From contig CAKJYC010000010.1 in assembly GCA_918244965.1 (NCBI GenBank), forward strand, positions 1 to 35,959: 35,959 nucleotides of DNA. The letters run 5' to 3'. Source of the stretch: Clostridiales bacterium. GTDB lineage: Bacteria > Bacillota > Clostridia > Christensenellales > CAG-138. The translations under genes were made by a program, and so were the position numbers. Below are positions 1-35,959 of the stretch, piece after piece. The notes beneath the pieces are model-generated. The model was not told the DNA's origin. It saw only the letters and a list, made by a program, of their open reading frames with translations, and did not search any database. How positions within the stretch are numbered: position 1 is the stretch's first letter; each line of letters begins with the position of its first letter.

Positions 1-538
1 ATATGTCCCTGCGGGACACGATATGCCTGCGGCGCGATATGTCCCTGCGGGACACGATATGCCTGCGGCGCGATATGTCCCTGCGGGACACGATATGCCT
101 GCGGCGCGATATGTCCCTGCGGGACACGATATGCCTTACGGCGCGATATGGTATGAAGGGTTTCGCACCGAAGGTGCAATACATCTGCACCTCATCACCG
201 CCTTCGGCGGAGCTTCCCCTCAAGGGGAAGCCTCTGTATAAGCCTTCTCCTTGAGGAGAAGGTGTCACGACGAAGGAGTGACGGATGAGGTGTCTTCGCG
301 CTTCAGGCGCATATCGCGCTTGCAAAGCAAGCATATCGAGCTGCCGCATCGCGGCAGCATATCGTGTTTGCGTTCCGCAAACATCTCGCGCGGCGCAAGT
401 CGCCCGTCAGCCGCTTCGCGGCGCGATATGGCTTCGCCGCGATATGCCTTACGGCACGATATGCCTGCGGCGCGATATGCCTGCGGCGCGATATGTCCCT
501 GCGGGACACGATATGCCTTACGGCACAAGTCGCCCCAC
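1..538. repeat. Array of small hairpins separated by GATATG / CATATCG
   Basis: This stretch has no convincing gene. It opens with three identical 36-bp tandem units (1-36, 37-72, 73-108) and a fourth variant (109-145). Each unit contains the hairpin TGTCCC-TGC-GGGACA, a GATATG word, and the small hairpin GCC-TGC-GGC. From about 300 to 538 the pattern continues with different stems but the same GATATG or CATATCG spacers: GCTTGC-AAA-GCAAGC, GCTGCCGC-ATC-GCGGCAGC, TGTTTGCG-TTC-CGCAAACA, CCGC-TTC-GCGG and GGC-TTC-GCC. Loops are nearly always three or four bases. The array begins at the window edge and ends just after the stop of the minus-strand ABC transporter, so it also forms the 3' end of that operon. 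It resembles REP/BIME-type hairpin arrays rather than CRISPR. Confidence 0.85.
188..292. repeat. MITE-like imperfect inverted repeat, family A
   Basis: A 105-bp element starts with CACCTCATC and ends with GATGAGGTG. Its two arms of about 45 to 52 bp are imperfect inverted copies, each with an inner hairpin: CTTCCCC-TCAA-GGGGAAG on the left and CTTCTCC-TTGA-GGAGAAG on the right. A short unpaired centre lies around 232-240. No transposase is encoded, so this fits a non-autonomous element or a mobile hairpin. It sits inside the GATATG hairpin array. Confidence 0.65.
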
Positions 539-2380
539 TTATTTCTCGCTTTCCATCTCGATGACCTTGCGGAACTGGGTCTCGTACAGCGCGCGGTAGA
601 CGCCGTTGCGGTCCAGAAGCTCCTCGTGCGTGCCCTGCTCGGCGATCGTGCCGTTTGCGACGACCAGGATGCGGTCGGCCTTGAGGATGGTCGAGAGCCG
701 GTGCGCGATCACGATGGTCGTGCGGCCCTCCATCAGCCGCTCCAGCGCGTCCTGGATCGCGTTCTCGGAGATCGAGTCGAGCGCGGAGGTCGCCTCGTCG
801 AGGATCAGGATGTGCGGGTTCTTGAGGATGATCCGCGCAAGCGACAGCCGCTGCTTTTCGCCGCCGGACAGCTTGAGCCCGCGGTTGCCCACGACCGTGT
901 CGAGGCCGTCGGGCTGGTTCTCGATGAACTCGGTGAGGCTTGCGGTTCTGATCGCCTCCATCAGCTCTTCGTCGGTCGCGTTTTCCTTTGCATAGCGCAG
1001 GTTGTCGCGGATCGTGCCGTTGAACAGGTACGAATCCTGCGTAACGACGCCGATGCTCTTTCGCAGGTATGGAATGTCGAAGTCGCGCACGTCGGTGTCG
1101 CCGATCTTCACGCTGCCCTCGTTGACGTCGTAGAGACGGGGGAGGAGGTTGACGATCGTGCTCTTGCCGGAGCCGGACGGCCCGACGATCGCGTACATCC
1201 TTCCGGCGGGCACGGTGAAGCTGATGTCGGTCAAAAGCGGCTTGTCCGGCGAGTACGAGAACGCGACGTGTTCGTAGCGGATATCCTCGTTCTTGACGAT
1301 CGGACGGCGCGCGTGCGCCGGCTGTTTGATCGCGGGCTCCATGTCGTAGTAATCGAAGATGCGGGTGAACAGCGCAAGCGAGCGCGTGAAATCGACGTGG
1401 ATGTTCAGAAGCGACTGGACCGGGCGGTACAGCCGGTTGATCAGCATGACGGTCGAGGTGATGATGCCGACGTTCAGCGTGGGATCGGTTTTCATGATGA
1501 TAAAGTAACCGCCCGCAAAGTAGATCAGAAGCGGTCCGATCTCGGTGAACATGCCCATCAGCACCATGAACCATTTGCCGCTGCGCTGCTCCTTCATCGA
1601 CAGCTTCGTGACCTCGCCGTTGACCTTCTCGAAGCGCTGCTGTTCGCGCTTTTCGCGCGTGAACAGCTTGACCAGAAGCGACCCGGAGACCGACAGCGTT
1701 TCGTTGACGAGCTGGTTCATCTCGTCGTTTTTCGCCTGGCTTTCGGAGAGCAGCTTCCAGCGCGTCTTGCCCGCCGAGCGCGTCGGCAAAATCAGCAGCG
1801 GAATGATGAGGATGCCGACCAGAGCAAGCTGCCAGCTCATCGTAAACAGCGCGACCAGCGTCGTCACCACGACCACGATGTTGCGCACGATGCTCGTCAG
1901 CGTACCGGAGATCACGCTCGATACGCCGCCGATGTCGCTGTTCATGCGGGTGATGATGTCGCCCTGCTTTTCGGTCGTGAAGAACGCGTGCGGCATGGAC
2001 AGCAGATGGCCGTACATCTGGTTCTTCATATCGTAGATGATCCGGTTCGAGATCCATGCGTTGATGTAGCTTTCAAAGACGCCGATCACCTGCGACGCGG
2101 TCAGCGTCAGAAACGCGGCGATCAGCAGCTGGATCAGCAGCTTCATGTCCTTTCCGACCAGCGCCTCGTTGACGATCCGTCCGGTGATGATGCTCGGCAG
2201 AAGTCCCACGCCCGCCGACACGAGGATCGCAAGGAACACCAGCAAAAACTGCAGCCAGTACGGCTTCAGATAGCCGAGGATGCGCTTGATCAGCTTCCAG
2301 CTGACCTTCGGCACGCTTTGCTTTTCCTCGTCGGTCAAAAATCCCCGCGGTCCCATCGGACCGCCCATATGTCCCGCCAT
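539..2380 (-). CDS. ABC exporter half-transporter (membrane domain plus ATPase)
   Basis: The 613-residue protein has the type IV ABC exporter layout: a six-helix membrane domain (about residues 30-330) followed by an ATPase domain (about 365-600). The ATPase has Walker A GPSGSGKST, signature LSGGEKQRLSLAR, Walker B ILILDEATSALD and the switch histidine in IAHRLST, so it should be active. The TRMNSDI stretch in the membrane domain is typical of MsbA/LmrA/BmrA-like multidrug and lipid exporters. With a single half-transporter here it may homodimerise, or pair with a partner elsewhere. The substrate cannot be deduced. The start at 2380 follows AAAGGACGGAG. It is the last gene of the minus-strand operon, 36 nt after tcdA, and its stop abuts the hairpin array. 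Confidence 0.93.
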   Translation of the reverse strand: MAGHMGGPMGPRGFLTDEEKQSVPKVSWKLIKRILGYLKPYWLQFLLVFLAILVSAGVGLLPSIITGRIVNEALVGKDMKLLIQLLIAAFLTLTASQVIGVFESYINAWISNRIIYDMKNQMYGHLLSMPHAFFTTEKQGDIITRMNSDIGGVSSVISGTLTSIVRNIVVVVTTLVALFTMSWQLALVGILIIPLLILPTRSAGKTRWKLLSESQAKNDEMNQLVNETLSVSGSLLVKLFTREKREQQRFEKVNGEVTKLSMKEQRSGKWFMVLMGMFTEIGPLLIYFAGGYFIIMKTDPTLNVGIITSTVMLINRLYRPVQSLLNIHVDFTRSLALFTRIFDYYDMEPAIKQPAHARRPIVKNEDIRYEHVAFSYSPDKPLLTDISFTVPAGRMYAIVGPSGSGKSTIVNLLPRLYDVNEGSVKIGDTDVRDFDIPYLRKSIGVVTQDSYLFNGTIRDNLRYAKENATDEELMEAIRTASLTEFIENQPDGLDTVVGNRGLKLSGGEKQRLSLARIILKNPHILILDEATSALDSISENAIQDALERLMEGRTTIVIAHRLSTILKADRILVVANGTIAEQGTHEELLDRNGVYRALYETQFRKVIEMESEK

Positions 2381-2416
2381 GGCTCCGTCCTTTCTGCGGC
2401 AAAGGCCGCGCGGTCG

Positions 2417-3145
2417 TTACGTTCGTTCGATCCCGACAAGATCCCTGATGATCTCGCCCGCCAGAATGAGCCCCGCGACCGACGGCACGAACGCGATGCT
2501 TCCCGGCGTCTGCCGCTTCGGATGGGCTTCGTTCGGTTCCGGCTCCGTTTGCGCCGGCGCGATCGGCGTCTCGTCGGACCAGACGACCTTCAGATGATCG
2601 ATCCCGCGTTTTTTCAGCTCGCGCCGCATGACCCGCGCCAGCGGGCACACGCTCGTTTTGGAGATGTCGCCGACCCGGAACGCGGTCGGGTCCAGCTTGT
2701 TGCCCGCGCCCATGCACGAGATCACCGGCACGCCCGCCGCGTGCGCGCGTTCGATCAGCAGCAGCTTTGCCGACACCGTGTCGATCGCGTCGACAACGTA
2801 ATCGTACTGCGAGAGATCGAAGCGGTCCGCGGTCTCCGGCCCGTAAAAGCAACGGTGGATCCGCACGACGGCGTCGGGGCGGACGGACGCAATGCGCGCC
2901 TGCACGACCTCGACCTTGGGCTGTCCGACGTTTTCACGCACCGCGTACAGGACGCGGTTCAGGTTGGTGACGGAGATGCAGTCGTCGTCGATCAGATCGA
3001 GCGCGCCGACGCCGCTTCGCATCAGCGCTTCGACGGCGAAGCTGCCGACCCCGCCGAGCCCGAATACCGCCACGCGCGCGCTTTTGAGCCGCGCGACGCC
3101 GTCCTCGCCGAGCAGGAGCTTTGTTCTTTGCAGTTGATCCGCCAT
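2417..3145 (-). CDS. tcdA: tRNA threonylcarbamoyladenosine dehydratase (TcdA/CsdL family)
   Basis: The 242-residue protein belongs to the E1-like ThiF/MoeB superfamily. It has a nucleotide-binding Rossmann loop VFGLGGVGS near the N-terminus, then LNRVLYAV, the DAIDTVSAK segment and the family-typical CMGAGNKLDP. TcdA uses ATP to cyclise t6A37 to ct6A37 in tRNAs that read ANN codons, acting in the cytoplasm. Length and motif order match the TcdA branch rather than MoeB or ThiF, since no CxxC zinc pairs are present. The ATG at 3145 is preferred because AGGAGG lies just upstream; an in-frame upstream start at 3220 would overlap the previous gene. It lies 14 nt after the metallophosphoesterase in the same operon. 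Confidence 0.92.
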   Translation of the reverse strand: MADQLQRTKLLLGEDGVARLKSARVAVFGLGGVGSFAVEALMRSGVGALDLIDDDCISVTNLNRVLYAVRENVGQPKVEVVQARIASVRPDAVVRIHRCFYGPETADRFDLSQYDYVVDAIDTVSAKLLLIERAHAAGVPVISCMGAGNKLDPTAFRVGDISKTSVCPLARVMRRELKKRGIDHLKVVWSDETPIAPAQTEPEPNEAHPKRQTPGSIAFVPSVAGLILAGEIIRDLVGIERT

Positions 3146-3159
3146 GCGCGGTCCTCCTT

Positions 3160-3777
3160 TTATTCGTTCGGTTGCTTTGCCGCGCCGGCGGCCTGTATCT
3201 CCAGCGGGAAGCGCAGCCATGCGTTGATGATGCGCACGCCGTGATAGCTTTGCTCGCGCGGGATGCCGTAGGACAGGTGGACATGCCCGTGGACGAGCGC
3301 CTGCGGCCGCCAGCGGTCCAGCATCGGCAGAAACGATTCAAACCCGCGGTGCGCGTAATCGTCCGCGTCGCCGAAGCCGTGCGGCGGGCAGTGGGTCAGC
3401 ACGAGATCGACGCCGCCGGCCTTCTTCACGGCACGGTCCAGCCGCCGGATGCGGGCGGCCATCTGCCGCTCGGTGTACTGATGCGCGCCGCCGCTGTACA
3501 CGCAGCTGCCGCCGAGGCCGAGGATGCGCAGTCCGTTGTACACAACGAGCCGGTCCTCGATGCACTCGCACCCCTCCGGCGGAAAGCGGTCGTAGCTTGT
3601 GTTGTGGTTGCCGTGCACATAGAGCACGGGGATGTTCGCCATCGTCACCAGAAAGCTCAGATACTCGGCGTCCAGATCGCCTGCGGACAGGATCAGATCG
3701 TAGTCCCTGAGCCGTCCCGGCACATAGTAATCCCACAGCGCGGGATCGGGTTCGTCGGAAATCAGCAGTATCTTCAT
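3160..3777 (-). CDS. Metallophosphoesterase family protein
   Basis: This 205-residue protein has the calcineurin-like phosphoesterase motif series: LSAGDLD (metal-ligand GD motif), YVHGNHN (GNHN), a histidine in LTHCPPHG, and the C-terminal LVHGHVHLSYG (GHxH). The first motif reads ISDEPDP, so the usual D-x-H has become D-x-E. This is a variant I associate with a subgroup of clostridial phosphoesterases. It is probably a cytoplasmic dinuclear-metal phosphodiesterase or phosphatase; the substrate is unknown. The ATG at 3777 overlaps the stop of the upstream BMP-domain gene in ATGA, so the two are translationally coupled. Confidence 0.9.
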   Translation of the reverse strand: MKILLISDEPDPALWDYYVPGRLRDYDLILSAGDLDAEYLSFLVTMANIPVLYVHGNHNTSYDRFPPEGCECIEDRLVVYNGLRILGLGGSCVYSGGAHQYTERQMAARIRRLDRAVKKAGGVDLVLTHCPPHGFGDADDYAHRGFESFLPMLDRWRPQALVHGHVHLSYGIPREQSYHGVRIINAWLRFPLEIQAAGAAKQPNE

Positions 3778-5738
3778 AGGATCGGCCCGTCCTTGACCGG
3801 CGGAATGTCCTCGCGGTACACGCCTAAAAGCCGCACCGTGTTCTGCGCGAACGGCAGAATGTCGGAGAACGGGGGGATGCTGCCCTCGATCGTGTCGGAC
3901 AGCCAGTCCATATGCAGGATCTCGGTCGGCGACAGCCAGCGGCTGCCGTCGTTTCGCACGATGCCCTCCTGGTCGCTCATCACGCGGCGGAACGGGTCCA
4001 GCCGTCCGTCGACGATCGACGTTTTCAGCGCTTCGACGAGCGCGCGCACGCCCTCCGGCAGCTTTTCCGACGGCGTGACGCCGATGACGCCGCTCTGCAT
4101 GCCCCACCAGTAATTGATCGCGGCGGCGCTGCGGTTCGCGCTCTCGTCCTCCCAGTGGCCCAGCAGTATGCCGTTCAGCAGCTTCTGGTAGAACGCGCCC
4201 CAGTTCCAGTAGGTCGCGGCAAGCGGTTCGAGGCTCCCGCCTTCGCGCACGCGGATCAGTCCGTAGGGCGGCTGCGGCGCTTCGGGCGCAAACCATTCGT
4301 GGTTGGAGATCACATCGACGCCGTCCTTTAAGAGCGAAGCAAGCGGATCGGCCTCGGTGCACGACCAGCGCAGCTTCACGACCGCGCGCGGGTTGACCAG
4401 CCGCGCGCCGAGCGCAAACGCATTGATGCTTGCGGGGACCCCGAAGATCGGCGCGGCGGCGACGTAGCCGAGGCGGTCGCTGTGCGAACAGGCGCCCGCG
4501 ATCGCGCCGGCCAGGAATTTCGTTTCATAGATGCGGCTGTAATAGGTGCGCACGCCGGGATAGGGCATGGCGACCGAGCAGTTCAGGATCTTGACGTTCG
4601 GATAGGCGGCGGCCGCGCGGCGGCATGCGTCGATCAGCGAGGGCGTCGTGGCAAAGATCACCTGCGCGCCGTCGTGTACGGCGGCGGCAAACAGCGCGTC
4701 CGCGTCGTGTTCTTCATCGACGACGTAAGCCTTCGTCGTGACCTTGCCGTTCAGCTGCTCCTCGGCAAAGAGCCGACCCTGCTCATGCGCGCGGATCCAG
4801 TTGGACTGCTCCGGCACGCGCTCGTGGACAAACGCCGCAAAGAGCTGCGTCGGCAGGAACATCGCGTTGTAGAGCCGCGCAAGCAGCGTCTTGCCCGCGG
4901 GATCGGACACGACGGCCGGGGCGGCGGAGGCTTCGGTCGAAACGGTCACGTCCGCGCCGGTTTCCGTGACGCTGGCGTTCAGCGAGGCCAGCAGCTGTTC
5001 GGGCGAGAGCGTGCCGAGGTCGTCCGTCGAATAGACGGAGATCCAGTTCAGAAACGCGTCGGACAGCGTGACGCCTTCCGGCAGCTTCACGCGGCGCGCC
5101 GATTCGCAGAACAGGTTGAAGGCGGACAGCACGTGCCGCCTTTGTTCGTCGGTCCAGACCTCGTCCGGCTCGAATCCGAGCGCGGCGACGAGCTTGCGAT
5201 AGCGACCGGGTCCGGTGAACCGGAACGCGTAGGTGCCGCTCAGATGGTAGAATTCGAGGAATTCGTAGTACAGGCGCGTGTTCGGATCGTCCGAAAAGGC
5301 GGGCACGATCCGCAGCACCGAGGCGGGGATCGTCGGCGCGTCGAAGTACCGCATGACGGACAGACGCTTGTTGCCCTCCTGCACGTAGAAATCGCCGAGG
5401 TATTCATAGCAGCGGATCGGGTCGCGGATGCCCTCGTCGGACAGATGCGCGTCGCACAGCGCGATCCACTTTGCGCCGAACTCGGTGTTCTGCTCCAGAA
5501 GCGGCATGAAATCGCGCGAGAACGCGGAGCGGCGTCCGGCGCTGACGGTCCCGACGATGCGCTCGGTCGGCAGGTTCATCACGCCGAGCTCGACACGGCC
5601 GGCGACGTTCTTGCCGTCCAGAAGGTCGTCAAGCACCTGCGGATACGGCCAGCGGCCGTGATCGACGTCCTCCTTATAGGTTTTCTGCGCTTTTCTGTGT
5701 GCCGCGCGATACGCTTCAACAGCTTCGGCCTTGCTCAA
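3774..5738 (-). CDS. Cytosolic BMP-family binding-protein domain with ParB-like N-terminal region
   Basis: The 654-residue protein has no signal peptide, lipobox or membrane segment. Residues 1 to about 260 contain YVQEGNKRLSVMRYF, which resembles the E-G-N-x-R ligand-binding loop of ParB/Srx-type folds. From about 280 to the end it resembles the Bmp/Med periplasmic-binding family (PnrA/BmpA type), with VIFATTPSLIDAC, YETKFLAGAIAGA and DVISNHEW; this family normally binds nucleosides outside the cell. A cytosolic version joined to a ParB-like module suggests a small-molecule sensor or enzyme rather than an importer subunit. No nucleoside permease lies nearby. The start is TTG at 5738 with AAGGA upstream. 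It is the first gene of the operon, with a promoter at 5771-5799. Confidence 0.82.
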   Translation of the reverse strand: MSKAEAVEAYRAAHRKAQKTYKEDVDHGRWPYPQVLDDLLDGKNVAGRVELGVMNLPTERIVGTVSAGRRSAFSRDFMPLLEQNTEFGAKWIALCDAHLSDEGIRDPIRCYEYLGDFYVQEGNKRLSVMRYFDAPTIPASVLRIVPAFSDDPNTRLYYEFLEFYHLSGTYAFRFTGPGRYRKLVAALGFEPDEVWTDEQRRHVLSAFNLFCESARRVKLPEGVTLSDAFLNWISVYSTDDLGTLSPEQLLASLNASVTETGADVTVSTEASAAPAVVSDPAGKTLLARLYNAMFLPTQLFAAFVHERVPEQSNWIRAHEQGRLFAEEQLNGKVTTKAYVVDEEHDADALFAAAVHDGAQVIFATTPSLIDACRRAAAAYPNVKILNCSVAMPYPGVRTYYSRIYETKFLAGAIAGACSHSDRLGYVAAAPIFGVPASINAFALGARLVNPRAVVKLRWSCTEADPLASLLKDGVDVISNHEWFAPEAPQPPYGLIRVREGGSLEPLAATYWNWGAFYQKLLNGILLGHWEDESANRSAAAINYWWGMQSGVIGVTPSEKLPEGVRALVEALKTSIVDGRLDPFRRVMSDQEGIVRNDGSRWLSPTEILHMDWLSDTIEGSIPPFSDILPFAQNTVRLLGVYREDIPPVKDGPIL

Positions 5739-5770
5739 AACGGTGATTCCTTTCCTTGCATGATATCCAT

Positions 5771-5799
5771 ATTGTAGCAGTTTGACGCCGGAAAATCAA
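5771..5799 (-). promoter_or_regulatory. Sigma-A promoter of the BMP-tcdA-ABC operon
   Basis: Reading the minus strand, TTGATT (5799-5794) and TACAAT (5776-5771) are separated by exactly 17 bp. Transcription would start about 25 nt before the TTG start codon. Confidence 0.7.
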
Positions 5800-5813
5800 G
5801 CGGACAACGCCGT

Positions 5814-6593
5814 TCACCCGAAGCGGTCCGCGGCATTTTTCACCATGCAGTCGACCGGCGCGTTGTAGAGGCACGCCATCAGGTACCGTTCGCCGCGGAC
5901 GACCTCGCCGGCATGCTCGTTCAGCCGGCGTTCCACATAGTCGATGTGATCGACCGTGAGCATTCGGAGCCGGTCGCGGATCGCGGCGTTGCCGACGTCG
6001 ATCCCGTTGACGGAAAGCCGCGGCATGCGGTACATCGAAGCGACCGTCTGCCGGACGGATTCGGCAAAGACCCGGTCAAAAAAGGTTTCCAGATGCAGGG
6101 ACGCCAGGATCGCGTCAAGTCCGGTCGTGTCCTCGCGCGCGTTCATACCGACTGACGGAACGTCGCCCGTTATTTCTTTACTATTATTATTTATTTCCCG
6201 GCCACGACATGACGGGGGCGGGGTCACGACGTGACGGGGGAGGGGGTCACGACGTGACGATGCGGTCGTCACCTCGTGACAATCGGCGCCGCCTTTTTGG
6301 GACGGCGCGTCACACAGACGGTACCGGTTGACGCTCTGCCGCATACGGCCGTTTTTGGACAGCGTATGCGTTTCTTCGGTGCGGATCAGCCCTGCGCGCT
6401 TCAGCTCGGAGACCGCTTTCTGCACGGTGTTGCGCGACATGCCCGTTCGCGCGGCGATCGTCTCCTTTCCCGGAAAACAGACGCCGTCTTTGTCCGCGCA
6501 GAAGCAGAGATACGCGTACACCGCAACGGCATACGCGGAGTGTTCGCCCTCAAAGATCGCTGCCGGCACATAAAAGGTTTTTCGCTTTGCCAT
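5814..6593 (-). CDS. HTH/DUF6017-type replication initiator-like protein
   Basis: The 259-residue protein has an N-terminal winged-helix domain (about 20-95; ETIAARTGMSRNTVQKAVSE is the helix-turn-helix). A low-complexity linker follows (about 100-150), then a C-terminal domain (about 155-259) in which VDHIDYVERRL and YLMACLYNAPVD resemble DUF6017. DUF6017 is found at the C-terminus of replication initiators of clostridial plasmids and integrative elements. Expected role: binding origin repeats and recruiting the replisome. The linker DNA carries four regularly spaced 13-bp repeats and an AT-rich tract, annotated separately. The ATG at 6593 is chosen because the domain begins there and GGAGGG lies upstream; longer in-frame starts run into the riboswitch region. 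No relaxase, integrase or partition gene is nearby, so it may be a stranded remnant. Confidence 0.75.
   Translation of the reverse strand: MAKRKTFYVPAAIFEGEHSAYAVAVYAYLCFCADKDGVCFPGKETIAARTGMSRNTVQKAVSELKRAGLIRTEETHTLSKNGRMRQSVNRYRLCDAPSQKGGADCHEVTTASSRRDPLPRHVVTPPPSCRGREINNNSKEITGDVPSVGMNAREDTTGLDAILASLHLETFFDRVFAESVRQTVASMYRMPRLSVNGIDVGNAAIRDRLRMLTVDHIDYVERRLNEHAGEVVRGERYLMACLYNAPVDCMVKNAADRFG
6171..6196. other. AT-rich tract, candidate DNA unwinding element
   Basis: Twenty-four of 26 bases are A or T inside an otherwise GC-rich gene. The tract directly adjoins the repeat array at 6201-6280 and encodes the NNNSKEI part of the protein linker. The position matches the easily melted region beside iterons in replication origins. 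This is inferred; no function is shown. Confidence 0.55.
6201..6280. repeat. Four iteron-like 13-bp repeats inside the initiator gene
   Basis: Copies of GTCACGACGTGAC lie at 6223-6235 and 6246-6258. Variants GCCACGACATGAC (6201-6213) and GTCACCTCGTGAC (6268-6280) flank them. Start-to-start distances are 22, 23 and 22 bp, about two helical turns, so all copies face the same side of the DNA. The unit is nearly palindromic. The spacing is not a multiple of three throughout, so the repeats are not just a repeated peptide. They look like binding sites for the encoded initiator. Confidence 0.7.
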
Positions 6594-6620
6594 CGGTCGG
6601 CCCTCCGTTTCTACGGCTCC

Positions 6621-6661
6621 AGTATACCGGAAACGGGGCGGGCAAACTTCCCGGAAGTTTG
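6621..6661 (-). promoter_or_regulatory. Promoter of the initiator gene with an overlapping 19-bp palindrome
   Basis: On the minus strand a good -10 (TATACT, 6626-6621) lacks a good -35 at 17 bp (AAGTTT, 6649-6644). That weak -35 lies inside a perfect interrupted palindrome, CAAACTTCC-C-GGAAGTTTG (6643-6661). A related half-site occurs near 6682-6692. The arrangement suggests an operator for a repressor or activator, possibly the initiator itself. Confidence 0.5.
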
Positions 6662-6711
6662 TCACAGTCCGCAGCGGATCGGAAAAGTTTGCATCGATCG
6701 CGTTTTTTGTC

Positions 6712-6740
6712 TTGCAATCCGGGCGGGACAGGAGTATACT
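6712..6740 (+). promoter_or_regulatory. Sigma-A promoter of xpt-guaA
   Basis: TTGCAA (6712-6717) and TATACT (6735-6740) are separated by 17 bp. The predicted start, near 6747, lies just before the purine riboswitch. Confidence 0.8.
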
Positions 6741-6760
6741 GTACATCAAATTGATACATT

Positions 6761-6834
6761 GTCTGCCGATATAGGTCCGGATGGATGGCCCGGACGTTTC
6801 TACCGCGGCGCCGCAGCTGCGACTATTGGGAGAC
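6761..6834 (+). promoter_or_regulatory. Purine (guanine-type) riboswitch aptamer
   Basis: The purine aptamer layout is visible. P1 pairs GTCTGCCGA (6761-6769) with TTGGGAGAC (6826-6834), allowing one mismatch and a wobble. P2 pairs GTCCGG with CCGGAC around a GATGG-containing loop. The hallmark GTTTCTACC joins P2 to P3. P3 is GCGGC with GCTGC, and GACTAT follows it. The C in GACTAT occupies the position that pairs with ligand; adenine riboswitches have U there, so this one should bind guanine, hypoxanthine or xanthine. Its place before xpt is classical. Confidence 0.92.
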
Positions 6835-6875
6835 GGGGAAGCGCAGGGCGCGTGCCTTGCGGTTCCCGCGTATCG

Positions 6876-6908
6876 GCAGCGGAGCGATCCGCTGCGCATT
6901 TTTATTTT
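6876..6908 (+). terminator. Riboswitch-controlled intrinsic terminator
   Basis: GCAGCGGA (6876-6883), a four-base loop and TCCGCTGC (6888-6895) form a perfect 8-bp stem followed by a T-rich tail (6899-6908). It lies just before the xpt ribosome binding site. In this family, ligand binding favours termination and lowers expression when guanine is plentiful. Confidence 0.85.
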
Positions 6909-6920
6909 CGGGAGGGGCTT

Positions 6921-7499
6921 ATGAAGGAACTCAGGGAACGGATCCTCAAGGAGGGCAAGGTGCTGCCGGGCGACATCATCAAGGTCGACGGGTTTTTGAA
7001 CCACCGCGTGGACTGCGCGCTGATGGGCCGCATCGCGGACGAGTTTGCGAAGTATTTCAACATCGACGACGTGGATCTTCTGCTGACCGCCGAGGCCAGC
7101 GGCATCGCGCTGACGGCGATCTGCGCGCTGCGCTACGGCAAGCCGATGCTCTACGCCAAGAAGGCCAAGAGCGACAACGTCGAGGGCGGCCTGTTCACCA
7201 GCGAGATCTTCTCCTATACCTATAAAAAGAAGGTCACGCTGCTCGTCGCGAAGGACTGGCTGCAGCCCGGCACGCGCGTGCTGGTCGTCGACGATTTCCT
7301 TGCGCGCGGCGAAGCGCTGCGGGGACTGTGCGATATCGTCGAGCAGGCGGGCGCGCAGCTTGTCGGTATCGGCTGCGCGATCGAAAAGGGCTTCCAGAGC
7401 GGCGGCGACCGGCTCCGGGAGCGCGGCGTGAACCTCAAATCGCTTGCGATCATTGACAAAGCGGAGCCCGGCAATATCGTGTTCCGGGAGGACGAGTGA
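6921..7499 (+). CDS. xpt: Xanthine phosphoribosyltransferase
   Basis: The 192-residue cytoplasmic enzyme converts xanthine plus PRPP to XMP in purine salvage. The type I phosphoribosyltransferase PRPP loop [13 protein letters not shown] is present, with the Xpt-typical N-terminus [12 protein letters not shown] and the DGFLNHRVD segment. Length matches the usual 190 to 195 residues. The ATG at 6921 follows GGAGGGG. It is the first gene after the guanine riboswitch, and its stop codon overlaps the guaA start by one base. XMP made here is the direct substrate of GuaA, so the pair forms a short xanthine-to-GMP route shut off by guanine. Confidence 0.96.
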
Positions 7500-9028
7500 T
7501 GGACGTCGTACTGATCCTCGACTTCGGGGCGCAGTACAGCCGGCTGATCGCGCGCCGCGTGCGTGAGCAGAACGTTTACTGCGAGGTGCTGCCGCATTCG
7601 GTCAGCGCCGAAACGATCCGTAAAAAGGCGCCGGTCGGCGTCATCCTGTCGGGCGGCCCGAACAGCGTCTATGCGCCGGACGCGCCCTCGGTCGATCCCG
7701 CGCTGTTTGCGCTCGGCGTTCCCGTGCTCGGCATCTGCTACGGCTGTCAGCTCATCGCGAAGACGCTCGGCGGCGAGGTCGTGCCGGACGGCGGCGCGCG
7801 CGAATACGGCCGGACGGAGACACGCTTCGACCGCGCGGACGCGCTGTTTGCCGGCATTCCGGAGACGTCGGTCACATGGATGAGCCACGGCGATATGATC
7901 AGGAGACTGCCGGAGGGCTTTCTGCCGACGGCGACGACCGCCGTGTGTCCGACGGCCGCGATCTCCTGCAGGGAGAAGCGGATCTACGGCGTGCAGTTCC
8001 ATCCGGAGGTCAACCATACGCAGTACGGGCGGGACATGCTCCGCGCGTTCCTGTTCGACGTCTGCGGCGCGAAGGGCGACTGGACGGTCGGCGACATCCG
8101 CACCGAGGCGGTCCGAAGGATCCGCGAACAGGTGGGGGACGGCACGGCGCTGCTGGCGCTGTCCGGCGGCGTGGATTCGTCCGTTGCGGCGGCGCTGACG
8201 GCGGAGGCGATCGGCGACCGGCTCACCTGCGTGTTCATCGATCACGGCCTGATGCGCAAAAATGAGGGCGACGAGGTCGAGGCGGCGTTCCGGCCGTGGC
8301 CGATCCGCTTCATCCGCGTCGACGCCTCGGAGCGGTTCCTCTCGCGCCTTGCGGGCGTGACCGATCCCGAAACGAAGCGCAGAATCATCGGCGAGGAGTT
8401 CATCCGCACGTTCGAGGAGGAAGCAAAACGGATCGGCGGCGCGGACTTTCTGGTGCAGGGCACGATCTACCCGGACGTCATCGAATCGGGGCTCGGCAGC
8501 TCCGCGGTCATCAAAAGCCATCACAACGTCGGCGCGCTCCCGAAGGACATCGGGTTTTCGGGCATCGTGGAGCCGCTTCGCATGCTGTTCAAGGACGAGG
8601 TCCGCTCGCTCGGACGCGATCTGGGACTTCCGGACGCGTTTGTCGACCGGCAGCCGTTTCCGGGACCGGGACTTGCGATCCGCATCATCGGCGAGATCAC
8701 GCGTGAAAAGCTCGCAATTTTGCGCGAAGCGGACGCGATCTTCCGCGAGGAGCTGCGGCTCTCAAGCGAGGACAAAGCGCTGTCGCAGTATTTTGCCGTG
8801 CTGACCTCGATGCGTTCCGTCGGCGTGATGGGCGACGGCCGCACCTATGACTGGACGCTTGCGCTGCGCGCGGTCAAGACGGACGATTTCATGACGGCGG
8901 ACTGGGCGCGCATTCCCTACGACGTCCTCGACCGCGTATCCGCCCGCATCGTAAACGAGGTCCGCGGCGTCAACCGCATCGTCTACGACATCACCTCAAA
9001 ACCCCCGTCCACGATCGAATGGGAGTGA
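7499..9028 (+). CDS. guaA: GMP synthase (glutamine-hydrolysing)
   Basis: The 509-residue enzyme aminates XMP to GMP using ATP and glutamine. The N-terminal class I amidotransferase domain (about 1-190) has C80 in GICYGCQL and H168/E170 in VQFHPEV, a complete catalytic triad. Next is the ATP pyrophosphatase domain with the PP-loop [11 protein letters not shown] (about residue 220). The dimerisation domain contains [13 protein letters not shown] and ends with [10 protein letters not shown], the usual GuaA C-terminus. Most family members have methionine where this protein has the second cysteine of YGCQ. The ATG at 7499 is preferred; a GTG at 7496 is an alternative. It is cotranscribed with xpt. 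Confidence 0.97.
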
Positions 9029-9126
9029 GCGAAAGGCGGAGCCTTGCGCCTGTTCAAAACCGTTCAGTCGGGCCTTCGGGGAGCGAGTGATCATACAAAA
9101 GGATTCCATAAAGTCGGGGGAAAACG

Positions 9127-9990
9127 ATGGATCAGAATCGAGTTCAGCTTTTTGAGGATCAGCCGATCCGAACGGCATGGGATGAAGAACGCGAGGAATG
9201 GTATTTCTCGATCGTTGACGTTATTCGGGTGCTGACGGACAGCCAATCGCCGACAGCGTACTGGCGCAAGCTGAAACAAAGGCTTAAAGAAGAAGGAAAT
9301 GAAACCGTGACAAATTGTCACGCTTTGAAACTGCGTGCGCAGGACGGCAAATATCGCATGACGGACGTTGCCGACACGGCGCAGCTTCTGCGGCTGATCC
9401 AATCCATTCCGTCCAGAAAAGCCGAGCCGTTCAAGCTGTGGCTTGCCGAGGTAGGCAGGGAACGCATTGAGGAGACGATCGACCCGGAGATCACGATCGA
9501 ACGCGCGCTGGAAACGTATGCAAGAAAGGGATATGACGCCGATTGGATCAATCAGCGGCTGCAGACGATCCGCGCGCGGAAGGAACTGACGGACCAATGG
9601 AAGGCACACGGCGTTTCTGAAGGCAGGGAATATGCTCTCCTGACGGATGAAGTGACAAAAGCCTGGGCGGGCATGAGCACGCGGCAGTACAAGAATCTGA
9701 AGGGGTTGAAGAAAGAGAATTTGCGCGACAATATGAGCACGCTGGAGCTTGCCCTGAACATGCTTGCAGAGGCGACGGCAACCGAACTCACAAAGGTGCG
9801 GGACCCGCAGGGCTTTTCGGAGAATCGGCGCGTTGCGCAGGAAGGCGGATCGGTTGCCGGAAGCGCAAGGAAGGATATCGAAGCGCGCACGGGAAAGAGC
9901 GTGATTACATCCGAAAGCGCAAAGCATCTGAAAGACGCTGTGACAGGCATGATAGAGAGCGTAACAGCGGAAGAAACAAAGAAGGAATAA
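9127..9990 (+). CDS. Bro-N domain, DinD-like protein
   Basis: The 287-residue protein begins with a Bro-N-type domain (about 10-110), in which EEWYFSIVDVIRVLTDS is characteristic. RQYKNLKGLKKENLRDNMS and LNMLAEATATELT are typical of chromosomal proteins annotated as DNA-damage-inducible protein D. Bro-N domains bind DNA and are common in phage antirepressors. In E. coli DinD is LexA-regulated and antagonises RecA; whether that applies here is unknown. No LexA-box-like site was recognised upstream. The start at 9127 follows GGGGGA. Codon use is less GC-rich than guaA, which agrees with acquisition from mobile DNA. The gene lies 98 nt after guaA. Confidence 0.8.
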   Translation: MDQNRVQLFEDQPIRTAWDEEREEWYFSIVDVIRVLTDSQSPTAYWRKLKQRLKEEGNETVTNCHALKLRAQDGKYRMTDVADTAQLLRLIQSIPSRKAEPFKLWLAEVGRERIEETIDPEITIERALETYARKGYDADWINQRLQTIRARKELTDQWKAHGVSEGREYALLTDEVTKAWAGMSTRQYKNLKGLKKENLRDNMSTLELALNMLAEATATELTKVRDPQGFSENRRVAQEGGSVAGSARKDIEARTGKSVITSESAKHLKDAVTGMIESVTAEETKKE

Positions 9991-10036
9991 GGGGACGACA
10001 AAAAACCGTTTGCGGCGCGAATACGGGGGAGACAGC

Positions 10037-10489
10037 ATGATCCGATTGTTTGAGATCGACGAAGAGAACTGGACGGCGGTTCGGAGCCTGTCGGTGCGCG
10101 AGGACCAGAGGGGCTTTCTGGACAGCGCCGAGGGCATCCTTGCAAGGGGCTATGTGTACCGGAACGATCGCGCGCGGGTCATCGGCATCGCGGCGGGGGA
10201 TACGGCCGTCGGCGTCGCGCTTGTGAAGGATCTGGACGAGGAACCCGCCTGCTACGATCTGCAGCAGTTTCTGATCGACGCGCGGTATCAGGGCAGGGGC
10301 TTCGGCACGGAAGCGCTGCGCCTGATCCTGTCCGAACTGAAAGCGGAGCGCAAATACGATTGCGTCGAGGTCTGCGTGAAGCGGGACGACGCAGCGGCGC
10401 TGCACGTCTATGAAAAGGCAGGATTTTCGGACACCGGCTACGTCGACCCGGACGCGCCGGACTGCAAAAACCTCGTATACCGGTTCTGA
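10037..10489 (+). CDS. GNAT family N-acetyltransferase
   Basis: The 150-residue protein has the GNAT fold. Acetyl-CoA binding motif A is FLIDARYQGRGFGTEAL (about residues 77-93, R/Q-x-x-G-x-G type). Motif B is AALHVYEKAGFSDTG. It most resembles spermidine/spermine or small-amine acetyltransferases, but the acceptor cannot be assigned. It should act in the cytoplasm. The ATG at 10037 has GGGGGAG upstream; an in-frame start at 10010 lacks a good site. It lies 46 nt after the Bro-N gene and is followed by a strong terminator, so it probably ends that transcript. Confidence 0.88.
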   Translation: MIRLFEIDEENWTAVRSLSVREDQRGFLDSAEGILARGYVYRNDRARVIGIAAGDTAVGVALVKDLDEEPACYDLQQFLIDARYQGRGFGTEALRLILSELKAERKYDCVEVCVKRDDAAALHVYEKAGFSDTGYVDPDAPDCKNLVYRF

Positions 10490-10508
10490 ACGGGAACGGA
10501 AATCAAAG

Positions 10509-10536
10509 GCCCCTGCCGCTGCGGCAAGGGCTTTTT
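10509..10536 (+). terminator. Intrinsic terminator after the GNAT gene
   Basis: GCCCCTGCCGC (10509-10519), a one-base apparent loop and GCGGCAAGGGC (10521-10531) form a hairpin with one C-A mismatch, followed by TTTTT. Confidence 0.85.
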
Positions 10537-10651
10537 CGCGCGGATCGGATGACCTCCCGTGTTTCCATTCCGATCGCCGCTGCCTTCATCATACCATACG
10601 ATCCGCATTTCGCAGGCAACGCGCCGTTTCCCTGCCTGTTTTCGGCGGGGG

Positions 10652-10680
10652 TTGCAAAGCGGCGGGATCTGATGTATAAT
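10652..10680 (+). promoter_or_regulatory. Sigma-A promoter of the first YidC-phosphatase fusion
   Basis: TTGCAA (10652-10657) and a consensus TATAAT (10675-10680) are separated by 17 bp. The start codon is 38 bp downstream of the -10 box. Confidence 0.85.
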
Positions 10681-10718
10681 AACAAAATCGGAGAATGATT
10701 GGATTTTGAGGTAGGGGA

Positions 10719-13511
10719 ATGGGTTTTCTTCACGCGGTCTACCAACTGCTGATCGGACCGCTGCAGCTGATATATGAATTGATTTACTATTACGCACGCA
10801 TGCTCGCGAAAAGCTGGGGGCTTGCGATCATCGTGCTGAGCCTTGTCGTCAATTTCCTGCTGCTGCCGATGTACCGGCAGGCGGACGCTATTCAGGACAA
10901 GGAGCGCGAGGCGCAGAAGCGCATGGCTCCGTGGGTCAGGCACATCAAAAAGACCTTCTCCGGCAACGAGCGCTTCATGATGCTCCAGACCTATTACCGA
11001 CAGAACAACTATAAGCCGTACTATACGCTGCGCGGACTGCTGCCGCTCGTGCTGGAGATCCCGTTCTTCATGGCGGCGTACCGCTATCTGTCGGGTCTGT
11101 CGGGCCTGCAGGGGATCCCGTTCGGCATCATTTCGGACCTCAGCAAGCCGGATGCGCTTCTGCCGCTGTTCGGGCTTCGCATCAATGTGCTGCCGATCCT
11201 GATGACCGCGATCAACCTCATTTCGGGCGCGATCTACACGAAAGGCCTTCCCTGGAAGGACAAGCTGCAGCTGTACGGCATGGCGGGGCTGTTCCTGATT
11301 GTGCTGTACGATTCTCCGGCGGGACTTGTCGTCTACTGGACGATGAACAACCTGTTCTCGCTGGTCAAGAACATCATCGGCCGGCTGAAGAACCCGCGCC
11401 GGGCGAAGATCATCGTGTTCTCCGGCATCGGCGCGCTGTGCATCCTGCTGATGCTGATCTTCCCGAAGGCCGGCATACAGGACGTCCTGCCGCTTACCGC
11501 CATCGGCCTGCTGTTCCAGGTCCCGCTGCTGCGGTATCTCTGGCAGAAGCGCCCGAACAAAAAGCCGCGTCCCGCAAAGCCGGAAAAGGAATACCGGCCG
11601 CATCTTCTCACATTCCTCTGCGGCGGCGCCGCGCTGACGATCCTGACCGGCATACTGATCCCCTCGTCCGTGATCGCGTCCTCGCCGATCGAGTTCGTCG
11701 ACCTGACGGACTACCGGCATCCGATGATGCACATCCTGTACGCGTTTCTGCTGGCTGCCGGTCTGTTTCTGATCTGGTTCGGCCTGTTCTATTACCTGTC
11801 CGGCAAGAAGGGCCGCGAACGGTTCAGCATGATCGTGTCGATCATGGCTGTCGCTGCGGCGATCAACTACATGTTCTTCGGGACGGACCTCGGCACGCTC
11901 TCCGCGGAACTGAAGTTTGACGAGACGATGCTGCCCCATTTCTGGGAGTGCGTGATCAACACCGGCGTGCTGGCTGCGGTGGGCGTCGGCCTGTGGTTCG
12001 TATTCAAAAAGAGCAAGCATATCGTCGAGATCGCGCTCGCGTCGCTGTGCGTCGCGCTGGTCGGCATGTCGGTCATGAACATCGTCAAGATCCGCCGCGC
12101 CGATGCGGACATTCAGGCCGCGCGCAGAGGCGTGCAGAGCTCCGCCGAAGCGCTTCCTTCCGGCGACGGCAAGCTGATCACGCTCAGCAAAAACAAACAG
12201 AACGTCGTCGTCATCATGCTTGACCGTGCGATCGGCGGCTATGTGCCGTTCATTCTGCAGGAAAAACCGGAGCTTCGGGAGGCCTTCGACGGCTTCACCT
12301 ACTATCCGAACACCCTGTCGTTCGGCGGCAGCACGAACTTCGGCGCGCCCGCGCTGTTCGGCGGCTATGAATACACGCCCGACAACATCAACCGGCGCGA
12401 GACGGAAACGCTTGCCGACAAGCACGACGAGGCGCTGAAGGTGATGCCGGTCCTGTTCGACGAAAACGGCTGCGACGTGACCGTGATCGAGCCGCCGTAT
12501 GCGGGCTACAACTGGGTCCCGGATCTCAGCATCTTCGACGCCTACCCCGATATCCGCACATACAATGTCGAGCAGGGACAGATGTACACTGAGCCGATCG
12601 TCGCAAACACCGCCTCCATGAACGAGCGCTGGGAGCGCAACTTCTTCTGCTACAGCATCATGAAGGCCTCGCCGGTGCTGATCCAGGTCCCGATCTATCT
12701 GGAGGGGACGTACTTTGACTCGAACTCCAGCGTGCAGTACACGGTGGGCCTGTCCGAATCGCACGGCGTCAACGTCGCGTTCATGAACGCCTATTCCGTC
12801 ATGGAAAAGCTGTCCGACCTGACCGCCGCAGCGGAGACGGAGGGGAACACGTTTTTGATGATGAACAACAGCATGACGCATGAGCCGCAGATGCTGCAGA
12901 CGCCGGACTATGTTCCCGCGAACTGGGTGCGCAACGAGGAGTACGACGCGGCGCACGCGGACCGCTTCACGGTCAACGGCTACACGATGGAGATGAAGAC
13001 CTCCGAGCAGATGCGGCACTACCATGCCAACATCTCGGCGCTGCTGCGGCTTGCCGAGTGGTTCGACATGCTGCGGGAGCAGGGCGTGTACGACAACACG
13101 CGCTTCATCATCGTTTCGGATCACGCGCATTTTCTGAAGCAGTTCCCGGAGCTGATCCTCGGCCGCGGCCAGCGCGAGGACATGATGGGCTATAATCCGC
13201 TGCTGATGGTCAAGGACTTTGACAGCACGGGCTTCACGGTCGACGGCACGTTTATGACGAACGCCGACGTGCCGACCATCGCGTTTGCCGGCATCATCGA
13301 AAACCCGACGAACCCGTTCACCGGCAATCCGATCAACAGCGACGCAAAGGCGGGCGAGCAGTACGTCTTCTGCTCCGGCGACTGGGACATCGTCGAGAAC
13401 AACGGCAACACGTTCAAGCCGGGCCTTTGGTACGCGGTGCACGACAGCATCTTCGACCCGGACAACTGGACCAGACTCGGCCGCGGCGTCCTGCCGGAGG
13501 GCGCGGAATAA
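10719..13511 (+). CDS. YidC/Oxa1-like membrane domain fused to an alkaline-phosphatase/LTA-synthase-like domain (copy 1)
   Basis: The 930-residue protein starts with a YidC/Oxa1-type domain (about 1-230): LLIGPLQLIYE, VVNFLLLPMYR, a charged loop, YRQNNYKP, LPLVLEIPFFMAAYRYLSG and SPAGLVVYWTMNNLFSLVK. These follow the order of bacterial insertases. Further membrane helices fill about 230-470. From about 485 an alkaline-phosphatase-superfamily domain follows, with D502 in VVIMLDRAIG, candidate nucleophile T539 in GGSTNFGAP, and D801/H802 in IVSDHAH. This metal-ligand plus threonine layout matches phosphoglycerol and phosphoethanolamine transferases. Expected site: membrane, catalytic domain outside. 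It may insert or scaffold membrane proteins, or transfer a phospho-head group to a surface polymer. It has its own promoter and terminator. A paralogue of identical length lies at 21474. Confidence 0.85.
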   Translation: MGFLHAVYQLLIGPLQLIYELIYYYARMLAKSWGLAIIVLSLVVNFLLLPMYRQADAIQDKEREAQKRMAPWVRHIKKTFSGNERFMMLQTYYRQNNYKPYYTLRGLLPLVLEIPFFMAAYRYLSGLSGLQGIPFGIISDLSKPDALLPLFGLRINVLPILMTAINLISGAIYTKGLPWKDKLQLYGMAGLFLIVLYDSPAGLVVYWTMNNLFSLVKNIIGRLKNPRRAKIIVFSGIGALCILLMLIFPKAGIQDVLPLTAIGLLFQVPLLRYLWQKRPNKKPRPAKPEKEYRPHLLTFLCGGAALTILTGILIPSSVIASSPIEFVDLTDYRHPMMHILYAFLLAAGLFLIWFGLFYYLSGKKGRERFSMIVSIMAVAAAINYMFFGTDLGTLSAELKFDETMLPHFWECVINTGVLAAVGVGLWFVFKKSKHIVEIALASLCVALVGMSVMNIVKIRRADADIQAARRGVQSSAEALPSGDGKLITLSKNKQNVVVIMLDRAIGGYVPFILQEKPELREAFDGFTYYPNTLSFGGSTNFGAPALFGGYEYTPDNINRRETETLADKHDEALKVMPVLFDENGCDVTVIEPPYAGYNWVPDLSIFDAYPDIRTYNVEQGQMYTEPIVANTASMNERWERNFFCYSIMKASPVLIQVPIYLEGTYFDSNSSVQYTVGLSESHGVNVAFMNAYSVMEKLSDLTAAAETEGNTFLMMNNSMTHEPQMLQTPDYVPANWVRNEEYDAAHADRFTVNGYTMEMKTSEQMRHYHANISALLRLAEWFDMLREQGVYDNTRFIIVSDHAHFLKQFPELILGRGQREDMMGYNPLLMVKDFDSTGFTVDGTFMTNADVPTIAFAGIIENPTNPFTGNPINSDAKAGEQYVFCSGDWDIVENNGNTFKPGLWYAVHDSIFDPDNWTRLGRGVLPEGAE

Positions 13512-13529
13512 ATCCGGAAGAATGAAACA

Positions 13530-13582
13530 GGGACCGCCGAAAAGCGGTCCCTCAGCGTGTCAAAGAACCTTTTGACACGCTG
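13530..13582. repeat. Tandem perfect hairpins without T-tails
   Basis: Two adjacent hairpins are seen: GGGACCGC-CGAAAA-GCGGTCCC (13530-13551) and CAGCGTGTCAAA with TTTGACACGCTG (13553-13582). Neither is followed by a T-run. The first recurs almost exactly at 15046-15067, so these look like dispersed repeats. Confidence 0.7.
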
Positions 13583-13650
13583 CGCAGGCTGTTGAAAAGG
13601 GAGGCAGAAGAACTATTCTCTAAAGGGTGGTTTTCAAACAATAATGAGTT

Positions 13651-13684
13651 GACGGAGGAAACGCATCAATCCTCCGTCTTTTTT
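13651..13684 (+). terminator. Intrinsic terminator after YidC-phosphatase copy 1
   Basis: GACGGAGGA (13651-13659), a ten-base loop and TCCTCCGTC (13670-13678) form a perfect 9-bp stem followed by six T residues. Confidence 0.88.
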
Positions 13685-13690
13685 CTATCG

Positions 13691-13820
13691 CTTGGCTCCC
13701 CTGTGCAAGGGGAGCTGTCGAGGCTTTGCCGAGACTGAGGGGTTGTTAAACTAGGGATTGAACACAACAACCCTTCCGTCAGCCTTCGGCTGCCACCTCC
13801 CCTTACACAGGGGAGGCAAG
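13691..13820. mobile_element. MITE-like element, family B, with 55 to 57-bp imperfect inverted repeats
   Basis: The left arm (13691-13747) begins CTTGGCTCCCCTGTGCAAGG and ends GGTTGTT. The right arm (13766-13820) read on the other strand begins CTTGCCTCCCCTGTGTAAGG and also ends GGTTGTT. The arms agree over most of their length, and each contains inner hairpins. No coding sequence is present. Single arms of the same sequence occur inside the CapA-like gene at 29872 and 29962. With the hairpins and terminator it fills most of the 585-bp gap between genes. Confidence 0.75.
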
Positions 13821-14034
13821 ATCGATTGCATCGGAAGAGCGCACTTATACACCGCCATGCGGCGGTGATACCCTCCTGCGTCGGGATGTGCGCTTTCCGC
13901 TGTCGCCTTCTTTTCTCCAGTTGACTGGAAAGTATGATATGAACCGAACGATAACGGGATTATTGTCGTCACATGCCGCAAAAGCCGAAACCATCTTGGC
14001 TTTTGACCACGCGTGCACGTCCTCGCCGTTTCGC

Positions 14035-14063
14035 TTGACATCACACTATGCGTGTTGTAGAAT
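14035..14063 (+). promoter_or_regulatory. Sigma-A promoter of the orphan gene
   Basis: A consensus TTGACA (14035-14040) and TAGAAT (14058-14063) are separated by 17 bp. Confidence 0.78.
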
Positions 14064-14096
14064 AATTATATTTCTTTTGTGCAAAGGGTGGATAAT

Positions 14097-14732
14097 ATGA
14101 AAAAATCTGATCTTCAAAAACCGATAAAAACGGTTTTGCATGATTACGGTTTTGTCCATACAAAAGGTGATGACTTTGCTTTCCTTGCCGGAGATCAAAA
14201 GACAAAGCTTGTGTTGCGTATTCCCGACGGAAGAAAAGGCTTTATTCTCGGTGCGCAGTTTTCCGATTTATATGCGTTTGACGGCATATTGGCTCATTCT
14301 GCCATGCTGCAATACGACCATGCGTATGATCTCGCTTACGGTTCCGTAAAGGAATATACTGTGGATGAAATCAAAACGGTGACAGAGCGGGTCATTTCTG
14401 ACTATGAACCGTACCGAATAAACGGTGCCTCAGAAATCGGCATGCGACTAAACGAATGGACTTTTGGCGACCTCGACGAACGAATCCGAGATATGCTATT
14501 GCGACACTTCGGACAAGCGGGGATCAATCCTTATTCCAAAGAGTATCTTTTGAAAAACGTCGAGGAGCTTTCCGCAAAAGGCGGCATGATGGTCTTGTCC
14601 GAGGAGGAATACGCTTCGCACAAGTCATTCTATGACAGATATGCCGAACACGGCGCTGAAATCGTCATGAAGAACAGTGCCAGAGAGGTCCATATTATAT
14701 TCCAACCAGCATCCAAATGGTATCAGCAATAA
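14097..14732 (+). CDS. Hypothetical protein, AT-richer than its neighbours
   Basis: I do not recognise this 211-residue protein. It has no signal peptide or membrane segment and reads as a mixed alpha/beta cytoplasmic protein. Visible features are a glycine-aspartate-rich start (HDYGFVHTKGDD), a tryptophan-containing NEWTFGDLDERI, and a C-terminus ending in FQPASKWYQQ. Small acidic proteins of this kind are sometimes immunity or antitoxin proteins, but nothing nearby proves that. Its codons use far more A and T than the flanking genes, which suggests recent acquisition. The ATG at 14097 follows AAGGGTGG; an in-frame start at 14079 would bury that site. It has a strong promoter of its own and is flanked by repeats on both sides. 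Confidence 0.7.
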   Translation: MKKSDLQKPIKTVLHDYGFVHTKGDDFAFLAGDQKTKLVLRIPDGRKGFILGAQFSDLYAFDGILAHSAMLQYDHAYDLAYGSVKEYTVDEIKTVTERVISDYEPYRINGASEIGMRLNEWTFGDLDERIRDMLLRHFGQAGINPYSKEYLLKNVEELSAKGGMMVLSEEEYASHKSFYDRYAEHGAEIVMKNSAREVHIIFQPASKWYQQ

Positions 14733-14790
14733 GCGCCTATCAATGGCGTTAGTGAAAAAATATTGCCGATCTGAATTCAAAAGAACGCAA

Positions 14791-14818
14791 AACGCAGTTG
14801 ACCGGAGTCAACTGCGTT
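14791..14818. repeat. Perfect 12-bp inverted repeat
   Basis: AACGCAGTTGAC, a CGGA loop and GTCAACTGCGTT form a perfect hairpin 59 bp after the orphan gene. No T-run follows, so it is at best a weak terminator and may be another dispersed hairpin. Confidence 0.6.
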
Positions 14819-14875
14819 ATATCTGCCGAAAGGAAAAAACTGAAAGTTGAACCCCCTTGACAGAACGCCTATGAA

Positions 14876-14932
14876 TCCGCGTTCTTCGGTCGGGAGGCTA
14901 TACTGAAGTATGCGACCGGCCGAAAACGCGGA
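14876..14932. repeat. Long imperfect hairpin in the 14733-15087 gap
   Basis: TCCGCGTTCTTCGGTCG (14876-14892) pairs with a region ending AAACGCGGA (14913-14932), with a three-base bulge and a 20-base loop. The 355-bp gap holds this, the hairpin at 14791, the hairpin at 14958 and the one at 15046. No gene is supported in it. Confidence 0.55.
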
Positions 14933-14957
14933 TAGTTTGCGGCGAAATCATGAAAAG

Positions 14958-14978
14958 AAAAGGCGTTTTGCGCCTTTT
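14958..14978. terminator. Possible bidirectional terminator
   Basis: AAAAGGCG-TTTTG-CGCCTTTT is a short hairpin with A/T flanks on both strands. It could end transcription of the minus-strand nitroreductase or of the plus-strand orphan gene. Confidence 0.5.
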
Positions 14979-15045
14979 CCTCCGATCAGTATTTCTTTAA
15001 TAAAGCATCGCCGCAAACGGTCTGACCCCTTCTTCGACAGTCTGA

Positions 15046-15067
15046 GGGACCGCCGAGAAGCGGTCCC
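15046..15067. repeat. Second copy of the GGGACCGC hairpin
   Basis: GGGACCGC-CGAGAA-GCGGTCCC differs by one loop base from the hairpin at 13530-13551. It lies 20 bp beyond the nitroreductase stop codon. Confidence 0.7.
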
Positions 15068-15087
15068 TTTCTGCTGCCTGTGTCGCT

Positions 15088-15609
15088 TTATTCGATCCAG
15101 TACACGCGGCCGTCCTTGCGCGGGGCGGGAGCGGGCAGAGGCATGTCGGCATAGCCGATCGCGCAGTGGCCGACGCCTTCCCATTCGCCCTCGATGCCGA
15201 GATCCGAAAGCAGCTGCTTGTATTCCGGCGTCTCGAATTCCTGCTTGGCGCGGTGGATCCAGATGCTGCCGAGGCCCAGCGCATGCGCCGCGAGCATCAG
15301 GTTGCCCATGACAAGGCTGCCGTCGTACAGGCTCGTCGGAACGCGTTTGTCCGCCAGCACGATCAGGATCGCCGGCGCGCCGTAGAACGGGTCGCCCTCG
15401 CGGCCCATGACCGCCGCGTTGTCCCTCGCAAGCCGGTCGCGCATCTCCTTGTTCGTGACGGCGACGATGATCGCACCTTGTTTGCCCATGCCGCTTGCGG
15501 CGTACAGTCCGGCTTCGATGATCTGCTCCAGCGCCGCTTTCTTCGGCATGTCCGGCTTGAATCTGCGGATGCTCCGGCGCTCCTTCATGGCTTTGATGAT
15601 CTCGTTCAC
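15088..15609 (-). CDS. Nitroreductase family protein
   Basis: The 173-residue FMN-dependent oxidoreductase has the family hallmark RRSIRRFKPD near the N-terminus. AAHALGLGSIWIHRA and the C-terminal GHCAIGYAD (usually G-x-x-x-G-Y) are also present. Such small nitroreductases act as cytoplasmic homodimers, use NAD(P)H and reduce quinones, nitro compounds or other acceptors; the natural substrate is unknown. Length matches the short clostridial subgroup. The start is GTG at 15609 with AGGAGG 8 bp upstream. It is a single-gene transcript from the promoter at 15636-15664, divergent from the nucleotidyltransferase gene. Confidence 0.93.
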   Translation of the reverse strand: MNEIIKAMKERRSIRRFKPDMPKKAALEQIIEAGLYAASGMGKQGAIIVAVTNKEMRDRLARDNAAVMGREGDPFYGAPAILIVLADKRVPTSLYDGSLVMGNLMLAAHALGLGSIWIHRAKQEFETPEYKQLLSDLGIEGEWEGVGHCAIGYADMPLPAPAPRKDGRVYWIE

Positions 15610-15635
15610 GATTCGTTCCTCCTGTTTTTTCTTTC

Positions 15636-15664
15636 ATTATATCACAGAAAACCCGCGCTGTCAC
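15636..15664 (-). promoter_or_regulatory. Sigma-A promoter of the nitroreductase gene
   Basis: On the minus strand GTGACA (15664-15659) and TATAAT (15641-15636) are separated by 17 bp. Confidence 0.78.
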
Positions 15665-15728
15665 CGGCTTTTTTTGCCGATCGCGGCGCGCCGTCCTGCA
15701 GCGGTTTCGGAATCGGTGAAAATAATGC

Positions 15729-15757
15729 TTGCAAATTCCGGCGCAATCTGTTATGAT
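15729..15757 (+). promoter_or_regulatory. Sigma-A promoter of the nucleotidyltransferase/ABC operon
   Basis: TTGCAA (15729-15734) and TATGAT (15752-15757) are separated by 17 bp. It gives a leader of about 135 nt before the first gene, which contains a possible 23-codon reading frame (15800-15871). Confidence 0.72.
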
Positions 15758-15900
15758 GCAACCGTTCACAGTTCCACTTGACGGAAAATCCGGTGGATAA
15801 TGAACAAAATCAAATGCATACATGCAAAAATCGAAGCAATACGGCTTGTTTGCGATCGAAAATTTGCCTGATATGAACAAAAAGGGAGAGGACAGGATAT

Positions 15901-16791
15901 ATGGATCTGACCAGACGGCAGTTTGATCTGCTGGAGACGCTTGCGGAGGCCAAGGGAAGGCTGACGCAGCGCGAGATCTCCGAACGCACGGGACATTCGC
16001 TCGGCGGCGTCAACCGGACGATGCAGGAGCTGAAGGCGCAGGGACTCGTCGACGGGCGGACCGTCACGAAGGCGGGGCTTGACGCGCTGGAGCCGTATCG
16101 CGTGCGCCGCGCGGTGTTCATTGCGGCGGGGTTCGGTTCGCGGCTTGCGCCGATCACGCTGAACACGCCGAAGCCTCTGGTGCGCGTGCACGGCGTGCGC
16201 ATCATCGACACGCTGATCGACGCGTGCCTTGCCGCCGGGATCGGGGAGATCTGGATCGTGCGCGGTTATCTTGCCGAGCAGTTCGATCAGCTGCTGTACA
16301 AGTACCCGATGATCAGATTCCTTGAGAATCCGTTCTTCAACGAGGCGAACAACATTTCGAGCGCGCTCGTTGCGCGGCATCTTCTGAAGAACGCGTACGT
16401 GTTCGAGGCGGACCTGCTTCTGAGCAACCCGGCGGTGATCAAAAAGTATCACTATTCGTCGGAGTTTCTGGCGATCAAAAAGGACCGCACGGACGACTGG
16501 TGCTTCGACGTGAAGGACGGGATCATCACCGAGGAAAAGGTCGGCGGGCTCGACTGCTGGCAGATGGTGGGCATTTCGTACTGGAACGCGGAGGACGGCG
16601 AAAAGCTGTCCGCGGACATTCCGGACGTGTACGCCTCGCCGGGCGGCCGGGAGCGCTACTGGGAGCAGGTCCCGCTGGTGTTCCGCAAGGACCGCTACGC
16701 GGTCGGCGTGTGCCCGTGCTTCGACGAGGACATCGTTGAGATCGACACCTTCCGCGAGCTGAAGGCGATCGACAAGAGCTATAATGTTTGA
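15901..16791 (+). CDS. Winged-helix plus LicC/PntC-like nucleotidyltransferase
   Basis: The 296-residue protein has an N-terminal MarR-like winged-helix domain (about 1-65, RQFDLLETLAEAKGRLTQRE). A nucleotidyltransferase domain follows (about 70-296) with AAGFGSRLAPIT, TPKPLVRVHG, FEADLLLSNP and DDWCF. This set matches CTP:phosphocholine cytidylyltransferase LicC and the related 2-aminoethylphosphonate cytidylyltransferase PntC; sequence alone does not separate them. It would make a CDP-choline- or CMP-phosphonate-type activated head group in the cytoplasm. The winged helix may let the enzyme sense or control its own operon. The ATG at 15901 follows GGGAGAGGACAGG. It starts an operon with the importer genes, and its homologue is fused to the permease at 18744. 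Confidence 0.85.
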   Translation: MDLTRRQFDLLETLAEAKGRLTQREISERTGHSLGGVNRTMQELKAQGLVDGRTVTKAGLDALEPYRVRRAVFIAAGFGSRLAPITLNTPKPLVRVHGVRIIDTLIDACLAAGIGEIWIVRGYLAEQFDQLLYKYPMIRFLENPFFNEANNISSALVARHLLKNAYVFEADLLLSNPAVIKKYHYSSEFLAIKKDRTDDWCFDVKDGIITEEKVGGLDCWQMVGISYWNAEDGEKLSADIPDVYASPGGRERYWEQVPLVFRKDRYAVGVCPCFDEDIVEIDTFRELKAIDKSYNV

Positions 16792-16831
16792 TCGTAAACC
16801 AAACAGACAATAAAACGATAGGAAAAAAACA

Positions 16832-17872
16832 ATGAAAAAGACGAAAAAGACTATGATCAGCCTGCTCGCAGCGATGCTCTGCGCAGTGCTTCTTCTGACG
16901 GGCTGCGGCGGCGCCGCGGCAAACAACAGCGGCAGCGCCAAGGCCGACCGCGTCGTGATCTATACGGCGGCGGAGGACGAGCGCATCGCGTATCTCCAGA
17001 CGGAGCTGGACAAACAGTTCCCCGACGTCGAGATCGTCATCCAGTCGCTCGGCACCGGTCAGCTGCTTTCCAAGCTGCAGGCCGAGGGCAAGAACAGCGA
17101 TTGCGACATCTTCTACGATCTGGAGGTCGTCAACGCGGAGATCATCCTGAACGCGTCGCCCGATCTGTTCGCGGACCTGTCCGCGTACGATTTCGGCGTC
17201 TATGATCCGTCCGTTACCGGCTACACCGAGCGGCACCATCAGTATGCCGTCAACGGCAAGACCGCCGGTGCGTTCCTGGTCAACACCAGGGTGCTCGAGG
17301 AGAAGGGTCTGCCCGTTCCCGAATCGTATGAGGACATGCTGAAGCCGGAATACAAGGGCCTGATCTCCATGCCGAGCCCGAAGTCCTCCGGCACGGGCTA
17401 CAGCTACTACAACGGCATGATCACCGTGCTCGGCGAGGAAGCCGGCATGGAATACTTTGCGGCGCTGAACCCGAACATCAAGGAGTACACGACCTCCGGC
17501 TCCGCGCCCGCCAAGGCGGCGGTCCGCGGCGACGTGGCGATCGCATACGGCCTGCTGTGGCAGTGCGTCAACTACGCGAACGAGAACGAGGGCATGACGG
17601 TCGTCGTTCCGGAGCAGGGGCTTGCGTTCGACCTGTTCACGATGGGCATGATCTCCGGCCACGAAACGAAGGAAAGCGTCAAGGCCGTGTTCGATTACCT
17701 GTACAACGTGATCAACAAGCCGCAGTGCGCCAAGTTCAACCCGGACAAGATCTATGCGGACATGCCGGCGGCCGAGATCGCAAACTACCCGACGGGCTAC
17801 AAGGAGATCACCATGAACGGCCTGTTCGATTTCCAGTACAAGCAGAACCTGCTGGATCGGTGGAGCTACTGA
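16832..17872 (+). CDS. ABC importer substrate-binding lipoprotein (iron / 2-aminoethylphosphonate type)
   Basis: The 346-residue protein has a lipoprotein signal ending LLLTGC, with C25 as the lipidated residue, so it sits on the outer face of the membrane. The mature part (VVIYTAAEDERIAYLQTEL, GAFLVNTRVLEEKGLPVPES, GDVAIAYGLLW) belongs to the extracellular binding-protein family of FbpA, IdiA and PhnS. This family takes ferric iron, 2-aminoethylphosphonate, thiamine or similar small ligands. The family's double-tyrosine iron-binding signature is not obvious, which leans away from iron, but this is not decisive. It lies 40 nt after the nucleotidyltransferase gene. A hairpin after it may leave it expressed above the ATPase and permease. 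Confidence 0.88.
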   Translation: MKKTKKTMISLLAAMLCAVLLLTGCGGAAANNSGSAKADRVVIYTAAEDERIAYLQTELDKQFPDVEIVIQSLGTGQLLSKLQAEGKNSDCDIFYDLEVVNAEIILNASPDLFADLSAYDFGVYDPSVTGYTERHHQYAVNGKTAGAFLVNTRVLEEKGLPVPESYEDMLKPEYKGLISMPSPKSSGTGYSYYNGMITVLGEEAGMEYFAALNPNIKEYTTSGSAPAKAAVRGDVAIAYGLLWQCVNYANENEGMTVVVPEQGLAFDLFTMGMISGHETKESVKAVFDYLYNVINKPQCAKFNPDKIYADMPAAEIANYPTGYKEITMNGLFDFQYKQNLLDRWSY

Positions 17873-17898
17873 TCCGAAACCGAAGAGATTGACGGACC

Positions 17899-17930
17899 GG
17901 ACGGAGAGGGCGAGAAAGCGCTTTCCGTCC
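17899..17930 (+). terminator. Weak hairpin between binding protein and ATPase
   Basis: GGACGGA (17899-17905) pairs with TCCGTCC (17924-17930), with extra inner pairs. The tail is only moderately T-rich. It may be a partial terminator or an mRNA-stabilising 3' end for the abundant binding protein. Confidence 0.45.
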
Positions 17931-17970
17931 TTCCGGCTTTATTTTGACACACGGAACAACGGAGGAATCT

Positions 17971-18747
17971 ATGGAAAACAACGATGCGGTCATCATCCGC
18001 TGTGAGAACATCTGCAAAAAATTCCGGTCAAAGACGGTGCTGGAGGACGTGTCCTTCACGGTCAACCGCGGGGAGTTTCTGTCGCTGCTCGGCCCGTCCG
18101 GCTGCGGCAAAACGACGATCCTGCGCATGCTGATCGGGATCGAGCATCCGACCAGCGGCAGAATCTTCAAGGACGGCCGGGACATCACCGACGCCGCGCC
18201 GAAGGACCGGAACATCGGGATCGTGTTCCAGAACTATTCGCTGTTCCCGAACATGGACGTGTATCACAACATCTCCTACGCGCTGCAGGCGAAGCACATG
18301 GAGAAGGACGAGATCCACAGAAAGGTCACGGAGATCATCGGGACCGTCGGGCTGGAGGAGCACATCTACAAGAAGCCCAAGCAGCTGTCCGGCGGCCAGC
18401 AGCAGCGCGTGGCGATCGCGCGCACGCTGGTCCTGAACCCCGACATCATCCTGTTCGACGAGCCGATGAGCGCGCTCGACGCCGAGATCAAGGTCGCGCT
18501 GCGCCAGCAGCTTAAGGCGATCCAGAAGAAGCTCAGAATCACGATGATCTACGTCACGCACGACCAGGAGGAGGCGTTTGCGCTGTCCGACCGCATCATG
18601 GTCCTGAACGATCTGAGAATCGCGCAGCTTGACACGCCGTACAATCTGTACCACCATCCCGCCGATCCGTTCGTAAAGCGGTTCGTCGTCGACCACCTGA
18701 ACCTGAAGGTCCGGAGCATCGAGGACAGCATAGGAGCCGACGTATGA
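17971..18747 (+). CDS. ABC importer ATP-binding protein
   Basis: The 258-residue ATPase has Walker A GPSGCGKTT, Q-loop VFQNYSLFP, signature LSGGQQQRVAIAR, Walker B IILFDEPMSALD and the switch histidine in VTHDQEEA. It is of the FbpC/PotA/PhnT type but shorter than most of these (usually 330 to 360 residues), because it lacks the C-terminal TOBE regulatory domain. It would energise uptake with the neighbouring lipoprotein and permease. The ATG at 17971 follows GGAGG; an in-frame ATG at 17944 has no such site. Its stop overlaps the permease start in ATGA, so the two are coupled. Confidence 0.93.
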   Translation: MENNDAVIIRCENICKKFRSKTVLEDVSFTVNRGEFLSLLGPSGCGKTTILRMLIGIEHPTSGRIFKDGRDITDAAPKDRNIGIVFQNYSLFPNMDVYHNISYALQAKHMEKDEIHRKVTEIIGTVGLEEHIYKKPKQLSGGQQQRVAIARTLVLNPDIILFDEPMSALDAEIKVALRQQLKAIQKKLRITMIYVTHDQEEAFALSDRIMVLNDLRIAQLDTPYNLYHHPADPFVKRFVVDHLNLKVRSIEDSIGADV

Positions 18748-21320
18748 AGCCGTTCTTCTCACGCTTCGGCAAATTCTTTCGGCACGAGTATCTGCGCCTG
18801 TTCTCGGTCGGATGCATCCTGCTGTTTGCGATCCTGCCGCTTGTGACGCTGGCCTTCCACATGACGGGGGAGGACTGGGCGTTCGTGCTGCGCGACGACA
18901 GCTTCTGGAGCGCGGTCAAGAACTCGCTGCTCTATACGGCGGTCTCCGCGATCATCACGACGCTGCTCGCGCTGATCGCGGCCTATCTGCTGCACACGTC
19001 GTCGCTTCGGCGAAAGAACCTCTTTGTGATCGCGCTGACGCTCGGCATGCTGGTGCCGACGATCTCGGTCGGGCTCGGACTGCGCGTTCTGTTCGGCACG
19101 AACGGATTTCTGGACATCCTGTTCGGCGCGGAGATCGAGGTGCGCGGCTTTGCCGGGCTTATCATGGGCTCGGTGATGACCTCGTTCCCGGCGACGTTCC
19201 TGATCCTGTACGACGCGCTGCAGTATGAGGACAAGGGCCCGTACGACGCGGCGAGCATCATGGGCATCAAGCGGACCTCGACGTTCTTCCGGCTGACCGT
19301 TCCGTACCTGCGCATCGCGCTGATCTCGGCGTTTTTCGCGTGCTTCACGCTGATCTTCGCCGATTACGGCATCCCAATGGAGATCGCGGGCAAGGTCAAG
19401 ACGCTGCCGATGTACCTGTACGACCAGTTCATGTCCTCGTTCCAGTACGGCCGCGGGAGCATCGCGGGCTTCGTCCTGCTGATCCCGGCGATCGTATCGT
19501 TCGTGTTCGACGTGATCTTCAAGGACCAGAGCGTTACCGAAAAGCAGAAGGCCCTGATCGCGACCGAAAAGCGGTTCAACCGGATCGCCGTCGCGGTCAT
19601 CGCGCTGCTGTGCATCGTGCTGTTTTTGCCGCAGCTGTCGTTCATCGCGCTGTCGTTCACCAAATCGTTCCCGAACGACCTCGGCTTCACCTTTGAGCAC
19701 GTCGCCAACATCTTTTCCAACACCTACGGCGTCGGGCTGACGCGCTATATCCTCAATTCACTGGAGCTTGCGGCGCTGACGGCGCTGACCGGCACCTGCT
19801 TTGCGTACCTGCTCGGCTATCTGTCCGTGCGCAAGACCGGCAGGATGGGCAAGGCGATCGACCTTCTGGCGCTGTCCACGATCGCGATCCCCGGTCTGGT
19901 CCTCGGCATCGGGTTCATCTTTCTGTTCAAGGGGACCAACGGCTCCTTTTACGGGACGATCCTGATCCTGATCGTCGTGAACGTGTTCCACTTCCTCGGC
20001 TCGCCGTACCTGCTGGCGAAGAACTGCCTGAACAAGATCAACAGCGAGTACGAGGTCATCGGCGAAACGCTCGGCATCCGCAAGGGCAAGATCATCCGCA
20101 AGGTGCTGATCCCGTCCTCGGTGTCGACGCTGGTCGAGATGTTCGCGTATTTCTTCCTGAACAGCATGATCACGATCTCGGCCGTGGCGTTTCTGTGCAC
20201 CTACGACAACCAGCCGCTGGCGATCCTGATCACGACGTATGAGAAGAACAGCAACTATGAGATGCAGAGCGTGATCTCGCTGATCATTCTGGTGCTGAAC
20301 ATCCTTGCCCGCCTGCTGTTTGCGGGGATCACGGCGCTGATCAACCGGCGCGGCAGCCGCGAGACGGAGGGCGGCGTCGGCCTCTCGCGCGACGAATTCG
20401 ATTTTCTGACCTATCTCGAACGCAGCGGACGGGGCGTCTATACGCAAAGACGCCTCTCCGACGAGCTGACGATCACGCTGCCGCACACGGCGAAGCTGAT
20501 GAAGGACCTGTCCGATCTCGATTATATCAACGAGATGGGCGACGGCAGCATCGAGATCAGCGAAAAGGGACGAAAGGCGCTTGAGCCGTACCGGGTCCGC
20601 AAGGCGATCATTTTGGCCGCGGGCTTCGGGCAAAGGCTTGCGCCGGTCACGCTCGATACGCCCAAGCCCCTGGTGCGGGTGAACGGCGTCCGCATCATCG
20701 ACACGCTGCTGGACGCGCTGATCCAAAAGGGCATCACGAACATCACGGTCGTCATCGGGTACAAGAAGGAGCAGTTTTACGCGCTGACGGAGAAGTATCC
20801 GACGCTGCACTTCATCGAGAATCCGGAATTCAATCTGGCGAACAACATCGGCTCGGCGGTCCATGCAATCGACCTGATCGACCGCTGCTACATCTGCGAG
20901 GCCGACCTGTACATCAGCAATCCGGACGTGATCAATACGTACGAATACCGGTCCAACTACCTCGGCGCAAAGGTCGCCGAGACAGACGACTGGTGCTTCA
21001 GGAAGCGCAACGGCTGCGTGTACGGCTATCAGCGCGGCGGCACCGACTGCTATCAGGCGTTCGGCATCTCCTACTGGGACGGCGAGGATTCGGAGAAGCT
21101 CAAGGCCGATCTCAGAAAGGTCTACGCGATGCGCGGCGGCAAGGAAAACCTGTGGGAGATGGTCCCGCTGCGCATCATGCGCAAGAACTACCGGCTGGAG
21201 ATCCGCAAATGCAGGAAGTCCGACATCCTTGAGATCGACAACTTCATCGAGCTGACGGCGGCCGATCCGAGCTACGCGAGGTATCCGGGCCACGAGGCCT
21301 TCAGTGGAAAAGGAAAATAA
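18744..21320 (+). CDS. ABC permease (two membrane domains) fused to winged-helix and LicC/PntC-like nucleotidyltransferase
   Basis: The 858-residue protein is a three-part fusion. Residues 1 to about 540 are a double permease of the FbpB/PhnUV type, with two six-helix halves. Each half has an ATPase-coupling loop: YDAASIMGIKRTSTFFRLTV and YEVIGETLGIRKGKIIRKV. Residues about 546-615 are a winged helix (RDEFDFLTYLERSGRGVYTQ). Residues about 618-858 are a nucleotidyltransferase with AAGFGQRLAPVT, TPKPLVRVNG, CEADLYISNP and DDWCF. The C-terminal two parts are homologous along their length to the separate protein at 15901, and the frame is open throughout. Import and CTP-activation of one substrate could thus be physically joined at the cytoplasmic face of the membrane. 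The start overlaps the ATPase stop (ATGA). Confidence 0.9.
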   Translation: MKPFFSRFGKFFRHEYLRLFSVGCILLFAILPLVTLAFHMTGEDWAFVLRDDSFWSAVKNSLLYTAVSAIITTLLALIAAYLLHTSSLRRKNLFVIALTLGMLVPTISVGLGLRVLFGTNGFLDILFGAEIEVRGFAGLIMGSVMTSFPATFLILYDALQYEDKGPYDAASIMGIKRTSTFFRLTVPYLRIALISAFFACFTLIFADYGIPMEIAGKVKTLPMYLYDQFMSSFQYGRGSIAGFVLLIPAIVSFVFDVIFKDQSVTEKQKALIATEKRFNRIAVAVIALLCIVLFLPQLSFIALSFTKSFPNDLGFTFEHVANIFSNTYGVGLTRYILNSLELAALTALTGTCFAYLLGYLSVRKTGRMGKAIDLLALSTIAIPGLVLGIGFIFLFKGTNGSFYGTILILIVVNVFHFLGSPYLLAKNCLNKINSEYEVIGETLGIRKGKIIRKVLIPSSVSTLVEMFAYFFLNSMITISAVAFLCTYDNQPLAILITTYEKNSNYEMQSVISLIILVLNILARLLFAGITALINRRGSRETEGGVGLSRDEFDFLTYLERSGRGVYTQRRLSDELTITLPHTAKLMKDLSDLDYINEMGDGSIEISEKGRKALEPYRVRKAIILAAGFGQRLAPVTLDTPKPLVRVNGVRIIDTLLDALIQKGITNITVVIGYKKEQFYALTEKYPTLHFIENPEFNLANNIGSAVHAIDLIDRCYICEADLYISNPDVINTYEYRSNYLGAKVAETDDWCFRKRNGCVYGYQRGGTDCYQAFGISYWDGEDSEKLKADLRKVYAMRGGKENLWEMVPLRIMRKNYRLEIRKCRKSDILEIDNFIELTAADPSYARYPGHEAFSGKGK

Positions 21321-21331
21321 TACGGCTGCAG

Positions 21332-21362
21332 ATTCCGGGGACGAAAGAATCGTCCCCGGAAT
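21332..21362. terminator. Strong 13-bp hairpin between operons
   Basis: ATTCCGGGGACGA (21332-21344), an AAGAA loop and TCGTCCCCGGAAT (21350-21362) are perfectly complementary. No T-run follows, so termination is uncertain. The hairpin ends exactly where the next promoter begins. Confidence 0.6.
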
Positions 21363-21390
21363 TGACATTCCGGGCGAAACTTGATACAAT
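21362..21390 (+). promoter_or_regulatory. Sigma-A promoter of YidC-phosphatase copy 2
   Basis: A consensus TTGACA (21362-21367) and TACAAT (21385-21390) are separated by 17 bp. Confidence 0.82.
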
Positions 21391-21473
21391 CTTACAGTTA
21401 TCGCCGGATGGACGGCGGAACGGATCGACCGGGGGAGGGGCCGCCTGTACGGACGGCTGCAGGAGAAACGGAT

Positions 21474-24266
21474 ATGACGTTCTGGCATGCACTGTATCAG
21501 CTTTTGATCGGACCGCTCGAACTGCTGTTCGAGGTCATCTTTTCGTTGGCGAGCCATGTGATCCACAGCCCCGGCGCGGTCATCGTGGTTCTGAGCCTTG
21601 CCATGAACATCCTGGTGCTGCCGCTGTACCGGCGCGCGGACGCCATGCAGGCGGAGCAGCGGGACAAGGCGCTTCGCATGAAGCCGTGGGTCGATCACAT
21701 CAAAAAGACCTTCACCGGCGACGAGCGGTTCATGATCCTGCAAACCTATTACCGGCAGGCGGGCTACAAGCCGACCGACGCGCTGAAGGGCTCCGTTTCC
21801 CTGCTTTTGGAGGTCCCGTTCTTCATCGCGGCGTACCGCTTTCTGTCCGGGCTGACGCTGCTTTCGGGCGAGGCGTTCGGGCCGATCCGCGACCTCGGCG
21901 CGCCGGACGGGCTGCTTCAGATCGGCGGGCTTGCGATCAACGTGCTGCCGATCCTGATGACCGCGATCAACATCGTGTCCGCGGCGATCTACATGAAGGG
22001 CTTTCCGCTCAGGAGCAAGCTGCAGACGTACGGCATGGCGCTCGTCTTTTTGGTGCTGCTGTACGGCTCGCCCGCGGGGCTCGTCTTTTACTGGACGCTG
22101 AACAACGTCTTTTCCCTTGTCAAGAACATCTTCTATAAGCTGAAGCATCCGAAGCGCGTGCTGGCGATCCTGTGCGCCGCGATCGGCGCGCTGGGGCTCG
22201 GCTTCGTCCTGTTCGTGCATCCGATGCGCACGCTGCGCCGACAGCTTTTGCTGATCGCCGCGCTGCTCGTGCTGTTCGTGCCGCTTGCGTGGGAGCTGCT
22301 TTCCGGATACCTGCGCAAAAAACGCGCGGCGAAGGGGATCGCGCAAAAGCCCGCGACGGCGCCGGACCGCGCCGAATCGCGCGCGTTCCTGTACGGCTGC
22401 ATCTTTCTCGCGCTTCTGACGGGGCTTCTGATCCCGTCCGCGATCGTGCATGCGTCGCCGGAGGAGTTCATCAACGCGTATGTCTACCGCCATCCGCTCT
22501 GGTATATCGTGAGCGCCATGCTCCTTGCCGTCGGCACGTTCGTGATCTGGTTCGGCATCTTTTACCGCCTGCAGGGACCGAAGGGCAAGCGGATCATGGG
22601 GCTGTCGGTGTGGATCCTGTCCGTGTGCGCGGCGGTAAACTATCTGTTCTTCGGCAAGAGCCACGGCAACCTCTCCGAGATGCTGCAGTACGACGTCTAC
22701 AACGCGCCGTCGCATAAGGAGATGCTGATCAATCTGCTCGTGCTCGCCGCGCTTGCGGCCGTGCTGTGGCTTATCTGGAGGAAAAAGAAGGCGATCGTGC
22801 GCTATGCCGCGCTGACGATGTGCCTTGCGGTCGCGGGGCTCGGCATGTGGAACGTCATACAGATCGGGACGGCGGTCGCGGATGCGACCGGGCGTTACGC
22901 GCAGGAGACCGAGATCCCGGAGATCACGCTGAGCAAGACCGGCAAAAACGTGGTCGTGATCATGCTGGACCGCGCGATCGGCGCGTATGTGCCGTTCTAC
23001 ATGGAGGAAAAGCCGGAGCTCAAGGAAGCGTTCGCGGGCTTTACGTTCTATCCGAACACGCTTGCGTACGGCGGAGCGACGCTCATCGGCGCGCCGCCCA
23101 TCTTCGGCGGCTATGAATACCGGCCCGCAAAGATCCAGGTGCGCGAGGACAAAACGCTGGTCGAAAAGCACGACGAGGCGCTGAAGGTCCTTCCGGTGCT
23201 GTTTTCGCAGAACGGCTATCGCGTCACCTTCAGTGATCCGCCGCTGGCGGGGTACGGCTGGACGCCGGACCTCACGGTGTTCGACGATCATCCGGAGTTC
23301 ACCGTGTTCAACGCGATGGGCAAGCTGACGGAGGACCCCTTCGATCGTGCGGAGGCGATCCATGCGGCGCGTGACCGGAACTTCTTCTGCTACAGCGTCT
23401 ACCGGATCGTGCCGGTGATCGCGCAGTCCACGCTGTACAACCGCGGACAGTACAATGCGCTTTCCCTTGACAGCGGCGGACGAACGGCGGCGGGACAGAA
23501 GCGCGACGGCATTTCCAGGGCAAAGGGACTGTCCGAACCGTTTCTGCAGTCGTACTCGGTGCTGGAAAGCCTGCCGCTGCTGACAAAGACGGTCGACGAA
23601 GGCGACACGCTTCTGCTGATGAGCAACGACCTTACGCACTACGGCAATATCCTGCAGGAGCCGGACTATGAGCCGCTGCTCGCCGTGGACAACACGGAAT
23701 ACGACAAGGCGCATCCGACCCGGACCTCGTGGGACGGAAAGGTGATCCGGCTGACCACGCTGAGCCACGTGCTGCATTACCACGCGGGCATGGCCGCGCT
23801 GCTCCGCCTCGGCGACTGGATGGACTATCTGCGCGAGCAAGGTCTCTACGACAACACGCGCATCATCCTCGTGTCGGACCACGGACATGTGCAGGACAAT
23901 TTCGAGGACGCGTGGTTCGGCGAAGAGGATTGGGAGAACGTTCTGCGATTCAACGCGCTGCTGATGGTGAAGGATTTCGACAGCAGGACGTTCACGGTCG
24001 ATCCGCAGTTCATGACGCACGCCGACGTGCCGACGCTCGCGCTGCGCGGGCTGATCGAAAACCCGGTCAATCCGTTTACGGGGAACCCGATCGACGACGC
24101 GGGCAAGAACGATCCGGTGCAGTACATCCGGCAGACCGGACCGACGAACGTTCCCGGCATCAAGAACCGGTACCGGTTCGACGGGCTGTGGGTCCGCTTT
24201 GAGGGACACGAGCTTTTCGACATCAGCAAATGGAAGACGCTCGGCGAAGCGCTGCCGGCGGAATAA
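21474..24266 (+). CDS. YidC/Oxa1-like membrane domain fused to an alkaline-phosphatase/LTA-synthase-like domain (copy 2)
   Basis: This is a 930-residue paralogue of the protein at 10719, with the same order of domains. The YidC-like part (about 1-230) has LLIGPLELLFEV, SLAMNILVLPLYR, LEVPFFIAAYRFLSG and SPAGLVFYWTLNNVFSLVK. More membrane helices follow, then the phosphatase-fold domain from about 480. Key residues are conserved: D499 in VVIMLDRAIG, T536 in GGATLIGAP, and D802/H803 in LVSDHGH. The flanking GGYEYxP motif is shared too. Expected site: membrane, with the catalytic domain outside. The ATG at 21474 aligns with the start of copy 1 and has AGGAG upstream; an in-frame ATG at 21381 lies within the promoter. 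The CDP-glycerol transferase-like gene starts 12 nt later. Confidence 0.85.
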   Translation: MTFWHALYQLLIGPLELLFEVIFSLASHVIHSPGAVIVVLSLAMNILVLPLYRRADAMQAEQRDKALRMKPWVDHIKKTFTGDERFMILQTYYRQAGYKPTDALKGSVSLLLEVPFFIAAYRFLSGLTLLSGEAFGPIRDLGAPDGLLQIGGLAINVLPILMTAINIVSAAIYMKGFPLRSKLQTYGMALVFLVLLYGSPAGLVFYWTLNNVFSLVKNIFYKLKHPKRVLAILCAAIGALGLGFVLFVHPMRTLRRQLLLIAALLVLFVPLAWELLSGYLRKKRAAKGIAQKPATAPDRAESRAFLYGCIFLALLTGLLIPSAIVHASPEEFINAYVYRHPLWYIVSAMLLAVGTFVIWFGIFYRLQGPKGKRIMGLSVWILSVCAAVNYLFFGKSHGNLSEMLQYDVYNAPSHKEMLINLLVLAALAAVLWLIWRKKKAIVRYAALTMCLAVAGLGMWNVIQIGTAVADATGRYAQETEIPEITLSKTGKNVVVIMLDRAIGAYVPFYMEEKPELKEAFAGFTFYPNTLAYGGATLIGAPPIFGGYEYRPAKIQVREDKTLVEKHDEALKVLPVLFSQNGYRVTFSDPPLAGYGWTPDLTVFDDHPEFTVFNAMGKLTEDPFDRAEAIHAARDRNFFCYSVYRIVPVIAQSTLYNRGQYNALSLDSGGRTAAGQKRDGISRAKGLSEPFLQSYSVLESLPLLTKTVDEGDTLLLMSNDLTHYGNILQEPDYEPLLAVDNTEYDKAHPTRTSWDGKVIRLTTLSHVLHYHAGMAALLRLGDWMDYLREQGLYDNTRIILVSDHGHVQDNFEDAWFGEEDWENVLRFNALLMVKDFDSRTFTVDPQFMTHADVPTLALRGLIENPVNPFTGNPIDDAGKNDPVQYIRQTGPTNVPGIKNRYRFDGLWVRFEGHELFDISKWKTLGEALPAE

Positions 24267-24278
24267 GGAGGACGAAGA

Positions 24279-25571
24279 ATGCGGCTTTATATCGACCCCG
24301 GCACGGGGAGCATGCTGTTTACGATCCTGGTCGGCCTTTTGGGCACCGGGGTGTTTGCGTTCCGCAAGCTGTTCATCAAGCTGCGGTTCTATCTGTCCGG
24401 CGGCAGGCAGAAAAAGGACGCCGAAAAGCAGCCGATCGCGATCTTTTCGGACAGCAAGCGCTACTGGAACGTCTTTGAGTCCGTGTGCGACGAGCTGGAG
24501 CGCCGCGGCCGCGACGCCGTCTATCTCACCGCGTCGGAGGACGATCCCGCGCTCAAAAAGCAGTATGAACACATCCGCGCGGAATTCATCGGCAGCAGCA
24601 ACAAGGGCTTTGCGCGGCTGAACATGCTGAAGGCGGACGTGCTGCTGTCCACGACGCCGGGCCTCGACGTGTATCAGTGGAAGCGCTCGCGCGACGTCAA
24701 GTGGTACGTGCATCTGCCGCACATGTCGAACGACATCACGCTGTACCGCATGTTCGGGCTCGACTATTACGACGCGATCCTGCTGTCCGGCCCGTATCAG
24801 GAGCAGCAGATCCGCGCGCTGGAACGCGTCCGCAGCCTTCCCGAAAAGGAGCTGAAGCTTGTCGGCATGACGTACATGGACGCCATGAAGGCGCGGCTCG
24901 ACAGCGCGGAGCCGATCCCGGCGCACCCGACGACCGTGCTGCTCGCCCCGTCGTGGGGGCCGAGCGCGATCCTTTCGCGCTACGGCGGCCGGATCATCGA
25001 CGCGCTCTTAAAAACCGGCTATCACGTGATCGTTCGTCCGCATCCGCAGTCCTTTACGTCCGAAAAGGACATGCTCGACGCGCTGATGCGGCAGTACCCG
25101 GACAGCGAACAGCTCGAATGGAACCGCGACAACGACAACTTCGACGTGCTGCGCAAGGCGGACATTCTGATCTCCGACTTTTCGGGCGTCATCTTCGACT
25201 TCGCGCTCGTGTTCGACAAGCCGATCCTGTACGCGGACACGTCGTTTGACAAATCCCCCTACGACGCGTTCTGGCTCGACGACGAGCTGTGGACATTCAA
25301 AACGCTTCCGAAGATCGGCGAACAGCTGTCCGAGGAGAAGCTCGACCGGCTGAAGGAGATCATCGACGACTGTCTCTCGGCGCCGGAACGGCAGGAGGCC
25401 AGAGACGCCGCAAGAGCCGAGGCCTGGGCCTATCCGGGCGAAGCGGCAAAGCGCGTTGCGGATTATCTGATCGAAAAGCAGGACGCGATCCTGAAGGCCG
25501 AGGCCGAAGCGGCGCAGAAGCCGGAAAAGACCCGCAGACCGAAGAAGGAGAAGAAGGCGAAGCCCGCATAA
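24279..25571 (+). CDS. CDP-glycerol glycerophosphotransferase family protein (TagB/TagF-like)
   Basis: The 430-residue protein opens with YIDPGTGSMLFTILVG, a membrane-associated N-terminus shared with other surface-polymer proteins. The transferase domain follows (about 60-385). VIVRPHPQS and the C-terminal LISDFSGVIFDFALVFDKP match the HP and S-D-x-S-x-x-x-x-D-F nucleotide-binding motifs of TagB/TagF enzymes, which add glycerol phosphate from CDP-glycerol. Other CDP-linked donors are possible, which fits the nucleotidyltransferases nearby. It ends in a lysine- and alanine-rich tail (KTRRPKKEKKAKPA) that may bind membrane phospholipid. The RBS is GGAGG. It is cotranscribed with YidC-phosphatase copy 2. 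Confidence 0.87.
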   Translation: MRLYIDPGTGSMLFTILVGLLGTGVFAFRKLFIKLRFYLSGGRQKKDAEKQPIAIFSDSKRYWNVFESVCDELERRGRDAVYLTASEDDPALKKQYEHIRAEFIGSSNKGFARLNMLKADVLLSTTPGLDVYQWKRSRDVKWYVHLPHMSNDITLYRMFGLDYYDAILLSGPYQEQQIRALERVRSLPEKELKLVGMTYMDAMKARLDSAEPIPAHPTTVLLAPSWGPSAILSRYGGRIIDALLKTGYHVIVRPHPQSFTSEKDMLDALMRQYPDSEQLEWNRDNDNFDVLRKADILISDFSGVIFDFALVFDKPILYADTSFDKSPYDAFWLDDELWTFKTLPKIGEQLSEEKLDRLKEIIDDCLSAPERQEARDAARAEAWAYPGEAAKRVADYLIEKQDAILKAEAEAAQKPEKTRRPKKEKKAKPA

Positions 25572-25583
25572 CCGCAATACAAG

Positions 25584-25612
25584 GCACGGACAGCAGACGT
25601 CCGTGCTTTTTT
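25584..25612 (+). terminator. Intrinsic terminator after the CDP-glycerol transferase gene
   Basis: GCACGGAC (25584-25591), a seven-base loop and GTCCGTGC (25599-25606) form a perfect 8-bp stem followed by six T residues. Confidence 0.9.
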
Positions 25613-25613
25613 C

Positions 25614-25642
25614 TTGCAAAAAAAGGCGGAATGCGATACAAT
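25614..25642 (+). promoter_or_regulatory. Sigma-A promoter of the protease gene
   Basis: TTGCAA (25614-25619) and TACAAT (25637-25642) are separated by 17 bp. The -35 box begins two bases after the preceding terminator T-run. Confidence 0.82.
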
Positions 25643-25683
25643 AATTATATCTATCGACGATCGGAGCCGAAGGGAAACGTAAG

Positions 25684-28600
25684 ATGAAAAAAAGACTTTT
25701 ATCCGCATGCATGGCGATCCTGCTTCTTCTGACGGTGCAGGTGTTCGGCGGGCCTGCCCGCGCGGAGGACGGGAACGGCGCTGCGCCGCTCGATCCGAAG
25801 ACCCTGCGCGTCGAACGGCTCGGCGTGTCGGACGAACCGTCTGCGCCCGCGGAGGAGGCCGCGCCGTTTGGCCCGGACGAGCCTGTGCGCGTCACGATCG
25901 TTTTGGAGGGGAAGTCCGCAAGCGAAAGGGGCTTCGACCTGCGCTCTCCGGCAGGCAGGCGCGCGGCGGCGGATTGCCGCACCCGCCTGAAAAACGAACA
26001 GCAGGCGCTGACCGCGCGGATCGAAAAGGCGGTCGGGCACAGACTGAACGTCAAGTGGAACCTGACGCTGCTTCTGAACGCGATCTCGGTCGAGCTTCCG
26101 TACCGCGACGTCGCACGCATCGAGCGGATGAAGGGCGTGCGTTCCGTCGAGCTTGAAACGCAGTATGCGCCTCCGTGCGACGCCGAACCCGCGCAGCCGG
26201 ATTCCGCGGCGACCGTGAACATGATCGGCGCATCTTCGGCGTGGGACCTCGGCTATACCGGCGCGGGCTCGCGGATCGCGATCATCGACACCGGCATCGA
26301 CACCGAACACCAGTCGTTCGACGCGGCGGGATTCGAGTACGGGCTGAATGAGACCGCGCAGGAGACGGGCAGGACCTATACGCTGATGACGAACGCTTTT
26401 CCGACCGGGCTTAACGTTCCCGGCGTATATGTAAGCTCCAAGATCCCGTTTGCATACAATTACATCGATCACAACACGACGGTCGACCACCTGAGCGACA
26501 CGATGGGCGACCACGGCTCGCACGTCGCCGGCATTGCGGCGGCGAACCGCTATGTTCCGTACAACGGCGGATACGGACTGTGCGCACCGCTCTACAAGGC
26601 CGTGGGCATGGCGCCGGACGCGCAGCTCTGCATCATGAAGGTGTTCGGCGCGGCGGGCGGCGCGTACGATTCGGACTATATGGCGGCGATCGAGGACGCG
26701 CTCGCGCTCGGCTGCGACGCGTGCAACCTGTCGCTCGGTTCGTCCGAGCAGGGCTTCACATACGACAACGTCTATCAGACCGTGCTGAACCGGCTCTCGG
26801 ACCCGACCGAGAATCCGTGGATGGTCGTGGCGATCGCCGCAGGCAATTCCTATGCGCTGACGGACCGTATGGAAGGTTCCGTCGGCACGAACGGCCTGTA
26901 CGCCGGGGACGTCGGCCTGCATACCGGCGGCGCTCCCGGCACGTATGTCAACAGCCTGTGCGTGGCCTCGTCCGGCAAGGCGTCTGTCGGACAGACCGAA
27001 ACCGCCGCGATCTCGAACTTCAGCTCGTGGGGCGTTCCCGGTTCGCTTCTGATGAAGCCGGAGATCACCGCGCCGGGCGGCAGCATTCTGTCCGTCTACG
27101 GCAGGTACAACAGCGGCTCCGGCATGCTGGGCGGCCCGAACAAGTATACCCGCATGTCCGGCACGTCGATGGCCACGCCGCACATTTCGGGGCTTGCGGC
27201 GATCCTTGCGCAGTATTTCCGCGAGAATCCGATCGGCAATTCCGCGCTGACGCAGCGCTGTTCCGTGCGCGCGATCGTCCAGAGCCTTCTGATGAGCACG
27301 GCGACGCCGCTTGTGACCTCCTCCGGCGAATACCGGCCGATCCTGCAGCAGGGCGCAGGCCTTGCCGACGCCGAGAAGGCGATCTCCGCATCGTCTGTCG
27401 TCATGATGGATCCGCAGCATTCGTATCTGACGGGGCTTACCGGCGCGGCTGCGGACGGCAAGGTGAAGGTTGAACTCGGCGACGATCCGGCCCGCACCGG
27501 CGTCTATACCTATCGCTTCGATCTGTTCAACCTCTCGGATCATGCGCTGGACTTTACCTTTGACACCGACCTGTTCACGCAGGACGTCGCACAGCAATCC
27601 GACGGCCTGCACCTGTGCAAGACGACGCGCAGCATCCGCGCGGCGGCAGCATACACGGTCGCGATCGACGGCATTTCCGTACAGGTCGGCGCGCAAGGCA
27701 CGGATCTGACGCCGGACAGCGTTGAGACGGCGGCCGTGCCTGCGTTCGGCAAAGCGACCGTGACGGTACAGATCACGCTGAACCCGGACGATCTTGACGC
27801 TGTCCGCTGTCCGAACGGCGCGTACATCGAGGGCTTTACCTATGCGCGATGCGGCACGGAAGGGTCCGCGCACACGCATTCGATCCCGATCCTCGGCTTT
27901 TACGGCAGCTGGACCGATCCTTCGATGTTCGACGCGGCGTCCTATCTCGACGGCCTGTATCCGGAAAACGGCACGGCGAAGGCCTCGTATACCGGCAATC
28001 CGGACACCAATTATCTGCGCGTCACGCAGAACGGCGAAACGGTCCGGTTCTCCGGCAATCCGTATGCGGTCGAGAACGCGTTCCCCGCGGACCGGCTTGC
28101 GATCCGCAGCGATACGGTCCTGACGGACGTCGTATACAGCCTGTACCGCGCGGCGGGCACGACCGCGTTCGCGGTGACGAGAACGGACGGGATCGGCGGC
28201 GACAACATCGCGGTCCCGTATGCGTCCGGCCTCGGCAACAACGTCGAGGGCATCTATTACGATTCGCAGGAGGGCTGGCAAAACCTTTCTCCGAAGACGT
28301 ACACCATCAACAAAACCGCCGCGCAGATGGGCTTTTCGGAGGGCGACACGCTGTGCGCGGGCTTTTACGCGGTGCCCGAATACTATGCCATGACGCAGAA
28401 ACAGTCCTATACGGCGGCGGATTCCGGCCGACTCGACCTGAACGGCTTCCGTGCGCTGCTGCTCTCGAACCGCCTCGGACGCGGCGCATTCGTGGGCTGT
28501 GATTTCACGGTGGACGATACCGCGCCGGTGATCGAAGCCCCGTCGTTTTCCGGGAGCACGCTGACGTTTTCCGCAAGCGACGACCGGCATCTTGCCTATG

Positions 28601-29691
28601 TCGCGGTGCTTTCGCCGGACAATACCGTGTGCTACGCGGAATTCACGCCCGGAACCGCGGCGTTCTCTGTGTCGGTCGACATTTCCGCGGCGATCGCATC
28701 GGGGGACGCGTGTGTGGTCCTCTTTGCGGGAGACTATGCCGGAAACGAGTGTGCGGTTTCGCGCAGCGTTCCCGCGCCCTCCTTCAAGAAGCATCAGATG
28801 TTCCTGTCGGATCAGATCGGCGTGCGGTTCTATGCGGACCTCAGTATGCTCAGCGAAACCGACAGAGCCAACGCGAACGTGACGTTTGCGATCACCGGCA
28901 AGGGCGCAGGCGAGATGGATCCGACGCCGGTCGCGCTCGATCCGAACAAGACCAACGGCAGCGGCTATTACGGCTTCGACTGCCTCGTGAACTCGATCCA
29001 GATGGCCGACACGATCACCGCCGCGCTCCACTACGGCAACAATCAGACCGTGACGGACAGCTATTCGGTCCGGACGTATGTGCAGGCCTGGGACGACGCC
29101 TATCCGACCGATACGAGCAAGGTCACAACGCTGATCCACGCGCTCGCGGACTTCGGTCACTATGTGCAGCCGTTCCTCGCGACCGTGAACGGGTTCACCG
29201 TCGGCACGGACTATGCCGCGATGGATCAGTTCTATGCGCAATCCTACAACGTCGAAGCGATCAGGACGGCGGCAGCGGCGTACCGCAAGACGGTGGAAGG
29301 CTCCGATGTGTTCAAGGCGCCGAGTACCTCGCTGGTGCTGGACAGCAAGACGGCGATCCGCGTCTTCCTCGCGCACGCGGACGACACGAAGCTCGATCTG
29401 AACAATGTGCAGATCACCGTAACGCCGCAGTCGGGCATTGCATGGCCGACCGATCAGTGGACGGCGACGCAGTCCGGCAACCGTATTCTGGTCGAGATCC
29501 GTGACGTCAAGGCGAGCTGGCTTGACAAGAGCTTCACGGTCACCGTGACGGAAGGCGGAAACACGCAGACGGTCACGCTTTCCGCGCTGTCCTACGTCGA
29601 GCCGTTCCTGACCGCCTACAATGGCAACACGGCCGCACAGAACGCGATCTGCGCCTTCTGCCAATACGCCATGGCGGCGATCGGCTTTTGA
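25684..29691 (+). CDS. Secreted subtilisin-like (S8) serine protease
   Basis: The 1335-residue protein has a Sec signal peptide (LLSACMAILLLLTVQVFGG). An I9-like propeptide lies at about 65-160. The S8 catalytic domain follows, with D202 in IIDTGID, H280 in DHGSHVAG, oxyanion N388 in AAGNS and S495 in GTSMATPH, so the triad is complete. The next 800 residues are beta-rich repeats like those of lactocepin/C5a-peptidase proteins, ending with a region that starts LSDQIGVRFYADLS. No LPxTG signal, surface-layer repeats or C-terminal membrane helix was seen, so the anchor is unclear and the protein may be released. It probably digests extracellular protein for peptide uptake. Promoter and RBS (AAGGGA) are its own; the CapA-like gene follows after 18 nt. 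Confidence 0.92.
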   Translation: MKKRLLSACMAILLLLTVQVFGGPARAEDGNGAAPLDPKTLRVERLGVSDEPSAPAEEAAPFGPDEPVRVTIVLEGKSASERGFDLRSPAGRRAAADCRTRLKNEQQALTARIEKAVGHRLNVKWNLTLLLNAISVELPYRDVARIERMKGVRSVELETQYAPPCDAEPAQPDSAATVNMIGASSAWDLGYTGAGSRIAIIDTGIDTEHQSFDAAGFEYGLNETAQETGRTYTLMTNAFPTGLNVPGVYVSSKIPFAYNYIDHNTTVDHLSDTMGDHGSHVAGIAAANRYVPYNGGYGLCAPLYKAVGMAPDAQLCIMKVFGAAGGAYDSDYMAAIEDALALGCDACNLSLGSSEQGFTYDNVYQTVLNRLSDPTENPWMVVAIAAGNSYALTDRMEGSVGTNGLYAGDVGLHTGGAPGTYVNSLCVASSGKASVGQTETAAISNFSSWGVPGSLLMKPEITAPGGSILSVYGRYNSGSGMLGGPNKYTRMSGTSMATPHISGLAAILAQYFRENPIGNSALTQRCSVRAIVQSLLMSTATPLVTSSGEYRPILQQGAGLADAEKAISASSVVMMDPQHSYLTGLTGAAADGKVKVELGDDPARTGVYTYRFDLFNLSDHALDFTFDTDLFTQDVAQQSDGLHLCKTTRSIRAAAAYTVAIDGISVQVGAQGTDLTPDSVETAAVPAFGKATVTVQITLNPDDLDAVRCPNGAYIEGFTYARCGTEGSAHTHSIPILGFYGSWTDPSMFDAASYLDGLYPENGTAKASYTGNPDTNYLRVTQNGETVRFSGNPYAVENAFPADRLAIRSDTVLTDVVYSLYRAAGTTAFAVTRTDGIGGDNIAVPYASGLGNNVEGIYYDSQEGWQNLSPKTYTINKTAAQMGFSEGDTLCAGFYAVPEYYAMTQKQSYTAADSGRLDLNGFRALLLSNRLGRGAFVGCDFTVDDTAPVIEAPSFSGSTLTFSASDDRHLAYVAVLSPDNTVCYAEFTPGTAAFSVSVDISAAIASGDACVVLFAGDYAGNECAVSRSVPAPSFKKHQMFLSDQIGVRFYADLSMLSETDRANANVTFAITGKGAGEMDPTPVALDPNKTNGSGYYGFDCLVNSIQMADTITAALHYGNNQTVTDSYSVRTYVQAWDDAYPTDTSKVTTLIHALADFGHYVQPFLATVNGFTVGTDYAAMDQFYAQSYNVEAIRTAAAAYRKTVEGSDVFKAPSTSLVLDSKTAIRVFLAHADDTKLDLNNVQITVTPQSGIAWPTDQWTATQSGNRILVEIRDVKASWLDKSFTVTVTEGGNTQTVTLSALSYVEPFLTAYNGNTAAQNAICAFCQYAMAAIGF

Positions 29692-29709
29692 TCCGCAGGG
29701 GGGAGAATT

Positions 29710-31158
29710 GTGAAGAGAATCATCCGACAACTGATTTGCTGGAGCATGGCGCTGTGGCTGCTTGCGTGCGGCGGGCAGACGGTTGCGCCTGCCTCTGAAG
29801 CGCCCGAAACGATCGCGCCGACGGCCGTGCCGCTGCCGACCGGGGAAGAGGAGGTCGTGCTGCAGGTGACGACAACCCCTCAGTCTCCTGCGGCGACAGC
29901 GCCCCTTGCACAGGGGAGCCAAGAGCCGACGAGCGCGCCGACAGAGGAGCCGACGCCCGCAACAACCCCTTCGTCTCCTGTGGAGACAGAGCCCCCTGCA
30001 CAGGGGAGCCAAGAACCGACGGAGGAGCCGACGGCAGCGCCGGGACCGGTCCGCGCGACGATCGGCGCGGTCGGGGATATCATGGTGCCGAGCTACATCA
30101 TCGACGACGCGAAAACGGGAGCGGGGGAATACGATTTTTCGGCGCTGTTTGCGCCGTTTGCCGAGCTGTTTCAAAGCGTCGATCTGATGTGCGGCAACCT
30201 CGAAACGCCGCTTGCGGGCGCGGAGACCGGCTATACCCAGAAGAAGGACGCCAAGTCGAACGCATTTCTGTTCAACGCGCCGGATTCCGTGCTGGATACG
30301 CTGAAGGCATACGGGGTGGACGTGCTGACCACCGCAAACAACCACTGTCTCGACCGCGGCGCGGCGGGATTGTACCGCACGGTCGAAACGGTCCGCGCGA
30401 AGGGCTTTTATCAGACCGGGACGTTTTTGAACGCCGAGGACCGGCAGAAACCCTGCATCGTTGAGGTCAACGGGATCCGGATCGGGATCGTCGCGTCGAC
30501 CAAGAAGGTCAATTCCGTGACGTCCGGCAGCATGGAGGAAACGGAGCGGCAGACGGCGATCGGGTATCTGCAGAAGGGCGAGGGACTGGCCGACGACGTG
30601 ATCGGGGATATCGCACGCACAAAGAGCGCGGGCGCGGAGTTCGTGATCGTGTTTGCGCACTGGGATTTTGAGAACGACAAGCCGGCCGACAGCAGGACCA
30701 AGGCGCTTGCAAAGCAGCTGTTCCTTGCGGGCGCGGACTGCATCATCGGCTCGCATCCGCACCGGGTCAAGGGCGCGGAATACATGACCGTGCAGCGGCA
30801 GGACGGCCCGTACACGGGGCTTGTGCTGTACTCGCTCGGCAATTTCTCGGCCAACAACGATTTTGAGAAGATGGTGGGGCTGTTCGTCGAGCTGACGCTG
30901 GAGAAGGCGCCGGAGACGGGCCGCGTGACGCTCGTTGACGCCGCGGTGCTGCCGACGATCACGATCCGCAGAGGCGGCGACAACAAGAAGCAGGGCTTCA
31001 CCGTCGTGCCCGCGTACGCCGATCCGGATGCGGTCACGGGACTTTCGTCGCCGCTGACAAAGTCCGAAAAGGAGCTGCTTTCGCGGGCGCGCGAGCATGC
31101 GTGGAAGCGTGTCGGCACGGCGGCGGGGCTGCGGGCGCTGGATGCGCCCGGCAATTGA
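29710..31158 (+). CDS. CapA/PgsA-type metallophosphoesterase-fold lipoprotein
   Basis: The 482-residue protein has a short lipoprotein signal ending LWLLAC, with C20 as lipid site. A Thr/Pro/Glu-rich linker (about 25-112) follows, then a CapA domain (about 114-430) with GAVGDIMV, GNLETPL, TTANNHCLDRG, FAHWDFEN, IIGSHPHRVKG and LYSLGNFSANN. These are the metal-ligand motifs of the CapA (PgsA) family linked to polyglutamate capsule and to poorly known cell-surface functions. It acts outside the membrane. Two 30-codon stretches of the linker are encoded by DNA matching one arm of the MITE-like element at 13691. The start is GTG at 29710, with GGGGGGAG upstream. Confidence 0.92.
   Translation: MKRIIRQLICWSMALWLLACGGQTVAPASEAPETIAPTAVPLPTGEEEVVLQVTTTPQSPAATAPLAQGSQEPTSAPTEEPTPATTPSSPVETEPPAQGSQEPTEEPTAAPGPVRATIGAVGDIMVPSYIIDDAKTGAGEYDFSALFAPFAELFQSVDLMCGNLETPLAGAETGYTQKKDAKSNAFLFNAPDSVLDTLKAYGVDVLTTANNHCLDRGAAGLYRTVETVRAKGFYQTGTFLNAEDRQKPCIVEVNGIRIGIVASTKKVNSVTSGSMEETERQTAIGYLQKGEGLADDVIGDIARTKSAGAEFVIVFAHWDFENDKPADSRTKALAKQLFLAGADCIIGSHPHRVKGAEYMTVQRQDGPYTGLVLYSLGNFSANNDFEKMVGLFVELTLEKAPETGRVTLVDAAVLPTITIRRGGDNKKQGFTVVPAYADPDAVTGLSSPLTKSEKELLSRAREHAWKRVGTAAGLRALDAPGN
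29872..30013 (+). repeat. Two direct MITE-arm-like repeats inside the CapA-like gene
   Basis: Copy 1 (29872-29923) and copy 2 (29962-30013) are 52 bp each and start 90 bp apart, exactly 30 codons. Both begin ACAACCCCT and end CAGGGGAGCCAAG. Read on the other strand they match the left arm of the element at 13691-13747. Both are read in the same frame and give PLAQGSQEPT and PPAQGSQEPT. Confidence 0.8.
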
Positions 31159-31161
31159 GAC

Positions 31162-32331
31162 ATGGAAGCAGGGGACGTACAACCGATCATGCGCAAAGAG
31201 GCGCGCCGCAGGCGGGCCCTTGCATGGGCGCGCCATTTTGTCCGCAAGAACACGGTCATGCTGATCGCGCTGTGCGCCGCGCTGATCACGATGCTCTTCG
31301 TGCCGGTCGACGCGCAGTATCTCGGCTATTTCGATTTCAAGACGCTGACGTGTCTGTTCTGCGTGCTGGCCGTGGTCTGCGCGCTCGGCAACGTCTGGTT
31401 CTTTTACACGCTTGCCCGAAAGGTCGTCGTGCTGTTCAAGACGGCACGGATGAGCGTGCTTGCGCTGGTCTATATCACGTTTCTCGGCTCCATGCTGATC
31501 GCAAACGACATGGCGCTTTTAACGTTTCTGCCGCTCGGCTACTTCGTGCTGCACACGACGAAAAAAGAGAAGTACATGGCGTTTACGTTCATCATGCAGA
31601 ACATCGCCGCAAACCTCGGCGGCATGCTGACGCCGTTCGGCAACCCGCAGAACCTGTACCTCTATACAAAATTCCAGATCCCGACCGGCGAATTCATGGG
31701 CATCATGCTGCCGCCGTTTCTGTTCGCCGTCGCGCTGATCACGCTGTGCTGCGTGATTTTCGTAAAATCCGAGCCTTTGGTGCTCGACGACATGGACATG
31801 AAGCTCGACAAAAAGCGCGTCGCGCTGTATCTTGCGCTGTTCGCGCTGTCGATCGCGATCGTGTTCCGCGGCATTCCGTACTGGATCGGGCTCGTCGTGA
31901 TCCCGATCACGCTTTTGATCTTCGACCGAAAAGCATTGAAGCAGGTCGACTACGGCCTGCTCTTCACGTTCGTATTCTTCTTCATCTTTGCGGGAAACAT
32001 GGCGCGCATCGGCGCGGTCCGCTCGTTCTTCGCGTCCCTGCTCGAATGGGACACGCTGCTCGTCAGCACTGCGTCGTGCCAGTTTATCAGCAACGTGCCG
32101 AGCGCGATCCTGCTGTCGCAGTTCACCGGCAACTATCACGACCTGCTGCTCGGCGTCAACATCGGCGGCGTGGGCTCGCTGATCGCATCGCTTGCAAGTC
32201 TCATCACGCTGCGCACCTATTCGGCGCACTTTCCCAAGGGGACGCTCCGCTACATCGGGCTGTTCTCCGCGTTCAATTTCGCGTTCCTGGGCCTGTTGAC
32301 CGGATTCTTGCTGCTGCTGCGGCTGTTCTGA
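31162..32331 (+). CDS. SLC13/ArsB-like (ion transporter superfamily) membrane transporter
   Basis: The 389-residue protein has about ten membrane helices. YITFLGSMLIANDMALLTFLP in the first half and GGMLTPFGNPQNLYLYTKF are the signature of the citrate/ArsB/NhaD ion-transporter superfamily, where hairpin loops with Asn-Pro bind substrate and ion. The second half has a matching loop, CQFISNVPSAILLSQFTGN. Substrate could be a carboxylate, an anion or sodium; sequence does not decide. At 389 residues it is shorter than usual (420 to 480). The start may be 31162, three bases after the CapA-like stop, or the ATG at 31189, which has GGGGA upstream but at long spacing. It is cotranscribed with the CapA-like gene and converges on pcp. 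Confidence 0.85.
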   Translation: MEAGDVQPIMRKEARRRRALAWARHFVRKNTVMLIALCAALITMLFVPVDAQYLGYFDFKTLTCLFCVLAVVCALGNVWFFYTLARKVVVLFKTARMSVLALVYITFLGSMLIANDMALLTFLPLGYFVLHTTKKEKYMAFTFIMQNIAANLGGMLTPFGNPQNLYLYTKFQIPTGEFMGIMLPPFLFAVALITLCCVIFVKSEPLVLDDMDMKLDKKRVALYLALFALSIAIVFRGIPYWIGLVVIPITLLIFDRKALKQVDYGLLFTFVFFFIFAGNMARIGAVRSFFASLLEWDTLLVSTASCQFISNVPSAILLSQFTGNYHDLLLGVNIGGVGSLIASLASLITLRTYSAHFPKGTLRYIGLFSAFNFAFLGLLTGFLLLLRLF

Positions 32332-32332
32332 A

Positions 32333-32902
32333 TCAGATCGCTTCGATCGCGGCGGTCAGCGCGCGGATGCTGTCCGACAGCGGCAGCGTGCGTTCGAGCG
32401 GGACGTGGATGAACGCGACGCGCACCGGCGTGTCTAAGAAGCGAAGCAGCAGGGAATAGAGCAGATCGTTGCACACATAGGTCCCTGCGGTGTAGGAGAG
32501 CCTGGCGGGAACGCCCTGTGCCTTGATCGCTTCGGTCATGGCGCGCACGGGCAGCGTCGAAAAGATCGCGGCGGGTCCGTTCGGATCGACCGGATCGCCG
32601 GCGCACAGAAGCCCCGCGTTGTCGGCGATCGACGCGTCGCGCATATTGAGTCCGACCGCCTCCGGCGTGACCTCGTTCCGGCCGGCGGCAAGCCCCACGC
32701 ACAGCACGGCGTCGGGACGGAGCGCATCGGCCACGCTTGCGGCGATCGCAGCCGCGCGGCCGTATTCGACGGGAAGGCGCAGCTTCGTCAGCGTCCATTG
32801 CCCGATCTGCGCCGGAAGCGCGTTTACCGCCTCCCACGACGGGTTTCTGTCCTCGGTTCCGAACGGCTCAAAGCCGGTGATCAGCAGTGTTTTCGCGTCC
32901 AT
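32333..32902 (-). CDS. pcp: Pyroglutamyl-peptidase I
   Basis: The 189-residue cytoplasmic cysteine peptidase removes N-terminal pyroglutamate from peptides (family C15). The N-terminus LLITGFEPFG and the catalytic residues E81 (TPEAVGLN), C144 (GTYVCNDLLY) and H166 (FIHVPLE) fit the family triad of about E80, C143 and H167. It is shorter than typical Pcp proteins (about 200 to 215) at the C-terminus only. The ATG at 32902 has GGAGGG seven bases upstream; ATG 32905 is directly adjacent and equally readable. Its last base is one nucleotide from the end of the convergent transporter gene. The protease at 25684 would supply peptides for such enzymes. Confidence 0.93.
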   Translation of the reverse strand: MDAKTLLITGFEPFGTEDRNPSWEAVNALPAQIGQWTLTKLRLPVEYGRAAAIAASVADALRPDAVLCVGLAAGRNEVTPEAVGLNMRDASIADNAGLLCAGDPVDPNGPAAIFSTLPVRAMTEAIKAQGVPARLSYTAGTYVCNDLLYSLLLRFLDTPVRVAFIHVPLERTLPLSDSIRALTAAIEAI

Positions 32903-32983
32903 CATACGCCCTCCGGGATTCGGTTTTGATGAAGGTATTTTACCATGCGGCGGCCGGGCCGTCAAACCCTTCGGCCGGGATTT

Positions 32984-33010
32984 ATTATATTTTTTTGCAG
33001 CGCTGTTCAA
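32984..33010 (-). promoter_or_regulatory. Possible promoter of pcp
   Basis: On the minus strand TTGAAC (33010-33005) and TATAAT (32989-32984) are present, but the spacer is only 15 bp. The -10 box is convincing and the -35 less so. Confidence 0.45.
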
Positions 33011-33013
33011 CCG

Positions 33014-33042
33014 TATACAAATGCGAAGCCGTGTGTTACAAT
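33014..33042 (+). promoter_or_regulatory. Probable promoter of the glutamine synthetase gene
   Basis: TATACA (33014-33019) and TACAAT (33037-33042) are separated by 17 bp. It is back-to-back with the possible pcp promoter, the -35 boxes being 3 bp apart. No inverted repeat resembling a GlnR box (TGTNA-N7-TNACA) was clear. Confidence 0.55.
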
Positions 33043-33099
33043 GAGGTCGAATAGGGGTGAAGATCGCCCCGAAAAAGAAAACGGAGGTTTTGCATTCTT

Positions 33100-34518
33100 A
33101 TGACCGCACAGGAGATCATGACACTGATCCGGGAGCAGGATATCAAGATGGTCGACTTCAAGATCGTCGACATCGACGGACAGTTCCGCCACGTTACCAT
33201 CCCCGCCGCCAATTTCACCGAAGAAACGCTGAAGAACGGCATCGGGTTCGACGCATCCAACTATGGCTATGCCGTCGTCGAAAAGAGCGACATGGTCTAT
33301 ATCCCCGATCTGGATACGGCCATGATCGACCCGTTCTGCACGGTCAAGACGCTGTCCATGATCGGCAACGCCATGATCATCGACTATCCGAACAACCGGC
33401 CGCTCGCGCAGTATCCGCGCAACATCGTGCAGGCCGCCGTGCAGTACATGAAGGACACCGGCATTGCGGACGAGATGAAGATCCTGCCGGAGTTCGAGTT
33501 CTATCTGTTCGATCAGGTCGGCTGGAAGGTCGATCACAACCAGATCACGGCGTTCCTCGACGCGGATCAGGCTTACTGGAACAGCGAGACCGAGGGCCGC
33601 GGCTGCGTCGTCCCGTTCCAGAAGCACTATCACGTCGCCAAGCCGCTCGACCGCACCTATGAGTGCCGCAGCGAGATGTGCATGGAGATCGAAAAGGCGG
33701 GCATCCCGGTGAAGTATCATCACCCGGAGGTCGGCGGCGCGGGCCAGTTCGAGATCGAGCCGCTGCTCGGCGAGATGACCAGAATGGCGGACGGCAGCAT
33801 GATGATCAAGTACATCATCCGCAACGTCGCCGAGAAGTTCGGCCTTTCCGCCACGCTGATGCCCAAGCCCGTGTACGGCGAAGCCGGCAGCGGCATGCAC
33901 GTCCATATGATCCTGTTCAAGGACGGCGAACCGGTCTTCAGCGACGACAACGGCTATTCGCACCTCTCCAAGGAAGCGCACTGGTTCATGGGCGGACTGT
34001 TGAAGCACATCGCGTCGCTCTGCGCGATCACGAATCCGTCGACCAACTCGTTCAAGCGCCTTGTTCCGGGCTTTGAAGCGCCGGTCACCGTGGGCTACGC
34101 GACCTCCAACCGCAGCGCGGTCATCCGCATTCCGGCATACGCGAAGTCGCCGAAGCTGCGCCGCTTCGAGCTCAGAAATCCGGACGGCACCTGCAACCCG
34201 TACTTCTGCTACGCGGCGATCCTGATGGCCGGTCTTGACGGCATCAAGAATCAGATCGACCCGCACGCGAACGGCTGGGGCCCGTACGATATGAACCTCT
34301 TCGAGCTGCCGCCGGAGGAGAAGGCGAAGCTGCATCAACTGCCGACCTCGCTCGAACAGGCGCTCGACGCGCTGGAGGCCGATCACGACTACCTCACGGC
34401 GGGCGGCGTGTTCCCGGAGGGACTGCTCAAAAATTACATCAAGCGCAAGCGCGCCGAGTGTCTGGAGCTTAGCAAGATCCCGCATCCCGCGGAGTTCGAG
34501 AAATACTACAACATGTAA
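33100..34518 (+). CDS. glnA: Glutamine synthetase, type I
   Basis: The 472-residue enzyme makes glutamine from glutamate, ammonia and ATP as a cytoplasmic dodecamer. Motifs in order are FDASNYGYAVVEKSDM (beta-Grasp domain), LPEFEFYLFD, GQFEIEP, MPKPVYGEAGSGMHVHM, NPSTNSFKRLVPGFEAP, NRSAVIRIP and RRFELRNPDGTCNPYFCYAA. The site that carries the adenylylated tyrosine in enterobacterial enzymes (NLYDLPPEE) reads NLFELPPEE, so adenylylation control is excluded. The N-terminal segment differs from the standard Bacillus GlnA start, so a GlnA-like paralogue with related chemistry is possible. The ATG at 33100 has GGAGG 12 bp upstream. The Gate-domain gene follows 36 nt later. Confidence 0.92.
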   Translation: MTAQEIMTLIREQDIKMVDFKIVDIDGQFRHVTIPAANFTEETLKNGIGFDASNYGYAVVEKSDMVYIPDLDTAMIDPFCTVKTLSMIGNAMIIDYPNNRPLAQYPRNIVQAAVQYMKDTGIADEMKILPEFEFYLFDQVGWKVDHNQITAFLDADQAYWNSETEGRGCVVPFQKHYHVAKPLDRTYECRSEMCMEIEKAGIPVKYHHPEVGGAGQFEIEPLLGEMTRMADGSMMIKYIIRNVAEKFGLSATLMPKPVYGEAGSGMHVHMILFKDGEPVFSDDNGYSHLSKEAHWFMGGLLKHIASLCAITNPSTNSFKRLVPGFEAPVTVGYATSNRSAVIRIPAYAKSPKLRRFELRNPDGTCNPYFCYAAILMAGLDGIKNQIDPHANGWGPYDMNLFELPPEEKAKLHQLPTSLEQALDALEADHDYLTAGGVFPEGLLKNYIKRKRAECLELSKIPHPAEFEKYYNM

Positions 34519-34554
34519 AGAGAGCCGCAGGAGGCGGAGGGGCAGATCGGGCAC

Positions 34555-35751
34555 ATGAAGCAGCCAAAGAATAAACAGCAGCCGGTCGATCCGGTGCGTC
34601 AGAAACGGAGAAGAACGCTCACCGCGGTGATCTGTCTCCTGTCGATCATTGCGTTTTTCGTGATCTTTGCGATCCCGATGGGCGTCGGCCAGTCGCTGAA
34701 TACGCTGATGAACACGGCGTATCACGTGCTGATGAACACCGTATTCTTCCTGATGGCGATCGCGGTCATTGCGGGCGCGATCTCGGAGCTGCTCAGTGAA
34801 TTCGGCGTCGTCGAGCTGATCAACAAGATCCTGTCGCCGCTGATGCGGCCGCTGTTCGGCATGCCCGGCGCGTCCGCGCTCGGCATCGTCACGACGTATC
34901 TGTCCGACAATCCCGCGATCCTGACGCTTGCGAACGACGCCAAGTTCCGCCGCTTCTTCAAGGCGTATCAGATCCCGGCGCTGACCAACCTCGGCACGTC
35001 GTTCGGCATGGGCCTGATCGTCACGAGCTCAATGCTTGCGCTGTCCGGCACGCTCGGCATGGGCGTCGTATGGGCGGCGCTGTGCGGCAATCTTGCGACC
35101 GTGTTCGGCGCGGTCGTGTCGACGCGGATGATGCTGTTCTTCATGAAGCGCGCGTTCAAGGATCACGACGCGCCGGCGGTCGTTGAGCCGGAGCGTGCGG
35201 AAACGGTCGAAGAGGGCGAGAAGCCGAAGGGCTTTCTGCGCGTGCTTTCCGCGCTGATGGAGGGCGGCAAGAAGGGCGTCGATCTCGGCCTTGCGATCAT
35301 TCCGGGCGTACTGATCATCTGTTCGGTCGTCATGATGCTGACGTACGGTCCGTCCGCGGACGGCACCTATACCGGCGCGGCCAAGGAGGGCATCGCGGCG
35401 CTGCCGTGGATCGCCGACAAGATCGGCTTCCTCTTAAAGCCGCTGTTCGGCTTCTCCAACAACCAGGCGCTTGCGATCCCGGTCACGGCGCTGGGCAGCG
35501 CGGGCGCGGCGCTCAGCATGATCAAGGTGCAGGTCGAAAGCGGCGTGGTCTCGCTCAACGACATCGCGGTGTTCACGGCGATCTGCATGTGCTGGAGCGG
35601 CTATCTGTCCACCCATGTCTCCATGATGGACGCGCTGAAGTGCAACCGCTTCACCGGCAAGGCGATCCTCTGCCACACGATCGGCGGCCTGTGCGCAGGC
35701 GTCGTCGCGCACTGGCTGTTCATGCTGATCAGCGTGATCTTCGGGTTATAA
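34555..35751 (+). CDS. Nucleoside-recognition (Gate) domain membrane protein
   Basis: The 398-residue protein has about nine membrane helices with two Gate-type repeats. The first (about 55-190) has FFLMAIAVIAGAISELLSEF and the second (about 240-390) has GLAIIPGVLIICSVVMML. SDNPAILTLANDAKFRRF and CWSGYLSTHVSMMDAL lie at equivalent places. Related proteins include the spore maturation SpmA/SpmB pair and nucleoside-transporter cores; no transport substrate is established for this branch. The N-terminal 20 residues are basic and cytoplasmic. RBS GGAGG lies upstream of 34555. It shares the glutamine synthetase transcript and ends at the terminator at 35771. A link to glutamine or ammonium transport is possible from position alone. 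Confidence 0.85.
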   Translation: MKQPKNKQQPVDPVRQKRRRTLTAVICLLSIIAFFVIFAIPMGVGQSLNTLMNTAYHVLMNTVFFLMAIAVIAGAISELLSEFGVVELINKILSPLMRPLFGMPGASALGIVTTYLSDNPAILTLANDAKFRRFFKAYQIPALTNLGTSFGMGLIVTSSMLALSGTLGMGVVWAALCGNLATVFGAVVSTRMMLFFMKRAFKDHDAPAVVEPERAETVEEGEKPKGFLRVLSALMEGGKKGVDLGLAIIPGVLIICSVVMMLTYGPSADGTYTGAAKEGIAALPWIADKIGFLLKPLFGFSNNQALAIPVTALGSAGAALSMIKVQVESGVVSLNDIAVFTAICMCWSGYLSTHVSMMDALKCNRFTGKAILCHTIGGLCAGVVAHWLFMLISVIFGL

Positions 35752-35770
35752 GTTCATACGCATCAAAACG

Positions 35771-35798
35771 CAGCGGTCCGGTTTTTCGGACCGCTGTT
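35771..35798 (+). terminator. Terminator after the Gate-domain gene
   Basis: CAGCGGTCCG (35771-35780), a GTTTTT loop and CGGACCGCTG (35787-35796) form a perfect 10-bp stem with a short TT tail. The stem core AGCGGTCC recurs in the hairpins at 13530 and 15046. Confidence 0.75.
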
Positions 35799-35837
35799 GC
35801 TGTATCATGGATCATGTCAGGGAGTTAGAATGCCAAA

Positions 35838-35887
35838 GTGAAGTTACGATTTCGGGTAGTAAAAAAGGGATGAAGCCATAACTTCAC
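35838..35887. repeat. Inverted repeat near the window end
   Basis: GTGAAGTTA (35838-35846) and TAACTTCAC (35879-35887) are perfect inverted copies separated by 32 bp. No gene is supported from 35752 to 35959; a candidate ribosome binding site (AAAGGAG) near 35895 is followed by an ATG that hits a stop at once. Confidence 0.5.
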
Positions 35888-35959
35888 ATTGACAAAAGGA
35901 GCGTGGTATGTAGGGAGCGGGAGCGGAGTCAAGGGACAGAACGCTGGACGCGAAGCGTC

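Follow-up and report, generated by a model that had tools for sequence, protein, structure and literature searches.

Origins of replication located within initiator genes are familiar from plasmids and phages. Lambda O and the O-like phage initiators carry their origin iterons and an A/T-rich tract within their own gene. In pSK41, one of the RepA_N theta plasmids of Firmicutes, Rep binds four boxes located centrally inside rep; the protein can do without its linker peptide, and its C-terminal domain binds primase (PMC5703833). The Rep protein of pPR9 has an N-terminal domain of the PF13730 family, and its rep region replicates autonomously as a mini-replicon. The region exchanged between pPR9 and pSK41 comprises the N-terminal domain together with the origin (PMC5703833).

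The gene described here lies in a 36-kb window (the whole stretch of DNA analysed, 35,959 bp), and its anatomy agrees with that of the pSK41 and pPR9 Rep proteins, a likeness to initiators with an internal origin that a first-pass annotation had proposed. As in pSK41 Rep, we observe an N-terminal winged helix, four boxes mid-gene, a central linker and a separate C-terminal domain. In contrast to pSK41 Rep, RepA_N is undetected, the gene is chromosomal without partition or transfer genes, the predicted boxes are G+C-rich dyads, and gene-less copies are dispersed. The central in-gene boxes of RepA_N initiators are matched by four dyads (6201–6280), putative boxes that are conserved as DNA. With the pPR9-type hybrid Rep the protein shares an N-terminal domain of the same family (PF13730, E = 1.9e-14), whereas its C-terminal domain is DUF6017-like and the gene is not on a plasmid. 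Unlike in lambda O-like initiators, no phage genes surround the gene, and the link at the protein level consists only of weak PHROG matches to the N-terminal domain. The origin-in-initiator layout being already known, the new part is that origin-like linker DNA also occurs without the gene. The best explanation, which we consider probable, is a chromosomal solo initiator of the theta type with an embedded origin, accompanied by origin-only derivatives.

The gene occupies positions 5814–6593 of the minus strand, with its ATG at 6593 and its stop codon at 5816–5814, and encodes 259 residues. A Pfam scan places an HTH_36 (PF13730) DNA-binding domain at residues 20–70 (6384–6536, minus strand) with a bit score of 53.6, the cut-off being 25; other HTH families are also matched, and RepA_N (PF06970) is not detected. 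The C-terminal domain (5817–6122, minus strand) is helical in the structure model (pLDDT 87) and matches DUF6017 weakly (E = 5e-4), under the Pfam cut-off. In PHROG, the protein best matches phage families annotated as 'replication initiation protein' (2.1e-13). The fold model of the N-terminal domain matches winged-helix domains including the initiator N-domains 4pql and 4pt7 (93 residues, Z 8.1, rmsd 3.7–3.8), with which many unrelated winged helices tie. PDB searches with the C-terminal domain model gave no significant match among those listed, which did not include the pSK41 Rep C-terminal domain, and there is no mention of DUF6017 in the literature searched.

Exactly one HTH_36 gene above the cut-off is present in each of four genomes tested. 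An Alicyclobacillus plasmid encodes one full-length homologue (26% identity), which adjoins a ParA gene. Searches of phage and plasmid collections with the protein gave matches chiefly to the N-terminal domain, and a profile search of viral contigs gave two relatives, one of them a phage-contig protein that combines a C-terminal domain of this kind with a different N-terminal domain; the element pattern has no exact match in the viral contigs. Phage contig L206 carries, at 2851–3531, a DUF6017-like C-terminal domain after an unrelated N-terminal domain, with a terminase-like gene nearby, so this domain seems modular.

Four 13-bp dyads, starting at 6201, 6223, 6246 and 6268 and thus at steps of 22, 23 and 22 bp, lie within the linker codons. 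In gene order, these are dyad 1 at 6268–6280 (plus strand GTCACCTCGTGAC, gene strand GTCACGAGGTGAC), the identical dyads 2 and 3 at 6246–6258 and 6223–6235 (plus strand GTCACGACGTGAC, gene strand GTCACGTCGTGAC) and the degenerate dyad 4 at 6201–6213 (plus strand GCCACGACATGAC, gene strand GTCATGTCGTGGC), which adjoins an A/T tract at 6171–6196. The tract contains 24 A or T among its 26 bases, includes GGAAATAAAT, which is invariant in 25 copies, and is the most A/T-rich 26-mer of the window, with no equal elsewhere in it. The positions of dyads and tract had been annotated exactly. The interval of 6171–6280 first assigned to the element is correct for these parts, but the conserved element continues to around 6135 and beyond, into the codons of the C-terminal part. 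A core of 67 bp common to the gene-less copies spans 6135–6201 on the minus strand, as seen in the alignment and in codon identity. The layout is of the iteron type, with direct repeats about two helical turns apart and an A/T-rich region alongside, and the order is the same in the copies compared.

We compared the array with a synonymous null, in which the same peptide is encoded by random codons drawn from local codon usage. Such recoding never attained the four-dyad score (0 of 20,000 trials) or the repeat-identity score (0 of 4,000), and no place in the rest of the window comes within one point of the score of the array. A separate 19-bp dyad, CAAACTTCCCGGAAGTTTG, is located at the putative promoter (6643–6661), and a similar dyad stands upstream of the gene in genomes G009, G006 and G021, both being recognized by sequence comparison only. 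At 6214–6246 of the plus strand, two G-rich spacers flank a dyad (GGGGGCGGGG-dyad-GGGGGAGGGGG), an arrangement in which a G-quadruplex with a hairpin loop is possible; G-rich spacers are found again in most copies of the element.

The neighbours of the gene are chromosomal. They include the divergent xpt, encoding xanthine phosphoribosyltransferase (6921–7499, plus strand), behind a purine riboswitch outside the element (6747–6845, plus strand), a GMP-synthase-like gene and others. No relaxase, integrase or ParA/B was found among the neighbouring proteins scanned in the window, which bears out the first-pass annotation on this point. Arrays of CGATATGCCTGCGGCG-type hairpin repeats, with periods of 16–18, 36 or 49 bp, occupy positions 1–150 and 418–518 of the window and 12900–13290 of L167; similar units are also intergenic in G006:C1, so a further dispersed repeat family is likely.

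Linker repeats at steps of 21–24 bp are present in 11 of 11 homologues tested from the same genus of rumen Clostridia (two of them near-identical), a favourable outcome of the homologue comparison proposed at the outset. The repeats are significant under the synonymous null in all 11 sequences and in one of another genus (0 to 39 of 2,000 recodings). A dyad-only synonymous test, run first, was too weak for most homologues; repeat identity was used for this reason, and was chosen after that test on identical data. Under the same null, the linkers of L096 and L097, from a further genus, have no significant repeats, and those of the Alicyclobacillus plasmid track a repeated peptide and are thus not significant. 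The linker peptides are merely 28% identical among the seven closest homologues. In the core (GREINNNSK..GDVPSVG), codons for the same residue are 90% identical, in contrast to 59% in the N-terminal and 63% in the C-terminal domain, which is the pattern expected for a DNA site within a gene. These comparisons at the DNA level support the view that the linker is a conserved cis-acting site, and not a by-product of the protein sequence.

Copies of the element without the gene were first revealed by a protein search, as matches limited to the linker with frames interrupted by stops. A pattern search of 23 genomes of the genus locates 30 copies, spread over 17 of them, the reversed control pattern giving none; most of the six genomes without a copy are incomplete. 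Across the genome collection, the pattern is confined to contigs matching this genus. About half of the copies are intergenic and non-coding. In the alignment of 25 copies, more than half of them non-coding, 35 of the 67 core columns are invariant, a figure from which survival of the core is not estimable, because all copies were found through it. Two copies (L072 and L082) keep pieces of the C-terminal domain, and the other flanks searched have no significant gene match. Within single arrays (e.g., L084 and L090), the repeats keep nearly one sequence.

Beyond the A/T tract, many copies appear to have a hairpin that pairs GTCCCGTC with GACGGGAC. Across L065–L095, GTCCCGTC(AGTC) and GACGGGAC stand about 30–90 bp past the tract as a possible long-loop hairpin, and copies with GTCAT seem likelier to have a matching ATGAC. 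In G015, the gene copy (L071, at the end of G015:C19) leaves the contig just beyond the core, and L072 on G015:C5 is a second copy, without the N-terminal domain; more copies may be concealed where the assembly breaks at this repeated element.

The xpt locus differs between genomes: G000 and G009 have the gene, G006 has a reduced form of it, and G003, G004, G011 and G021 lack it. A unit of promoter plus gene is found at several unrelated loci of the genus. Gene copies at different loci share about 67–75 bp upstream, with a promoter-like stretch and a dyad in it, and the shared unit ends just past the stop codon, at most about 10 bp away. At the position of copy L080 of G006, G022 still carries the beginning of an intact gene. 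L080 itself has kept the leader, the dyads, the core and a few C-terminal codons, with neither domain left. At least one copy therefore arose through in-place loss of coding parts.

Autonomous transposons with their MITEs, and RAYT/REP systems, combine a coding member with shorter gene-less members that have a common cis site. The family described here is alike in this respect, whereas no transposase or terminal repeat was found in the comparison of loci, and no clear target duplication was apparent when empty and filled SpoVAE–TPR and xpt sites were compared by eye. The 'stranded element' considered in the first-pass annotation fits in part, and misses the same DNA dispersed without the gene across the genus.

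The locus between SpoVAE and a TPR gene shows how such copies persist. A gene-less copy is present there in five species, the site is empty in G004, G007 and G013, and G010 has a remnant at the SpoVAE locus from which the core has been lost. The SpoVAE–TPR core is 81–99% identical, as against 58–80% for most pairs at the fourfold sites of the flanking genes; between G006 and G022, it is 99% identical, as against 68% and 75% at the fourfold sites of the two flanking genes. The dyads of this locus are 50–72% identical and have been replaced while the core is kept. Between G011 and G022, which agree at 97% of third positions in the TPR codons next to it, the array is swapped outright. The orphan cores of G000 and G015 are each similar to the gene present in the same genome, so conversion between copies may occur. 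Retention is not universal, since several loci show no sign of the gene and the G010 copy lost its core.

Dyad type can be compared with the recognition helix of the protein. The RNTV(K/Q)KA helix pairs with GTCA or TCA half-sites (G000, G009, G001, G016, G015 and G007), RSSVKRT with GTTC dyads (G006 and G021), and KSTVRRA with the GTTC dyad of the Alicyclobacillus plasmid homologue. Dyad sequence shifts between lineages along with the recognition helix, which is only suggestive of binding because few independent changes are involved. In G006, the intact gene is of the GTTC type and the gene-less copies are of three types, a mismatch with the single initiator of this genome. A search for CCGTGNGACGG arrays gave gene-less copies only, with no initiator gene of that type.

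Taken as a chromosomal copy of a modular Gram-positive theta-type replication initiator, the gene suggests the following mechanism. The HTH_36 winged helix would bind the four dyads of its own linker as dimers, which the spacing of 22–23 bp, or two helical turns, would place on one face of the DNA. The bound protein may then unwind the A/T tract beside them; recruitment of replication proteins may fall to the C-terminal domain, as has been reported for the Rep of pSK41. The linker site would be, or have been, an origin, and the initiator could act in trans on origin-only copies, which are probably conditional or retained relics and not constant chromosomal origins. In the element core, a search allowing one mismatch found no DnaA box, and the host dnaA loci examined have nothing like the element. 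Read 3′ to 5′, AATAATAATAG resembles DnaA-trios as defined in PMC8287927.

The first-pass annotation had raised a second origin, and an active one, or a site of locus-specific amplification, would account for origin-like anatomy in a chromosome. GC skew is mostly of one sign for about 100 kb on each side of the G006:C5 copy, with no flip, and does not reverse at the G006:C1 and G015:C1 copies. A constitutive second origin is therefore unlikely, and the six genomes in which the pattern search found no copy, most of them incomplete, also weigh against this reading, which we regard as very improbable. The copies may instead be used conditionally, serve mobile replicons in trans or be retained as relics. 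We give just as little credence to the repeats reflecting repeated amino acids or RNA hairpins instead of a protein-binding site. Palindromic arms could pair and C-rich spacers recur, but the synonymous null speaks against a coding need, stops break the frames of gene-less copies, and the near-uniform repeats within arrays such as L084 and L090 are not the independent compensatory pairs of RNA hairpins. An operator array, in which the HTH protein regulates its own gene and dispersed sites with no involvement of replication, is improbable. Its winged helix resembles those of many repressors, the sites lie between chromosomal genes, and there is a single HTH_36 gene over the cut-off in each of the four genomes; however, the invariant A/T tract and the core beyond the dyads are left unexplained, some gene-less copies (SpoVAE–TPR) are downstream of both convergent genes, a separate conserved dyad is present at the gene's own promoter, and replication is indicated by the matches of the C-terminal domain and those in PHROG.

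Two further readings are unlikely. The copies could be inert relics, left where initiator genes of past mobile elements decayed and the linker DNA happened to last longest; this agrees with our preferred explanation on a past site and differs on whether it still functions. The in-place stripping of L080, the C-domain pieces of L072 and L082, the loss of the core in G010 and the mixed dyad types inside one genome are in line with decay, and in G000 and G015, conversion by an intact copy of the gene may account for part of the core conservation. Nevertheless, the SpoVAE–TPR core outconserves the fourfold sites of both flanking genes in nearly all pairs. The other reading, which we hold to be equally tentative, is a one-gene selfish replicon of about 860 bp (promoter, initiator and embedded origin) that spreads without a transposase, its gene-less, origin-only derivatives being sustained in trans by each genome's one initiator and its dyad specificity swapped as a cassette, as in G011 and G022.

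The proposed solo initiator with its origin-only derivatives places an architecture of plasmids and phages as a resident of chromosomes, with an embedded site that forms a dispersed non-coding family outliving the gene. The paired changes of helix and dyad hint at a recognition code of HTH_36 initiators that is open to testing. The intact gene, the gene stripped in place, the origin alone and the empty site form a natural series, which lets one ask how an origin relocates, how its specificity changes, and how a chromosome tolerates it or puts it to use. Replication-start sites may thus spread, and endure, independently of the gene whose product recognizes them.

Follow-up and report, generated by a model that had tools for sequence, protein, structure and literature searches.

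Genes and features of the window

Two long genes encoding proteins that combine a YidC/Oxa1-like domain with a membrane phosphotransferase were found in the window, i.e., the whole analyzed DNA stretch of 35,959 nucleotides. The first gene (copy 1) starts with ATG, is preceded by a purine-rich stretch resembling a ribosome-binding site, and encodes a protein of 930 aa (P0001). The features of both genes and of the region between them are as follows; the promoter and terminator scans performed near chance level, the number of promoter sites being only slightly above chance.

10652–10680, forward strand: possible sigma-70 promoter before copy 1, TTGCAA-17-TATAAT (promoter scan)
10719–13511, forward strand: YidC-5TM-AP fusion, copy 1 (ORF, Pfam/NCBIfam domains, AlphaFold2 (AF2) model)
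10719–11393, forward strand: YidC/Oxa1-like domain, residues 1–225 (Pfam/NCBIfam, 4utq alignment, Foldseek)
11394–11546, forward strand: two-helix hairpin linker, residues 226–276 (AF2 model; positive-inside loops)
11598–12149, forward strand: five-helix membrane region of the phosphotransferase module, residues 294–477 (AF2 model; homology to stand-alone 5TM-AP proteins)
12168–13508, forward strand: extracytoplasmic alkaline-phosphatase (AP)-superfamily domain, residues 484–930 (Sulfatase match, invariant residues, AF2 model, fold matches)
12222–12224, 12333–12335, 12879–12881 and 13119–13124, forward strand: codons of D502, T539, H721 and D801-H802 of copy 1 (invariant in the alignment)
15901–16791, forward strand: winged helix and nucleotidyltransferase, likely a cytidylyltransferase (PF00483/PF12804, PF12802)
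16832–17872, forward strand: PhnS2-like solute-binding protein (TIGR03261, E 3e-51, under the equivalog cut-off)
17944–18747, forward strand: ABC ATPase of the importer (PF00005)
18744–21320, forward strand: PhnU2-like double permease fused to winged helix and nucleotidyltransferase (TIGR03262, E 1.6e-91, under the equivalog cut-off; PF00483)
21362–21390, forward strand: possible promoter before copy 2, TTGACA-17-TACAAT, extended -10 (promoter scan)
21474–24266, forward strand: YidC-5TM-AP fusion, copy 2 (P0005), 930 aa, 50% identical to copy 1 (domain scan, sequence comparison)
24279–25571, forward strand: CDP-glycerol glycerophosphotransferase-like protein (GPT), 12 nt after copy 2, with a GGAGG site (PF04464, E 2.3e-11)
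24288–24320, forward strand: YIDPGTGSMLF membrane anchor of GPT
25581–25609, forward strand: terminator-like stem after GPT, 11 pairs with a T tail (terminator scan)

In the copy 1 protein, residues 33–220 match the Pfam family 60KD_IMP (PF02096; E 9.5e-25, above the cut-off), and residues 32–220 match the NCBIfam family yidC_oxa1_cterm (TIGR03592; 91.3 bits against a cut-off of 84.3). Together with the YidC-folded AF2 model, these matches agree with the initial annotation, in which residues 1–230 were described as insertase-like. The match of residues 494–808 with the Sulfatase family (PF00884) is weak and lies under the cut-off (E 6.7e-4). The genome encodes three 60KD_IMP proteins, namely, copies 1 and 2 and, encoded on a different contig, a 424 aa housekeeping YidC.

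The fusion is confirmed. It is not a product of chance, since more than 80 loci of independent assemblies encode full-length homologues built in the same way, and a paralogue lies at 21474–24266. The window assembly is fragmented (95 contigs), which might point to an artefact of gene prediction or assembly; this explanation, of negligible probability, is refuted by the same full-length frame in the above loci, isolates included, and by a continuous and confident AF2 model.

Shortly upstream of copy 1, beside a GNAT acetyltransferase gene, lies a gene encoding a phage-type BRO-N domain protein (9127–9990). No GPT gene directly adjoins copy 1 in the window, and LicD was not seen among the window genes scanned. 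The protein encoded at 18744–21320 carries DNA-binding, transport and activation domains on a single chain, while 15901–16791 encodes a second winged-helix nucleotidyltransferase. By E-value, the importer shows strong matches to PhnS2 and PhnU2, yet both lie under the equivalog cut-offs, so any substrate assigned to the importer is a guess. Directly downstream of the copy 2-GPT operon, the region 25684–31158 encodes a large secreted subtilase (S8) and a PGA_cap capsule-type protein. Long ORFs on the reverse strand (25699–31236 and 19758–24926; 1845 and 1722 aa) lie opposite real genes and were taken as high-GC artefacts. The plasmid search gave no match.

A second phosphonate system, of a known kind, is located on contig C62 of the same genome (G000; L176, 5411–13194). 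This polysaccharide cluster encodes a LicD-like protein, whose motif was recognized by eye, as well as phosphonopyruvate decarboxylase, a fusion of nucleotidyltransferase with PEP mutase and a soluble protein resembling sulfatases. The phosphonopyruvate decarboxylase of the genome thus sits apart from the fusion, and because of this separate cluster the 2-aminoethylphosphonate (AEP) genes of the genome need not serve the fusion.

Predicted fold, catalytic residues and groove

The AF2 model of the copy 1 protein was built with an alignment of 115 full-length relatives (pLDDT 91.8, pTM 0.88); a model from eight sequences was poor (pLDDT 54) and was set aside. In the model, YidC-like helices with a long C1 hairpin (residues 1–221) are followed by two helices (226–276), five helices (296–460) and the AP domain (484–930). 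According to the Foldseek analysis, the N-terminal part has the fold of YidC, the C1 hairpin and the five core helices included, and is similar to YidC of E. coli (6al2; rmsd 3.6, 215 columns) and of B. halodurans (3wo7; TM-score 0.68 on the target). Loop charges evaluated by the positive-inside rule place the region after the YidC domain and the 276–296 loop inside the cell and the AP domain outside. Since the model contains YidC, the hairpin and a further five helices, the fusion is a YidC module added to a complete 5TM-AP enzyme. The earlier proposal that a YidC domain takes the place of the five membrane helices therefore has to be abandoned.

For the AP part, Foldseek found matches with MCR-1, PbgA, EptA, LtaS/LtaP and phosphonate monoester hydrolases. 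VIA-align of residues 492–930 gave Z of approximately 19–21 with LtaS, PbgA, EptC and phosphonate monoester hydrolase. The individual values were 21.3 for 4uph (rmsd 4.0, 327 aligned), 20.1 for PbgA 6xlp (rmsd 3.7, 287 aligned), 19.8 for EptC (rmsd 3.5, 277 aligned) and 19.3 for LtaP/LtaS 4uop (rmsd 4.1, 306 aligned), with a range of 18.8–19.3 for LtaS-type structures. The phosphoethanolamine transferases EptA/EptC and MCR-1, as well as PbgA/YejM, share the 5TM and AP architecture with the fusion; they differ from it in the Gram-positive context and the partner genes of the latter, and no match at the sequence level was found.

Each of the 115 relatives has D502, T539, H721, D801 and H802, and R503 is R or K throughout. 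The catalytic set named in the initial annotation (D502, T539, D801, H802) was therefore numbered correctly, and H721 joins it as the remaining member of a conserved D-T-H-D-H set. In the model, D502 follows the first strand (495–501), T539 opens the helix 539–548, and D801-H802 follow the strand 794–799. These are the usual positions in the AP superfamily. The predicted closeness of the catalytic residues is upheld as far as their position in the fold goes, the measure by which it was judged.

As in LtaS-type synthases, five helices precede an extracytoplasmic AP domain with a Thr nucleophile and a D-H pair. However, the first metal ligand of LtaS is Glu, whereas the fusion has Asp (D502) in 115/115 sequences; moreover, the fusion has the added YidC domain and hairpin and pairs with a cytosolic GPT.

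The residue N45 (codon 10851–10853) aligns without gaps with R366 of the E. coli YidC groove in the 4utq alignment. Among the 115 relatives this position is occupied by N (110), S (3) or Q (2), and never by a basic residue. W207, which takes the place of E. coli Y517 in the same alignment, is invariant (115/115), as are the groove-facing residues Y206 and S41. The stand-alone YidC of the same genome has Lys near the place of the groove Arg (read by eye). Judging from the alignment, the groove of the fusion family is altered and then held fixed. Thus, the fusion shares with YidC/Oxa1 insertases a domain above curated cut-offs, the five core helices with the C1 hairpin and the fold match to E. 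coli YidC, and differs from them in the replaced groove Arg, the attached phosphotransferase and its presence in addition to the housekeeping YidC.

Distribution, gene neighbours and rearranged modules

A scan of the whole GTDB with the family alignment revealed 491 stretches encoding a relative of the query, not all of them necessarily fusions; the locus counts below (n = 78) are from the best 80 of these stretches. The 78 loci belong mainly to Clostridia (Lachnospiraceae, Oscillospiraceae and unclassified rumen MAGs), with Erysipelotrichaceae, Negativicutes (Schwartzia) and one Chloroflexi-labelled MAG among the other carriers. Butyrivibrio, Schwartzia and Clostridium punense isolates are included. 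The fusion family is widespread in gut and rumen bacteria, mostly Bacillota. Its occurrence is patchy: it was found in 5/151 near relatives, 12/391 genomes of the class and 3/398 genomes of a phylum sample, the window genome being counted in each. When 291 genomes of the class were searched with the AP half, all 23 strong matches lay in frames of 847–966 aa, long enough for the fusion, and no stand-alone protein was found among them.

Two of the loci have unusual surroundings. In one (L040, 1–20820), a tandem expansion places five full-length fusion genes and one GPT gene within approximately 20 kb of a single contig. In the other (L051, 3877–7542), a gene for a large secreted protein with WYYL choline-binding-type repeats lies directly upstream of GPT and the fusion.

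Neighbouring genes were counted using tblastn, because antisense ORFs masked GPT in some loci under ORF calling. A GPT (PF04464) gene is present in 73/78 loci, and two of the five loci lacking it are contigs under 6 kb. The fusion and GPT genes are typically adjacent, with median gaps of 1–6 nt and many 4-nt overlaps, as in coupled genes. The N-terminus of GPT (LYIDPGTGSMLF) ranks second of 396 windows by conservation. Its anchor YIDPGTGSMLF was found in 64/69 GPT proteins, with a conservation of 93% versus 70% in the rest of GPT. The partner GPT belongs by its PF04464 match with the TagF/TarL CDP-glycerol/CDP-ribitol polymerases, and it shows weak matches with TagF-like Cps3D and TarL. It differs from them in its single small domain, the YIDPGTG anchor and its location beside CDP-choline/CMP-AEP genes.

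Lic genes (choline kinase LicA, LicB-like EamA transporter, LicC-like) occur in 19/78 loci, Pnt genes (PEP mutase, phosphonopyruvate decarboxylase, PhnW) in 13/78 and a nucleotidyltransferase alone in 9/78, which gives 41/78 overall and 23/36 for loci longer than 20 kb; in 37/78 loci, some of them on short contigs, no such genes were detected within reach. Phosphonopyruvate decarboxylase was found in 11/148 sampled genomes of the class and in 5/5 of those genomes taken to carry the fusion (Fisher p 8e-7, assuming that all 148 genomes are included in the 391 screened for the fusion). The supply and activation genes beside the fusion are thus the same as in the Lic (phosphocholine) and Pnt (aminoethylphosphonate) pathways (PntC: PMC6697681). 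The known final transferase of these pathways is LicD-like; the pair described here consists of the PF04464 GPT and the YidC-containing membrane phosphotransferase.

In four genomes among 391 (G347, G284, G472 and G379), the YidC-like domain was found fused to GPT. The corresponding regions are as follows:

L142, 5067–8695; L173, 3781–8180; L175, 6556–13260: YidC-Glyphos_transf fusions with separate 5TM-AP genes
L174, 6944–11998: YidC-Glyphos_transf fusion with an AEP synthesis operon

In three of the four genomes a separate 5TM-AP gene adjoins the YidC-GPT gene or lies within approximately 3 kb of it. In G347 (contig C57), reached through a weak partial match in the search with the AP half, a stand-alone 5TM-AP gene is followed after 68 nt by a gene for a 634 aa protein composed of 60KD_IMP (23–212) and Glyphos_transf (277–542). 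In G284, the YidC-GPT gene overlaps the 5TM-AP gene by 4 nt, and the protein encoded by the latter starts with a YIDPSV-type membrane segment; hence, both here and in the common architecture, the YIDP-type segment is on the partner that lacks YidC. In G472, the distance between the two genes is approximately 2.2 kb. In G379, the YidC-GPT gene heads an operon for AEP synthesis and activation, the next genes being those for phosphonopyruvate decarboxylase, nucleotidyltransferase and PEP mutase. Since both YidC-AP and YidC-GPT fusions exist, each of the two enzymes can carry the YidC module. In the best tree, the YidC parts of YidC-AP and YidC-GPT proteins are apart; as a single clade is compatible with the data (AU p 0.11), two independent captures of YidC are not claimed.

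When stand-alone 5TM-AP proteins from the same taxonomic family (G024 and G048) were compared with the AP half, 457 columns aligned (hhalign probability 98.6%, E 5e-16), and their D, T, H, D and H residues are in register with those of the fusion, judging by the alignment. A nucleotidyltransferase-aminotransferase gene is near the 5TM-AP gene in G024 as well as in G048. The hhalign probability with four LtaS-like membrane sulfatases of related genomes was 12%, which is not significant, and the comparison with single E. coli OpgB and YejM sequences gave only fragments. By sequence comparison, the fusion is closer to unnamed stand-alone five-helix AP proteins than to LTA-synthase-like ones, and the close link with LTA synthase suggested initially is not supported.

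Proposed function and alternatives

The data suggest recruitment of YidC into the assembly or export of a surface polymer decorated with phosphate or phosphonate. Slightly favoured, with a probability of about 0.55, is the reading that the fusion represents half of a dedicated two-gene, three-module machine placing groups of the phosphocholine or AEP type on an envelope lipid or polymer. The donor, CDP-choline, CMP-AEP or one of similar type, would be made from nearby supply genes, represented in the window by the PhnSTU2-like importer and two nucleotidyltransferase domains. The cytosolic membrane-anchored GPT would transfer the CMP-activated group to an acceptor bound to the membrane. The YidC-like part, spanning the membrane beside GPT, would dock the YIDPGTG anchor and may lead the product along a hydrophilic, thinned path to the outer side of the membrane. 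There, the five-helix AP part would transfer or polymerize the group via T539, with the metal held by D502, D801 and H802. Phosphocholine, AEP and glycerol phosphate are candidates for the moved group. The substrate, the acceptor, the direction of transfer and the use of the YidC-like part as a docking site or conduit are those that we infer.

Folds of the YidC type thin the membrane around a hydrophilic groove. Being joined to either enzyme, the YidC-like module is a natural candidate for docking and for the passage of a lipid-linked product. Passage appears plausible given such a membrane-thinning groove and the scrambling of lipids in vitro by purified E. coli YidC (PMC10491306), a protein that has the groove Arg absent from the fusion. 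The change of role proposed in the initial annotation, from general protein insertion to another function, is likely because the genome has a housekeeping YidC besides the fusions, none of the aligned relatives has the groove Arg and the module occurs on two fusion partners of one pathway. The more specific idea that YidC was converted from an insertase into the transmembrane conduit of a phospho- or phosphono-polymer machine, joined to the cytosolic or the external transferase, is tentative and on balance somewhat doubtful.

The main rival, though an unlikely one, is a dedicated insertase or chaperone for the YIDPGTG anchor of GPT and/or for the protein's own AP helices, which would move neither lipid nor polymer. 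The fact that the YidC part has kept its fold, including all five core helices and the cytoplasmic C1 hairpin, is consistent with it, as are the position of the GPT anchor among the most conserved GPT windows and the arrangement in G284, where YidC is on GPT and the YIDP-type anchor on the other protein. Against it are the loss of the groove Arg, the presence of a housekeeping YidC, the stable 1:1 fusion, which would be an odd design for an insertase, and the existence of stand-alone 5TM-AP proteins without a YidC fusion of their own (L126, L129 and L138). Loss of a functionally important groove residue and the ability of the YidC part to be fused to either enzyme could also indicate a mere membrane scaffold, holding the enzyme and its partner without any transport or insertion activity. 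This is improbable in view of the strictly conserved groove-facing positions (N45 in 110/115, W207 in 115/115, Y206 and S41), which are not drifting and thus suggest that a groove function is kept.

Another explanation concerns the AP chemistry and is compatible with each of the above readings of the YidC part. It is that the enzyme is LTA-synthase-like and makes poly(glycerol phosphate) from phosphatidylglycerol, with subsequent decoration by the choline or phosphonate neighbours. The LtaS-like topology, the fold match to 4uop, the lack of a canonical membrane LtaS among the proteins found in the window genome and the MBOAT (DltB-like) genes in four loci speak for it. Nevertheless, it is rather unlikely, considering the Asp in place of the Glu metal ligand, the non-significant hhalign result and the equally good AP matches to PbgA, EptC and phosphonate monoester hydrolase. 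We return to the two-gene machine as the preferred reading.

Neither the YidC-AP nor the YidC-GPT fusion was found to be reported in the literature searched, which is a part of the whole. The parts of the proposed machine are known families, and its kind is surface decoration with phosphocholine or phosphonate; there is a real chance that the export principle is new. YidC/Oxa1 proteins are known as insertases; there are also reports, from in vitro work and from simulations, that they scramble lipids. A widespread natural fusion in which a YidC fold lacking its groove Arg is tied to two phosphotransferases of the same pathway would be direct genetic evidence that this fold can serve lipid or polymer chemistry. 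If the conduit reading is true, synthesis inside, passage and transfer outside would be combined in one complex, and this would be a new kind of envelope-polymer export, distinct from ABC, Wzx/MOP and LtaA-type flippases. Cultured carriers such as Butyrivibrio make the fusion testable. Phosphocholine and phosphonates are recognized by immune receptors. For the missing last steps in the display of these molecules by gut and rumen Bacillota, the system described here offers a concrete candidate.

Follow-up and report, generated by a model that had tools for sequence, protein, structure and literature searches.

A PhnU2-like ABC permease fused to a winged-helix cytidylyltransferase-like enzyme: a putative import-and-activate transporter of gut and rumen bacteria

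Introduction

Can the uptake of a phosphonate and its activation as a CMP conjugate be served by a single polypeptide? The question is raised by a contig of a Clostridiales bacterium (CAG-138; GCA_918244965.1, CAKJYC010000010.1, positions 1-35,959 of the forward strand; this whole stretch of 35,959 nucleotides is hereafter the window), in which the reading frame of an ABC importer permease continues into a winged helix and a nucleotidyltransferase of the LicC/PntC type. The frame, conservation, residues, genomic context and origin of the fusion are considered below, together with the cargo and the mode of action that they suggest.

The fused protein and its operon

The fusion gene begins with ATG and contains no internal stop, and its domains are those described in an earlier note on this DNA, which had reported a permease, a winged helix and a CTP-type enzyme in one continuous frame (Table 1). 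BPD_transp_1 matches the permease part in two stretches with 68.3 bits (Pfam gathering score 26.4), as in type I ABC importer permeases, and its best NCBIfam match is nearly full length (TIGR03262, PhnU2; residues 43-537) at 307.7 bits, below the curated equivalog cut-off of 593. The nucleotidyltransferase part passes the gathering scores of PF12804 (36.0 versus 27) and PF00483 (43.8 versus 21.2), and these scores, together with the catalytic residues, assign it to the LicC/PntC type. No in-frame start codon able to yield a separate enzyme is found between residues 517 and 586 in the window. Beyond the second EAA-type loop (approximately residues 437-459) there are two more hydrophobic segments, so that type I permease topology would place the permease C-terminus in the cytoplasm. 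Uptake and putative activation sit in one polypeptide.

Table 1. The fusion protein, its parts and the neighbouring genes of the import operon in the window.
Feature	Coordinates	Strand	Description
Fusion protein	18744..21320	+	858 aa; PhnU2-like double permease, linker, winged helix and LicC/PntC-like nucleotidyltransferase
Permease part	18744..20348	+	Residues 1-535; two BPD_transp_1 halves, ~12 hydrophobic segments
Linker	20349..20387	+	~Residues 536-548; short, variable
Winged-helix domain	20388..20579	+	~Residues 549-612; recognition-helix motif lost
Cytidylyltransferase-like domain	20595..21317	+	Residues 618-858
ABC ATPase	17944..18747	+	PhnT2-like protein of 267 aa that lacks the PhnT2 C-terminal domain
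Substrate-binding lipoprotein	16832..17872	+	PhnS2/SBP_bac_6 type
Standalone nucleotidyltransferase	15901..16791	+	Winged-helix paralog sharing 50% identity with the fused C-terminal part

At the boundary of the ATPase and fusion genes, stop and start overlap by 4 bases. The best NCBIfam models for the lipoprotein, ATPase and permease are PhnS2, PhnT2 and PhnU2 of a putative 2-aminoethylphosphonate (AEP) importer, the first two again at scores below the curated equivalog cut-offs (174.5 versus 392.75 bits for PhnS2, 332.3 versus 457.7 for PhnT2). The PDB relatives of the lipoprotein include P5PA (6wce) and AfuA (4r72), the latter a sugar-phosphate binder. The standalone paralog contains a MarR_2 match at 1e-12, and relatives of it at 54-77% identity occur in 17 of the 18 genomes that carry the fusion, the window's own included. 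PntC-like enzymes of this kind with a MarR-type domain appear to form an undescribed family, which may regulate its own operon.

The surroundings of the operon contain further unusual proteins. At 10719-13511 and 21474-24266, two YidC/Oxa1-like domains are fused to a sulfatase-fold (lipoteichoic-acid-synthase-like) domain; these two proteins lie on either side of the import operon and share 49% identity, and in other genomes their relatives adjoin the standalone enzyme. At another fused locus (L060, 10407-12521), a CDP-glycerol glycerophosphotransferase domain is joined to a YidC-like one, and YidC-like domains seem to be recurrent partners of teichoic-acid-type enzymes. The 217-aa protein at 14079-14732 has no match in Pfam or NCBIfam.

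Distribution and conservation of the fusion

When 84,980 species genomes were scanned with the winged-helix/enzyme alignment, 16 fused loci (L048-L063) were recovered at 63-82% identity, set well apart from the remaining matches (50% or less), and in each of the 16 the enzyme runs in frame with the permease, the join being free of stop codons. Three of these proteins (L053, L061 and L063) are cut by contig ends, all three spanning the junction. A genome from another family of the same order (G390) is the seventeenth further carrier, so that the occurrence of the same fusion elsewhere, which the earlier note had left as a point to check, is established in 17 independent assemblies. Over the aligned length, the fused proteins are 62-81% identical to that of the window. 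The fusion is rare, evenly drawn samples of the order and of the class returning only G390 and the window, and a plasmid search recovered distant PhnU2 permeases only, with no fusion among them.

Pairwise dN/dS, which gives rough figures because synonymous sites are near saturation, is ~0.09 for the permease, ~0.51 for the linker, ~0.15 for the winged helix and ~0.08 for the enzyme. The linker is the fastest-evolving part of the fusion, and purifying selection acts on all three domains.

The cytidylyltransferase-like domain

A profile of the winged-helix enzymes compared with solved structures ranked LicC first (E 8e-32) and PntC second. The AlphaFold2 model of residues 544-858 (mean pLDDT 94), in which the winged helix comprises three helices and a wing, superimposes on LicC with a TM-score of 0.91 (normalised to LicC) at 29% identity, with PntC the next closest; the full-length model (pLDDT 52) was too poor for use. 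Among the 17 aligned fused sequences, R631, K641, E719, D721, W750, W804, E805, E830 and D832 are invariant. In LicC numbering, taken from the profile alignment to solved structures, the metal ligands and signature residues, including the equivalents of D107, E216 and the signature Lys/Arg, are likewise invariant.

The residues at the amine-binding positions bear on the cargo. According to Rice et al. 2019 (PMC6697681), the residues facing the amine in the AEP-specific Tde-PntC are Glu104 and Glu196; the corresponding residues of phosphocholine-specific LicC are Asp105 and Asp192, and the paper names an aromatic choline box of LicC. E719 and E805 give a Glu at both positions in 17/17 aligned fused sequences, as in PntC, the equivalence of E805 to Glu196 being mapped via LicC D192 and not by direct PntC alignment. 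The sampled enzymes adjoining a PEP mutase likewise have Glu/Glu, and standalone enzymes adjoining importers often have Asp, not Glu, at the LicC D192 position. LicC Tyr190, which we take to be part of the aromatic choline box, is replaced in the fused clade by L803 (Phe in one of the 17 sequences), so that the fused enzymes have Glu, Glu and Leu where LicC has Asp, Asp and Tyr; the Tyr is found in 39 of 43 standalone enzymes. Further clade-specific substitutions, R797 among them, lie near the expected amine pocket, and together with L803 they suggest that the fused enzyme and the standalone paralog may act on different substrates.

Genomic context and the substrate

The context of the unfused enzymes was counted over 64 standalone loci. 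At 19 of them the neighbour is a PEP mutase, nearly always accompanied by a class V (AEP-type) transaminase and a phosphonopyruvate decarboxylase; another 18 adjoin this type of importer, and the rest adjoin neither. PEP mutase and importer are together at 0/64 loci, versus 5.3 expected (hypergeometric P 0.0005). The same pattern holds genome-wide among the unfused relatives, with a PEP mutase in 1/17 importer genomes versus 17/32 others (Fisher P 0.0014; the 110-120-bit matches in G040 and G063, outside both groups, were not scored as PEP mutase). Such a make-or-import pattern is expected if the enzymes use one compound, and the genes associated with PEP mutase make AEP. Among the fused genomes, LicD is present in 15/18, versus 33/151 in the window's order (Fisher P 3e-7), with the reservation that some fused genomes may belong to other orders. 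This context points to AEP or a close analogue as the probable substrate of the fusion.

Phosphocholine was considered as cargo and is disfavoured by the Glu/Glu pair, by Leu at the Tyr190 position and by the general absence of choline kinase, PF01633 exceeding its cut-off in just 2/18 fused genomes, where a LicA would be expected in a LicC pathway.

Several observations weigh against the AEP reading. If the fused and the standalone enzyme share one reaction, their coexistence in 17 of 18 genomes is unexplained; the importer proteins all score under the curated NCBIfam cut-offs; and a PEP mutase cluster is also present in the window's own genome. The clade-specific substitutions near the amine pocket, and the Asp that importer-adjoining standalone enzymes often have at the LicC D192 position, count on the same side.

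No Ppm was found beside the fused loci. A PEP mutase over cut-off is present in 6/18 fused genomes, including that of the window, which implies that import can coexist with synthesis. As for the paralogs, either they divide the work, one serving a membrane pool and the other a soluble one, or a related phosphonate is the fused enzyme's substrate.

The separate phosphonate cluster of the window's genome (L155, G000:C62, 5411-14333) lies inside a polysaccharide locus and encodes a LicD, a sulfatase, an Fe-alcohol dehydrogenase, a TPP enzyme (phosphonopyruvate-decarboxylase-like), an NTP_transf_5 protein and a 669-aa protein with NTP transferase, cytidylyltransferase-like and PEP mutase domains.

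The strongest alternative is that the same machine handles another cargo, such as phosphoethanolamine, hydroxyethylphosphonate, N-methyl-AEP or a sugar or polyol phosphate, with the standalone paralog as the true AEP enzyme. L803, the other clade-specific substitutions and the coexistence of the two enzymes speak for it, as do the pyridoxal-5-phosphate-binding protein and AfuA among the relatives of the binding protein and the TagF-like and sulfatase-fold enzymes nearby. Against these stand the match of Glu719 and Glu805 to PntC, the AEP annotation of the importer family and the complementary pattern of unfused relatives with AEP synthesis genes, and we regard a different cargo as a possibility to be taken seriously, yet the less likely one.

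Proposed mechanism

We read the fusion, with some confidence, as an ABC transporter that would both import and activate AEP, or a close analogue of it, for the tailoring of the cell surface with phosphonate. The lipoprotein encoded at 16832 would capture the phosphonate, and the ATPase encoded at 17944 would power its passage through the single-chain double permease. The cytidylyltransferase on the cytoplasmic C-terminus of the permease would then join the phosphonate to CMP from CTP, presumably trapping the substrate beside the pore in an activated form that surface phosphotransferases, e.g. LicD or teichoic-acid-type enzymes, could use as donor. Since each complex would contain one double permease, there would be one enzyme per transporter. 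Import followed at once by CMP transfer at the cytoplasmic face would explain the gene order, conservation and context together.

The earlier note had read the locus as import and cytidylyl activation in one chain, with substrate passing from pore to active site. The first part is now the best reading of the genomic context and of the conserved fusion, with import still powered by a separate ABC ATPase. A vectorial, group-activating importer, with direct hand-over from pore to active site, a cytoplasmic product that is mainly the CMP conjugate, and activation that affects transport, is a more speculative proposal, which we consider rather doubtful.

It is improbable that the C-terminal part serves chiefly as a sensor, controlling the gate of the transporter through bound CTP or product (trans-inhibition), with catalysis in a minor role. 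In favour of a sensor, the enzyme is attached to the permease, and the ATPases of this importer family all lack the C-terminal domain of PhnT2; against it, unfused systems have short ATPases too, all catalytic residues are retained, and the enzyme has the lowest dN/dS. The loss of the ATPase regulatory domain was rejected as a mark of the fusion, ATPases being equally short in unfused systems.

The winged helix

The standalone enzymes likewise carry the winged helix at their N-terminus, and it was thus not acquired with the fusion. The recognition-helix motif of the standalone paralogs (S-[LVI]-[GA]-x-x-N-[KRH]) is found in 38/43 standalone enzymes versus 2/18 fused proteins (L061 and L063), the others lacking this MarR-like DNA-binding signature. 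No Pfam HTH match is found in the window's fused protein. The domain would have been carried along in the fusion and would then have lost its DNA-reading face, and is regarded here as a structural remnant, which perhaps offers a dimer or docking surface. In one fused protein (L062, 6995-7279), the winged helix has a ~19-residue insert and altered sequence, as if the domain were decaying.

The suggestion of the earlier note that the winged helix brings operon DNA to the membrane is accordingly not borne out, since loss of the motif in 16 of 18 fused proteins makes DNA tethering unlikely. A membrane-tethered regulator coupling transport to transcription finds a precedent in the standalone paralogs, whose MarR-type winged helix has an intact recognition-helix motif, but with the motif retained solely in the two earliest-branching fused proteins and the L062 domain disrupted by its insert, this reading is very improbable.

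Origin of the fusion

In unfused systems, the gene order is SBP-ATPase-permease-enzyme, and the enzyme gene lies directly behind the permease gene at 21 loci (20 distinct, the junctions of L112 and L135 being identical). The start of the unfused enzyme gene lies at -23 to +27 nt relative to the end of the permease gene and is nearly always in a different frame from its permease. All fused permeases group together in a single clade (support 100), in which L061 and L063 branch first (support 97), and a single clade likewise unites the fused enzymes (support 92). L061 and L063 retain a Met where the standalone enzymes start, as well as the motif SLGTVNK, both lost in most other fused proteins. 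The trees show a single origin of the fusion, which probably arose from an operon with the enzyme gene directly after the permease gene; the two genes would first have been neighbours in an operon and would then have fused, the start codon and the DNA-reading helix being lost afterwards.

No unfused permease closer than 41% identity to the fused clade was found in 396 genomes of the order, placing the direct unfused ancestor outside the sample. The nearest unfused enzyme (L129) has no importer beside it. A 590-aa protein (L156, 6903-8675), encoded in the vicinity of the unfused enzyme most closely related to the fused one, has a winged-helix nucleotidyltransferase-like start followed by a further region.

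An assembly or frameshift artefact, for which one might cite distant relatives whose two genes overlap at their ends and lie in different frames, is rejected with near certainty, 18 genomes of independent assemblies, 17 of them beyond the window, having the same in-frame join, with sequence conserved through it and no start codon in the linker. This, with the dN/dS values, settles the concern raised earlier about a joined frameshift at 20340-20400; the related idea that all relatives might have separate genes fails for the 17 fused relatives and is true of the more distant ones.

Relation to known systems

The fused enzyme shares fold and catalytic residues with PntC, the CTP:2-aminoethylphosphonate cytidylyltransferase (Ari1348, Tde1415), and also the Glu/Glu pair at LicC positions 105/192; of its 64 standalone relatives, 19 adjoin Ppm, mostly with Ppd and an AEP-type transaminase. 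It differs in its winged helix and ABC permease, and its identity to Tde-PntC is ~19% across the aligned stretch. Phosphonate-pathway nucleotidyltransferases are often fused themselves, to AEP transaminase or Ppm (PMC6697681). The closest solved structure is LicC, the CTP:phosphocholine cytidylyltransferase (1jyk, 1jyl), from which the fused enzyme differs by Glu for Asp105 and Asp192, Leu for Tyr190 and the attached permease, and by the lack of a choline kinase over cut-off in 16/18 fused genomes. The putative AEP importer PhnS2-PhnT2-PhnU2 (TIGR03261, TIGR03265, TIGR03262) has the same three components, including a single-chain double permease, whereas the present system has sub-cut-off scores, a short ATPase and an enzyme-bearing permease. 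PTS Enzyme II also combines a transport protein and a modifying domain in one chain. In PTS group translocation, phosphorylation is coupled to transport, whereas here ATP hydrolysis by a separate ATPase would drive import and modification would come afterwards. No ABC permease fused to a substrate-activating nucleotidyltransferase was found in the open-access literature, and the fusion is a new joint arrangement of known parts.

Ecology and significance

The carriers of the fusion are a small group of gut and rumen bacteria. By hand count from record titles, 14/16 database fused loci are from ruminant samples versus 23/64 non-fused (Fisher P 2e-4), an excess that may be sampling bias since ruminant metagenomes are over-represented in the database. 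AEP has served as a marker of rumen protozoa, and also occurs in bacteria and feed (PMC4659874).

The fusion would link phosphonate uptake and cytidylyl activation in one chain and, should the hand-over prove direct, would represent transport-coupled activation of a kind that we have not found described for ABC importers in the open-access literature. Judging from the wider family, many gut bacteria may decorate their surface with imported rather than self-made AEP. Such salvage would complement synthesis via PEP mutase and might be supplied in the rumen by AEP-rich protozoa.

Follow-up and report, generated by a model that had tools for sequence, protein, structure and literature searches.

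The DNA analysed here (the window, 35,959 nucleotides of a Clostridiales draft contig) encodes a CapA-type lipoprotein whose linker contains two in-frame copies of a dispersed hairpin repeat. Very probably, a ~54-bp REP-like unit with two hairpins, mostly intergenic and dispersed over the genus and other Clostridia, was inserted singly and in frame into an existing Thr/Pro-rich, disordered linker; tandem duplication of a ~90-bp segment, comprising the unit and some linker codons, would then have extended the linker to ~96 residues, where orthologues have 53-80. The insertion would have been retained through tolerance, the CapA linker accommodating additional hydrophilic residues, and the same process appears to have recurred in other disordered segments: the linkers of DnaX (tau) and of a GH3 lipoprotein, and the tails of a Lit-domain protein and of a large membrane protein.

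Two repeat copies in the linker of a CapA-type lipoprotein

The gene, the tandem copies within it, and the intergenic inverted pair to which they correspond are located as follows.

29710-31158, forward strand: CapA-type lipoprotein gene, 482 residues, PGA_cap domain (PF09587) at residues 117-381
29872-29923, forward strand: copy 1 of the repeat unit (arm A in reverse), coding for linker residues 55-71 in codon phase 0
29962-30013, forward strand: copy 2 of the repeat unit, coding for linker residues 85-101 in codon phase 0, as in copy 1
29872-30051, forward strand: two 90-bp tandem units, 69/90 identical (repeat part 46/52, remainder 23/38 ungapped)
13690-13822, forward strand: intergenic inverted pair of the repeat unit, 133 bp, arm A ~13691-13747, arm B ~13765-13821

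The protein is a CapA/PGA_cap lipoprotein by both domain and anchor: it scores 207 bits with the Pfam profile PF09587 against a cut-off of 27, and a lipobox-like LLAC, read from the sequence, ends in Cys20, which is nearly invariant across 17 aligned rows. A Thr/Pro/Glu-rich linker spans the distance from Cys20 to the PGA_cap domain. In an AlphaFold model built with 17 aligned rows, ten-residue blocks over residues 21-100 have a mean pLDDT of 35-53, and values are mostly >75 in the domain from about residue 114. Both repeat copies lie within this low-confidence, probably disordered stretch ahead of the folded domain.

The two copies, 52 bp each, correspond in reverse complement to a single arm of the inverted pair, confirming the opposite-strand match proposed by an earlier sequence-only reading. 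The 21-base arm core, allowing up to three mismatches, occurs at exactly four sites in the window, against 0.00 expected from 100 shuffles: both arms of the pair and minus-strand 29902-29922 and 29992-30012. Copy 1 aligns locally with the reverse-complemented arm near-perfectly apart from an inner loop shortened by 4 bases; genome-wide, copy 1 matches at E = 1.5e-10 and the copy 2 core at E = 2.6e-4. As that reading had also stated, the copies are spaced by exactly 90 bp and share a codon phase, encoding TTPQSPAATAPLAQGSQ and TTPSSPVETEPPAQGSQ. Low-complexity Thr/Pro codons could resemble a repeat by chance, and T/P/E-rich linkers do occur in the orthologues; however, this is ruled out by the shuffles and by the other T/P-rich CapA linkers, which score no unit, and the similarity covers the hairpins and the CCCCTTGCACAGGGGAGCCAAG end, unlike T/P codon usage. 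We assign chance likeness a negligible probability.

A CapA match is found in 29/61 genomes (E<=1e-20, own genome included). A unit model applied to loci L010-L040 has its sole match in L011, the window's own, and the repeat is absent from the other 29 CapA-type loci fetched, L010 being apparently the same locus as L013. The 14 genus orthologues measured, a set that omits a second CapA copy in G009 with a different N-terminus (L040), have 53-80 residues (median 69) between the lipobox Cys and the domain, versus 96 in the window's protein, so that the linker is shorter in 14/14. The genus orthologues have T/P/E-rich linkers of their own; therefore, the repeat entered an existing stalk. The sequence-only reading named as refutation the same linker DNA in orthologues from genomes lacking the element, and the comparison did not refute it: no unit lies at the 29 other loci, and G013, with no unit match at E<=1e-4, has a CapA orthologue with a different linker sequence. 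Insertion is presumed from orthologues at 33-64% protein identity, over a poorly aligning region. The earlier proposal that insertion and in-frame duplication lengthened the stalk stands insofar as the segment is repeat-derived, the linker is the longest against the 14 orthologues, and duplication is likely; the stalk itself, however, pre-existed.

Copy 2 differs from copy 1 at 6 positions and from each of 78 other distinct units at 8 or more, and GTCTCCTG and CAGNGCCCC are common to both copies and present in 0/78 other units. Because these two shared states are absent from all 78 units, a single insertion followed by a 90-bp tandem duplication is favoured, although not proved, by the sequence comparison. 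Similarity also continues in part beyond the unit. Weighing against duplication, however, only 23/38 positions agree ungapped outside the 52-bp part of the 90-bp periods, and only 7/20 in the bases preceding each copy. Alternatively, two closely related units, alike in orientation and phase, could have inserted independently 90 bp apart, with no duplication. Such a course is suggested by copy 1, which has four nearer relatives among the other units (3-4 differences, versus 6 from copy 2), by the inner hairpin GTCTCC-TGT-GGAGAC, which by eye is perfect in copy 2 and has one mismatch in copy 1, and by DnaX of G003 and G009, each with two units at separate sites. Against the shared states and the extended similarity, we regard it as unlikely and prefer insertion with duplication.

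Structure, spread, and inverted pairing of the repeat unit

The sequence-only reading took the 133-bp pair, as a "MITE-like element", for the dispersed element. When the genus was searched with this pair, the listed matches mostly covered one arm, and the dispersed unit is instead the single arm of ~54 bp. Unit matches occur in 17/23 genus genomes (E<=1e-4), with up to 49 in G016, in 32/101 genomes of a family sample, and in 24/196 of a class sample, each count including the window's own genome. The genomes are fragmented drafts, with some units at contig ends, and the loci fetched yielded 192, later 219, distinct units.

The unit has sharp ends, flanking information falling to ~0 just beyond it (175 units), and terminates in ACAAC and in AAG or GAG (28 aligned units). 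Two six-pair hairpins are formed, with 94.3% of cells paired across 28 aligned units and 38 two-sided changes, whereas shuffling gives 11.2 on average and slid partners no more than 9. These compensatory changes support both hairpins, and the unit is a REP-like repeat of ~54 bp with two covarying hairpins. Inverted pairs of the unit are found too, with both arrangements represented (13690-13822 and L004). No Rfam family matches the unit.

The inverted pair of the window lies within a larger block.

13607-13865, forward strand: 259-bp block enclosing the inverted pair, sharing 95-98% identity with the left end of a ~1.25-kb terminal-inverted-repeat (TIR) element of other species

The reference "MITE-like element" is thus an inverted pair of two units, nested in a block related to this larger element. 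Near-identical 133-bp copies in other species were considered as recent MITE movement and rejected, being carried inside the larger element; they are therefore uninformative on the repeat unit's own mobility. The ~1.25-kb element has ~27-bp terminal inverted repeats and one GNAT-like gene, with no transposase in the copies studied (L042-L046, L112), and the window contains its left end only. Its copies are 98-99% identical between species at different loci, and in 4/5 copies the two flanks pair as arms of one T-tailed hairpin, as though the loops of intrinsic terminators were the element's insertion sites. A sub-threshold resemblance to the SpF39 sRNA at 13596-13684 (29.1 bits, gathering threshold 60) spans the TIR end and a terminator-like hairpin. 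Elsewhere in the window, a purine riboswitch aptamer is found at 6747-6845 (Rfam RF00167, 42 bits).

In-frame copies in other proteins, their orientation and codon phase

By a six-frame coding test, 18/219 distinct units are internal to coding sequence, the remaining 201/219 failing the strict test for such a position. The window is ~88% coding by a rough count; in-gene copies are therefore strongly depleted. Two other criteria were dropped: a first coding-potential criterion flagged 34/192 units, many ahead of gene starts or antisense, and a 60-codon criterion lost true cases in low-complexity linkers. All 18 in-gene units have one orientation and 16/18 share one codon phase (phase 0, TTP...), the exceptions being L139 and a partial remnant in L009. 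Because a phase-0 peptide profile had partly guided the choice of some copies, the DNA-chosen subset (13 of the 18) is less biased; in it, phase 0 accounts for 11/13, or 12/14 with CapA copy 2, which the final coding test misses and which was added by hand as phase 0.

In-frame units are distributed over five protein families in eight genomes. DnaX linkers contain units in 5 of the 21 genus orthologues read (the window's own genome G000, G003, G007, G009, and G010), with two units each in G000 (partial), G003, and G009, and the units lie near one site in three species. A Lit-domain protein has units in its tail in G016 (three, 132 bp apart), G001, G003, and G009, Pfam having been run on the proteins of G016 and G003. 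A unit is also present in the anchor-proximal linker of a GH3 lipoprotein of G009 (L067), and a large membrane protein of G000 and of G011 has the unit in its tail.

Three further peptides were observed beside these cases. EASPLAQESQEPD, in another lipoprotein linker of the window's own genome (G000:C73), was left out of the counts and may, on weak evidence, be a decayed relic of the unit. A membrane protein tail (G000:C82; L005/L166) has DDMSLTGHEIPAER... periods beside a repeat unit, which seem to be another repeat family read in frame. ADPGVPP-type peptide repeats in G011 (L139, L204) occur in two unrelated proteins, at the tail of the large membrane protein and in the linker of DnaX, which suggests a further coding repeat family.

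The earlier term "domesticated" is not supported as it stands, since it implies a benefit to the cell. The corresponding explanation, that the insertion was selected for function since a longer stalk raises the catalytic domain further off the membrane, draws on the linker being the longest among the measured genus orthologues, on the retained duplication, on the GH3 lipoprotein of G009 with its own anchor-proximal unit, and on the DnaX units clustering close to one site in three species. However, orthologue linkers have 53-80 residues, units occur too in DnaX and at the end of the Lit protein, neither of which needs a stalk, and the depletion of in-gene units is as expected for insertions that are tolerated rather than sought. 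We therefore consider selection for stalk length quite improbable and favour tolerance, under which retention in the CapA linker would be neutral.

The sequence-only reading attributed the frame to its freedom from stop codons. This does not hold: in 120 full units, the forward frames are open in 116 (+0), 114 (+1), and 98 (third) cases, and the reverse frames in 43, 82, and 81, and with +1 open nearly as often as +0, openness cannot single out phase 0. The share of P/S/T/Q/E/K/G/A residues is highest in phase 0 (0.72, versus 0.51-0.66 in the other frames). If nine independent events are counted, a number that is the analyst's own judgement, the binomial probability of eight or more in phase 0 is 3.6e-5 when the frames are weighted by openness. 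The simplest reading is that the phase bias would arise from selection against less soluble peptides, a targeting preference being the alternative. The CapA insertion was probably kept because the linker tolerates the soluble TTP...PLAQGSQ peptide that the unit encodes when read in this direction and phase. A bolder interpretation, to which we give a small probability, treats the repeat family as a frame-selective portable linker, with protein compatibility possibly one force shaping the repeat itself, because its in-gene copies keep almost exclusively to one orientation and one phase, the phase richest in P/S/T/Q/E/K/G/A, and return to particular disordered segments, namely the tau linker of DnaX and the tail of Lit.

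Relation to known repeat systems

These Clostridia are known mainly from draft genomes. In them, small hairpin repeats keep supplying sequence to disordered protein segments, among them that of the clamp-loader subunit DnaX. The orientation and codon phase of in-gene copies provide a countable test of selective filtering by the encoded peptide, and annotators should be cautioned that low-complexity linkers may be repeat DNA. A literature search, covering subscription journals only in small part, found no account of this repeat in Clostridia.

According to the accessible part of the source, REPs are palindromic units of 20-40 bp, of which the GTAG and CGTC types occur as singles and inverted dimers, mostly intergenic with some in ORFs (PMC3733652). 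REPs within ORFs include those in replication and repair genes and double insertions per ORF, and neutrality in flexible linkers has been suggested (PMC3733652, same part). Compared with REPs as described there, the Clostridia unit is likewise a short hairpin repeat of many copies, mainly intergenic, with singles, inverted pairs, and some in-gene copies; in contrast, it is longer (~54 bp), has two hairpins, and shows a strong single-phase bias. Neither a GTAG nor a CGTC end tag is present in the 28 aligned units.

Like BIMEs and REPINs, inverted REP pairs with RAYT transposases, the unit occurs as singles and inverted pairs in both arrangements, as far as those systems are described in the sources at hand; unlike REP/RAYT systems, no partner transposase was found. 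Y1_Tnp (PF01797) matches are patchy (12/23 genus genomes) and none is present in G016, the genome richest in unit matches, and none of 17 Y1_Tnp loci contains a repeat unit. RAYT was rejected as mobiliser on these two grounds. A MITE would have terminal inverted repeats, a target-site duplication, and a parent transposon. The arms at 13690-13822 are inverted, although the unit mostly occurs singly, and a parent transposon of the unit was not found.

Rickettsia palindromic elements (RPEs) are the classic example of repeats carried in frame by proteins. As far as the accessible portions of the reports extend, RPEs are palindromic, about 105-150 bp long, lie in frame within many unrelated genes, and are retained in the proteins, gmk being the case of a conserved enzyme (PMC2229807, PMC10969869). 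On this partial description, the Clostridia unit similarly inserts in frame into diverse genes with the frame kept (five protein families, eight genomes); it differs in its length of ~54 bp and its location in linkers and tails, and the likeness is one of mode of action, with membership not claimed. The Clostridia unit is thus of a kind already known from REPs and RPEs, with a phase bias sharper than that reported in the accessible parts of PMC3733652, PMC2229807, and PMC10969869.
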